Assembly (NCBI GenBank): GCA_964006375.1
Contig: OZ023268.1
Coordinates: forward strand, 83,525,835-83,589,834
Source: Tillus elongatus
Taxonomy: Eukaryota > Arthropoda > Insecta > Coleoptera > Cleridae
DNA length: 64,000 bases
Direction of reading: 5' to 3'
The position numbers and the translations under genes are program-made. Numbering within the stretch: position 1 is the stretch's first letter; each line of letters begins with the position of its first letter. Of the stretch, positions 1 through 64,000 are shown piece by piece. The notes beneath the pieces are model-generated. The model saw nothing but the letters and a program-made list of their open reading frames with translations, searched no databases and was not told the origin of the DNA.

Positions 1-839
1 TTCCTCGCTTGTCTATTCCCAGGTATTTGTAACACTCTTTTACATCCATCGAGGCAATTTGCTGGCTGTTCTGCATTTCATATACACCTGGTTGTATTTT
101 CTCTCTGACTACACATAAGGTGCGACATTTCTCGAGCCCAAACTGCATGTCAATATCTCTGGAAATCCCCTCCACGATTTTAAGGAGTTGTTCCACGTGG
201 TTCTTTGTGTAGACCAGCAGCTTAAGATCATTCATATACAGCAGATGATTAAGTCTCATTTGCTCCCTGCCATTGATTTTGATACTGAATGAAGTTCTGG
301 CGGTTTGATAGTGGATTCAATGCGAGGCAGAACCACAATGGGCTTAGCGAGTCGCCTTGAAATATACCTCATCTAATTGGTATCGTGCTGGTTACGATGA
401 TGTCACCATTTTGTACCCGCAACTGAATCTTGGTTCTAGAAGTAGACCTTGTGTGTTCAAGAACCCTCAGGATGTAAGCATCGATCTTATACATCTTCAG
501 CACACTTATGAGCCATTCGCGAGGAACTGAATCAAACGCCTTTTGATAATCCACGTAGGCAGCAAAGAGATTTCTTCGTCCTATGTAAGCTTGATTGCAC
601 ACAACCGAATCAATTATTAGCTGTTCTTTGCTCCCCATAGATCCTTGGGCACACCATTTTTGCTGCCTCGCAATTATGTTTCGTTCGCAGTGGGCATATA
701 TGCGTTTCTCAAGGCAAGATGTGATCAACTTATATAGGGTCGGAAGACAAGTTATTGGTCGGTATCTGCCCGAGTCTGCAGAACAATGCTGGTCCTTTGG
801 CAGAAGATAAGTGGCTCCTTGTGTGAAAAATAATGGCAT
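1..839 (-). pseudogene. R4/Dong-like non-LTR reverse transcriptase fragment
   Basis: The reverse strand encodes part of a LINE reverse transcriptase, read from about 839 down to the window edge. An open stretch (839-369) has the RT finger and palm pattern: YRPITCLPTLYKLITS, then AYVDYQKAFDSVP. After a break near 300-370 the protein resumes with a GDSLSPL-type segment and YMNDLKLL, a variant of the RT active-site box, near 190-250. The DLKL form of this box is typical of R4/Dong-type elements. The 5' part is missing: an ATA/TTA microsatellite begins right behind it. Frame breaks indicate a dead copy. The clade is my recognition, not a search result. Confidence 0.7.
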
Positions 840-854
840 CTTCTTTGGGTCAAG

Positions 855-993
<139 letters not shown>

Positions 994-1105
994 GACAGAA
1001 TTTATACATTATTATATATAAATTGAAACCCACACTGCGTGAAAGGTCATAGACGAATATTTTCTACAGAAATTTGTAAATGAAACGTAATGACCTTGGG
1101 ACTTA

Positions 1106-2176
1106 AATAAATTAAATCGGTAGGCACTGACCTTTTTTCTGTTATTTACCATCTATATACTACAAACTGCACGGCTTAAAACTTTCTTACTTTGCAATCA
1201 ACCATCTCCTGTTATGTGCGGTTCTGGCATTGTGTTTGAGTAAGTTCCGCCCTTCGGAGGGGCGAAATCCGTTGGTGCCATGTTCATGCGATGTTCGGCA
1301 CGTTAAAGATCTCTACTCTCCTTACAGAAAGGTAGGGGTTCGGCAACATTTTCAGGATAGTGAGGTGAAACTGCTCCCTGGCGTCGGTAATTGGCCATAG
1401 TCGCGGAAATAGGCCGACGTTAAAGTACAAAAAAATTTGGATAATATGTGCTGTTATTTGTATAAATTAAATCGGTAGGTACTGACCTTTTTTCTGTTAT
1501 TTACCATCTATATACTATACAAACTGCACGGCTTAAAACTTTCTTACTTTGCAATCAACCATCTCCTGTTATGTGCGGTTCTGGCATTGTGTTTGAGTAA
1601 GTTCCGCCCTTCGGAGGGGGCGAAATCCGTTGGTGCCATGTTCATGCGATGTTCGGCACGTTAAAGATCTCTACTCTCCTTACAGAAAGGTAGGGGTTCG
1701 GCAACATTTTCAGGATAGTGAGGTGAAACTGCTCCCTGGCGTCGGTGATTGGCCATAGTCGCGGAAATAGGCCGACGTTAAAGTACAAAAAAATTTGGAT
1801 AATATGTGCTGTTATTTGTATAAATTAAATCGGTAGGTACTGACCTTTTTTCTGTTATTTACCATCTATATACTACAAACCGCACTGCTTAAAACTTTCT
1901 TACTTTGCAATCAACCATCTCCTGTTATGTGCGCTTCTGGCATTGTGTTTAAGTAAGTTCCGCCCTTCGGAGGGGGCGAAATCCGTTGGTTCCATGTTCT
2001 TGCGATGTTGGGCACGTTAAAGATATCTACCCTTCTTACAGAAAGGTAGAGGTTCGGCAACATTTTCAGGATAGTGAGGTGAAACTGCTCCCTGGCGTCG
2101 GTGATTGGCCATAGTCGCGGAAATAGGTCAACGTTAAAGTACAACAAATTAGGATAATATGTGCGGTTATTTGTAG
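1106..2176 (+). repeat. Tandem triplication of a SINE-derived 357-bp unit
   Basis: Three nearly identical head-to-tail units have a period of about 357 bp (matching points at 1211, 1568 and 1924). Each contains the body and tail of the SINE family seen elsewhere in the window (GGTTCTGGCATTGTG, CGCCCTTCGGAGGGG, TTGGCCATAGTCGCGGAAAT, CGACGTTAAAG), but the tRNA-like head is replaced by unrelated AT-rich sequence. Units 1 and 2 are closest; unit 3 carries more changes. Any open frame here is a by-product of the repeat. Confidence 0.85.
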
Positions 2177-3539
2177 GATGTTAGTTGGTATGTTGCCTGA
2201 ACCTTCTACTGCAGAAGCATTGTTACAGAAGTTGATAGAGCTACATTAACTTATTTTAATGGTGCTTTATGTTGTTTTATCAAAACCGAAGTTCACTATT
2301 GTTTTTATGAGGCATGATGAGCATGATTTTTATTAACTGACATGTGCAACCATTAAGAAATCGGCTTTATTTTTATGAGATATATTCGGTTATTAAGGGC
2401 AAACATGCTTCGCAAGTTTAAAGTATTATTTTATTCCGCAGAGCCCATTACGTTGAATTAAACGACAATAACAATAAAATGCAAGCCGTTGGTGTTGTTT
2501 GGCGAGCTGCAGTAAATTTGAAGTCTATATTACAGGCAATAAAGTATCGAACGAAATCACATAACACTTCTAATAATATAGAAACGAAATAAAATTCTTT
2601 TTGTCACATGCATTTTAGTGCAATTACGTTAAAGAATAAAAATGAATTTTTTGGGTTTATTACGCTACATTGAAAAAAAGCTACAAGACTGCAGTTTATC
2701 TGCATTAGGTCCCTTACTATGGAAAAAGCTGTTTAATTATTTCTAAACCTTTACGACATATTAGTTTGGCATTGAATTGAATTTCTTACATCAACATTAT
2801 CATCATGAAACAGCTAATATTAGCTGACAATATTGTCTTGATCATCACATTCCAAACGTGCTATCGCCTGGTTGTCACAACCACGACTCTATTTCGAGCA
2901 GTTCTTTTTATTGCATTGCTGTTTCGGCACTTCATCAATTTGGCCAGGTTTTTCAGAAGTTTTCCTTGTGATCTTCCTTCTGCCTTGTTTCTAAGTATAT
3001 GCCCTTTAATGTCAGAAGAATATCATGTTCAGAAAATGTCTAACAAACGTTATCTTCTTCCTTTTAATTTCTTTCAACAAGCATCTTCTCTTACATTTTA
3101 GCACTCTTTTAGTCGTCTTTCTGTCGCTACAGCATAACCTCCAAGAGATGTATTGGCTCTATGTTGTGATTATCCGTGCAAAAAAATGTCTTTTGCTCTG
3201 TAGAAAATGTACTATTTTGTAATAAAAATGGGTTGTAAAGAAAGGCTTGGGGTTGGAAAGTAATAGTGAGAGGTAGAAAATTATCGCAAATGGAGGCAGT
3301 GACTGAAGTAGCCGATGGAAAAAGGAATGGCAAAAAAATAATCCCATTTGGGGCGTCAAAATTTGAAGTTTGTTTTGTTTAGAAATTATGTTATCTATTT
3401 CCGGATGAATCCTTTTTTTTTACATTATGTTTTACATATACAGTACAAACCTTCCTAGACTTACTGTAATAAACATATTGCATAATTTTAACCGATAAAT
3501 ATACGACAATATAAATAAATATAATATAAAAATAGCCTT
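2177..3539. other. Unannotated AT-rich interval
   Basis: I see no gene or recognisable repeat here. Short open frames around 2805-3359 overlap on both strands and have low-complexity, hydrophobic translations with no known motif. Confidence 0.5.
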
Positions 3540-4590
3540 AGTGGCGTCGAGACGGACAAACTGGCTCAGCTACAAAGCCAAGCATGTGTGATGAAAGCGG
3601 GTGCGTTGAGTACCGCTCCATCAGCCCCTGTGAAAGTCATCCTAAACATCCCACCTCTTTACATCTGGCTGGAGAGTGAGGCTAGGTAAACAACGTACAG
3701 ACTTAAACGAACAACTGACAGCATGCCTAAGGCAATCAGTTTGGGAAGGACTAGGCTTCGATGTCATTGACAATCACGAGGTTGTGGAATATAGATACAT
3801 ATCTTTCAAGGCCGTCCTTCCGCAAAGGGAGGACTGGGAACGAGATGAAACGTTCTTAATCAGAAAATATATCTGTTGGTACATGGATGGATCCAAAACC
3901 GATTTAAGGACAGGAGGTGGCTCAGAAGGGAGCAACACTGATGCAGGAATATCATCTAGACTCGGAAACTATGCAACTATACATTAAGCAGAAATGTATG
4001 CCAACCGAGACGTGTGGGAGGGAAATTAAACAAGACCATTGCACAAACAAATCCATAAAAATATTTTCAGATAGCCAGGCTGCTATAAAGGTACTTGTTT
4101 CCTACTGTTGAAATTTAAAAACGGTATGAAGCTGCAAGACTGCCCTCAACGAACTGGGAAGCTAGAATGAGGTATCGCTGGTCTGGATGCTAGGCTACTT
4201 TGATCTTGGTGGCAATGTAGGGGCCGACGCTCTTTATCGGAACAGAACTTGCGCTGGTGATATCTTCATGCACAGCAAAACGCCCCTGAAGACCTGGATA
4301 GACAATTCAACAACGGCAAAATCTGTCAGGATAAGCACACTCTAAGGCCTTTATAAATGGCCTTTTAGAGACAAGGGCTAAAAAAATTCAAGAGCTAAAC
4401 AAGCAACAACTGAGAACTCTGATCGGTCTGTATATAGGACACTGCCTCTTGCGTCACCAGGTGCACAAAATTGTGCTCGGACAAGAAGCCGAGTGCCGGT
4501 TGTGTATCGAGAGTTGACGACACAGCAGAGAACGTGCTATCTTCCTGCCCGTCTGCGGACAAGACACAGTGTGCAAGGAACATATACGAA
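3540..4590 (+). pseudogene. LINE ORF2 C-terminal remnant (RT thumb, RNase H, CCHC tail)
   Basis: Broken forward frames retain the end of a non-LTR polyprotein. Around 3590-3680 is the segment ending LNIPPLYIWLESEA that follows the RT domain in R1/Jockey-type elements. RNase H pieces follow: YMDGSKTD with a Gly-rich turn (near 3890) and IFSDSQAAIKVL (near 4065). At about 4385-4560 is the terminal cysteine motif (CRLCIES then SCPS), preceded by a GHCLLRHQ-type segment. Frameshifts and stops separate all the pieces, so the copy is dead. A SINE follows immediately. Confidence 0.7.
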
Positions 4591-4596
4591 TTTAGA

Positions 4597-4928
4597 GCCT
4601 TGGTGGTCAGGGGCAAGAATGTGTGCCTCTAAATCGAAGGGTACTGGGATCGATCCCAGGGTTCTCCTTTCACTTTTTGAGTACAAACTGTAACGTTAAC
4701 ATCGACCGAGGTTCTGGCATTGTATTTGACCAAGTTGAATGTCTACACGTTCCGCCCTTCGGAGGGGGCGTAAATCCGTCGGTCCCGGGTCCATGCGATG
4801 TTGGGCACGTTAAAGATCCCTACCCTCCTTACAGAAAGGCAGGGGTTCGGCATAATTTCCAGGATAGTGAGGTGCAACTACTCCCTGGCGTCGGTGATTG
4901 GCCATAGTCGCGGAAATGGGCCGACGTT

Positions 4929-4931
<3 letters not shown>
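4597..4931 (+). mobile_element. tRNA-derived SINE
   Basis: The head resembles a tRNA gene with an A-box-like segment (TGGTCAGGGGCAAGAATG) and a B-box-like segment (GGGATCGATCCCAG), the internal RNA polymerase III promoter. A body shared with the copies at 6130, 23125, 29925 and 56303 follows, ending CGACGTTAAA. It runs directly into a TA microsatellite, which probably grew from the SINE tail. It is non-autonomous and encodes no protein. Confidence 0.8.

Positions 4932-4998
<67 letters not shown>
4932..4998. repeat. (TA)n microsatellite
   Basis: A pure TA dinucleotide tract at the 3' end of the SINE. Confidence 0.95.
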
Positions 4999-4999
<1 letters not shown>

Positions 5000-5227
5000 G
5001 AATTTACTTAAAATTGTTATTTATAATAAAAGGAAAGCAGAACGTGTTCTGTGCAACATAAAATTGTCACGAAATAGGGCACTTTTTAGGTTTTAAATAA
5101 CTGATAGAGTTCTATGTTATATTCTGTGATAATTGACAGAAAATTATAGAAGTGACAGACGAACCTGTCAGTTTTTCAGTTCCTAAAAAAGTAACTACAA
5201 ATTTAATCAAATAATTGAACGTTCGGT

Positions 5228-5690
5228 TAGTGAATTTTCGTAGAAGAAATTCACTAATATAAGGAGATGCCACTTTTGAATTCTGAAAATGTCAATTTTT
5301 ACATAAAATTTCGAATATTTCAAGAAGAAAAAGACAGGCATATGAAATTATTGACAAAAAGTATTCAGAATTCTACTACAGAATATCAAAATGTCATAAT
5401 ATGCTGGGTGTCCAATTTGAAATAAGGAAGTTGACATCTGCTACTTCCGGTATAATCGGAAATACTACTAGTCTGAAAATATTTTAGCCATGTGTCCCCC
5501 AATTGCATTAGTACAGTACTAAATTTTAAGATTTATCCTGATGATGGTTTTCCCATAATCAATCGATGTACTTCCCGGTGGTTCATTGTATAGGTTATAC
5601 CAAATTCCATGAGTTTTATTTAAAAAAGACATATTTGCCATTAAAAACGTTATGAAAATTTACTATAATAACGTACTTGCTGCGTCCAGA
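5228..5690 (+). repeat. Family A hairpin-ended interspersed repeat, copy 1
   Basis: It begins TAGTGAATTTTCGTAGAAG followed by AAATTCACTA, an inverted pair that can fold into a terminal hairpin. It ends GAAAATTTACTATAATAACG and then TACTTGCTGCGTCCAGA. The first 12 bases are nearly the inverse complement of the GAAAATTTACTA block near the other end. Other copies or ends are at 21750-22433, 29853, 35407-36844, 45655-46806 and 47279. No coding capacity is seen; it is a non-autonomous transposon of unassigned class. Confidence 0.6.
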
Positions 5691-5744
5691 CTTTTGAAGT
5701 CTTGGTTGGCCACCTTACTGCAGGCATGGCAATATTTTTTTTTA

Positions 5745-6045
5745 ATTATTTTATAGCATAAGTACATTTGGAGATGTCCGTACATTTGCTAAATAAAAAC
5801 TCAAACAAAGCTTCACTGGTGCGCGGAAACTTCAATTTTTTTCTCCGATATATTTAGGTGGGTTTTTAGGAGATTTTTTCATTTGAGGTGATATGTCTTT
5901 AACATCACTCTCAATCCGTTATGCTGGAAGGTAAGAATAGAAGCCTCACTCCATATTTCTCCAGCGTTCGCTACCACAATGGCTGCTATTTTCTTATGGT
6001 AGGCTCTTTCTTTGTGTCTTGGCTCAGTTTTATTTTGAGACGGTT
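5745..6045. repeat. Dispersed repeat paired with 19330-19580
   Basis: The segment from TAGCATAAGTACATTTGGAG to TCTTTCTTTGTGTCTTGGCT is repeated with about 15-20% divergence at 19330-19580, on the other side of the Polinton and in the same orientation. At 19330 it abuts a reverse-strand mariner transposase remnant, so both may be mariner-derived. No intact frame. Confidence 0.6.
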
Positions 6046-6129
6046 CCATTCATGGAATTTCACTACACCATGGCATGTTGGAAACATATCGTCTTTTAAT
6101 TACACGTATCACCACACAATGGGTTACAA

Positions 6130-6466
6130 GGACCTCGGTGGTTCAGAGGTAAGAACGTGTGCCTTTGAACCGAAGGGTACTGGGTTCGATCCCGGCGTAC
6201 TCCTTTCACTTTTTCAGTACAAACTGTAAAATTAACATCAACTGAGGTTCTGGCATTGTATTTGAGCAAGTTGAATGTCTGCACGTTCCGCCCTTCGGAG
6301 GGGGCGTAAAGCCGTCGGTCCCGTGTCCATGCGATGTTGGGCACGTTAAAGATCCCTACCCTCCTTACAGAAAGACAGCAGTTCGGCAAAATTTCCAGGA
6401 TAGTGAGGCGAAACTGCTCCCTGGCGTCGGTGATTGGCCATAGTCGCGGAAATAGGCCGACGTTAA
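6130..6466 (+). mobile_element. tRNA-derived SINE
   Basis: This is the best-preserved SINE copy. The head GGTGGTTCAGAGGTAAGAAC and GGGTTCGATCCC are good A- and B-box matches for RNA polymerase III. The shared body follows, including CGCCCTTCGGAGGGGGCG, which could form a short hairpin with a TTCG loop. The tail ends CGACGTTAAAG before an AAC repeat. Confidence 0.85.
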
Positions 6467-6473
6467 AGAAACA

Positions 6474-6506
<33 letters not shown>
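6467..6506 (+). repeat. (AAC)n SINE tail microsatellite
   Basis: About twelve AAC units follow the SINE end. Different copies in the window end in different simple repeats (TA or AAC). Confidence 0.9.
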
Positions 6507-6508
<2 letters not shown>

Positions 6509-6915
6509 GGTCACAGTTTTTACGAGTAGATACCCTGCATCTTTAAACTTGCGATTAATCGCAACAGATATCCCACTCAAGAATCTGCAGCGCTACTGAA
6601 GTGTCCACGAGACGTTGCCACGCATCGATTTTTTTCCTAGCTCCCCGCTCACACCTACACGTATAAATATCGTCATATATAATTATTTTCTTTTTTAAGT
6701 AGACCATAATAACTTTGTAATTTCGTACTTGTCATTTGACTTTAAGTACCCAGTCTTTATAATGCATGTACCTAACGACAAAACTTATTCTTCGAAAATT
6801 TGATTACATACCAGAGACACGTGTTTTGCACAAGTTAGTTTAAAAAGTATTTTCTACCATGCGATCATACCCCCAGAGAGGTCAAATATATGTAAATACG
6901 GCCCAGCTTATTACA

Positions 6916-6921
6916 CACGCA
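6916..6921. repeat. Left 6-bp target-site duplication of the Polinton
   Basis: CACGCA immediately precedes the first base of the left TIR and recurs directly after the right TIR at 18827-18832. A 6-bp duplication is the hallmark of Maverick/Polinton integration. Confidence 0.92.
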
Positions 6922-7181
6922 AGTAGGTATAGATAGGCGGTTCTAACTCCGCCACCCGCCACCGCCACCGGGCGGAGTGGCGGAACTGACCGGACCCGAC
7001 GGTCTCCGAGCTAACCCGAGCACAGGGTGGCGGACCCGACGGCCCCCGACCTAACCCGAACACAAGGTGGCGGAGCCACTGACTAGACCCGAATATCTCC
7101 GCCACCTGACTTCGTATTTAACCCGAACAAGTAGCGAACTAACCTGAGATGATGTAATCAAAAGCCAGCTAACCTGTATTA
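6922..7181 (+). repeat. Left terminal inverted repeat (260 bp)
   Basis: It is the inverse complement of 18567-18826 with only one difference that I noticed (AGCCAGCTA against AGCCAACTA). It is strikingly GC-rich against its surroundings and built from loose internal repeats of GGTGGCGGACCCGACGG and CTAACCCGAACA. The near-identity implies a recent insertion or arm-to-arm correction. A 64-aa open frame mirrored in both arms is a by-product of composition. Confidence 0.93.
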
Positions 7182-8177
7182 CGCCAGTTAAAATAACATG
7201 CGTAATAAGAAGGTAATTATTAGTAATTAGTAATAAACCACATGCCAAAGACTAACCTGGTTATTAAAATCAAATCAATTTAAAATTATCTCATTAGAAT
7301 TAATATAAATAACGTCGTATGTAGGATGAAAATTAAGTCGATCGAATTAAATGGGAACCACCATTGAAAATGACGTGAAGCACTCGTCCCAGAATAATAA
7401 TATTATTAAAGCTGTTAGTATTGGATAAAGTATAAAAAGGTATTTACTTATATTTAAAAGGATAGGAAAATTCGCTACCATACCACACTTGCTGCGTTCA
7501 GCTTATTTATGTAAAAATTGGTAGACCAACTCACCAGACATAATCACCTTCAGACATAGCTTATTTTCGTAAAACGTTTTAGTTCTCATTTTTCACAAAA
7601 AAAACTAGACACATATTGATACAAAGTCACCAACAAACCATAGCTCTATATACACAGAACTTTCTACAAATAAACACACCTTCTCGCTTCACTAAAACCT
7701 AAACACCTGTAATGAAAACACACCTATGGTTTATTTAAATGTAAGCAAACAGTAATACACTTAAACATCTGATGCATTTTAGGTAAGATTCAAAAAATTA
7801 TTAAACACATAATTGTCATGACCGCACCCGACTGATGATTTAAACTGTTATTAGCAGGCTATTCACCTAAAGCGGAAACACTTGTGATAACGGTTAATCA
7901 GCTGGTGGCTGATGTACTAATGCGTTTGCACTAAAATCATAACGTTTTATTTCGCTTCCCAGATCATATGACGGCTTTAGTTTAAATAGAGAATCGGTAG
8001 CGAATTTTTATATAAGTTATTTGGTGTAAATTATTTTATTAGAAAATTGAAATACATGTTTTTTATATCGTAAACCCACCAAATTTGTTTCTTAGACAAC
8101 GGTTTAAGGTTAGAAATAAAACACTCGATTGTAATACAATTAATTTATTAGGAGTAATAAGATTTACATACAAAATA
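7182..8177. other. Noncoding left arm of the Polinton
   Basis: About 1 kb without a convincing gene between the left TIR and the 3' end of the capsid gene. At 7471-7505 a sequence matches the terminal motif of family A (TACCATACCACACTTGCTGCG), suggesting a short nested insertion or shared terminal sequence. A reverse-strand AATAAA at 8144-8149 lies about 30 bases past the capsid stop codon and can serve as its polyadenylation signal. Confidence 0.6.
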
Positions 8178-9383
8178 TTACATAATGGCTCTTACAATAC
8201 CAGTTAGAGGTTTATATTCAAATACACAGTCATGAATAATTAAACAGTAGGCCCTAGTTCTCGGAGCAAAATTGTCTTTACTCATAAACTCCACTTTGAT
8301 GTCGACTGTTGAAGACTTGATTGATTCATTCTGGTGTTGGCAATCGATTACAAATAGAGCTCGATCTTTAAACTCATCATAATTTAAAAGAGGCTCCGAC
8401 ATGTTTTTATAGTAAAAACTTTTTTGAAAATCTGTATACATCTGGTAGGCTTCAACATATTTTGATCTTTCGAAATCCATATTCATAGCTTCATAAGGGT
8501 AGCATTCTGAATTTAGGAACACTCGTAGATCTACCATACCGATGTTATCGAAGAAGTCACCTTTTTTGCTTATGTTATCTTTCCGATCTGTTTGAAACGC
8601 TATAATCACATATCTAGGTCTTTCCAAGTTGGTTGCAGTTTTAACAGCCCACACATCTCTGTTTATATCTCTGAGTGATGGTAGCTCATATATATCCCAT
8701 TTCCGATATGCGAGAAATATAGATGTGTCTTTTGCTATTTTATCCATCAGTTCCAGCTTCATTTGATCGTTTGGAAATACATGTTTTGCTTTTAAAAACA
8801 TGTTGGTTACAGTTATCTTAGATCTTGCTGTACCTGTGCTGTAATAGCAGTTGGAATCATTTCGAGCTCTTGTAAATCGGAAAGTATGTTTACCACAGAG
8901 AACTCCTTTAAAGTGATGAAAGAAACTGAAGAGGAACCAAAGAGGTAGGAGCAAGTGAAACTTGTTATCGTTTAAGGTGATGTGATCTGATGATACATTT
9001 AACCCAGCATTGCTAAGCGATTTTGCTTCATTCTTACTAAACGAAAGCAGAGTTTTGATGTTTGTTGTGGTGTATGGATCTCGTACTCGCTCCACTTCCT
9101 TGTTATTTAATTCATAGATCATTGATTCAAACAGAGCTACTCCTCCGTTATTTGACATGTGGCAGACACCAGTAGCATTTTGTACTGCTAGAGGTTCCAG
9201 AGCACCTTCGATTATTAGAGCTGACTCTGCTAGACATACGAATGCATCTTGCTGATTGATGTTTATTTCAACTTCATCGCTGTTACCAAACGATTTAGTT
9301 GATGAATAGTAAGACCTAAGTTCTTCTCGATCAATGGAGTCGTCAAACTTGGGGTCTTTGAATATTTCTAGTTTTGATGACAT
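8178..9383 (-). CDS. Double jelly-roll major capsid protein (hexon-like)
   Basis: This predicted 401-aa protein matches the pattern of Maverick/adintovirus major capsid proteins, which trimerise into the icosahedral shell. Recognisable family blocks are NSDEVEININQQDAF and ALIIEGALEPL near the N-terminus, FESMIYELNNKEVERVRDP near residue 95, RPRYVIIAFQTDRK in the middle, and VIDCQHQNES with YCLIIHDCVFEY towards the end. The frame extends upstream to an ATG at 9410, but the ATG at 9383 (MSSKLEIF) was chosen because conservation begins after it. It is the last gene of the leftward capsid block, 122 bases below the penton stop, with a small ORF overlapping its start. At about 400 residues it is compact for a double jelly roll, but no stop or frameshift is seen. 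Confidence 0.9.
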   Translation of the reverse strand: MSSKLEIFKDPKFDDSIDREELRSYYSSTKSFGNSDEVEININQQDAFVCLAESALIIEGALEPLAVQNATGVCHMSNNGGVALFESMIYELNNKEVERVRDPYTTTNIKTLLSFSKNEAKSLSNAGLNVSSDHITLNDNKFHLLLPLWFLFSFFHHFKGVLCGKHTFRFTRARNDSNCYYSTGTARSKITVTNMFLKAKHVFPNDQMKLELMDKIAKDTSIFLAYRKWDIYELPSLRDINRDVWAVKTATNLERPRYVIIAFQTDRKDNISKKGDFFDNIGMVDLRVFLNSECYPYEAMNMDFERSKYVEAYQMYTDFQKSFYYKNMSEPLLNYDEFKDRALFVIDCQHQNESIKSSTVDIKVEFMSKDNFAPRTRAYCLIIHDCVFEYKPLTGIVRAIM

Positions 9384-9504
9384 GATAACCAAGACTTTTA
9401 AGGAATTCAATATTATCGGAACGAAGTGTATGCTTCAAAGGAGCTGATTGTACTAAATTTGTTTTGGTAGATTCGCTTGCTTTTATATCTTTAAAGACTA
9501 GCAT
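9343..9504 (-). CDS. Small 53-aa ORF between penton and capsid genes
   Basis: An ATG one base after the penton-like stop codon (TAG-A-ATG) opens a 53-codon frame that overlaps the first 41 bases of the capsid gene in another frame. The product is basic and hydrophilic, with a segment HTLRSDNIEFLKSLGYHVI that looks like a real short motif. The tight coupling and the otherwise unused gap argue for a gene, perhaps translated by reinitiation. I recall similar short peptides near capsid genes of related elements but cannot verify this. Function unknown. Confidence 0.55.
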   Translation of the reverse strand: MLVFKDIKASESTKTNLVQSAPLKHTLRSDNIEFLKSLGYHVIKTRNIQRPQV

Positions 9505-9505
9505 T

Positions 9506-10222
9506 CTAGGCAATCTTTTTAAGCTCTAAGCGAACAGACACCTCTTCACCTTGAAAGTTTACAGGAACTGAATCTTGATCCACGATGTCGATGCTTATAT
9601 TTGAAATCTCTCGTTTGTTTACTGGTAAATAAATTAGATTCTTAGGTTCTATATCGATTGCATAACCAGGATCGACCATCGGTGCAAACTCATATAACGT
9701 ATGTGAAGGTTTTCCATTATAGTAAGAACCAGACACAATATTAGTTTCTATACGAATCTGTTTAACATCCACTATTTCAACAGGTAAATCAGATTCATGG
9801 AAGACACCTGGTTGAAGAACTTGCTTTGAAAATCCCAGCATTCGCCCAATCGAATCATCAGATTCAAAACTGATACTTGTGAAACACTTTATTTCACATC
9901 TAATGGTGTTGGGATTAGGTCTTAGAATCAAAGCTAGCTGCTTTTGTTCACGTGTTGCTGTAGCACCAACAAGTTCATTTTGAAGCAAGTTTTCCAAATG
10001 TGTTATTTCATATGCACCAGTAGGTATCGTGATGATTCTCCAAGCAGCTCCTTCTTTTACATAAAATTTATTTTTACCTTTATATATGTTAGGTATGTTG
10101 TTGTATGTGTGAAAACCTATCAAAGCAACTGCATAACTACCACCTGGATCCAATTCAATTGGAGGATCGTAGTCTGTTGACAGATGACAACTTCGATCTT
10201 TCAACGTGAAGGTTTGCGACAT
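9506..10222 (-). CDS. Minor capsid protein, penton-like (single jelly-roll)
   Basis: This 238-aa protein has the pattern of the second conserved virion protein of animal Mavericks/adintoviruses, thought to form the fivefold vertices. Family features are an N-terminal FTLKDRS strand, a Pro-rich turn (DYDPPIELDPG), FHTYNNIPNI at residues 37-46 and IPTGAYEI at 66-73; the remainder is beta-rich. It starts at ATG 10222, 17 bases below the protease stop, and ends one base before the small ORF. It would act in capsid assembly with the major capsid protein. Single jelly-roll is the family expectation, not something I can see directly. Confidence 0.85.
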   Translation of the reverse strand: MSQTFTLKDRSCHLSTDYDPPIELDPGGSYAVALIGFHTYNNIPNIYKGKNKFYVKEGAAWRIITIPTGAYEITHLENLLQNELVGATATREQKQLALILRPNPNTIRCEIKCFTSISFESDDSIGRMLGFSKQVLQPGVFHESDLPVEIVDVKQIRIETNIVSGSYYNGKPSHTLYEFAPMVDPGYAIDIEPKNLIYLPVNKREISNISIDIVDQDSVPVNFQGEEVSVRLELKKIA

Positions 10223-10238
10223 GACTGAAACACAGATA

Positions 10239-10613
10239 CTACCGTTTAAGGCTTTTATTTAAAAATTTTAAACATAAATGACCACAATTATAAGTATTAT
10301 ATTTCTGATACACATCATGATTGTACATTAGAGTAGAGTCTTTAAGGTAACGCTGCAGCTCAACTGGTGGCTTCAAGTTTCCATATGAGTCAAAGTACAC
10401 GGCTGTGTCACCACGTTTCTTAACTGCAACCCAATGACTGCCAGGTTCCTTGTTTGTTTGCAAATTCATGATAAGTGATTCATTCTTGCGTGGCCCATTC
10501 GATGGCAAAGTATCTCGCATGTATACACCTCTAAAATATGGAATTTTCATTTTACCAGCAAATTTCACAAGGTCTTCATTTGTTAGAGGTCTTGCTGGTA
10601 AACATCTTACTCG
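10239..10613 (-). CDS. Adenain-like cysteine protease, probably reached by -1 frameshift
   Basis: Adenain-type proteases cut capsid and core precursors during particle maturation. The catalytic set is present: His in GSHWVAV, Asp in YFDSYGN, and Gln seven residues before the Cys of NCGHLC, the adenain spacing. The conserved PYFRGVYMRDTLP precedes them. The frame has no ATG in the expected N-terminal region: a stop lies just upstream in frame, and the first ATG falls within the conserved part (at 10550). The frame continues back through the end of the PLA2 gene and meets it at an A_AAA_AAC slippery sequence, so coordinates begin at the first codon after the slip. Alternatives are initiation at 10550 or the GTG at 10568, splicing, or a homopolymer error. 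Confidence 0.85.
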   Translation of the reverse strand, partial: RVRCLPARPLTNEDLVKFAGKMKIPYFRGVYMRDTLPSNGPRKNESLIMNLQTNKEPGSHWVAVKKRGDTAVYFDSYGNLKPPVELQRYLKDSTLMYNHDVYQKYNTYNCGHLCLKFLNKSLKR

Positions 10614-11428
10614 TTTTTTGGTTTCTGCAAATACAACCCATAACCGCTACGCTGCTTCTTCAGATATAATCCTTTACCGAGTCTCTTATACTTTGGTTTT
10701 AATTTCAAACCATTACCTCTCTTACCCATAGCAATAGCCTCCATCGTTTTGTTATGCCGTTCTTCTTCTTCTAGTTTTTGTTTGGCTGATTTGGCATCGT
10801 TAACTGCTTTAGCAATGCCTGCAGCACCACCACCCAGAGCACCTAGCGCTGACAGGCCACCAAAAATTAAAGGTAGTAGTGGAAGGAAGCCTCCGCTTTT
10901 AGGTATTGGAATAACTCGCGGTTTCAGCACATTCTTACGCCCACCAATCTGTTTAACAATTGCGTGAGCGATATCAAACACGGCATTCTCTGATGGAATA
11001 AGATTTCTGTCTTTTATAACTTCTCCAATCAGACTAAGAATGTTTTTAAAGGGAACTTTTTTCCTCGGTTTTGAGTTGATTACATCAAGACCCATACCAA
11101 GCTTTCTTTTAACTTTCATAGTGTTTGTAACACCCCAAGCAGCTAACTTTTCACCAAAACTTGCGTCCTTTGACTTGACTCTCTCCCAAGCCCGATTCTC
11201 CAACACTTCGTCGGCTCGATGCCTATCACTTAATTCTTTTGATTGAGAGTAAGCGATGTCGTGGTCTCGACAAGCACGATCTAAAGGATTGATACCTTGA
11301 TCACCTCTAGCAAGACGTTCTTTAAGTTTAGTACCCGGGCCACAAAATTGATAACCAGGAACGTGCAGCTCAACAGGTAGCTTGTTAATGGCTGTGTTTA
11401 CAAGACCTTCACCCTGTGACACCAACAT
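10607..11428 (-). CDS. Phospholipase A2-domain minor capsid/entry protein
   Basis: The N-terminal part of this 273-aa protein is a parvovirus VP1-type secreted PLA2 domain: calcium loop YQFCGPGTKL (26-35) and catalytic PLDRACRDHDIAY (48-60) with the His56-Asp57 pair. In parvoviruses this enzyme lets particles leave the endosome, and adintoviruses carry a similar domain; the same role here is inference. Residues 180-208 are Gly/Ala/Leu-rich and hydrophobic, possibly membrane-active. A charged coiled region follows, then a basic tail with two GLYL repeats (GKGLYLKK, GYGLYLQK), resembling adenovirus-like core/minor capsid tails. It is the first gene of the leftward block, starting beside the divergent promoter and ending at the slippery site. 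Confidence 0.9.
   Translation of the reverse strand: MLVSQGEGLVNTAINKLPVELHVPGYQFCGPGTKLKERLARGDQGINPLDRACRDHDIAYSQSKELSDRHRADEVLENRAWERVKSKDASFGEKLAAWGVTNTMKVKRKLGMGLDVINSKPRKKVPFKNILSLIGEVIKDRNLIPSENAVFDIAHAIVKQIGGRKNVLKPRVIPIPKSGGFLPLLPLIFGGLSALGALGGGAAGIAKAVNDAKSAKQKLEEEERHNKTMEAIAMGKRGNGLKLKPKYKRLGKGLYLKKQRSGYGLYLQKPKNE
10613..10619 (-). promoter_or_regulatory. Candidate -1 ribosomal frameshift site (A_AAA_AAC)
   Basis: The heptamer fits the X_XXY_YYZ rule in the PLA2 reading frame: the last A of a CCA codon, then AAA and AAC. The PLA2 stop follows one codon later. A -1 slip enters the protease frame exactly, without another stop. Downstream stimulatory RNA structure is not obvious by eye. 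A possible splice donor (A|GTAAG) begins three bases downstream and offers an alternative way to join the frames. Confidence 0.6.
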
Positions 11429-11505
11429 TGATACTAACTGTGTGATCCGCTTACATGTCTATATTTATATACATACTCGAAAAATATAGTTTAGTTCCAG
11501 TCAAG
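11429..11505. promoter_or_regulatory. Divergent promoter region between capsid and ATPase blocks
   Basis: Only 77 bases separate the PLA2 start codon (reverse) from the preferred ATPase start (forward). They contain TATATTTATATA at 11459-11470, a TATA-like element usable in either orientation. Both virion-assembly blocks would start here, which would co-express structural and packaging genes. No initiator is assigned. Confidence 0.5.
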
Positions 11506-12198
11506 ATGCACACCATCAAACACGCTTCTGTCTTACCTATTACAAATATAGACGATGTTGTTGATACAGCAGAACAACAACTAAGGCATGGTCCTCTCTT
11601 CCCAAACACAGTTAGAGGTATCATATGTGGTCCTAGTGGGTGTGGTAAAACAAATGTTATGTTAAGTTTATTGTTTGAACCGAACGGTTTAAAGTTTGAT
11701 AACGTGTATGTGTATTCAAAGTCTCTGTATCAACCTAAATATAAGATGTTACAAAGGGTGTTGGATGCTACAAAAAGTGTTGGTTATTATCCATATAGTG
11801 AAAACGATGAAATATTAGATCCAGCAGAAGCCCAGGACAACTCGGTGTTTATATTCGATGATGTGGCTTGTGACAAACAAGATAAAATGAGAGCATACTT
11901 TAGTATGGGGAGACATAAGAATATTGATTCATTCTATCTCTGTCAAACATATACTCGAATACCCAAACATCTGATACGTGATAACGCTAACGTTTTGATT
12001 CTCTTTAAACAAGATGAAACGAACTTAAAACACATCTATGACGATCATGTGACCACTGATATGGACTTTAAACAATTTAAAAATATATGTTGTCAATGCT
12101 GGAATGGTAATAAGTATGGTGTGTTGGTGATTGTAAAAGAAAACGAAGTCCACAGAGGGAGATATAGAAAAGGATTCGATAGCTACATATTAATCTAA
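11506..12198 (+). CDS. FtsK/HerA-type DNA-packaging ATPase (A32-like)
   Basis: The predicted 230-aa protein is the genome-packaging ATPase typical of Mavericks and relatives. The Walker A motif GPSGCGKT lies at residues 42-49 and the Walker B motif VFIFDDV at 114-120. A MGRHKNIDSFYLCQTYTRIPKH segment follows, in the position of the conserved Gln/Arg sensor region of A32-like ATPases. The frame opens at 11455 with another ATG, but that would overlap the TATA-like sequence; the ATG at 11506 has better context (AAGATGC). It would power DNA entry into the procapsid. It is the first gene of the rightward block; a 430-base spacer with a minisatellite follows. Confidence 0.92.
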   Translation: MHTIKHASVLPITNIDDVVDTAEQQLRHGPLFPNTVRGIICGPSGCGKTNVMLSLLFEPNGLKFDNVYVYSKSLYQPKYKMLQRVLDATKSVGYYPYSENDEILDPAEAQDNSVFIFDDVACDKQDKMRAYFSMGRHKNIDSFYLCQTYTRIPKHLIRDNANVLILFKQDETNLKHIYDDHVTTDMDFKQFKNICCQCWNGNKYGVLVIVKENEVHRGRYRKGFDSYILI

Positions 12199-12630
12199 TG
12201 GTCTACAACCAACAACAACAAAGAGATGTCTAGCAGGACAACCAACCAGCTAACAAGACAGACAACCTGTCTAAAACAACCTGTCTAAAACAACCTGTCT
12301 AAAACAACTTGTCTAAAACAACTTGTCTAAAACAACTTGTCTAAAACAACCTGTCCAAAACAACTTGTCCAAAACAACTTGTCTAAAACAACCTGTCTAA
12401 AACAACCTGTCTAAAACAACCTGTCTAACAACCTGTCTAACAACCTGTCTAACAACCTGTCTAACAACCTGTCTAACAACCTGTCTAACAACCTGTCTAA
12501 CAACCGGGTCTACCTGTTGTGTTAGATACCTAACACTAGATAGGCAGACATACAACCAATTCAAAGCTAGTACACCTTAAACCACCGAACTGTTTGCATC
12601 TCTTAACACGAAACAAATAACTTTAGCAAG
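12199..12630. other. Spacer downstream of the ATPase
   Basis: No gene. It contains the minisatellite at 12262-12504, flanked by short unique sequence. Confidence 0.6.
12262..12504 (+). repeat. Two-phase minisatellite (14-bp then 11-bp units)
   Basis: About eleven copies of a 14-bp unit (CAACCTGTCTAAAA with CTT and TCC variants) are followed by about seven copies of an 11-bp unit (CAACCTGTCTA) that lacks three of the A's. The units lie directly head to tail with no spacers. Confidence 0.93.
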
Positions 12631-13665
12631 ATGGAGGTGATGAGTAACCAAGAGAGAAAAATTAAGAAAAAGATTTTACAACTTGCTGAAAACATTCGAA
12701 AAAAACATTTAATGCTTAAGCTTGGTAGAGCTGAGAATGATGAAGCCCTGCAGCGTTTATATAAACCACTTGTTGACCCACTGAGTGAAATATCTAAAAA
12801 TACATCAACGCTTAAACTGCAGTCACCAGCTGAACAAATCAAAGAAGAAGCGGTACCAGAAAAGAAACCCAAAGTTGAGTTCCTTAAAGACCATGAAGTT
12901 TTTGAAGCCGAACCAGAAGTAGAGACAAGTTTTGATGAGGATATCCCAACATTTGAAGAGCTTGAGGCAGATCTACAAACTGTCACAAACAACCCAGCAT
13001 ATCAAGAATTTTTGGAGCAATATCCTGAACGAGTTCGATATTATGTAGACAAGTATTTTACTGAACCACCGAGGCTTGCTACTATTGATCAAACGTATGG
13101 TGCTCGCTACGCTAAAGATACTGGTAGTTGGAGTCTTGGCAATAAACACTTGGACTTTACTGATAATGACATTCGACTAGGTCAAAGGAGATATCCGCAA
13201 ACACAAGGTCTGCTAGAATTGATATTTATGAAAACACCTAGAGGGTATACCTATGACGATCTTCAACACTATAGAGATATTCTAGAAGCAACTAGTGTTC
13301 ATAAAATGAACTACGATCCCAACGCACGAACCAAGGGTTGTTCCTCGGAAAAGTATTTGACTCTAATAAAACCAGTTATAAACCCAAGAGGACGAAGATC
13401 CTCAACTCCTCAAGGTTTTGGTTACGACACACATCATAACGCAGAACAAAAAACTGAACCTAGAGCTCAGAATGTAAGCAGCAACACTAACAACTATATG
13501 ATACAAAATAACAAACAAATAGAATATGTCTATTGGGATGACATAAATGAGTTGGTTGATAGACTTAGACTTTTAGTAGCTTCCCAAGCTGCTGGTAATA
13601 ATGCTCATAACAATGAAATTCAGTCAATCATTGAAGAACTGAAGGAGGTTGGTGTTATCGCCTAA
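12631..13665 (+). CDS. Conserved Maverick protein of unknown function (DUF8207-like)
   Basis: This 344-aa protein begins in good context (AAGATGGAG). The first 130 residues are charged and helical, with a Lys-rich start and an acidic stretch (EAEPEVETSFDEDIPTFEEL). The middle has a Tyr/Pro-rich globular part with PRGYTYDDLQHYRDIL. The end, EYVYWDDINELVDRLRLL followed by an Asn-rich turn and IIEELKEVG, is a C-terminal signature I recognise from arthropod Maverick-associated proteins (I believe DUF8207). No enzymatic motif is visible. Its position between packaging ATPase and integrase suggests a virion or core role, which is inference. Confidence 0.75.
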   Translation: MEVMSNQERKIKKKILQLAENIRKKHLMLKLGRAENDEALQRLYKPLVDPLSEISKNTSTLKLQSPAEQIKEEAVPEKKPKVEFLKDHEVFEAEPEVETSFDEDIPTFEELEADLQTVTNNPAYQEFLEQYPERVRYYVDKYFTEPPRLATIDQTYGARYAKDTGSWSLGNKHLDFTDNDIRLGQRRYPQTQGLLELIFMKTPRGYTYDDLQHYRDILEATSVHKMNYDPNARTKGCSSEKYLTLIKPVINPRGRRSSTPQGFGYDTHHNAEQKTEPRAQNVSSNTNNYMIQNNKQIEYVYWDDINELVDRLRLLVASQAAGNNAHNNEIQSIIEELKEVGVIA

Positions 13666-13714
13666 TATACCTACATATATCACAGATATACCTACCTTAG
13701 TGCTTAGTATAAAA

Positions 13715-14164
13715 ATGTCTATCGATAAGTTCGGACGTTCCCAGCCCAATAAAGGTTCTAAGTTTAAAATTATTGAAAGAGAGATTTTCCCAAGAACTGA
13801 TAGTGGTGATTTTGATTTGCAAAGCCATAGATTGTGTAACATCGCTGATCCAGTCGATGCAACAGATGGTGTAAATAAAAAATTTGTTGATGTATGGATA
13901 GACGACTATCAGAAGAACAAAGATGAGGTAAAACAAAGAATCATTGCCATACTACTTGCAGCTGTACACAAACCTGAGTTGGAAGATTTAAAAAACGAAT
14001 TTGAAAATAAATTGAAAAGTTTAGCTAAGGACATAACTGCTCAAGTTTTAAAAGACATTGATCTGTCAAAGAATAACAAGTTAAAGAAGAAGTTGGGTGA
14101 AATAGACAACAAACTAAAAGATTTACATAACAAGTGGATACTCTTAAATCCATCATCACCATGA
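13715..14164 (+). CDS. Tail-fibre-motif protein with C-terminal coiled coil
   Basis: A 149-aa product starts at ATG 13715 (AAAATGTC). The frame is open from an upstream ATG at 13649, but that would overlap the preceding gene. Residues 34-59 read DLQSHRLCNIADPVDATDG then VNKKFVD, a close match to the repeat found in phage tail and head fibres, which mark the start of a trimeric shaft. The rest (about 65-145) is a highly charged Leu/Lys/Glu helical segment consistent with a coiled coil. An attachment-fibre role would fit, but only one motif supports it. Its stop overlaps the integrase start as ATGA. Confidence 0.6.
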   Translation: MSIDKFGRSQPNKGSKFKIIEREIFPRTDSGDFDLQSHRLCNIADPVDATDGVNKKFVDVWIDDYQKNKDEVKQRIIAILLAAVHKPELEDLKNEFENKLKSLAKDITAQVLKDIDLSKNNKLKKKLGEIDNKLKDLHNKWILLNPSSP

Positions 14165-15105
14165 AACGGAAAATAGTTGAACCATCTGATGCTAAAAAAC
14201 AAATAATTACTGAGTTATACACACCAGCACGAATCAACTTCAAACGTAGACGTACAATAATCAAAGGTTTAAATGACTTGTGGCAGATTGATTTAGCAGA
14301 GTTTCAAGACTACTACAAAGCAAACTCTGGTTACAAATACATTTTAGTGGTTATCAATTGTTTTTCAAAGTATGTGTGGACTCGTCCGCTTAAATCTAAA
14401 AATGCTGAAGAGGTGACTAAAGCTATGGCTGATATTTTATCTAATAGTACAACGCCCTCTAACGTTCAATCTGATCTTGGTAAGGAGTTTTATAACTCAA
14501 AATTTAACGCCTTAATGAAAAAATATAACATCAATCACTACAGCACTTATAGTGTGAAGAAGGCTGCAATGGTGGAAAGAGTTATACGTACCTTGAAAGA
14601 GAAGATATATAAAAATTTCAACTTGATTGGCTCCTACACGTGGTTTAATACACTACCTGATGTCACTGCTACTTACAACGCTACTGTTCATCGAACAACT
14701 GGTGTAAAACCTCAAGATGTTAACAAGAAAAATGAAAAAGCTATTCTGAAACAAGTTTACTCAAATCTGAAAGTGTTTAACAAAAATAAATTTAAAGTGG
14801 GTGATGTTGTACGTATAAGTAAAGCAAAAGCTCAATTTGAAAAGGGGTATACACCTCGCTGGTCAACAGAATTATTCAAGATTGTTAGTGTTCATTTCAC
14901 AAATCCAGTAACATACTTTCTTGAAGACATGCAAGGCAAGCCTATCAGTGGAGGATTTTACGAGGAAGAACTACAAAAGACTAAACAAACAGACATCTAT
15001 CTGGTTGAACGCATCTTGAGGAAGAAAGGCAAGAAACTCTATGTAAAATGGTTGGGTTTTGATAAATCTCAGAATTCTTGGATAAATTCAGATGATGTTA
15101 AATAA
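14161..15105 (+). CDS. Retroviral-type DDE integrase with chromodomain
   Basis: This predicted 314-aa Polinton integrase catalyses insertion and generates the 6-bp target duplication. The catalytic acidic residues are Asp44 in WQIDLAEF, Asp105 in QSDLGKEF and Glu139 in MVERVIRTLK. A central SH3-like region (FKVGDVVRISK) and C-terminal chromodomain (YLVERILRKKGKKLYVKWLG) follow; chromodomains of this type may steer integration to modified chromatin. The start at 14161 is preferred over 14134 because of its CACCATG context and the ATGA overlap with the upstream stop. No HHCC zinc domain is seen, as I expect for this family. Two AATAAA signals lie 30-40 bases past the stop. Confidence 0.93.
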   Translation: MKRKIVEPSDAKKQIITELYTPARINFKRRRTIIKGLNDLWQIDLAEFQDYYKANSGYKYILVVINCFSKYVWTRPLKSKNAEEVTKAMADILSNSTTPSNVQSDLGKEFYNSKFNALMKKYNINHYSTYSVKKAAMVERVIRTLKEKIYKNFNLIGSYTWFNTLPDVTATYNATVHRTTGVKPQDVNKKNEKAILKQVYSNLKVFNKNKFKVGDVVRISKAKAQFEKGYTPRWSTELFKIVSVHFTNPVTYFLEDMQGKPISGGFYEEELQKTKQTDIYLVERILRKKGKKLYVKWLGFDKSQNSWINSDDVK

Positions 15106-15214
15106 GCTTATATATTTAATGTATTAATGTACTTAGAATAAAATAAAAGTCTTTATTAAAATAATGTTATTTTATTTTTTCATCTGGTTACATACAATTA
15201 AGCTAAGTGAACAA
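15106..15214. terminator. Convergent polyadenylation region
   Basis: Forward AATAAA signals at 15137 and 15142 serve the integrase block, and a reverse-strand AATAAA at 15171-15176 serves the KilA-N gene. Both transcription blocks end in this 109-base gap. Confidence 0.65.
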
Positions 15215-16153
15215 TTACAATTTATGTCGTAAATCAATAATATCCTGAATAAACTTCTCCTGAGGTACATCTGCTATCTGTAGATCGTTTCTATTCGTCT
15301 TGAGGTATTTTACTTCGGTCTTTATTCTGTTAAAGAGATTTACAGAATTTGGATCATACAACATGTTTAAAACTACTTCGGAATCAGGGTGTTTATTTTT
15401 AAAGTTCTTGACAGCTCTTTTAAAACTTTTCTTCTGAGTCCTTACAGCATGATATGGATAGGTAGCATCCTTCTCATTTCTTGAAAGCAAACCAAAAACA
15501 CAAAGTTTTCCAGGGTTGCTTGGTTTTGGAGATATATCTTCTAAATGTTCTGTGATTTTAGCATTTGTTTCTCGCATACGCTGCACTTCATCATCTATCT
15601 CCATTAATTTCACTTCAATTTCTTTGAGGTTATCCTTGTATTTTTGATTAAATTCACTTACGAAAAAATCAAAAATAATTTGGTTGCACTTTTCATAGAA
15701 ACTATTGGATATCCAACAGGCTAAATTTAATATCAAATCTTTACAGACATATGTACCAGATATCAAGTTGTTTTCAGTCTGTGTTCCACCAAAGTCCACC
15801 AAGTATGTAGCGGTTGTAGGTGTTAGTTGAGATGTTGCTTCCGGCACATCTAGGGGGCCGGAATTCCGGCCCCCTAGATGTGACTCTAAGTGGACACCTT
15901 CGGTTGAAATATTTAGGGTATCGGTATTCCGGCTACCTAACTGTTTCTTTAGCCGACCGTTGTAATAGACAATCAACTCTTTAGTTTTCTTATTTTCCAG
16001 CCAATGTCTGAATCTTTTCTCACCATCTTTACACAGCTTAGTCGCATTAAAATAACCAGTGTTTTTATCAATAATTAATTGAAAGTCTCCAAATAAACCA
16101 TACCAGAAGTTGTCTTTAATTTGCTGGTAGCACACATCACTTAATGTAGCCAT
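15215..16153 (-). CDS. KilA-N domain protein with DUF3627-like C-terminus
   Basis: The predicted 312-aa protein joins a KilA-N DNA-binding domain (YFNATKLCKDGEKRFRHWLE near residues 34-53; second half ISGTYVCKDLILNLACWISN near 131-150) to a coiled coil (about 165-205) and a C-terminal domain like that of insect DNA virus KilA-N/BRO proteins (CVFGLLSRNEK onward, about residue 218). Such proteins are common in ascoviruses, iridoviruses and poxviruses, probably as regulators. The loop between the halves of KilA-N is unusually long and carries two DNA palindromes encoding a repeated peptide. The start at 16153 (AAAATGGC) is preferred over 16174. It occupies the place where PolB would be expected. 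Confidence 0.82.
   Translation of the reverse strand: MATLSDVCYQQIKDNFWYGLFGDFQLIIDKNTGYFNATKLCKDGEKRFRHWLENKKTKELIVYYNGRLKKQLGSRNTDTLNISTEGVHLESHLGGRNSGPLDVPEATSQLTPTTATYLVDFGGTQTENNLISGTYVCKDLILNLACWISNSFYEKCNQIIFDFFVSEFNQKYKDNLKEIEVKLMEIDDEVQRMRETNAKITEHLEDISPKPSNPGKLCVFGLLSRNEKDATYPYHAVRTQKKSFKRAVKNFKNKHPDSEVVLNMLYDPNSVNLFNRIKTEVKYLKTNRNDLQIADVPQEKFIQDIIDLRHKL
15845..15882. repeat. Perfect 38-bp palindrome inside the KilA-N gene
   Basis: Each 19-base arm reads CACATCTAGGGGGCCGGAA, with an EcoRI-like GAATTC centre. It is GC-rich in an AT-rich gene and adds whole codons, so the frame stays open. Confidence 0.95.
15914..15939. repeat. Second, diverged palindromic unit in the KilA-N gene
   Basis: This 26-base imperfect palindrome (TAGGGTATCGG, centre, then CCGGCTACCTA) is related to the perfect one about 60 bases away. 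Both encode variants of the peptide LG-x-RN-x-x-x-L, indicating duplication of one insert. Confidence 0.8.
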
Positions 16154-16277
16154 TTTAAACACACTACTGAGCACTTGGATACGTTAGAGTTAACTGAAGC
16201 ACGTCTTACCTCTACGACAACTAAATTTTGAATGAGTTTGACAGTGTGTAGTGAACAATTTATAGATGTTGCTACCA

Positions 16278-16778
16278 CTACGGTTTGAAGCTGTATTTAT
16301 TAATATTTATTTCCAACCACATTAGCTGTTCCAACATCCATCCGCTTTCAGCTTCTGCAAACTCCAAAGCTTTTGTGTAAATTTCGTCGACGAATTCTTG
16401 ATATATACTTTCAAAATTAGTTGACACTGTAACATTTTTATTTTTAGTATTAAATGACTTCATTTCTTTTTTATTTCGACTTTGGAGTACATACAAACCA
16501 AACAATTCTAAATTCATTTTAATTTCATTATGCTTAGCTAAAGCAGCTTCCATCAGATGAAACACTTTATGTCTTATTGTTTCCATAAACTGTTTAATAT
16601 CAATACCTTTTTCGTATATACGATAGGTAGCCATTCTGTTTTTAAAAGCTTGAGTTAACATCTGCACTTGTTCAACTTGCCATGGTTCACATACTTTTGA
16701 TTTATGAATTTCACTACGTAAATGCCCAGAGAAAGCACTCTTTTTCACTTGTAACGAGCACGATTCACAGTATCTCAT
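16278..16778 (-). CDS. Zinc-finger protein resembling the N-terminus of Maverick PolB
   Basis: The 166-aa protein starts with a C2H2-type finger (C4, C7, H19, H25). A helical region follows (QMLTQAFKNRMATYRIYEKG), then EIKMNLELFGLYVL and SGWMLEQLMWLEININKY. This order matches what I remember of the first part of arthropod Maverick DNA polymerases, whose protein-primed polymerase body would continue directly after the final block. Here the frame stops four residues later (SFKP), and nothing like the exonuclease or polymerase motifs follows. It could be a truncated polymerase retained as a separate DNA-binding protein, or a remnant that has not yet decayed. The zinc finger is seen; the PolB relationship is recognition from memory. 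Confidence 0.6.
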   Translation of the reverse strand: MRYCESCSLQVKKSAFSGHLRSEIHKSKVCEPWQVEQVQMLTQAFKNRMATYRIYEKGIDIKQFMETIRHKVFHLMEAALAKHNEIKMNLELFGLYVLQSRNKKEMKSFNTKNKNVTVSTNFESIYQEFVDEIYTKALEFAEAESGWMLEQLMWLEININKYSFKP

Positions 16779-16838
16779 CTTAACTATAGGTGCTTAACTA
16801 ATGAATAAAAACACAAATCTTCAGCTTATATATCTTTA

Positions 16839-17270
16839 TTAACAAAAATGTTTACGATAGACACCTTTAAGTATAGTGTTATATTTAAAACAAAAGTACA
16901 TCAGCATAAATATAGCAAGACATATAAGAAAACCAGTTGACATAAACATAGAAATATACTTTGAAGTGAACAGATAAGAATCGGTTAATATGAGAGTTCT
17001 CCAATCAGATGTCTCATTACGGGTACCATTATCAAACAAGAACATAAGTTTATAGCGCACCATATCACTCCTAATTTTGGACATGTTATATGTTGAAACT
17101 TCAATCACCTCATCGTTGTGTAGATGTGTTCTTGAAAGTCCAGACCATTTCATGCAGCCGTCGCAGTCGAAACAGATTCGCACTTCTTTCACATTTGGTG
17201 GTTTGTAGATATAAAATACATTTTGACATAGTGCTGTCAGGATGATAAAACTTGCTTCAAAATGGCCCAT
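16839..17270 (-). CDS. Predicted type I membrane glycoprotein
   Basis: The 143-aa product has a hydrophobic N-terminus (ASFIILTALCQNVFYIY) fitting a signal peptide, an ectodomain with a cysteine cluster (ICFDCDGCMKW) and several N-glycosylation sequons (NMS, NGT, NET), a C-terminal membrane helix (MSTGFLICLAIFMLMYF) and a short basic tail. The ATG at 17270 was chosen over 17342 because it places the signal peptide at the start and removes overlap with the upstream gene. A reverse AATAAA overlaps the stop codon (16835-16840). No family is recognised. It could be a surface or envelope-type protein acting with its upstream neighbour, 29 bases away. Confidence 0.65.
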   Translation of the reverse strand: MGHFEASFIILTALCQNVFYIYKPPNVKEVRICFDCDGCMKWSGLSRTHLHNDEVIEVSTYNMSKIRSDMVRYKLMFLFDNGTRNETSDWRTLILTDSYLFTSKYISMFMSTGFLICLAIFMLMYFCFKYNTILKGVYRKHFC

Positions 17271-17299
17271 TGTATATCGTATGTATTTCTTTAAAACGC

Positions 17300-18058
17300 T
17301 TAAGTATTTGTTTCTGCAAAGTGTAAACACTCTAACATGCAAACTCGGAATGATGGGTCCTGATCTTTCAACATAATATTTATAAGCTTTACTATTTCAT
17401 CGTCACGTGGTAGCTCCTTCTTATTAACACATTTGAGAACATCAGCGACACAATAGAGGAAGTCGCTAAGTCGAATATCAAAGTTAAAATTAGTTAGAAA
17501 CTTCACCTTTTCGTTGATGATTTCAACCAGATCTAGTAGTTGTTGAACTGCATCTTCGGTTAAATAAAAAGTAGTAGAATCATCTGAGATTGATATACCT
17601 CTACTGTCTAAAATTTTAATAGGTTTGACAGTACATACTCCAATATTTTCAGGTTCAATCGTATTACCTTTGGTAAAGTATTCTTTAGCTGCTTTTGTTA
17701 GTGTTGAAATAAAATAATCCCACTCCCAGGAGCCAGATGAGATTGTTATATTTGGATTTGGCGGATACGGACTATTATTTACAATCTTAATTATTGGAAT
17801 CAATCCAGCAGCGTTTGATATACCAATTGCAACACTTAGAGAGGGGTTAACAGTATACCTTGTTTCCAACAGCATTCTACTTTCTTGCTTAATCTCAATA
17901 ATATTCTGGCGCATAGCTGCATCAACTTGACCCCAATAACAATTTTCACAAACACTGTTATTAGCAGATCTGAAGGACTCAGGTCCATCGTTAACATCGA
18001 TACCATACATGTTGAACAGAACACTACTATAACTACTAAGAATAACTACTGTGAGCAA
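17300..18058 (-). CDS. Putative secreted or membrane protein of unknown function
   Basis: This 252-aa protein is the first gene of the right leftward block. Residues 1-17 are hydrophobic and could be a weak signal peptide. A CENCYW motif and sequons (NNS, NNS, NIT) follow. Residues 73-93 (SLSVAIGISNAAGLIPIIKI) are apolar and rich in Ala, Gly and Ile, resembling a membrane-inserting segment. The C-terminal half is helical and charged. I do not recognise the family. Pairing with the next gene, a clear membrane protein, suggests a two-component surface module, but this is inference. Confidence 0.6.
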   Translation of the reverse strand: MLTVVILSSYSSVLFNMYGIDVNDGPESFRSANNSVCENCYWGQVDAAMRQNIIEIKQESRMLLETRYTVNPSLSVAIGISNAAGLIPIIKIVNNSPYPPNPNITISSGSWEWDYFISTLTKAAKEYFTKGNTIEPENIGVCTVKPIKILDSRGISISDDSTTFYLTEDAVQQLLDLVEIINEKVKFLTNFNFDIRLSDFLYCVADVLKCVNKKELPRDDEIVKLINIMLKDQDPSFRVCMLECLHFAETNT

Positions 18059-18566
18059 ATTGTAGACTGATGTGCTTGCATGTCACTCGGTGTTTTTATA
18101 ATTATATCCCCACCTTTGATTTAAAATTATCAACCTTTTATACAAAAAAATTCTGGAGTTTTATCTATTTCATATGACTTTAAGGTCATTCAACGGAAAT
18201 AAAACCACAAACAGGAAATATGAACTGCTCACAAGGTTATTTCAACAGCTGCAAGGAAAATATGTTGGCTACCAAGGTTAATTTCGGGAAATGCTAAATA
18301 TAGTCATAGTTGGAAGCGATATCGCGGCTACCACTAGATGTATTGTTGCCAGCTCTACTTTCAACAGATTCTTTAAATCAAACCGATTTCAATAAGACTT
18401 AAGAATATAAATTTTTTATTGTACACATGTACATATGTTAAATTTGAATTCTGCTTACCTAGAGGAGTGATATGACACCAAACACGTAGGACTTTAACCA
18501 ACAAATAAAAAATTGCTTGTGCGCATGCGCTAGCCGCCATGTTTAAATGGCGGTTCCTCGTTTGCC
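18059..18566. other. Noncoding region between the right block and right TIR
   Basis: No gene is visible in these 508 bases. It lies upstream of the right leftward block and holds the motif cluster at 18519-18553. Confidence 0.6.
18519..18553. promoter_or_regulatory. NRF-1-like palindrome with paired YY1/Pho-like sites
   Basis: GTGCGCATGCGC (18519-18530) matches the palindromic NRF-1/erect-wing consensus. Immediately after, GCCGCCATGTTTAAATGGCG holds two inverted GCCAT cores of YY1/Pho type. The cluster lies 14 bases inside the right TIR and about 460 bases upstream of the first gene of the right block. Confidence 0.4.
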
Positions 18567-18826
18567 TAATACAGGTTAGTTGGCTTTTGATTACATCATC
18601 TCAGGTTAGTTCGCTACTTGTTCGGGTTAAATACGAAGTCAGGTGGCGGAGATATTCGGGTCTAGTCAGTGGCTCCGCCACCTTGTGTTCGGGTTAGGTC
18701 GGGGGCCGTCGGGTCCGCCACCCTGTGCTCGGGTTAGCTCGGAGACCGTCGGGTCCGGTCAGTTCCGCCACTCCGCCCGGTGGCGGTGGCGGGTGGCGGA
18801 GTTAGAACCGCCTATCTATACCTACT
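18567..18826 (-). repeat. Right terminal inverted repeat (260 bp)
   Basis: It is the inverse complement of 6922-7181 and ends CCTACT, followed at once by the CACGCA duplication at 18827-18832. Confidence 0.93.
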
Positions 18827-18832
18827 CACGCA
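18827..18832. repeat. Right 6-bp target-site duplication of the Polinton
   Basis: CACGCA, identical to 6916-6921. Confidence 0.92.
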
Positions 18833-18929
18833 CGTACAAGGTGAGCGCCAAAATTTCCAGGCCTGACTATGGAATAAACGACCTAGACTCACAATTAAAT
18901 CTTATTTTTAAATAGTCCCCCATAACATC

Positions 18930-19330
18930 AACGCACTTACTACATCATTTCGGCAACCATTTGATACCTCTTAAAAATATTCTTTCGGGTTGTCCTCAAA
19001 GTGTACCCAAACTGCAGCCTTCACCTATTCGTCATCACTGAAATGGCGCAAGCTAAGTTTTTTTTTCCAATACGTAGTAGTCAATGGGGCCCATATCTGG
19101 ACTATACAGAGCGTGATCAATTTGTTCGAAACCGCACTCACGAACTGCGGATTGTTGGATTCAGTATTGTCATGGAGCAAACGCACTCCTCTGGTCAGTT
19201 TCCGAAGTCTTTTCTTTCAAATATTTTGTCGTAATTTATGCAGGAGGGTTGCATAATATGCCGGGTTGACTTTGGTATTGCGTTCTTTAAAGTCTATTAG
19301 AAGAATGCCTTCACAATCCCAAATAATTAT
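18930..19330 (-). pseudogene. mariner-type transposase remnant
   Basis: Reverse-strand translations show pieces of a mariner DDE transposase: WDCEGILLIDFKERNTKVN near 19320-19265, LLHDN near 19190 and a degraded ALYSPDMGPIDYY block near 19100. Stops and frameshifts separate them, so it is inactive. It lies about 100 bases beyond the Polinton end in the pre-insertion DNA. Confidence 0.65.
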
Positions 19331-19580
19331 TATTTTGTAGCATAAGTACATTTAGAGATGTCCTTACATTTGCAAGATAAAAAGTCAAACAAAACCCTAC
19401 CGGTGAAACTCTTCAAATTTTTTGTAAGATATATTCAGGGTAGATTTTTTCATTTAAGGTGATATGTCTATAACATCACTTTCAATCCGTTATGCTGGAT
19501 ATTTCTCCAATCTTCGCCACAAAAATGACTGCTATTTTCTTTCAGGTGGGCTCTTTCTTTGTGTCTTGGCTCTGTTTTAT
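19330..19580. repeat. Dispersed repeat paired with 5745-6045
   Basis: Diverged copy of the segment on the other side of the Polinton (shared TAGCATAAGTACATTT and TCAATCCGTTATGCTGG). It adjoins the mariner remnant and may belong to that element. Confidence 0.6.
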
Positions 19581-19736
19581 GAAAATTTTTAAACGATAGA
19601 TACGCCAATAAAATAAAAATAAAACATTAAAATTAATGAGTTAAACATTTAAAATATTCTCACAAATACATATAGTCACACACCAAATCACTGTGAAATC
19701 ATATAAGAACCAAAAAGATTAAAATATGTACGACAA

Positions 19737-19924
19737 CTATGGTGACTTTAACCGCTTTTCAAACTCATCCACAGAATAAAAACACCGTGAATATAAATAC
19801 TGTCTGAGCTCCTTCTCGAATTGTGCCACAGTATGACAATCCATAAAATGGTTAGACGGCAGATTAAAATAATAAGAACCGGCATATAATAGCGATCTTT
19901 TATAAAATAAATGATTAGGTTTAT

Positions 19925-20008
<84 letters not shown>

Positions 20009-20830
20009 CCGTAAAGCCAATGTTATAGGTATGTAAATTATAATTATGGGGATCATTTTTTTTTATACATAACACATAGCTTCAGTGAATAAACCTCAAC
20101 AAGTGTCCAAATTTTATTATTTTTGAAAACCTCCCGACAAGATTCCTGAAACTTTAGATTAAAAATTAGGCCCATAATGCGTTTTTGATGAAGAAGAACC
20201 GTAGCTGTATCGCCACGGTACCAACGTTATAATTTATAGCTGAAAATCCAAGAGCATAGTCCGCAGTCAACAGACCTTCTAAATTAGGGTAGATCTTTAA
20301 AGTCATTTGCTCAGCCCTGAGCTGACTGCATCCACATTACTGTACCAGGAGAAAACTCTGTCAATTATTGTTTCCAGAGATGATGTGGAGACAACAGAAG
20401 TTAAAGACCTGCTGCTGAAGTTAATACTAATATCAACACGTCGACTCAGCTTAGTTTGAAAATGCACCAATCGTGTTTTGACATAATTAATAATCATACT
20501 GTTTTCCATACACCAGTCGCTAAATTTCTGCAAAACGTTATTAATTTTGTTATAAAGAGATGGAATATTTGAGGCTGACACTAAAATTGACGTATCGTCA
20601 GCGTACATTAATACCATTACCTTTGATATATGTTACGGTAAGTCGTTAACATAAAGCAAGAACAGCAGCGGGGCTAAAATGCTTCCTTGTGGGATGCCAG
20701 AGTTTACGACTTTAAGTTTTATAAGGCATTACTGATCCAAGGAACAAGTCTTCGGTTAGACAGAAATAGAATCCAGTTGTTCAAATTTCCTCTAATTCCC
20801 ATATAATACAGAGCCATAATTTGTCGTATC
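19737..20830 (-). pseudogene. Non-LTR reverse transcriptase fragment
   Basis: Reverse-strand pieces read, from 20830 downward: a region ending GSILAPLLFLLYVND, the active-site box MYADDTSILVSA (near 20600), DWCMENSMIINYVKTRLVHF, and after a gap a C-terminal tail with YKRSLLYAGSYYFNLPSNHF (near 19890). A TA microsatellite (19931-20006) has expanded inside it. This is a decayed insect-type LINE RT; the clade was not determined. Confidence 0.72.
19931..20006. repeat. (TA)n microsatellite
   Basis: TA tract inside the LINE remnant. Confidence 0.95.
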
Positions 20831-20839
20831 GAATGCATA

Positions 20840-21740
20840 CGGGAAGGTTACAAAAACATAACATAACATCACAACATAGGGCTGGTCTTCATAAAGGTTT
20901 CTATTACCAAAGCTCGCTACTGAATGGTTTACTATTCTATTGCGGGATAGTTACTGATAATCGCAAAACAAATTTAGTAATTACAATATGCATTCTGCCG
21001 TTTTCTTCGCACTAGATTATTAGTATAAATCTTACCGCCTTTGCTGTGGAACCCTGTATTTTTTTATTATTTTAAAACTGACCGATCATAGTTTAAAATT
21101 TCAACTGAAATATTGAAAGCCTACTTCGTAAAAAATAGATTAAACTAGAACTTGGTTGCTTACTAAAACTCTTGTTACTTTTACGGCAGCAATTTCCTTT
21201 TTACCTCTTGTAATTCAGGGTGATGGCAAATAATCTAAAAGTACAAGACAAGGGTGTGTAATGCTTCGATGATATAAGTACAGACACATCCCTTCGGGGG
21301 ATATACAAGTAGATAGTCTAGTGCACACTTGACTGTCCTTTATGATCTTAGCACTTTAAACTAAGGGCATTCGCTCCAGTTACTATCAACACTCAAATGA
21401 CCAATTCACCGACATCAAACGAACAGTCAAGGAGGGATCAGACACTAAGAAAATCAGATACCTGATCCTATCAAATTATAAGATCACAATCTGTATATTC
21501 AAAACTATTTCCGACGATTATACAAGGTGACTTTTGTAAAATGTTTACCTTACAATTTTTAAACGTTTACACATAAGTTTCTGTAAAGACTAAGCTGGCT
21601 ACAGAGTAAGAAGCTTATTTGAAGCCAAGAAGGCTTTCACATCCATATTTTTTTTACAGTTTATAAATCCTATTAGATAATATATTTACCCAACCTTTCA
21701 TCTACCGCTGTAAAATCATTATATGTGCTTTTTTCATAAC
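20840..21740. other. Unannotated AT-rich interval
   Basis: I see no gene or recognisable repeat in this stretch. Confidence 0.45.
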
Positions 21741-21749
21741 TTAAAAAGT

Positions 21750-22248
21750 TCTGGACGCAGCAAGTGCGTTATGGTAGTGAATTTTTATTAAATGCTCCAA
21801 ATTTGAATAACTCAATTTTATATAAACCTGGAATGTTGAATTTTGGTATGTGGTCAGGCCTTTTACAAGGCAATACATACACCATACAAACTTCATTAAT
21901 GTAACTTTGTAATTTTCGGAGAAATAAAAATTTTTCCAAAGAAAACTCAAAATTCGAGTAACTAAATTTTCTATAAACCTAGAAAGTTTAATTTTGGTAG
22001 GTAATAAGACCTTTCCCAAGGCAACATATTGATCAAATTTCATTAAAATATCTTTGTAAGTTTCGGAGAAAAAAATTTTTCTCAAAAGAAAACTCAAAAA
22101 TTTTCCGGAAAACCTGAACCAATTTTCCTGGATAATGAACTCGTCCAAGCCATTAATAAAAGAAAAGCACTTGCCGAGGTTAATTGAAATCGGTTAATCA
22201 TTTTTTGAGTTATCGGTTGGATACATACATACATACATACACACACAC

Positions 22249-22319
<71 letters not shown>

Positions 22320-22433
22320 TTGAAACTGACCCCTTATATGGGCTCTAGGGGGCCTAGTTTGCGCTCATTTGAAGAATTTTTTTCAAAATTCAAAAGTCGG
22401 GATCATTAGTGAAATTTCAAAGAAAATTCACTA
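21750..22433 (-). repeat. Family A repeat, copy 2
   Basis: Reverse-oriented relative to the copy at 5228. It starts CTGGACGCAGCAAGTGCG and TTATGGTAGTGAATTTT at the left and ends with GAAATTTCAAAGAAAATTC then ACTA at the right. The interior contains diverged units related to the 141-bp units at 45940 and a compound microsatellite. Confidence 0.6.
22221..22308. repeat. Compound (CATA)n(CA)n(TA)n microsatellite
   Basis: Tetra- and dinucleotide runs inside the family A copy. Confidence 0.93.
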
Positions 22434-23124
22434 AAAAGCAGCTAATATAAGCCCAAAGTAAGAGAAACCAGCCGCCCGCCCTACAGTCTCCCTTATAACC
22501 CAACCCATGTTTTTTCCCAAAAGGCTCAAGTGCTGTCAATTAAAAAAATAGGGGAACACAAAACCACTACACAATACATCCATGCAGAAGTGCAAGGGAA
22601 AGGCAACCCCCTACCAATCGCCATCGCCTTTCCACCCCAGTTGTCTTAAGAAACCTCCTCCATGTCTTCTGTGGGGGTGAATTGTTGTGTGGTTTTCCCT
22701 TCCCTATCTTTTAAATTAACTCTATGTGGGTCTTGTGGAGAGAAACAGGGGGTGCATTAGAGGGTAGCTTGGACGTCGGGGTAGATGGTTTTTTCTTGCT
22801 TTGGGCTCATGTAAGCTGCTTTTTTCATATATCCTTAATTGAGAGAACAATGGTATTCTGTGGAGAAACGGCGGGTGTTTTAGTGGGGTTGGCTGAAGAG
22901 CGGGGTGGTTGGTAGGGGTTTATTTCTTCTATAAGCGGCTTTTTCTTTATATTTTGAATTAATGTTTCTTTTGAATTTTCCCTGCCCAGCACCCCAATGC
23001 GCTACAGGTTTCGTAACTTTCTTGGCGGTTGAAACCACAACATTTCTCTTGTGATTTATACATACAGAGGTGACTAAGCATGTTTAAAAAAAATTGAAAT
23101 CAGACAGTGAGATAATCTCCAAAG
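22434..23124. other. Unannotated interval
   Basis: No convincing gene. A duplicated G-rich motif (GAGAAACAGGGGGTG near 22740 and GAGAAACGGCGGGTG near 22864) suggests an old short tandem duplication. Confidence 0.4.
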
Positions 23125-23330
23125 TCACCAACTGAGATTGTGACATTGTGTTTGAGCAAGTTAAATGGTTAAAAATGACGCCATTGGAAGAGGTCATAAA
23201 GCCGACGGTCCCGTGTACTACCATGCGATGTAGGAACAATAAAGATCTCCACCCTCCGAGCATAAAGGAAGGGGTTATTGACGTCGGTGATTGGTTACAA
23301 TCGCAGAAATATGACTACCTTAAAGAAACA
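23125..23330 (+). mobile_element. Degenerate SINE body
   Basis: It retains GACATTGTGTTTGAGCAAGTT, the CGACGGTCCCGTGT region and GACGTCGGTGATTGG of the SINE family. The tRNA-like head is lost and divergence is high. Confidence 0.65.
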
Positions 23331-23528
23331 AAATATGAAACACTAATAACTGCTTGGATATTGTAAAATAGTTGTGCATAATGTCATGGTGCAAAAAGGT
23401 CGATTGTCGTAAAAATTGGACATCTCTTATTTTTTTAAATAAATGCCTTAATTTGTGAATAGCTTATATGTACTGTATGTTTAATAAGAGCATCAAAACA
23501 AATAACTAACCATTTCTACCATCTTATC

Positions 23529-23562
23529 TCTGTTGTTGTTGTTGTTGTTGTTGTTGTTGTAA
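23529..23562. repeat. (GTT)n microsatellite
   Basis: About eleven GTT units. Confidence 0.9.
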
Positions 23563-24126
23563 TTTGGTTTGGCCTCGGACCGTTAGGTCCATTAGCCACA
23601 GACTTTTTTTAAATTTATGTCTAGTGGTGTTTATGAGATCTATAAACAATAAATTTGCATCAAGTTATATCGCCAGCCAATTTTATTAACTTACACTATT
23701 TTTATACCTAATTAACTAATTTGTAAAAATAAATTTACTTTGTATACTTTTTTTTTTTTTTTTTATATAATAATAAATTCAGTTTCTATACTTTTTTTGT
23801 TTTTTTTTTTTTGTTTTGTTTTTTTTTCTTTTCTTTTTTTGTAATAAATTGTTTGTATACCTTTTTTATTATTTTTTTTAATACATATATCTTTTTTTTT
23901 TTTTTTTTTTTTTTTTTTCCCTAAGTATTGTGAAGGATGACTGGGATACTGTGCGTCCAGAGACCCGCCAGGACGGCTTTGAACAAACTGTACTGGGCCT
24001 TGGTTTCATGCAGGTAGGTAAATTCACAAAGGAGTGGATTACAAAGGAGCCATACTTATTCTAACAAACAATAGTTATTAAAAACATTTTTACATTATAC
24101 AATGTCTCTAATGAAAACAAAAGTAA

Positions 24127-27100
24127 CTACAGTTGTAGTCTAATTTCTTTGAAAAATCTATACAATTTCATTATTATACATTTTGACTTTCGCATCAATA
24201 GCTGATTTAAAGAAAATGGCATACAGATATTTTTATCATTCATTTGTATGATAGAAGTTATTAAATTCAGTCGTGAGTTTTGATGCCGTGGGCACATAAA
24301 TATAATGTGATTTAAATCAGCCACTGTTACATTGTCACAATCACAAGCTGGAGATCTTATTATACCGATTTTATTTAAATGAGCCGGAAACCGGCCATGG
24401 TTGGATTTCAGTCTTGTTATCAATGTCGTCAATTCTTTGTTATTCTCGGAATACATGTGAAAATCTTGTTCAGTAGGTAAGTTAGGGTGGAGTATTTTGT
24501 ATGGGTTATTAGTGTTTAAACAGAAATCTTTCCATTCTTCGTTCCATTTTTTATGTTGTTCTTGTTTGATTAATGGATATATATCTTTTTATGGCACCGT
24601 TTCCTTGTATGAGTCGTAGTCATCGATACTTTGTTTGGCCAGCAGATCAGCAAGTTCATTACCCCGAATTCCGGAGTGGCCCTTTATCCAAAGAAAAGCT
24701 ACACTGCCTTGTTTTTTTGTGATTTTACTACATGAGTCTATGATGTTAATAATGTTCTCATTATTTCCGTAGTAAGATCCTGCTTTACTTCTCATGGCTA
24801 TTAACGAGGATTGTGTTCAGTGAGTATGATGGCTTTTAGTTTATCATTGCTGAGCATCCATTGTAGTGCCTCTTGTATGGCTATTAGTTCTGCGGTGTAA
24901 ATTGAAGCCAGATGTGGGAGTTTGATTTTCTTACTTATATTCAGTTGTGATACGTAATAAGCACACCCTGTACCATTTTCCATTTTTGATCCATCCGTAT
25001 AAATGTGGAGGTGTTCTGGACACTTTTCTAATTCATGTTTTGCATCAGCTAGCATTAAATCCGGGATTTCTTCATACTTGGGTATGATGATTGTATGGTC
25101 ATTGTGATAAATACTGTAGTCTTTTTTGTGCATTGGTAGTTTTTCGGATACTTGGATAAATGTTTCATATATCATAGTTTCCCTATAAGCGTCGACCAGT
25201 GGCGTGCTTCTTTTATTTTGCCAATACTTGTTGGTCGTCTGTTGTGTGTGTAGATACTGCATTTTTGTCAATAATTCTGGAAATCTGACTCGAATTTTTA
25301 ACATATATTTAGCGGCCAATGTACCGATTCTGATATGTACAGGTGGCTCTCTACACTCTGCTGTAACAATATTAATAGGCGTTGACCTCATAGCCCCTAT
25401 GCTAATTCTAAGTGCTTTGTTTTGTATTGTTTGCAATTTCTTCAAGTTTGTTTTAGAACACGACCCATATAGACTGCTTCCGTAATCCAAAATGGATCTG
25501 ATGTAAGATCTGTAAAAAAGTAAAGCTACCTCTCTGTCTGCACCCCAAAGTGTATGTGTAGTCATTCTCAAGATATTCATTCCTCTCTCGCACCTTGTTT
25601 TGAGGTATTCGATGTGTTGCGTCCACAGGAGCTTTCTATCTAATATTACGCCCAAATATTTGAACGTGTTGGCAGTTTTAATTTTGTAAATATTACTAGG
25701 CATAATATCTGGTAAATGTGTTCGATGTCTGGTAAATATAACCACTTTGGATTTTTCTTCATTTAGCTCAAATCCCCTGGCCTCTGTCCAGGATTTTAAA
25801 TTAAGGAGGATTTTACTATATTCGTTTACACACTCTTGATAAGATTGTTTTTCGACATATATGCAAACGTCGTCTGCGTACTGGATGCATTCTACCCCTT
25901 GATACATGTCTGTGTGTAATGATCTGGTGTATAGGTTAAAGAGTGTGGGTGAGAGAATTGCTCCCTGTGGGAGGCCACTGTATACACACCTTGGGACGTG
26001 GAATTTGTTATTTTCGTCCCTTATGTAAATTAGACGTCTACTATATAGAGATACAATGTTTCTTGCGGTAACTGAGCTAAGCCCTATATCTTCTAAATCT
26101 TTTATCAACAAAGATAAATTAATTGCGTCAAATGCACTTCTCAGATCAACAAATATGCACATCATATATCGGTTTCGAGTTAACGTACACTGTATATCTG
26201 TTACTAAATGTACCAGCGCATCTAGCGTTCCTTGTCCTTTTCGAAACCCATATTGATTTTTGCAGAATATGTTGTTAGTTTCGCAATAATGCTCCAGACG
26301 ACCAAGAATCATTTTTTCGTATACCTTTGCTGTGCAGGGCATCAGAGATAGTGGTCTGTAGCCAGATGGATGATTGTGTTGTTTTCCAACTTTATGTATT
26401 AAACAAATAATTATTACTTTCATCTGCTCAGGATATTGTCCACTTGACCATAATTCGTTAATAACTCGCAACAGTATACCCATGGCTTTTTCAGAGATGT
26501 TTTCTAGCATCCTATTTGTTATTCTATCTACGCCTGGCGATGAGTTGCGTAATGACTTTATAACGGAAACCAACTCATTTAATGCAAATGGGTGTTCCAA
26601 AGGAAAACTTTTACTTTTATCGCATTCCCCATTGTTATACAAAGGTAATTCTACTGTATCTGGTGCCATGAGAGATAAGCTTTCACTTATTAAATCATCT
26701 GTCATAATTGATTTTCCACCATTTGATGATTTGTTATTCATTTTCCGAACAAACTTCCACACATCTGTTAAAGGCGTTTGTTTGTTGAGCCTACTAACAT
26801 AACTTCTCCATGCTTCCCTTTGCTTCTTCTTGAGAAGTCTTCTCACTTTAGCATCCGTTTCTTGATATTTTAGGTAATTATCCATATTTGATTGATGTTT
26901 ATAGTTTTGTAATCGTTGTTTGCGTTCTCTTTGCATCTTCTCACACTCGTTGTCCCACCATGCTGGTCTAGGTTGCCAATTTTTTACTAATTTAGTTTTT
27001 TCGAGGACACGGTCAGCTGCCAGAGTGATACTGTCTATTACGTGATTATACAAGCCTGCAGCTGTTGTTTCTGTTTCGTTATGTGCATCAATTATATTGT

Positions 27101-27866
27101 CAATCTCCAACTGAAATGCGCCCCAGTCTGCGCTCGACTCCCTCCACCTTCTATATGGAATTTTATCTATTATTTCAAAATTAATGTTATATCCAATAAT
27201 TATTGGCAAATGGTCCGAGCCGAGCGATTCCTGCAGCACATTCCATGACAATTTACTTGTTATCGATTGTGAAGCGAAAGTTAGATCAACTGCTGACGGA
27301 GACTCTGTAGGTCTTGCGATCCTAGTGGGGGTTCCATCGTTTAAAATATTTAAGTTAAAATCTTCAGTGATATCTATTAAAATGTTACCAGAGGTGTCGC
27401 AATTTGTACTGCCCCAAGACGCATGATGACTATTAAAATCTCCGCCAACAATAAGATCCATTTTACACACTATATCTAGGAATTGTTGCCATTGTCTATA
27501 CGTTACGTTAATGTTTGGAGGGCGATACAAACTCAATACATTTAATTTAAGATTTAAGATTTGTACACCACATATGTCAATTCGATCTGGTAAGCACTGT
27601 GGAAAGTTTAAAATAGAATAAGATAGATTGCTTTTTATTAATATGCCAACTCCTCCACCCTTTCCAGATGCTCTATCTTTCCTTACAAAATTATAATTTG
27701 GAAATTTTAATTGGTCATTGGAGTCTAACCAAGTTTCGCTAAGCAAAACAATATCAATTTGTTTCCCATTCAATAACCGGGATAAGTTATGTCGATTTTG
27801 TTTAATAGAACGACAATTCCATTGCAAAATAGTAAGTCCCTCAACTCTATTAGTATTGACTGCCAT
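24127..27866 (-). pseudogene. I-like LINE ORF2: endonuclease, reverse transcriptase, RNase H
   Basis: The first 1,020 residues are open. The apurinic-type endonuclease shows ILQWNCRSIKQNR, LLSETWL, GGDFNSHHASWG and LGSDHLP; the RT shows SGYRPLSLMPCTAKVYEKM, FVDLRSAFDAI, GLPQGAILSPTLF and IQYADDVCIYV; RNase H begins at HIYTDGSKMENGTG. A frameshift near 24810-24830 and another near 24590 break the RNase H domain and C-terminal region; the rest continues in other frames (WIKGHSGIRGNELADLLAKQ, then a cysteine-containing tail ending near 24127). The ATG at 27866 is the more likely start; one at 27899 would overlap ORF1 further. Confidence 0.88.
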
Positions 27867-29244
27867 TTTCACTACTTGCGTCCATTTGCTCAAGCTCATT
27901 TTCTACAGTATTATTAATGATATTATCTAAAGTCCTTCTTATATTATCGCAATCTATATTTAAATCATCTGGATCAATTTTTGTTAAGACATTACCTAAT
28001 ATTTTAGTGAAATAGTTTGTTACTTTGTCTAATATATTTTCTTTGAATTTAATCATATCCTCTCTATGTGGGTTGGGAATCACTGGACTAAAGGAAGGAT
28101 TTTTTGTATATGACTGAGTTTCTATTGGGGAGGTTGCTGGTCGCTTTAATGTTTGATTTCCAGTAGATGTATGTGAAATAGTTATAGGCCTCGACCGAAG
28201 GTTTGTATTAATATTTTTCCTAGAGATGTTGTTACTAAAAAAACCACTACTTTTACTAACTTTATCTGGGTTACTAAGAGATGGAAAATTATCCTCATTA
28301 TTTAATAGGCTATACCTATTGTTAGTCACTACTGCATAGGATGGATTCTTTTCGATTTTTTCAGCTTCTTTGAAACTAAGATTTTTTTCCGACATTATTT
28401 GTTTTATTTTACGTTGCCTTTGATATACTGGACATGCTTTAGATATTGTATTGTGCGTATTACATTTACAATAAATACAAAAAATAGAGTCGCTTCCACA
28501 TTCAGTATCGTTATGTTTTTCACCGCATTTTCTGCAGTTACTATCTTTATTTCTGCATTGTGTTCTAGTATGCCCGTAACGAAGGCAGTTAAAACACTGT
28601 ACAACAGGAAATATATATGTGTCTACCTCAAAAACAACACTGTTAATTTTAACAAGTTTTGGTAATTGAGTGCCTTCAAATGTAACTATTATTATTTGTC
28701 GATCTTGTAATTTACTAGAACCATTTTCGTCTGTAATCCTTCGTTTCATTCTTTCCACCTTCACTACCCTATGAGAACTCTGTATATTTTGCAATAGATA
28801 TTCTTCAGAAAAAAACGTGTCTACCTGTCTGATTATACCCTTTCTTTGCGTACAAAAAGTAGGTATATATGCTACTAATTTATTATCATTTAATTTCTTA
28901 TTATTTACTAGCTTGTTTGCAGATTCTCTACAATTAAGAACTACTTTTACTTTATTTATACCTACCGTCTTAATGTCTGTCACATGTTCATTAAACAAAT
29001 TATCAACTCTTAGATGATGACCTACACGGATCGGATGCAATTTTCCCAGGTTTTTGTCGATACTTTCGACACAAACGAAATATGGAGGCAAATCCTTACT
29101 TGAGTATTTATTATTAAAGTCAAAGACCTTACCTGTATGAAAATCAGTACCGTCAGCTGTTTGTTTATTTTCATTTATTTGTATATCATTTCTGATAAGA
29201 GCTGCTTGATCAGGTGGCCTCCCACCACCCGAGTCGACCGACAT
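27850..29244 (-). CDS. I-like LINE ORF1 (gag-like nucleic-acid chaperone)
   Basis: This intact 464-aa protein binds LINE RNA in this family. Three zinc-knuckle-like cysteine clusters sit at about 217-230 (CFNCLRYGHTRTQC), 237-249 and 256-271, followed by a basic CPVYQRQRKIK segment. An RRM-like region is plausible before them. The C-terminal third is Asn/Ser-rich. It overlaps the start of ORF2 by 17-50 bases, typical for the clade. No stop codons interrupt it. Confidence 0.85.
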   Translation of the reverse strand: MSVDSGGGRPPDQAALIRNDIQINENKQTADGTDFHTGKVFDFNNKYSSKDLPPYFVCVESIDKNLGKLHPIRVGHHLRVDNLFNEHVTDIKTVGINKVKVVLNCRESANKLVNNKKLNDNKLVAYIPTFCTQRKGIIRQVDTFFSEEYLLQNIQSSHRVVKVERMKRRITDENGSSKLQDRQIIIVTFEGTQLPKLVKINSVVFEVDTYIFPVVQCFNCLRYGHTRTQCRNKDSNCRKCGEKHNDTECGSDSIFCIYCKCNTHNTISKACPVYQRQRKIKQIMSEKNLSFKEAEKIEKNPSYAVVTNNRYSLLNNEDNFPSLSNPDKVSKSSGFFSNNISRKNINTNLRSRPITISHTSTGNQTLKRPATSPIETQSYTKNPSFSPVIPNPHREDMIKFKENILDKVTNYFTKILGNVLTKIDPDDLNIDCDNIRRTLDNIINNTVENELEQMDASSENGSQY

Positions 29245-29300
29245 TCTTTAAAAACTTAAACGTTATTTTCTAGCTATTATTGTGTGTTGCTAACTGCAAT

Positions 29301-29852
29301 TTTCAATTATAATAATGTAGAGGCTTTTGTTATTGTTTGTTGTACCAAAATTTAAAATTTTTTACCACTGTTTACCCTCAATAACACTATTTTAATTATC
29401 ACTGTAACGCGGCGAACCATACACGATCGCAGCACAGCACAAACTCATCTTATCTCTGATTTATAAATTATAAATAACTTCTAAGAAGCTTTGTACTCTT
29501 AAGGGATAGTGGTAATTACCAACTAGTAATTAATCTAAACTTCTTGAAGTAATTTCTTCTAGTTCGTGGATTTTCATTAGCCAAGTTTTAGCAAAGCAAC
29601 CACTTGTTTATTCTGCGACTGAAGTTCGTCCAAGTTTTTGGCGATAATAACGCTTTATGACCTGTTGAAAATCACAGAGTAAACTGGAAACTTTGACATA
29701 ATAACGACCGTGTTTGAATCGAAAATCATCATTGCGCCATCCCAAATAGCTTATCTTATATCTTTCTCCTCGATATGTAATCGCTAAATCCAGAATTTTT
29801 ATACGACTTTATTACTACTACTATTATTTTCCGTGCAACAAAACTACAGATA
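29301..29852. other. Unannotated interval
   Basis: I see no gene. The first part may belong to the LINE 5' UTR. Confidence 0.4.
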
Positions 29853-29900
29853 AAAAGTCTGGATGCAGTAAGTGCGTTATGGTAGCGAAATTTCATAGAA
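29853..29900 (-). repeat. Family A terminal fragment
   Basis: GTCTGGATGCAGTAAGTGCG followed by TTATGGTAGCGAAATTTC, a solo family A end placed just before a SINE. Confidence 0.6.
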
Positions 29901-29924
29901 AGGTTAATTATGTGTTTTCTTTTG

Positions 29925-30205
29925 TAGTCCGAGCGGTCCAGTGGTAAGAACGTGTGCCTCTGGACCCAGCAGAACCTTTCCTTTTTTTAGTACAAACTGT
30001 AAAATTAACATCAACCGAGGTATTAGCATTGTGTTTGAGCAAGTCCCTCGTCCCTCGGTACCATGTAATGTTGGTCACGTTAAAGATCCATACTCCCCTT
30101 TTTACACCACAGAGGTTTGGCAAAATCTTGAGGATAGTGAGGTAAAACTTCTGCCTGTGTCGGTGATTGGACATAGTCGCGGAAATAGACCGACGTTACA
30201 GAAAA
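29925..30205 (+). mobile_element. tRNA-derived SINE, 5' head well kept
   Basis: The head GTCCGAGCGGTCCAGTGGTA then AGAACGTGTGCC resembles a tRNA gene with an A box. The B box is damaged. The body is shared with other copies but lacks the CGCCCTTCGG segment. Confidence 0.75.
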
Positions 30206-30419
30206 GAAAAAAAAAGGCAAAAACATTGTCTTTTCAATGAAAGACATACAATTTGGTAGAAAGTATAACCTTATACTAGAAACCATGTACTAAAGGGTAT
30301 TGGGAATTTTATACAAAAGGTGAAGCAAAGAGCGTGCCCTCCACTTCTGAAACATAAAATACATGCTGTTCAATTTGAAAAAAATGAGTTACGTCAGAAT
30401 AAATTTTTTAAAATTTTGC

Positions 30420-32640
30420 CATTATTTGAGAGCGCCTGTATAGGGCATCGATTTTTTCAATGAATTATATAAACAAAAACCCCCTGAATATGTCATCACA
30501 CCCACGTATCGTTTGGCACTATAACTCCGCATACTGGGACGAAATGCGGGATTACTTTTCCTCATTTCCATGGGCGTCTGTCTGCTTCTCTCATCCTGAC
30601 GCCTCTGATATCTCACAAAACGTCACCGAAATTATCCAAGGTGGCATGGAATTATTTATTCCACGTACACAGAAAACCTCTTCAGCTACTCAAAAGCCCT
30701 GGTTCTCTAAATCCTGTGACAAGACCAGAGGTCAAAGCGCACAAAACGCTTCTACACAATCCCAGTCAAGAAAACAGTCAAGCATTTAACGACTCAAGAA
30801 ACCGCTATGTAGGCATTCTTTCTGAGGCAAAAAAAACTGGTTTAATAATCACATCAAAAACAAAGTTCTCTTTAGCTCCAACGGTGGCAAACACTTCTGG
30901 ACTCTTGCAAAATCTATTGGGAATAATTTCTGCAAGAGCACGTTCCCCCCACCTCTTGTATCAGGGGATGAAATTGTTTCTACCGCCCTGGGCAAGGCTG
31001 AACTTTTTGCCTCGTTATTCGCCGGCAATTCTACTCTCAACCCACCTCCAAATGTTCAACCACCAACAGTCCCCAACGTCGCACATAAAATGTCGGATGT
31101 CATTTTCAAAACTAAAAAGATGCTCTCTTCTTTTAATACGAGGAAAGAATCGGGCCTTGACAAGATCCCAGCAATTGTTCTCAAAAAATGCGCACTAGAA
31201 CATGCTCCTCTCCTTACTCGTCTGTTTCAGACATCTTACAATAGAGGCATATTCCCTAGTAACTGGAAAACTGCTCGAGTACAACCCGTCCCCAAGAAAG
31301 GATACAAAGCGCTTCGTAGCAACTACAGGCCTAATTGTCTCCTTTCAGTCGCCTCTAAAGTGATGGACAAGTATATAAACACCTAACTACTAAAATTTCT
31401 AGGAAAACACAGTCTAATCCACGACAGGCACCGACCTCCTCTCCTTTCTCACCCATTCTTGGAAAAAGTCTATGGAACTACACGGTGAAGCCCAGATTGT
31501 CGCTCTAGACATATTCAAAGCATTCGACCAGGTCTGGCACTCAGCGCTGCCTAATAACTTTCTGCTTATGGCCTACCACAAAAACTCTGTGCCTTGACAG
31601 CAAATTTCCAACCGGAGCATTTCTGTTGTCTTGGATGGCCATTTTCTAAACTGTATCCAATTAATGCAGGAGTTCCTCAAGGTTCAGCTTTAGCCCCTAC
31701 TTTGTTTCTTCTCCACAACAATGACCCCCTCTCTAGCACATCCCACCCAGTTCACAGTTACGCGGACGACAGCACCCTCCACTCCAATATACAATATTCC
31801 AAGCCTGTCTCTTTAGCACAACTAGATGAGGATCGCAGACTCATGGAGGGTTCTATCTCCGTGGATCTCCAAAAAATATTAGACTGGGAAAGTAGAAATC
31901 TTGTACAATTCAACCCCACCAAATCTCAGTCTTGCTTTCTTTCTCAAAGAAGATACACCAGCCCTAGAATCGTCACAATGAACAACCAAGTTATTCAAAG
32001 TAATGAGTCCTTTTCACTTGTTGGCATTTCTGTGGATCGAAATCTCAATTGGCACCAACGTATCACATCAATTGCAGAAGCGGCTGCTAAGAAATTAGCT
32101 TTCCTCTTCCGGGCTCGCAAAGACTTTTCACCAGCTAATCTCTATACCTTATATACTTCACAAATAAGGCCAAACTTCGAATACTGCTCCCACATCTGGG
32201 GTGCCGCTGCCGCTTCTGCACTCGCTATCCTGGACTCCATTCAGAAGAGAGCTATACGTCTCATTGGTGACCCTACCCTCACCCAAAGGTTAGCATCCCT
32301 TGCCCACCGACGTGCCGTTTGTGACCTCTCTCGCTTTTATAGATATCTGCACGGGCATTGCTCAGAGGAGCTTTCTTCCATAGTTCCTCCACCTGCTGCT
32401 CCCAACAGATCTACCAGGGGAACAGAGAGAATGCACCCTTTTACTGTCTAGGTCACCAGATGTAGAACATCTTGTTGTGCCCGCTCTTTTGTCTCGAAGA
32501 CTTCCAAGTTGTGGAATTCCTTGCCGGCACATGTTTTTTCTTCTCCTCCGAACCTTCAAACCTTCAAGTCCAGAATTAACAAATTGCCGCTTTTCTCCTT
32601 GTCGACACCCACGGTACGATAGTATTTAGGCTGTAGGCAC
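30420..32640 (+). pseudogene. Decayed LINE ORF2 with reverse transcriptase
   Basis: Forward frames carry an RT in pieces: SGLDKIPAIVLKKCA and NWKTARVQPVPKKG (31150-31300), SNYRPNCLLSVASKVMDKYI, IFKAFDQVWH (31510), GVPQGSALAPTLF and HSYADDSTL (31670-31780), then a long C-terminal part with LVGISVDRNLNWHQRI, YCSHIWGAAAAS and LAHRRAVCDLSRFYRYLHG. At least three frame breaks separate them. The C-terminal pattern is that of a CR1/Jockey-group insect LINE; the exact clade is not assigned. Confidence 0.8.
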
Positions 32641-33067
32641 TCGTGGTGTGTTGTTTAAATATACAAAAAAACTATATATGCTTAGTAAAGTTTCTTACTT
32701 CATAATGACTTAGCTAACTCACCTGGTTGTTTCTATTTACATATTAAAAATGAAACGTTTGATAAGTATTATAAGTATCTGCCATTTCGAGTTGATGCAT
32801 GTCTTCACTCATCAAGTTTCTAGAAATCAAAGCAGCAACCATGTTAATTTACAGTATGTACTGAAATATATTTTGACGTTTCTACTGGAATTTGACTTGA
32901 GACCAATGGGTCCAGAGACACGCGCTTTTATCCCCAAGCTGATCACCCGGTGTTTATATAGTTTCAGCGAATATGAAATCCTTATTTCTGTTGGTAATTC
33001 ATCATAAATATTTTGACCAACGTAAACAAAGTTTTTTGCCTTTTTTTTGTATATCTTGTATTTTAGT

Positions 33068-33115
33068 ACCGCCAGACAATACAGTTAGTTGACCGCCAGA
33101 CAATACAGTTAGTTG
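33068..33115. repeat. 24-bp tandem duplication
   Basis: The 24-base unit ACCGCCAGACAATACAGTTA plus GTTG occurs twice head to tail. Confidence 0.9.
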
Positions 33116-33339
33116 TCTTATATTCAGCATCACAGACATGCTAATAATGCATCTCTTGGAACTTCTGGCGGATTGCTCCGATAGGAAGTAAGCGCAACAT
33201 ATGGTTTTTTCCATATTTTGCGTCAAAAGATTTTCATCAAACCATATTCTTATCTCCATTAAGTCTTTTGTCGCTCTGTGTATCCTTACTTCTGAACCAA
33301 CCTGTATTTTTAAAACACCTGAAGATTCCCCTAAAGGGG

Positions 33340-34110
33340 TAGCAAGATATCTACAGGGATCATATGGTAAAACCTTAGTGAAAGTAGCAGACAGTGTAGG
33401 GTTTCATATAAGTAAAAACAAAAGCAAGTACATGAAAATCAGAAAGCCCAAGGAAACTAACAGTGGGGTTTACAGTGATAATTAGAGGGGGAGGGGAATA
33501 TATAAGACTTTGAAGAGGTGGAAAATTATCTCTACTTGGGTGTACTGATAGACAGTAGATGTGACGAAAATGTAAAACCTGAGGATAGCTAAATCCAACA
33601 GATACGCAGGAGAATCTAATAGTTTCCTTAGCTCAAAGAACATCTCGCCCACGGCAAAGCTTAGAGTGTATAAATCCGTGATCAGTCCAACATTGACATG
33701 CTGATGTGAATCGTGGACAATGAAGAAAATAATAGAAGACATAAAAGCGATATGGAAAAAACATACAGCGCAAAATTTTCGGAGGCAACAAAAAGGTTGG
33801 CATTTGGAAAAGGCATGTAAATCCAGAAGTGTGTGAAATGTATGAAAAATCGCCTGTGTCCCAGGTAATTAAAGCACGCTAAACACAGTCGCTGCGCCAT
33901 CTAGAGTGAATGGGTGAGGATGGAAAACAAGTGTGTTTGGTCAAATGCAGAAGGTCAAACGAAGAAAGACAGGCCAAGAAAATGGTGGCGTGACGCTGTT
34001 CAACAAACCTTACCAGAAAAAGGAGTTTACAACTGGAAGATAATTGCAAGTGACAGGAAGCAATGAACAGATATGATTAAGCTGTGGACCGAAATAACTT
34101 GTGAACGCTT
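33340..34110 (+). pseudogene. Remnant of another LINE RT C-terminus
   Basis: Broken forward frames recall the region after the RT active site in common insect LINEs: LVKVADSVGFHISKNKSKYM, then KLRVYKSVISPTLTC (near 33660), SWTMKK, and a final GQENGGVTL near 33970 with GSNEQI near 34060. Many stops. Confidence 0.55.
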
Positions 34111-34300
34111 ATATTCATCATAATGATTCAGTTAAAAAACCATTTTCGAAAAAATAAATCGTTTTGTCATCGTTCTTTTAAATTTGTTATCTAAATGATG
34201 CAGCTGGGAGGCAAGAACATTGAAAATGAATGCTAGAAAGGCATAGCCGAAAGTAAGATTTTAAAGTTTGCATTTTAAGTATATCCATGCAGCACAAGAT

Positions 34301-34510
34301 ATTCTCAGAATGTTCTCACAATGTGAGAACATTCTTTTTTCAGAATATTTGTTTCGGAATGTTCTAATAACATTCATGGAATTTGAAACTTCAATCTTGA
34401 ATATTCTGAGTACATTCATTCAATCATATCCTAAAAAAATTCTTCATCAATATACTGAGAATATTTGAATAGATTATTATTCCGAATATTCGTTTAGAAT
34501 GTGCTTGAGA
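34301..34510. repeat. Palindromic GAAnnTTC-rich cluster
   Basis: Dense copies of GAATRTTC/GAACATTC-type motifs, including a 29-base palindrome at 34307-34335 with arms AGAATGTTCTCACA around one central base. A similar cluster is at 38510-38760. Confidence 0.55.
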
Positions 34511-35406
34511 TGTCCTTATAATATTATATAACTTTAAAATTTAATGAAAAAGATGGATGATGGTTGCGGTATAGTGGTGAGAATTAAAATAGTAACTATT
34601 TTGCATGTATGATTCTGTTACCTGTCTATGGTAAAACATAATGTATATTTAGGCAATCCCTTCTTTAGGCATAGAGCGCATGTCCATGCCGCCGGGAAGG
34701 GAAGATGGCAAATCGCAAGATGGCCTCTGGACGAAAATGAAAATTAATGTCAAAATTAATGGTCTGTGATCAATGTTGTATAAGGTTTTATTCTAACATA
34801 ATTAATTAAAAATAATAATGTGACGTGAACAGTGTGTAATTGCAAACATAGATCCAGAGTACAGAAGCAACTAAAACATGGTAATAGGTTAACTAAAACC
34901 CAGTAAAGAAACAAGTTTTAAAGCATCTCCAGTAGGACACTGACGATGGGTTCGCCAATTTTGCTTGAGACTGGATCATCTTACGAATTAGGTATTTTGC
35001 GAATTGTGTTATTTTCAATAATACGTAAGTCATGCAATATAAACCACCACCACCGTTTTTATGTGGATGGACTGGAAAAGTGCAAGAATACTGCAAATCT
35101 ATAAAATTGTCTAAGCAACATCTCCGACTTTTCACTCCTGTGGAAGAAGTTAATGCTATGAGTATCACTATAAAGTCAAGAAAATGTGGACCTGAACATA
35201 TGGTGGAAAGATGAATGTACAATAAAACTTGCAATTTATCAGATACGGAATCACTTTGCCAAAGTATGTCTTTACAACCAGAATATTCAAGCTGTTGGCG
35301 ACAAGGGCAGGGTCAAAAGCTCTGATCGATTACTTTCAGTTGTAGTTTTGGGTAAGTGGAAGTGAGTGTGATTTTGTGGCATGGTCTATCCATATTAGTT
35401 TTATTA

Positions 35407-36844
<1,438 letters not shown>

Positions 36845-37383
36845 GAGTTTTTCTATAAAGGTGTAAGTACTACTGTGTAATGCAATTCCTTTAATGCCAC
36901 ACTGAAAGCCTGTAGGATCAATAGTCTAGCCAAATTTCAAGTTACTTCACTGGGGTAAAGGCGATTATTCATCTCGGAAACTTTGTATTTGGATATTAAA
37001 TTTTCTGGCAACTCCAAGAACTGTAGCGTTATTTATTTCATTTTTATGTTATTGAAAATTTAATTGTTTTTTAAATATTTTATTAAGACATTTCTTTGTA
37101 TTTGTATAAGTACATAATTAATCTGAATAAATGTGCAATACTCGAATTTTTGACTTATTACGTATCTGAACTTGAGTTTGCAGGTGTGTGTAGCCACTGG
37201 AACAATATGGTAACCTAAACAAGGGTGAGTGATTGAAGTTCAAATTCTAGCCTGTTGGGCTTGCTTATACGAAAATATATAAAAGGCCAGTTAAATGGTG
37301 GGAAATCAGTACATTTTGAAGATAAAACCAATATTTCATATCTTTGCATTTTCTTAATTTCTGTATCATTCAAAAAATGTATA

Positions 37384-38473
37384 CAGGGTGTTTTGCATAT
37401 GAACCGACATAGGGCAGGGGCATGTAGGTAAACGTAAAATATGGTGATTTACTGCAACTTACCCCTATATTATGTTGCAGCCCTGAGAGCTTATAGACCT
37501 TCAAAGTGGGGTTTCAAATTTCGAAAAAAATCAATATCTCTGTAATACTTTAACTTGAAAAACCAAATTTAGTAGCCGTTTTGAGTGTACCAAGAGCATT
37601 AATCAATGGTAAGTAGAATTCCATTAGGGCATTTGAAAGGGTATATTAGGGGCGATGCACCCTTAAAATGTCACAATTTTTTAACAGATTGGTAGATTTA
37701 ATAAAATGTTTCATATTATGAGAAATTTAACTCTAAAACTTTGTTACTCCTGTTATTTTCAACTTTATTGTTTTCAAGAAAAACACGAATAAGTGAAGAA
37801 ACATTTTATCAATCTTACTAAAAATCATCGAAAATTAAATATTTGCCAATAAACTTATGTATTGGTCAAATTTGACAATCAGTAAAAAAGTGTGAATAAG
37901 TATAATTTATTAGAAATAAGACAACTCAAACAACAGAAATAAAAACTGCTATCGATAAGTTATAATAGAAGTTCTTCAACATGATAATTTCACAGGCATC
38001 TATTGAATTTTTGGTGATTTTAAGTAACATTGATAATATATGTTTTTTTAGTTATTCGGGTTTTTCTTGAAAACGACAAACATTTTTTGAAAAATATCAA
38101 GACTAAAAAAGTTTAATAATTTAGTTCCCCATAAAATGGAATAATAATCTTTTAGATCCGCCAATAGGTTAAAAAATTCTGTCACATTTTATGGGTGCAT
38201 CACCACTATTCGACCCTTTGAAATCCCTTAATTGAACTCTACTCACCAACGATTAATGCTCTTGGTAACCCAAAACGTGTACCAAATTTGGTTTTTCTAA
38301 GTTGAAGTATTACTGAGATATTGATTTTTTTTTCGAAATTTAAAACCCCACTTTGAAGGCATATAACCTCTCAGGGACGCACCTTAGTATAGGGTTAAAT
38401 TACGTTAAATCACCATATTTTAGGTTCCCCTACATGCCCCTGCTCTCTGTCGCTTCTTATGCGACACACCCTG
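37384..38473. mobile_element. 1,090-bp fold-back MITE flanked by TA
   Basis: The ends CAGGGTGTTTTGCATATG and CGCATAAGAAGCG-type inverse pair with CACACCCTG at the other end. Inverted similarity continues about 300 bases inward on both sides (for example CAAAGTGGGGTTTCAAATTT and its inverse near 38340). TA dinucleotides flank both ends (37382-37383, 38474-38475), as for Tc1/mariner-superfamily elements. No transposase is encoded. Confidence 0.82.
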
Positions 38474-38509
38474 TATATCTTTTAAAAAAAACGCAATGTT
38501 CCCATGAGT

Positions 38510-38760
38510 ATATGTATGAACATTTTGAGAAGATTCATTGAATCTTCGTGGAACATTTTCAGAAGATACTGGGAGCTCATAAGAATATTATAAATAACAT
38601 TCTAGGAACCTTATTAGTATGACAGAATCTGTCAAATTCTCATGTTCATAGAATGTTCTATGAATATATATTGTACCTTGTGAGAATGTTCTGGGGATAT
38701 TTGAATATTCTTTCGAAACATTACTGGTATATTCTCAGAATGTGTCTGTGTTGTCCGAGT
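38510..38760. repeat. Second GAAnnTTC-rich cluster
   Basis: Repeated GAATATTC, GAATGTTCT and AGAACATTC-like words, similar to 34301-34510, just outside the fold-back MITE. Confidence 0.45.
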
Positions 38761-40312
38761 AGATAGGATGTTATTATTACTACGTATGATTATTTATTCG
38801 CTTTGTGATTATTGTTGCTTGCAGACTACAATGACTATCTGCATCTACTAAATGATACGTGTAGCTCGATCTAAACAAATTTATGTTACATTTATAGGCA
38901 ATAGCGAAGTCTATTTAGCATCTCCCTGTACTTGTCATTTGTAGCGTATTCACCTAGTTACTTTATATTATGTTTGTTTTAATTGGATGAATTTTTTACA
39001 GAGTTAAATTGGCTTCCTCTCTTCGATAACTTTTTTTAACCTATAGCACTTTTCACGCCTTCGCCTACTACCGCGTTAAAATCCATCCATATAGTTACTG
39101 GTTTTGTCACCTCACGTTTTCACATAGTTTTCAGAGACATAAAGCATTTAAAAAGTTTTCATACATATGTCAGTGGTAGTAATAGGTACTATACGAGAAA
39201 TGATTTTGACTGCTTTGTTGGGTTATTGATTTTACCAGCATCCAATAGGTAACGAACAAAACCTGTTGATACATACATTATGCATGTATAACGCTATATT
39301 GTTAGAAATTAATAATAATCTATCGGTGGTTGTGTAACGCAATTAATTGGCCAACAATGCGTGCGTATACATAAATCGATGTGGCATAGTGTTATGTGAC
39401 GGGGAAGGTTATTAGACGTCAAGTAATAATAAACTCGGGCACAATAAATAAAGAGCAGCTCTGATTAATGCCCTCATCAAAACAGAGAATACCGCATGCC
39501 TGCAGACTGCGTGTTCTGGTAGGTATATGTGTGTGTGTTTGTGTGTAGGTCTGTGTGTATTTGTATATGTGCTGTGGTGTGTTGGTTCCGGTATGTTTCA
39601 TCCAATACCCCTAGCAAGGCAATAAGTAACCGCCGTCTCACCTTGCATGAAGATCCCACTTCTGAGGCCTCTAAATCTTACACAGTTCACTCCGCAGATA
39701 GTTGACCCACTTTACCCCAGATGCAGAAGACTCTTAACAACCGGCCCTGCATTTGTACAACAAACGTTTTCTGGATTTAATCTGAAATAAATTTAAAGGG
39801 ATGGCTTGCGTCAAGCCGTTTTGGAGATTATAAGGGGTAGAATTTCCGTTTTAGGTTACTTATGAAGAGAAACGGTACACAATTTAGGCCCTCTAAAAGC
39901 GTAACGAAGTAATCTTTAAACGGTTTATTTATGTTCATATTGTAGGTTTAGCAACGCGTTGATTCAATATGTTCAAATGCCAAAATTCCCAGCGTTAAAA
40001 GGATATAGATCTTTAGTAATATTACTAGGGAGAAATCTGTATATTTTATTTTTGATTACACGATGTTCAATTTTAGGTTACGATTTAAATGTACCCAAAT
40101 TCACAATATAAGTTTTAAAAACCTCAGACGTAATTGGGTTTAATAGCGGATTTTCATTAAAAAATTTAATACCAACAACTTGATGTACCTATTGTCCCGA
40201 CAATTTGTTACGACTCACATGTCATAACCTCTTCCCTGTGTTTTAGCAAATTTTTGTAGATGAGGAGATTCGACTTAAGATTTTTCAAAACATTTCTTGA
40301 AATGAGCGCGGA
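38761..40312. other. Unannotated interval
   Basis: No gene seen. It contains a GT-rich microsatellite at about 39528-39580. A family A-like phrase (GATGAGGAGATTCGACTTAA) occurs near 40259. Confidence 0.4.
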
Positions 40313-40528
40313 CTAGGACGCAAAAAACCCATATCCCGTGTTAATTTTAATTTTTCTATGTCGACTGAACGGTGGTTGGCGGTGGTAGACGGTTATATAA
40401 ACTCTACGTTTACCTGCTCGCTGCTTTTCTGGTAGTTCTTGAGAGTTAACCCATCGATACGCAGTTATTTTTGGCGCCCCCAGTAGATTTGCTAGATTAC
40501 GCCAGTCACCTTTGGCAGATCTGCTCAT
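40313..40528 (-). pseudogene. Possible transposase helix-turn-helix remnant
   Basis: A 71-aa frame contains KGDWRNLANLLGAPKITAYR then WVNSQ, which reads like the N-terminal helix-turn-helix of a DDE transposase. Nothing downstream supports a full gene. Low confidence. Confidence 0.3.
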
Positions 40529-40566
40529 TCAAATTTGCAGCAGCAACCTTTTTTATATAAGGCATA

Positions 40567-40569
<3 letters not shown>

Positions 40570-40649
<80 letters not shown>
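40570..40649. repeat. (TA)n microsatellite
   Basis: Pure TA tract. Confidence 0.95.
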
Positions 40650-40655
<6 letters not shown>

Positions 40656-43600
40656 TAATTTCACTATTAATTTTGTTCAAGCCACATGGGCTTGCAACGG
40701 GCGCCAGCGACGTTTATTCCGCGATCCGCCGCGAGTCCTGGATGTTAGTGGTTCATAAGGAAGAACTATTATGACGCGGTGACTCCAGAATATTGTTCTA
40801 GCGTTGCCTGACACCACAATTTACCACATCGTGGACAACTAAATTATATTCACACTTGTAACCGTCCTTAAACAAAAACTACTTGACTGGAAACGTGGTA
40901 TATGGTGATTGACCTCAAGTGGATTTGAATCTGCTTGATAGTGATGTCAGTTCTGCATATGAGCCCTACCCTAAAAGCATCTATCTATAAGATTATTATT
41001 ATTATTATTAAGATTAGAAACACTTTAGGCGGTTGGCTGATCTTGTTATGGTTTGATACTCACGCTCTTTTCTGTGTTGCCCTGCCTGAGGTCTTATATT
41101 TGTGAGCGCCCCAGGCTAGTGCCCGGTTATATAAAATCTAAGGAATCTAGATAAACGATAATTAGAATTTATTAATTGTGTTGCCGCCAAACGGGAGATA
41201 TTTGGGAGGAATTTCTCTTCATTGAAACAGATGTGTTAATCTAACAATAATATTAAATTTATTCATATAAATGAATTTGGGGTAGCAAACAGGATTAAAT
41301 TAACATGGTTGGTAAATTTCAAATAAATATTAACTCATACACAAATAAATATCAGAAAAACAGCAAGAATTTCAATAAAAAGAAATTATCATTTCATATG
41401 GCATATGACAAGATAATGAAATATAATGGTTGTATTACAAAAATTTTTATATTATATACCTGAGGTATATCAAAGGTCAAATGCTGTATTTTACAGCTAA
41501 AAAACAAATACAAACTATTACTTAAATAGCTTGACGTTCGTCAATCAGTTCGGCTGATTTTTCAATGAATTAACTGTCCAGTCCTTTGAGTGAGGCTCCA
41601 TTTAAGAAAAATATTAATATGTGACATTTCTACATTATTGATTGTCAAACGAAAATATTAAGAAATGTACAGGTTAAATATTTTACAAGCAAAAATCTGT
41701 TAATTACAATTCAAGTATTATGTATTTAAATTCACAATATTGACAAAATTCTAAAGAATAAACAGGAAATTTACAGTCGCTTCTTTTCAGACACCTCACT
41801 AACACTAATGAAGTTGAAATTTGATCACGTTACTTTGAAAATTTAAATTGTAAAGTTTCAAATGACGGACTGCTACATGAAAGGTTTTGTTTGTTCGCAA
41901 ATAAGTTTAAAGTTTCATCGACTCACCAAGTCCTGACACTTGGAGTTACCTGCTGAACCTTTGAAGATGCTCTCCGAGTCAACCATCAGAGCCCAACATA
42001 GGCTTACCAATTCCAATACGAGAGGGAAGGCTGGAGAGAATAAATGTTGTTGCTCTAATACTGGGGGAGACAATTTGGCCTCTCACATTAAATGAACAAC
42101 CGTCTTAAGTCGATGTTCGGAATTAATTTCACCAAAATCTTTCTACAGCAATTAAAATGTAATTTGGCTCAAATGAAATATATAATGCCAACTGACTCAG
42201 AGCTCGGTAATAATCAGAAACTCTTTCTGATTAACGTGAGAAATGCACCAGGTCGGTGAACAAAGGATTACTGCTTAATTCGCGTTTTTCTGTCAAACAC
42301 GTCGTTAATTTAAATTCAAATACCGATCAAATGATATTAAACAATCACTGACAACTGTTGTCAGATACTATCGACAACGAAAAGGAATTTTACCACCTAT
42401 TTTAAGATAATTATTAGCCATGGTAACTAGAACGATGTCAACTTGTCAAGAGCTCAGCGCACTCTCACTTAGGTAGCGTCTTGTGCATTCAGACCTAACT
42501 CTTTTCCCTTGACGTCTCACATCCCCTCGTCTACAATTCAAGGTTGTGCCGGGAATATTTGTTGAACGGCTCCAACGGTCGTTTTAGGTGACATCATCCA
42601 CACGGAAAAATACAGATAAAGTCGCAACGATATTAGCTATGTATTTCACAGCTCTGCATAAAAACGTAACGTCTTATTCAGTTCTTGGAAATATTCTTCC
42701 AGCCAAATGCTACGTAATTTCCCTTGGAAAACATATATTGAATTTTAACGTACAAATTAGAAATGCAGTAAAGGGGTTTACGGTATTTGAAGATTTAGCG
42801 ACTTTTCATCAAAATAATTTTTAAATCAAAACATGAATTGCCTTACATATATTGGTTTGTCGGCTATTAATTAAGTCTCTTACGGGTTCATCTTGAATAT
42901 TTAAACTAGAACGAAACGCAATCGTTACACACTATATATTAGATTGTAGTCATGTTGCTTAAGGACTTCTAAAACTTAATAGATTACTGGTATTGAAATA
43001 TGGGGTTAAAAGATATGCAACCAATAATACGAGGCTTAAACTGTATCTATCTGTTCGACATAATGTAAACAATAGTAAGGCATATAAAACAGTAAAACAT
43101 TTGGAGTTTTCAAACACAATGACCTATATAATAGCAATCAGGTCTGTACAATACCTTGGTATAAACTGAAAGGTGTTAATAAAGCGTACTTAACATTCTT
43201 ATTTGTTACTTCCAGTACTCAGTTGAGTGTACATGATAATAAGTGATAGTAAGTAACTCAAAAGTACCAGTATTAAGACTCGCACAAGTCATCAAGTGTC
43301 CCTGGCGATTATAACAACTATTAGGGTCCTGGCAGATTAACTACCTGTTAAAATACGCGGGCGTGAGGCGCCTTTGTGACATTACGTGGCTTATCCAAGA
43401 TAAAAGAAGACACATACGACCTAATAAGTTGTCAGTAAAAGTAATAACTTGAAGCGTTATTGGGCTGCTATCTCTCTATTAAATGTGACAGGTTATACTA
43501 TTAACTATAAAACAATATGACTACGGAGATAACTAAATACAATTAAAGTCACTACAATCATATCAATTCAATCTAATGATAACTTAAAATTGTGAATCGA

Positions 43601-44355
43601 TGGTACATAAAAACGTAGATAACGATACTTCCTCAGTAATAAACTCGCACTAATTCACAAATTATGACATGAATTATGTGGTAGGTATACTCATCTCAAG
43701 CCCCTTTGCCCAAAGAAACTCTCCAAGCGCCAATAATAGCAGATCTTCTCCCTGCCAATGACACGAATCTGTCTCCTACTGCAACAAGTTTCACAGGCTC
43801 ACGGCAATAACTACCTATTGACCCATACGGCTAAGTACCCCAGGTGGTCTGCTAATTTGACAAGAATGTCACTGGTGAATTGTGAATACCATCACCGTCC
43901 TGCCCTACGTCGTCTGATGCGGCAGATACCTACGAAACGAACTTAATAACCTGGATGGAGGAACCGGGATACTTCCGACACTAACTCACTACATAAATGT
44001 TAACAGCAACATTTAAATTGATGGCTTTTTCATGCTTACAACTGCAAGATCACCAGAATCAGAAGGCCTCGATGTCCATCGCAACGTGGCCCGTACCTGA
44101 AGGCCGAAAAACCTCACGTCGGCTTCGTAGTTCAGACAGACAACATAACGCACTCGATATTACCGTTTATTACTAGACATTAGGATCAGAATTGCCAATC
44201 CGCCACAGATGAAAAGACAATCCCACCCGACCATAAACATATTATTAAATTACATGGCAGAAGTACAACAGATACAGCCTGCTAAAGTTAATTACACTCA
44301 ATCCCATAAGTCTAGCCTAATTACACTCAATACCGAAGGTAGTGACCAAGATAAT
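40650..44355. other. Unannotated 3.7-kb AT-rich interval
   Basis: No open frame with a recognisable product on either strand and no repeat family that I could match to the rest of the window. Short frames at 42588-42824 and 43758-43946 have no motif. Confidence 0.45.
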
Positions 44356-44856
<501 letters not shown>

Positions 44857-45738
44857 GTGTGTGTGTATCTGAGCGATAAGTCAAAAAATATTTAACTGAT
44901 TTTGTTAAAATCCCGGAGGAGTTCGTCAATCAGCTATAGCGGATATTTTTCCCTAAAAAATATACAAAAATATTTTTGAACACGTTATATTTCTGAAATT
45001 ATTAGAGCAAACAGATAAACTTTACATGTAGATATAAATGGCTTAAATAAACGTCTATGAATTTTAAGTAATTTTTGAAGCTTTTCCCAAATTAAAAATA
45101 CAATCTAAAATAAATGAATTGAAGCGAGTAAAGTAGTTAAAGTCCAATGCCTGACAAAGACAGAGTAGTCAGCTGCCATGCGTAGATTGATAGTATGTAT
45201 CAAACAATACAAATAACACGCGGAAAACATACTACCCGAACTAGCGATCGAGAAATCTAGGCCACTAAAATCCCGAAAACTGATTAAATCGTTTGCCAAC
45301 AATTACGACGTTAGAATAACAGATGACATAAAACAAAAAATTTGTGAACTGATTGTTTTTAAAGTAGGGGAATCAATTAATTTTTAAAATATACCATATT
45401 CGTGGCTTCATAAACGGCTCTAATAAAAGTTTTCGGATGAAACTGTAGCATACAGCGAAAAGATCAAGGTTTAAGGAAGGCTATTTTTCCGCCTATATTT
45501 TTTCACGGTCTCAAGCTTTCGTAAAAAGTTGAAAAAACGATTTTTTATATATTTTTTAAAATTTTTATTGCAAATTGGATATATAATTAAAATTATATGT
45601 ATTTTGCAGCAAATTTTCGTGTAAGAAATATTTAGCCATTTTCTGCAGAGTTTTTAGTGAATTTTCGTAGAAAAAATTCACTAATGGGGAGATCCCGACT
45701 TTTGAATATTGAAAAATTTTTAGTTTCAATTTTTATAT

Positions 45739-45910
<172 letters not shown>

Positions 45911-45939
45911 ATCACACAGATAACTCAAAAATAATGGGC

Positions 45940-46650
45940 TGATTTTGATAAAATTTGGCATGTACGTTTCTTTTGTAAATAGCTTGGATAAGTTGGTTAG
46001 TCAGGAAAATCGGACGAGGTTTTCCGGGAAAATTTTGAGTTTTCATTCGAAAAAATTCTTATCTCAAAAAGTAATAAGCTGATTTTAATAAAATTTGGCA
46101 TGTACCTTCCTTTTGTAAATGGCCTTGATAAGTTTGTTAGCCAGGAAAATCGGACGAGGTTTTCCGGGAAAATTTTGAGTTTTCATTCGAAAAAAATTCT
46201 TATCTCAAAAAGCAATAAGCCGATTTTAATAAAATTTGGCATGTACCTTCCCTTTGTAAATGGCCTTGACAAGTTTGTTATCCAGGAAAATCGGACGAGG
46301 TTTTCCGGGAAAATTTTGAGTTTTAATTCGAAAAAAAATTTTATCTCAAAAAGTAATAAGCCGATTTTAATAAAATTTGGCATGTACCTTCCTTTTGTAA
46401 ATGGCCTTGATAAGTTTGTTATCCAGGAAAATGGGACGAGGTTTTCCGGGAAAATTTTGAGTTTTCATTCAAAAAAAATTTTTATCTCAAAGAATAATGG
46501 GCTGATTTTGATAAAATTTGGCACGTACCTTCCTTTTGTAAATGTCTTTGATAAGTTTGTTAATCAGAAAAATTGGACGAGGTTTTTCGGAAAAATTTTG
46601 AGTTTTCATTTGAAAAAAATTTTTATCTTAAAAAATAAAAATTCTATGAT
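45940..46650 (+). repeat. Five tandem 141-bp units inside family A
   Basis: The phrase AAAATTTGGCATGTAC recurs at about 45950, 46092, 46233, 46375 and (as GGCACGTAC) 46516. The length is a multiple of three, so a 189-aa repetitive frame stays open by chance. Confidence 0.88.
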
Positions 46651-47278
46651 AACCAAATTTGGTAGGTAGGTTTATGATATAAAATGTAAACTATAGACCA
46701 AAATTTATATTTCTATGTTACAAGAAAAAAAAGTTATAATAAAATATTTTGTGCCAGATCATTTTTATGAAAATTCACTACCATAACGCACTTGCTGCGT
46801 CTTCGACTTTTTTTAGTGTTTTTGTAGAAACCATTTTTGTGAAATGTTGGTAGGTAATTAATTATTCATCGATGGTTAAGAAGTTATTGGAAAAAAATGC
46901 TTTCGAATTTTTATGAAAAAATATTATTTAGCAAATGTTTTTCGTGTAACATTACTTAAGCCAATTTTTGTAAAAGAAATGGTGATGCAAATTGTCTTGT
47001 GAATTGTGAACATCTTTTTTGAAATTTTCGTCAATAAGTTTTTTTGTGAATAATGATATCTTGGCAGGTGTGAAAATAGGTTGAAGAGGTTCGTTGGTCA
47101 GAAAAATTGGACCAGTTTTTGAGAGAACACAAGTTTATTTTCAGAAACTTTTTGTCCTTTTTCAAACAATAAACTTATTTTGATGAAAAATGGTATATGG
47201 TTTCACTATAAGGTTATACTGTTAACTCAATTTGATGCCTTTCATTTAAATATTTGGAATTAAAAATATTTTCACGAA

Positions 47279-47320
47279 GATTCGCTATTATATCGTACTT
47301 GCTGCGTCTAGATTTTCACA
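47279..47320 (+). repeat. Family A terminal fragment
   Basis: GATTCGCTATTATATCGTAC then TTGCTGCGTCTAGA, a diverged family A end. Confidence 0.5.
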
Positions 47321-47880
47321 TGTACTTAAGGCATTACACCAGCTCTGTAAGATGATTAGCAGTTGTCTGGTTGGGAATGTTGTAAATGTAAACAATCCAT
47401 CAGGAACTTGTCTGAGAGACAGGTAGAATGTTGGCCGATGGCCAAGACCAATGAGATGGAGGCGCCAAACAGAGAGGGGCCCGTTCGTGATGCGGGCAAC
47501 ATAAAGATAAAGGGCCTCTATATCTACACCGCGTCTAGCAGTGGAAGATCGGGGTAGGCCAGGCCAGGTTGTGTTGATCCCGACGCGAGTAATGAACTGA
47601 CAGATTATCCCGATAACATCCAAAACTAGCCACTAATGGCTTCTGTCTCTCCTATCCGGATTATGTCTCTTTTCTATGTGCCAATGTTTCGAGCTAGTTT
47701 TATCTGTAAACATCTTTTAAGTGAATTATTGCTTAGCTTTTTGTTAACCATCTTATTTGCGTAAAACCACCAATATTTCTTGTCACATAAATATGGTGAA
47801 CAAACTTACACCATTTTTTCCAAGATAAAGCTGTCTCAGAATGTTTTTTGTTCTTGATACTTTAAAATAAAATACCAGAA

Positions 47881-48960
47881 TTAGTTGAAATTTGTTTTAA
47901 TTACCGGTAAATTAAAGAGCAGTTTTCGAATTTTTACTGATAAAAAAATAACTATTTGTAAATGCGCACCATCCGATTCTTCACAGCCATTTATCAGGCA
48001 ATAGAAGTTTTCGATCACTCGCTGGAGCATCGCTCTTAGAATAGCGTTGAGTTCATCTGTGATTCTTTGTTTTAAAACATTTGAGTTGGGTGTTAGTGGG
48101 TTGAATACTTTACGTTTTAGTAGCTCCATAGGAAAAAATCATCAGGCGTTAAATCGGAACTCCTCGGTGGCCAATTGATGTCTCCTCGGCGACGTGAACA
48201 GGCAGCCAGTCATTTGTGACGTGGGAAGTGACTCCATCTCGCCGAAAAATGCGTCGCGGTTGTAGCCAATCTAGTTTAGCATTTCTGATGCCAAACAAGT
48301 CCAAATCATATAGCAATTATGATCAGACTTAACAGTCTCCGTGCAACCACGGTTATCGTAAAAAAAGTATGGGCCGATAATTCCTTGACTTGATATGACA
48401 GCTCAGACGACAAGCTTAGGCGAGTCTAATGGTTTCCCATGCGGTTGCAGCGGAATATCAGATGCCGGATATCTATAATTTGTTTATTCACGTGGCCGTT
48501 GATATGAAAATTAGATTCATCAGACAACCATATGTTATTGAAGCTCCTAAAACAATTTTTCATTGTCCTACAGAATTCGTTAAGCAGGATGATCGGCCAC
48601 CATTTCTTGCACAACATCAAGTTTGTAGTGGTGAAAATCTAAACCTTTGCGAATCATGCGATGAACCGTGGATTTAAAAACTTAGCGAGGTTACGTGTAA
48701 TCGTAGTAACTGTCGTGGAACGTCCATGACATACAGAGGATCGATATCCGTGATCGTTCTTCATGTTATTTGCATCCAGTTGATTTATACGGCATTGTGC
48801 TACCAGTCTCTTCAAACTTGCACACCCAATGCTTGATTAAAATTGCACTTGGTACATTTCTAATGGTCGCTTAATTAAAATGTGTCCTGTCAAGACTTCG
48901 AACAATAATGTAGTAACGTGTTAATAAAACACTCGCGCGCAAAATGCGCGTTGCAGTCCC
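47881..48960 (-). pseudogene. mariner-like transposase remnant
   Basis: Reverse-strand pieces match the arthropod mariner-like transposase type whose catalytic core includes WLSDESNFHINGHVNKQ (near 48530; contains the first catalytic Asp) and a C-terminal NVLKQRITDELNAIL then MLQRVIENFYCLINGCEES (near 47990-48070). Stops and frameshifts lie between them. Terminal repeats were not identified. Confidence 0.72.
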
Positions 48961-49434
48961 GCGAACGAAACAATCCATCGCTACTAAACTTAACAAGCCC
49001 GCCAAGCCTTTGACACTACTTACATCTCGCTGCTATCTCTGGTTCGACCGTAACGGTCACAACAAGAAAGAAAAACATTAGAAAACACCCGTTATATATA
49101 ATCACTTACGCTTTTCTTACGGCTGCCACATTTGATTTAATTTACTAAGTATTCTACGTTTTATTTGTTTTCCAATGATATGCACGCATGTTATGGAAGA
49201 GTTTCATTTATTTGCAAAAATAATACAATTGTGAAATTCGTATGATAATAACTTTAGTTTTTACGACTAGCTTTTACTTTTATTGCAATTTTGTATTCTA
49301 TTAAAATTATAAAGAAAAGTTTGGATGCAGCAAAGGTTTTTTTTGTAGTTTTTTGAGTTATCGGGGTGATACATATACATACATTGTTTATGTTGGGCAT
49401 TTAAATAAATAAATAACCAAATAAATAGATATAT

Positions 49435-49739
49435 AGTTACGTTGACTAGTAGCCGATTGCTGTAAGACCAGTACCACAATATTCATTCCGATATCGCCCA
49501 CTCAGCAAGACATCAACGTTAGGCGGCTACAGAGTTTTTAGGAAATCGCATAATAATCAGTCTTAGTTTATAAGTATCAGTTATGTTAGATTTATAATCA
49601 TTCTTTACTTGTTCACGATTAACAACGTTCATAGTTCGTTAGTTGTAACTTGTAATTAATCACCTTAATATTTAATTGTTCCTTTTGGTTTTAAATAAAA
49701 TTATTTTTTATCATAAAGCCTAAAAGGCCTTATTTAACT
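49435..49739 (+). repeat. 5' LTR
   Basis: It begins AGTTACGTTG and ends CCTTATTTAACT. Matches the 3' LTR at 55100-55418. ATTAAATAAA-like and AATAAA-like sequences near 49690-49700 may be the polyadenylation region. Confidence 0.88.
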
Positions 49740-49756
49740 GGCGCTGCGAACAGTAT
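49739..49756 (+). other. Primer-binding site
   Basis: TGGCGCTGCGAACAGTAT starts on the last LTR base. The TGGCGC beginning is what tRNA-primed gypsy elements show; the tRNA is not identified. Confidence 0.6.
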
Positions 49757-50639
49757 CCGGTAACGAAGTTTTGGCAGCCAAAAAAGTACACAAAAGTGTC
49801 GGTCGTTTTCGAACGTTTGTGCGGGAACAAAGAACAAAATCCAAGAAGAAATTGCAAGAGCGTTGGAAGAAAAGCAACAGATGACCAACAAGGAAGTTAC
49901 CCTTCTGTAAGTCGATTCATTTCTTTCATTTCCAATGCAATTGTGTCTTTTATGTATTTGCAAATTAAATTTTTCGTAAATACAAATTATTTTAGTAGTA
50001 TTCACGAAGTTTTTCTTTGGCAATACTTATATTTCACGGCATTCTGCAAATTTATTTTTTCGTACATGCCACATAAAGAATTGTTAATAATACTGCAAAG
50101 CTATTTTGTTTCGTAGTACTTATTATAATTAATATCTATTTAATAGCATTCACAAATTTTCTCTGTTCCAAAGAATTTTACAAAACCTTATTTTCGTAAA
50201 TGCAACACAAATAATTATTGATAGTATTACATGGTACTTTTTCATAGTACATATTTTAACTAAAAAGCTTTTTTATTGTATTTTCAAATTTAATTTTTCG
50301 AAAATACACGAAATAATCAAGCAGAATTATTTTAATACCTTTTGAATAGATGAACAAAATAGCAAATTCCTAGCATTATGTAATATTTACTTTGTTTAAT
50401 ACAAACGTTTTACTTTAAAGAAAAGTTGCTACAAGTAATCGAATATTGGAACATAGTAATTTAGTAGTTTATAGTAGAAATTAAAAACACTACGTTAAAC
50501 AAGTTTACTGCTGCTTCTAACGGATATATTTCTGTCAATCCACGCAAATTGCTGACTAACTGAAACAGTAAGATACAGTGATATACGATTTCACTAACAA
50601 CTCGTATATTTATGCACTATGATTAAAACTCTTTACATT

Positions 50640-52050
50640 AACATTTAAAACGGCATTAAATTCCCCTTCGATTTTCATCTTATGCAATGGCATGATCGTT
50701 TAGACGCTTTGATTGGTTCAGTTCACTTCCAGAAATTAAAAGCACGTAACAATTACGACACAGACTATGACATGAGGCAAGATAGAGATCCCTTTTTATT
50801 TCGAATTTAATCCGCAAAATTTCAAACTCTTCAAACAAATATGTGTGAACAGTATCAAAATTCCTGTAAACGTAGAAAATGGAACCGTTCTGATTCCCCA
50901 AATATCCGACAACACTGTGACTGTCGACGATAGTATAGCTATCTCTCATTCTGGCATTTTCACAATTCCGATTACAAAAAATACACCTGACAACGTCGAA
51001 GTTTACTTTAACTTACGAATTAATCACCACTGGACAAAAATATTATGAACTTAACGAAACAATAACACAAAACCAACCTAACATTTTAAAACAACTAAGG
51101 GCAGATCACCTTAATGCCGAGGAAAAATCAAAATTATTTTCCCTATGCCACAAGTACAAAAACATATTTTACCATGGAAACAGCGACCCTACGTTCACCA
51201 GCTGTATTAAATGACATACGAACAAAAGATGACGAACCAGTACATGTCAAATCCTATCGATATCCCTACAATCTCAAGGCAGAGAATCAAAACCAGATAA
51301 AACAGCTACTAGATAATAAAATTATCAGACCATCAATATCACCATATGCCTCCCCTGCATGGATCGTGCCTAAACGCATAGACCAATCGGAAAAACGTCA
51401 ATGGCGTTTAGTTATCGACTACCGAAAGCTGAACGAGAAAACCATTAACGACAAATATCCCTATAAGATACTCGATAGTCTAAGCAACTGCATATACTTC
51501 ACTACACTTAATTTGGCCCAAGGTTTTCACCACTTTGAACGAGGTGAAAGCAGCATAGAGAAAACTGCTTTTAGCTTTAAGAATGGGCACTATGAATTTG
51601 TGCGCATGCCCTTTGGATTGCGTAATTCTCCGAGCACCTTCCAGCACGTAATGTATAATGTGCTAAGGGAATTCCTTTATAAATCATGTTTCGTATACAT
51701 GGACGACATTGTCATTTTTTCAAAGTCACTACAAGAAGCCCATCTAAAAGAGATCTTTTCAAAATTTCAGGAAGTTAACCTCAAACTACAATTGGACAAG
51801 TCAGAATTCCTTCGTAAGGAAGTCGAATTTCTTGGACATGTAATTATGACCCAAGGAATCAGACCTAACCCTAATAAAATCAAAGCTATACGAAATTACG
51901 CGATATCAAAGTCCCAAAAAGAAATAAAGTCATTTCTCGGATTGACAGGCTATTACCGCCGCTTTATTAAAAATTTCGCGAACATTCAATTTGCCTTAAC
52001 CAAATGCATTAAGAAAGACTCCAAAATTGACATTAACGAAACATAATACA
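50640..52050 (+). pseudogene. gypsy pol: protease tail and reverse transcriptase
   Basis: The open 310-residue part (51114-52046) is a Ty3/gypsy reverse transcriptase: PYASPAWIVPKR, WRLVIDYRKLNEKTI, LNLAQGFHHFE, FVRMPFGLRNSPSTFQHVM, active site FVYMDDIVIFSKS, then FLGHVIMTQGIRPNPNKIKA and FLGLTGYYRRFIKNF. Before it, broken frames (near 50690-50800) look like the end of the aspartic protease. A stop after residue 310 and upstream frame breaks disable it. Confidence 0.85.
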
Positions 52051-52059
52051 TAAATGCCT

Positions 52060-52450
52060 TTAACCAAGCCAAGGAACTTATTACTAACTCACCTATAATG
52101 ACATATCCAAACTTTACAAAAAAAATCACCTAGCTACTGACGCTAGTAATATCGCTACAGAAGGTGTCTTGTCCCAAAACGACAAAGCGATAGCTTTCTA
52201 TAGTCGTACTCTAAACTCCGCAAAAAGGAATTACTCAACAATTGAGAAGGAACTTCTGACGATAGTTGAAAACACTAAGCACATTAGCCCTTACCGTTTT
52301 GGAAATAAATTCACGATCGAAACCGATAATAAACCACTTGTATGGTGGTCTTCTATTAAAGAGCTAAATTCAAATTTAGTGAAATGGCGTTTGAAATTAG
52401 AAGAGGTTGACTACGAAATTAAGTATAAAAGAGGCAGGGAAACGTAGTAG
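52060..52450 (+). pseudogene. gypsy pol: RNase H
   Basis: AIAFYSRTLNSAKRNYSTIE then KELLTIV and IETDNKPLVWW are standard gypsy RNase H blocks. The preceding TDASN block is in another frame, and the domain ends at a stop after KYKRGRET. Confidence 0.82.
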
Positions 52451-52699
52451 CCGATGCTTTATCTCGTGTCGAAATCAACGCAGTTGAAGACGACGACGTT
52501 CAAGCATCAATTTTCAATAATTTTGGTTCATCAGAACTTAGAGTATTGAACGACGACGATCTTAGAGATCTAGGTATTAACATCCAGGAACACGAACAAC
52601 ATTCTGACTCACAAACGCAATACACTTCTGCCGAAATCCCGTCTTTACTATGCCCACTTCTGAAAACCCCTTAAATCTATTTAAACATCAGATAATTAT

Positions 52700-53900
52700 G
52701 TACTAGTGCTACAGAGTGTACATCCAAAGACATCATGAGTTACAACAGATGACTGACTTTCTAAAATCTTACGTCAGCCCTAACCATAATTACGGCATAC
52801 TATTCTTAGACCCGCACTTTGAACATTACTTTAGAACGACAGTTTCTCATATTTTCAATAGTTCGGTTAAAATAATCAAATGTACGAAACGATTACAAGA
52901 CGCACCAAAAATTACCAAATAAAAAGGAACGGTCCAAGACTATCAAGAACAAAACCATAACCATAAAATTAAAATTAACGATTTTATTAATAAGTGCGAT
53001 GTATGCCTTCAAACAAAATATAATCATTACCCTTACAAACCTCCGTTCGAAAGACCCCTGATTGCTTCTAGATCCTTTGAAGTTATACACCTCGACGTAT
53101 TCAGTTTTGATAACTGCAATTAACAATTTTCTATCTGTTCAGCAATTATTCCCAAGCATATTAGATCATCGATACTACGTCCCTGAACATAGTTAACAAA
53201 CTGCGCCACTTCTTCCTTTCACCATAACTATCCTTCTAAAATGGTCTCGGATTCTGACTGAAAATGTTGTACTTAAAGCGTTTTGTTCCATGTTTAAAAT
53301 CAAATTGCATATTACTACCCCTCAGGACTATATTTCAAATTCACTGTAGAACTTTTACATTCGACACTACTGGAAAAAATACGTGTCCTGAAAATTCAAA
53401 TTCTAAACGAAAGCCTTCAGTCTCATGATCATAGCTGTATTGATCTACAACCAATCGATACACTCTTCAACAGGCCACTCTCCTTTCAAACTGCTTAATA
53501 GCCTATATGATGACATACCACCTATTGATCCCCATAAAACAGTTATCGAGGAATACAACAATAAACGACTAAAAGAAATACTTATATTTTACAAGTCTAT
53601 CTAGGAAAAACAAAAAAAAAAAAGCAACAGAGCGTCTCGAGAAACTTAATGAAACTCTAGAACAAAATATCCAGATAAACGAGGAAAACGTTACAGTAAG
53701 AGTACCAACAGTCCGAAAGGCAGATCCCCTTTATAAAATTAATTCCGACCTTATACAATTGCCTCGAAATAAGATACTTCTTCCCTATTCGAGAAAGCAA
53801 ACGGCTCAGCTTAATAAGACTAAAAGAGCAAAAAAATTTCCTTCCATGCAGCCTGCTGTGCCTACGTTTGAGCATAGCACTACACCTTCGCACTCAACCA
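52700..53900 (+). pseudogene. gypsy pol: integrase remnant
   Basis: FINKCDVCLQTKYNHYP (near 52980) is the zinc-finger end of the integrase, and FEVIHLDVFSF (near 53080) is the first part of the catalytic core. Beyond this the frame is broken. The remaining part to 53900 has only short segments. Confidence 0.65.
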
Positions 53901-54119
53901 ATCCAAATTAACAACTATTTCAAAGATTATCTCGAAATTGCCAAAATTCTAAATCATTACCATAGGTTTTACTTTTATTTTTAATCTCACTATAGAAGAA
54001 ACTGTAATAAATTATTATACCAGGCGTATCATTAATAATTAGATTAAAAAAATTCCAATAACAATTATTATAACCGAATTTTAAACAGTCAACTAAAGAA
54101 AATTTTAGATTCATTAAAA

Positions 54120-55090
54120 ATAACTCTAGATGCAACGTGGAACGGAATATAAGGCCGTCGTAGAATTTCAAATAACACCAAGTTGGAAACTACCAGAAAA
54201 TATACAAGGAACAGCTTTGCTCAATTTTAATCAATTAACCAATATTTGGAAAATATTTAAGCCCAATTATAATGACGAATTATTTTTCACTAAATAAACA
54301 TTTTAAAATTTTTGAAATTTACCAATTTTAATGTTTATCTTCGAAAGATATAATTGTTATCTCCTAAACTTCCTATTTTAATCCTATTCCAAGATCTTAT
54401 TTCCGAATTGTTCCAATAACCCAAAACAATGAAGCCATTATATCACCTGATTTGTTTTACTTGAAAACACCACTGGAAAATCTGTAGACAGCAGAACAAT
54501 GCCAATCTGCTGAAAAAGCCACAAAATGAATTGATCAACGACATACAAAAGATGCAACCCACAGAACAACCTGACATGTCTTCTTGCTACCTCAACCAAC
54601 CGTTATACAGCATCCCTTCAACTACGAAATGGAGATACTCATTACCATCAGAAAACCAGATTCCTTAAAGAACGCCATCAAGATCAGATAGATGGACCAC
54701 CACAACAACACCCTCATAGCCAACCAGGAAAAATGCAAGATATACATGAACAGAAACTTATGAAGAAACCAGTCCAGAAACATGGGTACCCGAGTTGATA
54801 GAACCTTTACAGCCACAGCCTCATCATGCCATCAGATTCAATCCGATACATCTCAAAGAAGTAATCAAATTGAAAAGTGAGATGGAGAAAAAGAAGCATC
54901 ATAATGTACTGCATCCTTTGGTACATTTAACACAGATGGGAATAACTACCCTAATCACTGTAATCTTAATGGTCGTCCTGTCTTACATCTCCATACATAA
55001 GTTTAAGAAGCAGGTATTGGTACATCAATCAAGAAACCGATCTGCAGCAGAAGTACTTATTGAAAAGAACGAGAACATCCTTCACATTAG
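54120..55090 (+). pseudogene. Env-like remnant with C-terminal membrane segment
   Basis: The readable end (from about 54795) has HHAIRFNPIHLKEVIKLKSE, then a hydrophobic helix GITTLITVILMVVLSYISI and a basic tail, the arrangement of errantivirus Env C-termini. Upstream frames to 54120 are broken. No complete protein is encoded. Confidence 0.55.
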
Positions 55091-55099
55091 GGATCGAGG

Positions 55100-55598
<499 letters not shown>

Positions 55599-55599
55599 G

Positions 55600-56302
55600 G
55601 AGTGACGTCATTTTGGGGTCACTTCGTTACTTAACGGCGACCTTTCGAGGACGTTTCGTCTGTTTGAGGTCCGACCTCAAAGTGACAGTCCCCAAACAGT
55701 CGCATTGGAGAATTATTATGTTAAAACCATAAACGCGACAGTTTGAAGACATTTTAGGAAGAATTTTTCTTTTATTGACAAGCAGCCTGGGTGAAACTAT
55801 TAGGTATGTGTATTTACCATTCACAAATTGAAAACATCTCACTTAGCCACTTTTATTGACCATATATTGCAATATGGTACGGCTAATAATTAAAATCAAT
55901 CTGAGTACTTACAGGAAAGTAATTTAGCAAAAATATCAAAAACACTTGATAAGACCTTACAGGATAGACAAACTTGCTGTTTTTTGCTCAGCATGCTCTG
56001 ACCACGTAACAAGATTCTAAAATATATCCTGAATTAAATTAGGTTAAAATATTAAAAAAGGAAACTCAACTCATCTTGGAAGTTATCCGGTCTGGCTGTA
56101 ATTGTATGTGCCAAACCTGAAGTAATTAGATCCAGACTTTTGGAAGATATTATATTTAGATATTGTTCTAGATATGTACGTACAATGAATCCCTCTACCG
56201 AGAATAACGAACCTAGATACAAATTGTTATCCTAGATCCATCAAACAAGTGATGTGCAAAATCATGCAATATCAAATGTCAACTATTAACAAGACAAACA
56301 GA
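55600..56302. other. Unannotated interval
   Basis: No gene or known repeat recognised. Confidence 0.4.
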
Positions 56303-56592
56303 GCCTCGGTGTATTATTGGCAAAACATGTGCTTCTCGACCCAAGAATACTGCGTTCGACTCCTAGGATTCCCCTTTCACTGTTTCAGTACATACTGTAA
56401 AATTAACATCGAACGAGGTTGTGGCATTGTGTTTAAGCAATTCTAATGTCTGCACGTTCCGCCCTTCCGAAGGGGCATAAAGCCCCTTCTTACAGAAAAG
56501 CAGGGGTTCGGAAAAATTCTCCGGATAGTGAGGTGAAACTGCTCCCTAGCGTCGGTGATTGGCCATAGTCGCTGAAATACATGAACGTTATA
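56303..56592 (+). mobile_element. Diverged tRNA-derived SINE
   Basis: The head GAGCCTCGGTGTATTATTGG and a weak B box (GCGTTCGACTCC) precede the shared body (CGCCCTTCCGAAGGGGC, GTGATTGGCCATAGTCGC). Confidence 0.75.
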
Positions 56593-56941
56593 AAAACAAT
56601 TCCTAAAACCCTAACCACACTTGATTTGTCGAGTTGTGAGGTTTAGAATATTTATAAAATTCCGATTGTAATAAAAAGGACATTTGACTAGCATCCGACT
56701 GGAACGCCGATAATTGTACAAATAGTTGATTGTGTTTGTACTAACACTTAAAGTACATCTTTTATGATCGTAGATTACAACATTATTGTCACATGTCACA
56801 GTCTAAGCACGCAAGGACTTAACAGACGTCATCAAGGGTAAAGTTTAACGTAAATTGAAGAATACTAATTTGAATACCTAAAAGTTTGGCTGTAGTTAAA
56901 GGAATAGATATATGAAAAATAATGTTGCAAATTCAAATATA

Positions 56942-58069
56942 TTTTCCACATAGCTGTGATAATTTATTCGCTTCAGAAAGACATTCTCATGGAATGAATT
57001 TAGGGACCATGACTTGACCACAAAGAAAATATATGTATTGCTGTACCCATAAGCTTTTGAAACCTTATATTACTCGAGCTTTATTGATAAAATGTCAATT
57101 TTCACCAAATCACCCCCTATTTATCCGCTACCCCCCGAAGCGGGACCTTACCCAAAAACAATTCGAAGCGTTCCTTTGTCGGGTGCTAACTGGATACCAA
57201 ATTTGAAGATGATATCTCAATTCATTCGAAAGTTATTGCGCCTAGTAACAGACAGACGTACATGCCGACCGACCGACAGACAAAAAAATTTCGTTTCAGA
57301 GTCAAGTTTTCTATGTGTTTGGAGACTATATACGCCATTTAAGCAAAAAATATCCAAATTTTTGTCAACAATATTCCACCCCCACACATTCAACCCCTAA
57401 TTTAATTTCAGCACAGAATACCAGATGTTTAATGAAATTAAAAGTTTTCCAATAAATAAACCCTAAAACGATATATGACTCGAGTTTTGATGAAAAAATG
57501 TAAATTTTCACCAAATCACCCCCAATTCATTCCCTACCTCCTAAAGCGATTTTACCCAAAAACGATCCGAACCGTGTTTTCTCTGTGTATTGAGACTTTT
57601 TACTCGGTTTATTCGAAAACAATTTTTCGAAATTTTTGTGAACAATATTCCACCCCCACACATTCAACCCATAATTTAATTTCAGCACAGAATACCAGAT
57701 GTTTGATGAAATTAAAAGTTTTCGGATAAATAAACCCCAAAACGTTATGTTACTCGAGTTTTGACGAAAAAATGTCAATTTTTACCAAATCACCTCCTAC
57801 CCTCTAAAGCGATTTTACCCAAAAACGATCCGAACCGTTCGTTTGTCAAATGCTAACCGTATACCAAGTTCCAAGACGATATCTCAATTCGTTCTAAAAT
57901 TATCGTGGCAACAAACAGACAGACATACAGGCCGACAGACAAAAAAAATTATATTCCAAATCACGTTTTCTATATGTTTTGATACTTTTTGCCACGTTTA
58001 AGTGAAGAAAAATGTTTAAAATTTTTGTCGCGGATGCGATACTTCCACACGTTGGGACGATGTGGAAGT
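56942..58069 (+). repeat. Family B hairpin-ended repeat, copy 1
   Basis: Starts TTTTCCACATAGCTGTGATA and ends ACTTCCACACGTTGGGACGA then TGTGGAAGT, a hairpin of 9-10 base pairs. The interior is about three diverged tandem units, each with AAATGTCAATTTT, ACCAAATCACC, AAAACGATCCGAACCGTT-like blocks and a CGAC/CAGA-rich tract. Confidence 0.72.
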
Positions 58070-59679
58070 AAAATACGATTACACTGTCCATATTCTAAAG
58101 AGTAAATTCTAGAAAGTAGATGACATTATATTTAATTTTCCTGTTAGTCAATGCTTTATTACCAGCTTCCTTTGGCGCATTCTACCAGACAAGTCTGAAA
58201 ACCTTTATTAAATGGGATATTTTTTACTATTGTCAAGTTGGGATGTTCGTTATCCTAAGTAGCGGTACCTATAGGACACACATATTGGCCACCATCTTAG
58301 AAAGCGTGAGATCCAAAATGAACATACCACAAATTTGATATTTCTCAGATCCGCTTTGAAATAGGTACCTTTGTAACGTGACAACGTGACAACGCCGCAC
58401 TAACTGCAAAGTGTCGATGCTGTCAGCGCCAATAGTGTGGTATGGAAGAGCGTGTAGTCAGAGGATGACTAGGGCGCGCAAGAATATTACGGGAATCAAT
58501 GACAGTATTTTATGTTTTATTATATTTATGTTTTATTAACTTATTATCAATACAATATATGTATTTATTTAATTATGCGGTGTGACGAGGAACCGCTAAT
58601 AACCTATACTCACGCGGCCATACCTTTCATTTTCAGATGTGATCAAATAAATTATAACGACGGCACATTTTCTCATTGAAAAGTGGGTGTCATCTGAAAC
58701 TGGGTGGGTTTTACAAAAAAATCATAGGAAAGGTTATATTTCAGTTCTTTTTAGCATATCGCAAAACAGATTTTACAAAACAATTTGTTATATGTAATCT
58801 AATTTAAAAAAATCTAATTTTTACTATACCGTGAGAGATATCTAGATATTTAGCGGTCGACAAGCTGAGGTAAATTAAAAATGGTAAACACTGGCAGAAT
58901 TCACCAGGCGCTAACAGTTGAATAGTTGAGTCAATGTTTGCGTTCAGCAGTACCGCTGAACTTCATATGAAAGTCAACAGTTGCCGATTTGTACAAGCGA
59001 AATGGCAGACAAACGTCACAAATTAGTGCTTGGAGTCACCATTGCCTTATTCAGTCTCCAAAGGCTGAAGTGTATCGGTAGTCAGCAAATGATGGGCGCT
59101 TACACTCAGCTGTTGCCGCCTGGTGAACTCTGCCTAATTGTTTATTGGGGATTGGAACATAAGCCCAAGTACATCCTTAATTAATCTACAAAACAGATTT
59201 TTTTTTAAATTTTGGACTGTTTCACTAATTTTACAAGTACAACAATGTTCTCAATTCCTCTTTAGCCTTTAGAAATTAGACTTAAATGCCACATCAGTAT
59301 GAAAACAAAATAACATCCTCATATAATATAATTTTAAACTTTATAACTGCCAAGTATTCAATCTATTACACTGATACGAGGTACCTATACGTAGTTATTA
59401 TACTAAAAAATAATTTCAGAAAAAAACTGCTCTTTACATATTATTGCCCACAGTAGTGAATGCCTCCAATAAGAAAGTTAAAAGCAATTTTTTAAAATGA
59501 AAATTCGAATCAAATTAAGTGGCAATTTATAAACAAGAGCCGAACGGCCAAACCGAAATGATTACAGAAACAGTGCACATTCCCTATTTCCCTATTTAGT
59601 AAGTTACAGTAAGAGCTATGTCTTTTAAACTCACTTCAAAAAAGGAGGAGATTCTATATTATGTTCATCTGTATATATA
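58070..59679. other. Unannotated interval
   Basis: No gene recognised. Short frames at 58120-58338 and 58981-59184 lack motifs. Confidence 0.4.
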
Positions 59680-60513
59680 ACTTCCACATCGTCACGTGTG
59701 GAGGAAGCGCATCGGCGACAAAAATTTCAATTTTTTTTCTCTTGACGTTAAAAGTATCAAAACATAGAAAACATAATTTGGGAACGAATTTTTTTTGTCT
59801 GTATGTCTGTCTGTAGCAACGATAACTTTAGAACGAATTGAGATATCGTCTTCAAGTTTGGTACACAGTTAGCACTCGACAAATGAACGGTTCGGATTGT
59901 TTTTGTGGGTAAAATCGCTTTAGGGGGTGGGGGATGAATGGTAGGTGATTTAGTAAAAATTGACATTTTTTCGTTAAAACTCGCGTAATATAGCGTTTTA
60001 GGGTTTATTTATTAGAAAACTTTTTATTTCACCAAACATCTGGTATTGTGTGCTGAAATAAAATTTGGGGTTGAATGTGTGGGGGTGGAATTGTTTTTGC
60101 TAAAACGGCGTATGGAGTTTCAAAACGTATAGAAAACTTGATTCTGGAACGAAAATTTTTTTGGCTGTCGATCTGACGGTCGGTCGGTCTGTCGGCATGT
60201 GCGTCTGTTTGTTACTAGGCGCAATAACTTTCGAACGAATTGAGATATCATCTTCAACTTTGGTATCCAGTTAGCACCCGGCAAAGGAATGCTTTGAAAT
60301 GTTTCTCGGTAAGATAGCTTCAGGGGGTAGGGGATCAATAAAGATGATTTGGTGAAAATTGGCATTTTTTCGTTAAAACTCGAGTAATATAACGTTTCGG
60401 TAATTTATGGGTGCAGGAATATGAATATTTTCTTTGTGGTCAAGCCAGGAGCCCTAAATTCATTACAGGAGAAAGTCTTTCTGGGAGAATAAATTATCGC
60501 CGCTATGTGGAAA
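59680..60513 (-). repeat. Family B repeat, copy 2
   Basis: Reverse-oriented: hairpin ACTTCCACATCGTCACGTGT then GGAGGAAG at the left, and TATCGCCGCTATGTGGAAAT at the right. Two internal units. Confidence 0.72.
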
Positions 60514-61018
60514 TTATGGTTCGATTTGCGGCACTTTTTTTGCCACGATATGATAACTAATTTGTAATTGCATCAAGGCTCTTTTCTGTCTTGGCATTTT
60601 AGCTAGGTGCCAGTAGATGGTGCTCCCAACGAAATAGCTATCAACAAATTTTAATACTTATTTTCTATAGTATACAGTGTTTTTACTTATTTAACGTAAG
60701 CTAGATCTTTGTCATCCTGACTTTATAATAGTTGAGGAAAAACTGTGAGCAGTATTTTACATATGTAAAAGCCACAAAAAATATATAATGGCAGTCTATT
60801 GAGAGCATTTACTAAGTGCTTGGCCAATGTTGAAACAACCAAGTTGTTGAACCATTGACTAATAATATTTAATAAAAAATGAGTAGGTGATGTACACTTG
60901 TACACTATATCACTAGAATAGCTGGTTCGCTGATTAGCATAACGGTTTCAGATAACAATTAAGGAAATAGACATCAATTCTCATAATATAATGTAAACCT
61001 CACATACTCATTTTTGTT
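60514..61018. other. Unannotated interval
   Basis: Nothing recognised. Confidence 0.4.
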
Positions 61019-61690
61019 ACTAATATTTGATAAAGGGTGTACTTTTTGCACGGACCAGATTCATTTAACTTTTACTCATTAGACAATTACTAAACAAGTG
61101 TCGTTTTCGGTACTCCACGGAATAACTAACATAATTTATGAAAGGTGGTCGATTGTTTTTTTATTTGTATGGTATGTAACAGTCAGGAATAAAATTGAAT
61201 ATCATTCAATTGGTAGATATGTTTCATGCAAATTACAAATGGATCACACGGTCATACATGTGAAAATATACAAAGAAAAACAAGTTCAACTCCCTAAGCA
61301 ATATTATCTTTCGAATAAAAAGTATTTATTTGAAAGTTTTGTTCAAATTTCGCAGAAGATAGTTTACTAAGCTTAGACGCAGGGTTTCCATTAATATTTG
61401 CTAACGGGTGTACTTTCTTGTACGGACCAAAGCCATTTTATTTTTATTCATTAGTATTACTAAATAATTGCCGTTACTATATGGAATACGTCACATAATT
61501 TATGAAAGATGTGTACGAGAACGGTCAGGAATAAAATTAAAAATATCATAGAACAATCGGTAATACATATCAAAATATATAAAGAAAACACAAGTTCAAA
61601 TCCTTATATCTTTCGAATAAAAAGGGTTTATCCGAAAGTTTAGTTAAAACTTCACAGAACATAGTTCCCTAAGCTCAGGCACAGGGTATC
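61019..61690 (+). repeat. Diverged tandem duplication (two units, about 300-370 bp)
   Basis: Both units share GGGTGTACTTT, ACGGACCA, ACATAATTTATGAAAG, GTCAGGAATAAAATT and TATCTTTCGAATAAAAAG in the same order. The second unit is shorter. Any frame in unit 1 (61098-61370) is not preserved in unit 2. Confidence 0.75.
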
Positions 61691-63056
61691 TTTCTCGTGA
61701 CGCGGATGGGCCTGGATATATACCAAAAAATACTAGTTAGCATATTTAATACATATTTAAGTAAATTTTAAAATGTAATATATGTGAAAGACACAAATAC
61801 GTGCAATAGGTACACCTAGTAATCCTGTCGTAAATGTTTCCAAACGTATTGTGGGTATTAAACGTTAATTACGCCTTTATTGACTAAAGGCCACCTTTAT
61901 TTATAACTTAAATACACATGCATCTACCAGGTCGGCAGGTCAATTACCCGTGTAGTAAGTAGGTTTTTTTCTCTCCCTCAAGGATCGTCCGCGGCTTTGC
62001 CGCCCCGTTAGCACTGCAACCTTTGGCTTATTGTGCATTAGTAAGTAGGTTACTGGGTCCTGCGAGTTGTGGTTACTCACATCACATTATAAACTAAGTT
62101 AAAAAACAAGTTAAAATATTACAAATCAGATGTATTAAGAAAAAAAAAACAGATTTCTGCTCTTATGAAACCAGAGATATATGTAGCTACGATTACAGGT
62201 ACCTATTTTTTTTTTGACGTTTCTTTATCATTTTACCTAACATCTGTTTACCTAAAAGTAAATGAACCACTTGTTAATTTAAACGGTTTTGCTTCATCGT
62301 AGTTCCTATAACATTTACACGAAATATTATTATTACTATTTATTATTATTATCAGTTTATTTTCTATAATGAATCGTACATCGTGTAATACAATTACGCA
62401 AACGCAAGGAATAACTATTGTATAATTCGATGTACAGGTATTACGGGTGAAATCGAAACACGTGTTGTTAGTTCTGTTTAATGCAACATAACGACTATTT
62501 ATTCAAATAAAGTAAAAGTAACACATGATATTAATATAATAGGGCGCAATGTGTGCAACACAAGCAGTATCTATCTATTCATATGATATTTTCGCAACAA
62601 TAACAACTCAACAAAAAGAATATTATATTAACATAAAGTGGGAATTGTTTGAGAATGTAAAATGTAAGACATTATTTTCAAGGGCTAAAAAAATTTTTGT
62701 GGTTTTTTTTATTACCCCTGAGGAAATACAATGCATAATATACCTACTTTATGTGCAGGTATATCATATATCACCATATCCTACTTTCTACAAACCTGAT
62801 TTTATAGGTTGAAATTGCCATATAGGTAATATATTGTAAGCATTAGTTATTCTGGGGCTATAAACTGTGTTTTAAACTCAAGTTTTAAAGTCAACGCACC
62901 TACCTAGTCAGAAGTGAAGTACATTTTCACGTACGCCTATTTAATTTGCTAAATGCAAAGGTGCCGCATTCGTTAATTATCATAACACGTACCTATTTAA
63001 TCACTACGAGTAATCAGTCATCCATTACAAATAATAGTGCTGCAAATTGATTCATA
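61691..63056. other. Unannotated interval
   Basis: No gene recognised. AT-rich, with short TTA/ATT runs near 62330. Confidence 0.4.
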
Positions 63057-63907
63057 ACTTCCACATAGATGTGATAATTTATTCACTGCAGAAAGACATT
63101 CCCATGGAATGAATTTAGGATCCATGACGTCACCACAAACAAAATATTTGTACTCCTGTGCTCATAAGCTTTTGCAACGTTATGTACTCAAGTTCTATAG
63201 AAAAAATGCCACATTTAACCAAGCACCCCTTATTTATCTCCTACCCCCTGAAACGATCTTACCCAAACGAAGCGTTCCTTTGTCGGGTGCTAACTGGATA
63301 CCAAATTTGAAGATGATATTTCAATTCGTTTGAAAGTTATTGCGCCTATTAACAGACAGACGTACATGCCGACAGACCGACCGACCGACGGACAAAAAAA
63401 ATTTCGTTCCAGAAACAAGTTTTCTATATGCTTTGACTTTCTACGCCGGTTTAACAAACAAAAAATCGAAATTTTTGTCAACAATATTCCACCCTCACTC
63501 ATTCAACCCCTAATTTAATTTTAGCACAGAATACCAGATGTTTGATAAAATTAAAAGCTTTCTAATAAATAAACCCTAAAACGTTATATTACTCGAGTTG
63601 TAAGGAAAAATGTCAATTTTCACCAAATCATCCCCCACCCGCTAAAGCGATTTTACCCATCAACAATCCGAACCGTTCGTTTTCGAGTGCTAATAGTATA
63701 CCAAATTTGAAGACGATATATCAATTCGTTATAAAGTTATCGTGGCTACCAACAGACAAAGATAAGACCAACAGGCAGACAAAAAATTTCGTTTCGAAAT
63801 CATGTTTCTTTATGTTTTGATACTTTTTACGACGTTTAAGCGAAAACAAATTTTTGAAATTTTTGTCGGCGATGCGATACTTCCACACGTTGTCACGATG
63901 TGGAAGT
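63057..63907 (+). repeat. Family B repeat, copy 3
   Basis: Exact ends: starts ACTTCCACATAGATGTGATA and ends ACTTCCACACGTTGTCACGA then TGTGGAAGT. The first ten bases (ACTTCCACAT) and last ten (ATGTGGAAGT) form a terminal inverted repeat. Two internal units. Confidence 0.75.
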
Positions 63908-64000
63908 ATTACAACTAACTCCAATCTTAGAGGCGATCTAACTGTATTTAGTACTTTTTACAAAAGTTGTTAGTTACATTGGCACTTGAAGCTTTCGTTA

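What the first reader, a model, noticed from the sequence alone, without database searches (positions are those of the whole stretch)
6922..18826. Intact Polinton with full virion gene set but no DNA polymerase
TIRs, 6-bp duplication, capsid, penton-like, protease, PLA2, ATPase and integrase genes are all present and uninterrupted, yet nowhere in 11.9 kb is there a frame long enough for, or with motifs of, protein-primed PolB, the protein classically linked with autonomous Polintons. Nearly identical TIRs imply recent movement. This suggests a particle-forming element that relies on another copy's or the host's polymerase, effectively a satellite of full Polintons, or a lineage with a different replication mode.
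Basis: partly seen in the sequence, partly recalled or inferred. Interest (0 to 1): 0.88.

Follow-up and report, generated by a model that had tools for sequence, protein, structure and literature searches.

The report
Polymerase-less Polintons with polymerase-bearing relatives
This virus-like mobile element keeps its capsid and integration genes but has no DNA polymerase; similar polymerase-less copies are scattered through the host genome beside longer relatives that share its ends and carry a polymerase-type gene, so it looks like a satellite that borrows replication from its relatives.

Summary
In detail: an 11,905-bp element with 99% terminal inverted repeats (TIRs), 6-bp duplication, virion genes, integrase and no polymerase. 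(1) Polymerase-less copies are many and separately inserted: 13 of 13 integrase-side neighbourhoods read (8 window lineage, 1 recombinant, 4 of a related lineage) show KilA-N and no polymerase. (2) 19-kb elements with the same TIRs (95-99% in three copies) carry an open 1,083-aa polymerase-type ORF. A listed polymerase lies within 20 kb of 20 of 103 long-form capsid genes and 0 of 102 window-type ones (capped lists). It is no simple deletion: the capsid is 42% identical to the long form's, and the core is inverted relative to ends that are 91-99% alike. Two further polymerase-less lineages exist, but with a second TIR type, so their helper is unknown. A palindromic copy and a recombinant suggest shared linear replication. 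A 166-aa gene matches the terminal-protein region upstream of the long form's polymerase. Helper dependence and particles are inferred. The polymerase call rests on motifs; no profile library recognised it.

The parts
6916..6921 (.). target-site duplication CACGCA (left)
6922..7184 (+). left terminal inverted repeat
   Evidence: 263 nt, 99% complementary to the right one; 91-99% to TIRs of the 19-kb elements compared
7185..7957 (.). left non-coding subterminal region, homologous to the polymerase-side end of the 19-kb element (7400-7957 inverted)
   Evidence: blastn
8178..9410 (-). major capsid protein, double jelly roll (ORF 410 aa with TTG start; 401 aa from the ATG as read in a sister copy)
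   Evidence: PF21738 E 8.2e-77; 102 of 102 listed genome copies without stops
9506..10222 (-). penton-like minor capsid protein (inferred)
   Evidence: no Pfam match over cut-off; 50% identical to the ORF at the same place in the 19-kb element
10239..10568 (-). Ulp1-type cysteine protease, start codon unclear
   Evidence: PF02902, 23.6 bits against cut-off 20.7
10607..11428 (-). PLA2-domain protein
   Evidence: PF08398 E 6e-12
11455..12198 (+). A32/FtsK-HerA-type packaging ATPase
   Evidence: PF04665 E 1e-8
12234..12505 (.). array of 12- to 14-bp tandem repeats between ATPase and ORF344
12631..13665 (+). ORF344, unknown; also in the 19-kb element (about 42%)
13649..14164 (+). ORF171, weak match to phage tail-fibre N-terminal domain, below cut-off
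   Evidence: PF03906 E 0.0025; PHROG tail families
14134..15105 (+). retroviral-type integrase with C-terminal chromodomain-like stretch
   Evidence: PF00665 E 5e-12; PF00385 below cut-off
15215..16174 (-). KilA-N / DUF3627 protein, on the integrase side where the 19-kb element has its polymerase
   Evidence: PF04383 E 3e-23, PF12299 E 4e-20
16278..16778 (-). ORF166: stand-alone counterpart of the region upstream of the polymerase ORF (terminal-protein region by position)
   Evidence: 153 aligned columns, 54 identical; score 224 against shuffled mean 30, sd 5.2
16839..17342 (-). ORF167, hydrophobic C-terminal stretch; 80% identical in the 19-kb element
17300..18058 (-). ORF252, unknown; 23% identical to the 298-aa ORF of the 19-kb element
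18115..18563 (.). right subterminal region; with the TIR 93-98% identical to the 19-kb elements compared
18564..18826 (-). right terminal inverted repeat
18827..18832 (.). target-site duplication CACGCA (right)

Best explanation
The element is a non-autonomous, capsid-encoding Polinton lineage that replicates as linear DNA from shared terminal repeats with a protein-primed polymerase supplied in trans by 19-kb Polintons of the same TIR type, packages itself with its own capsid, and reinserts with its own integrase. Shown: no PolB in cis; many copies with independent insertions; same-TIR relatives with an open polymerase-type ORF in the same genome; nearly alike ends on a diverged, inverted core; a recombinant and a palindromic integrated copy; purifying selection on capsid genes between two polymerase-less lineages. 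Inferred: that the trans polymerase is that of the 19-kb elements; that ORF166 is a stand-alone terminal protein that primes or marks these ends; that KilA-N is a regulator; that particles form.
For: Shared ends: TIRs 95-99% identical to the window's in the 19-kb elements at C8:36.19, C8:42.58 and C3:61.47 Mb, each with an open polymerase ORF. Window-type capsid genes: 0 of 102 within 20 kb of a listed polymerase (nearest 73,867 bp), against 20 of 103 long-form capsid genes (Fisher p 6.9e-7). Integrase-side neighbourhoods read: 13 of 13 with KilA-N and no polymerase. 6-bp duplications perfect and all different in 11 of 11 TIR-paired elements of both forms. TIR 91-99%, right end 93-98%, left end 91-93% alike at nucleotide level in the three 19-kb copies compared, while integrase is 84%, ATPase-PLA2 79-80% and capsid gives no blastn match. 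Palindromic integrated copy at C6:28.81 Mb: 0 mismatches in the 3,242 nt of arm examined, with duplication. Recombinant of the two forms, itself without a polymerase ORF, at C7:63.35 Mb. Loss of the polymerase followed by multiplication also in the long form: 6 of 6 copies read share one junction (one of them bounded by a 6-bp duplication). A lineage lacking both polymerase and most of the integrase shares one junction in 3 of 3 read on three chromosomes (one bounded by a duplication). dN/dS: capsid 0.096 between window and L035 lineages, ORF166 0.18 between short and long form.
Against: No transcript, extrachromosomal DNA or particle evidence. Pfam, NCBIfam and PHROGs do not recognise the 1,083-aa ORF as PolB. 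The two other polymerase-less lineages have a different TIR type that shares only the outer 8 bases with the window's, so the 19-kb element with the window's TIR is not evidently their helper; a genome search with that TIR did not complete. At least 77 other loci carry PF03175 polymerases, any of which might serve. The ends-against-core contrast is not clean: the protease stretch 10200-10600 is also 91% alike. KilA-N (dN/dS 0.28 and 0.58) and ORF252 (0.48) show little constraint between close copies, though at low dS. Lineages without integrase and without ORF166 also multiplied, so those genes are not strictly needed in cis. Gene lists are capped.
Confidence: 0.55

Rival explanations
1. Passive non-autonomous transposon: the element is amplified in trans because of its ends only; capsid and other genes are hitch-hikers that stay open because the burst is recent, and no particles are made from them.
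For: A lineage without polymerase, most of the integrase and the ORF166-167-252 module has also multiplied; within the window lineage most listed capsid copies are nearly identical, so little time has passed. A sister copy at C4:16.26 Mb lacks the penton-like gene and part of the protease gene yet is TIR-bounded. Short TIR-bounded elements of 5.9 and 7.4 kb exist; the ends read of the 7.4-kb one show no gene of either form and those of the 5.9-kb one only pieces of the 298-aa ORF and of the region upstream of the polymerase.
Against: Between window and L035 lineages capsid differs by dS 0.70 with dN/dS 0.096, penton-like 0.13, ATPase 0.13: long-term selection on virion genes, although recombination makes it unsure that both branches lacked the polymerase all that time.
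Confidence: 0.22
2. The helper is another Polinton family of this genome, or an exogenous virus, rather than the 19-kb elements.
For: At least 77 scored loci with PF03175 polymerases, many open; their TIRs were not compared. A second TIR type exists on two polymerase-less lineages.
Against: The 19-kb elements share TIRs and subterminal DNA with the window lineage at 91-99% and have recombined with it.
Confidence: 0.12
3. Integrase-only movement: the element moves by cut-and-paste or is copied by host polymerases, needing no protein-primed replication.
For: It has an open integrase and 6-bp duplications.
Against: A perfect palindromic copy and the multiplication of an integrase-broken lineage are not expected of cut-and-paste.
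Confidence: 0.08
4. Assembly artefact or private deletion.
For: None found.
Against: Same layout at many chromosomal places, with separate duplications in the ones checked.
Confidence: 0.02

Closest known systems
Polinton/Maverick (animal adintovirus-type) elements
   Same: TIRs, 6-bp duplication, rve integrase with chromodomain-like end, DJR capsid, Ulp1 protease, packaging ATPase
   Different: no pPolB in cis; KilA-N on the integrase side instead; core inverted relative to the ends when set against the PolB-bearing relative
Virophages and satellite viruses with their own capsid
   Same: by inference: own capsid, replication from another element
   Different: the helper would be a Polinton relative resident in the same genome and sharing the terminal repeats; dependence is not shown
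Polintons without virion genes (PMC4028283, passages read: nine elements without capsid gene also lacked protease and ATPase)
   Same: partial loss of the Polinton gene set
   Different: the opposite half is lost: here virion genes stay and the polymerase goes
Capsid-coding elements without a detected polymerase: polinton-like viruses, protist EVEs, and 'meldvirus' chimeras (PMC11071308, PMC10120064, PMC11071296; passages read)
   Same: virion genes without pPolB
   Different: those have other or unknown replication proteins, or also lack the integrase; here no other replicase was found, the integrase is kept and same-ended PolB-type elements coexist
Amplified defective vertebrate Mavericks (PMC8097293, passages read)
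   Same: hundreds of copies without a working pPolB
   Different: there the polymerase gene is broken by stops and frameshifts in degraded copies; here the gene is wholly absent and the rest is open
Detached terminal protein of adenovirids and of a Stylophora polinton (PMC11071308)
   Same: terminal-protein region as its own gene
   Different: here the long element has both a related region upstream of the polymerase ORF and the separate ORF166; the short one only the separate one

Membership tests
[quoted passage not shown]
Polinton/Maverick (autonomous) | retroviral-type integrase | tested here: met
   PF00665 46.3 bits, cut-off 32.6
Polinton/Maverick (autonomous) | protein-primed PolB in the element | tested here: not met
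   no frame, no tblastn match in the window; so not filed as an autonomous Polinton
Polinton/Maverick (autonomous) | double-jelly-roll capsid, protease, packaging ATPase | tested here: met
   PF21738, PF02902, PF04665 over cut-off
Polinton/Maverick (autonomous) | penton-type minor capsid protein | tested here: inconclusive
   homologous ORF in both forms but no profile match over cut-off
Non-autonomous transposon | multiplied copies that lack an enzyme for their own movement and share ends with complete elements | tested here: met
   that the lacking enzyme is needed is inference
Satellite virus / virophage | encodes its own capsid | tested here: met
Satellite virus / virophage | replication depends on a helper | not testable with these tools
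   needs cells or extrachromosomal DNA
Polinton-like virus (PLV) | another replication protein instead of pPolB (helicase, PolA, primase fusions) | tested here: not met
   no such domain over cut-off in 12 ORFs by Pfam
Stand-alone terminal protein (D1) | sequence relation to the pPolB region upstream of the vOTU domain | tested here: met
   given that the long ORF is pPolB
Stand-alone terminal protein (D1) | LF/PAD-like fold and linking Ser or Tyr | tested here: inconclusive
   single-sequence model pLDDT 39.5, not usable
pPolB (the 1,083-aa ORF of the 19-kb element) | match to a PolB profile | tested here: not met
   no Pfam, NCBIfam or PHROGs match; HMMER filters may drop a weak one
pPolB (the 1,083-aa ORF of the 19-kb element) | exonuclease and polymerase motifs in order | tested here: met
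   with motifs recalled and a pattern written after seeing the sequence

The most novel reading that the evidence does not exclude
An animal-type genome hosts a helper-satellite system made entirely of Polintons: full elements supply the polymerase, while satellite lineages with their own capsid type, their own detached terminal protein and a KilA-N protein replicate from shared ends and package themselves. Polymerase is a shared good that has been lost repeatedly, and ends (two TIR types) are exchanged between capsid lineages, while capsid genes are kept by selection.
Probability: 0.33. Interest if true: 0.85.

Novelty: new variant of a known kind. Interest (0 to 1): 0.72.

Why it matters
Polintons are described as self-synthesizing because they carry their own polymerase, and whether they form virions in animals is open. 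A genome in which polymerase-bearing and polymerase-less, capsid-keeping lineages coexist and share ends makes both questions testable: which genes are needed in cis, which in trans, and whether selection keeps the capsid when the polymerase is gone. I found no report of such a pair among the listings of my searches or the passages read; most subscription papers are not held, among them the original Polinton and adintovirus papers.

Tried and rejected
Simple deletion of the 19-kb element: rejected for the window lineage because the capsid is 42% identical and the core inverted; a polymerase deletion is what the long form's own derivative shows. Polymerase split among frames in the window: rejected. 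Private deletion or assembly collapse: rejected. Relatives in viral contigs: seven scans gave only short ATPase motif matches in 4 loci, dropped as uninformative. Structure models of ORF166 and ORF252: confidence too low, no fold search made. Polymerase ORF: no Pfam hit up to E 10, none in phage records or solved structures. KilA-N against solved structures: no useful hit.

Results against my reading: two of the seven window-type capsid copies read from those without a listed integrase are inverted pairs without integrase. 83 of 103 long-form capsid genes have no listed polymerase within 20 kb; 6 of these were read and are polymerase-deleted. 24 of 45 polymerase matches have no listed long-form capsid gene within 20 kb. 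The deleted long form and the integrase-broken lineage did not match the window's TIR. Inverted pairs within 13 kb number 7 of 7 for capsid and KilA-N genes, but one search also shows one direct pair of ORF166 genes (C8:30.41 Mb), and a direct pair of polymerase genes (C5:102.22 Mb).
Full report
Observation. The element at 6922-18826 is real and its ORFs are open. TIRs are 263 nt and 99% complementary, and the 6-bp duplication is CACGCA on both sides. Pfam names the capsid, protease, PLA2, ATPase, integrase and a KilA-N/DUF3627 protein. There is no polymerase frame; tblastn with the long form's polymerase ORF finds nothing in the 64-kb window.

The genome. The left TIR gave 40 scored matches out of 772 candidates. 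Paired by position they give elements of about 10.8-12.2 kb and about 19.1-19.7 kb, with a few others (5.9, 7.4, 9.4, 14.2 kb). In 11 of 11 TIR-paired elements checked the 6-bp duplications are perfect and differ from place to place: each is a separate insertion of a whole unit. TIR pairs match at 254 or 255 of 255 bases in 8 of the 11.

Two forms. Eight elements were read in pieces. The four of 19 kb (C8:36.19, C3:61.47, C1:218.29, C9:67.00 Mb) carry a polymerase-type ORF beside the integrase: 1,083 aa and open in the first two, interrupted in the others. The short one at C5:175.68 Mb has the window's gene order, with KilA-N beside the integrase and no polymerase; the one at C4:16.26 Mb too, but it lacks the penton-like gene and part of the protease gene. 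Between window and long form the proteins are 42% (capsid), 50% (penton-like), 72% (ATPase), 75% (PLA2), 88% (integrase), 84% (ORF166), 80% (ORF167) and 23% (ORF252) identical. At nucleotide level, in the three 19-kb copies compared, the TIR is 91-99%, the right end 18115-18830 93-98% and the left 6922-7352 91-93% alike, against 84% for integrase, 79-80% for ATPase-PLA2 and no match for capsid; but the protease stretch 10200-10600 is also 91% alike, so the contrast between ends and core is not clean. Relative to the ends, the core from penton-like gene to integrase is inverted between the forms.

Is the long ORF a polymerase? Profile libraries do not recognise it and no solved structure matches by sequence. 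It carries, in order, the exonuclease and polymerase motifs of family B as I recall them (positions 250, 399, 561, 660, 805, 909). A pattern of five of them, written after seeing the sequence, was met in 0 of 20,000 shuffles. Cys and His stretches at 59 and 162 lie where PMC11071308 places the vOTU protease domain (passages). I take it as pPolB, with that caveat.

Census. Capped searches gave 102 window-type capsid genes (99-100% identical, no stops; 7,337 candidates), 124 integrases, 125 KilA-N genes, 150 ORF166 genes, 45 polymerase matches from 42 scored of 1,820 candidates, 19 of them spanning at least 1,082 residues without a stop, and 103 long-form capsid genes. No listed window-type capsid, integrase, KilA-N or ORF166 gene lies within 46 kb of a listed polymerase. 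A polymerase lies within 20 kb of 20 of 103 long-form capsid genes and 0 of 102 window-type ones (Fisher p 6.9e-7). None of these listed genes is within 20 kb of the 77 other PF03175 loci. Of the 102 capsid copies 53 pair with a listed integrase. Seven of the other 49 were read: five have integrase and KilA-N, two are inverted pairs. In all, KilA-N and no polymerase was seen in 13 of 13 integrase-side neighbourhoods read: the window and seven copies of its lineage (L024, L030, L037 with L060, L038, L040, L041, L042), one recombinant (L032, KilA-N broken) and four of a related lineage (L036, L045, L055, L056).

More polymerase-less lineages. One is the long form with the polymerase gene cut out by a single junction: 6 of 6 copies read, 99.6-99.8% alike over that kilobase, integrase full-length without stops; the 6 belong to 38 listed capsid copies of equal score. 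Another has a capsid 87-88% like the window's, KilA-N, and the integrase cut to 47 residues by one junction in 3 of 3 copies read (L045, L055, L056), while a relative (L036) has a different cut. One copy of each could be bounded: C1:36870669-36889351 with duplication GGTCTG and C1:39010856-39021922 with CATGTC. Both have long TIRs (over 0.65 kb, 94-95%) of a second type, 84-88% like each other over their main matches but sharing only the outer 8 bases with the window's. So two unrelated capsid types share one kind of end, as window and long form share another: ends and capsids are exchanged. The helper for the second type was not found; the genome search for it did not complete.

Replication form. 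At C6:28.81 Mb an element with window-type capsid genes is a palindrome: outer 1,377 nt, then 768 nt and 1,097 nt of the arms compare without mismatch, with a 39-nt centre and a 6-bp duplication; its TIR is 79-84% like the window's. A second one, by gene order only, is at C9:103.66 Mb. Capsid or KilA-N genes listed within 13 kb of each other are inverted pairs in 7 of 7 cases. Fold-back copies are what linear genomes with protein-primed ends produce (general knowledge of adenovirus defective genomes, not read here). A 14.2-kb element at C7:63.35 Mb joins a long-form half with a window-type half: the two forms meet in one cell.

ORF166. It aligns over 153 columns (54 identical) to the stop-free stretch just upstream of the polymerase ORF, score 224 against a shuffled mean of 30 (sd 5.2), in both long copies tried. 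In PMC11071308 the domain before vOTU is the terminal protein that primes replication, and it is a separate gene in adenovirids and in one coral polinton. So the short element seems to keep a priming protein of its own while lacking the polymerase. This is inference from position and sequence; the fold could not be tested.

Selection. dN/dS between short and long form: ORF166 0.18, integrase 0.15, ATPase 0.12, ORF167 0.29, PLA2 0.23, penton-like 0.21; between window and L035/L036: capsid 0.096, penton-like 0.13, ATPase 0.13, KilA-N 0.58; between window and L024: KilA-N 0.28, ORF252 0.48, integrase 0.15. Recombination blurs which branch was polymerase-less when.

Reading. The simplest account is a family in which the polymerase, and in part the integrase, are supplied in trans while capsid genes are kept. 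The window element is one such lineage. Dependence and particles remain to be shown.

Literature. Search listings. Passages read: PMC11071308, PMC11071296, PMC4028283, PMC8097293, PMC6431247, PMC10120064, PMC8504770. No paper was read whole. The original Polinton paper and the adintovirus paper are not held.

Noticed in passing
C6:28805624-28818144 (L057, L043, L059, L058): Integrated element with window-type capsid genes that is a palindrome, perfect where examined, with a 6-bp duplication.
   Followed up: yes
C7:63348697-63362868 (L031, L032): 14.2-kb recombinant of long-form and window-type halves, polymerase-less, with the ORF167/298-aa end module on both sides.
   Followed up: partly
C1:36870669-36889351 (L046, L044) and C1:39010856-39021922 (L045, L047): Two polymerase-less lineages with unlike capsids share a second TIR type that has only the outer 8 bases in common with the window's; a KilA-N fragment and two internal TIR-like ends lie in L044.
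   Followed up: partly
G000, 77 scored loci: Other families with PF03175 polymerases, many open and multi-copy, some in inverted pairs about 12 kb apart.
   Followed up: no
window 5745-6033 and 19329-19580: Direct repeats (86-95% alike in their matching blocks) on both sides of the element; the insertion seems to lie between two copies of an older repeat.
   Followed up: no
window 24801-29244: Non-LTR retrotransposon with endonuclease, reverse transcriptase and a weak RNase H match, and an upstream ORF without Pfam match; RT fragments also at 369-839, 31594-32451 and 51114-52046.
   Followed up: partly
window 46100-46669: ORF made of about four repeats of a unit of some 47 residues; probably a tandem repeat array.
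   Followed up: no
window 19914-20021: AT-rich hairpin of two 54-nt arms, 87% complementary.
   Followed up: no
window 13649-14164: ORF171 resembles phage tail-fibre N-terminal domains weakly, below cut-off.
   Followed up: no
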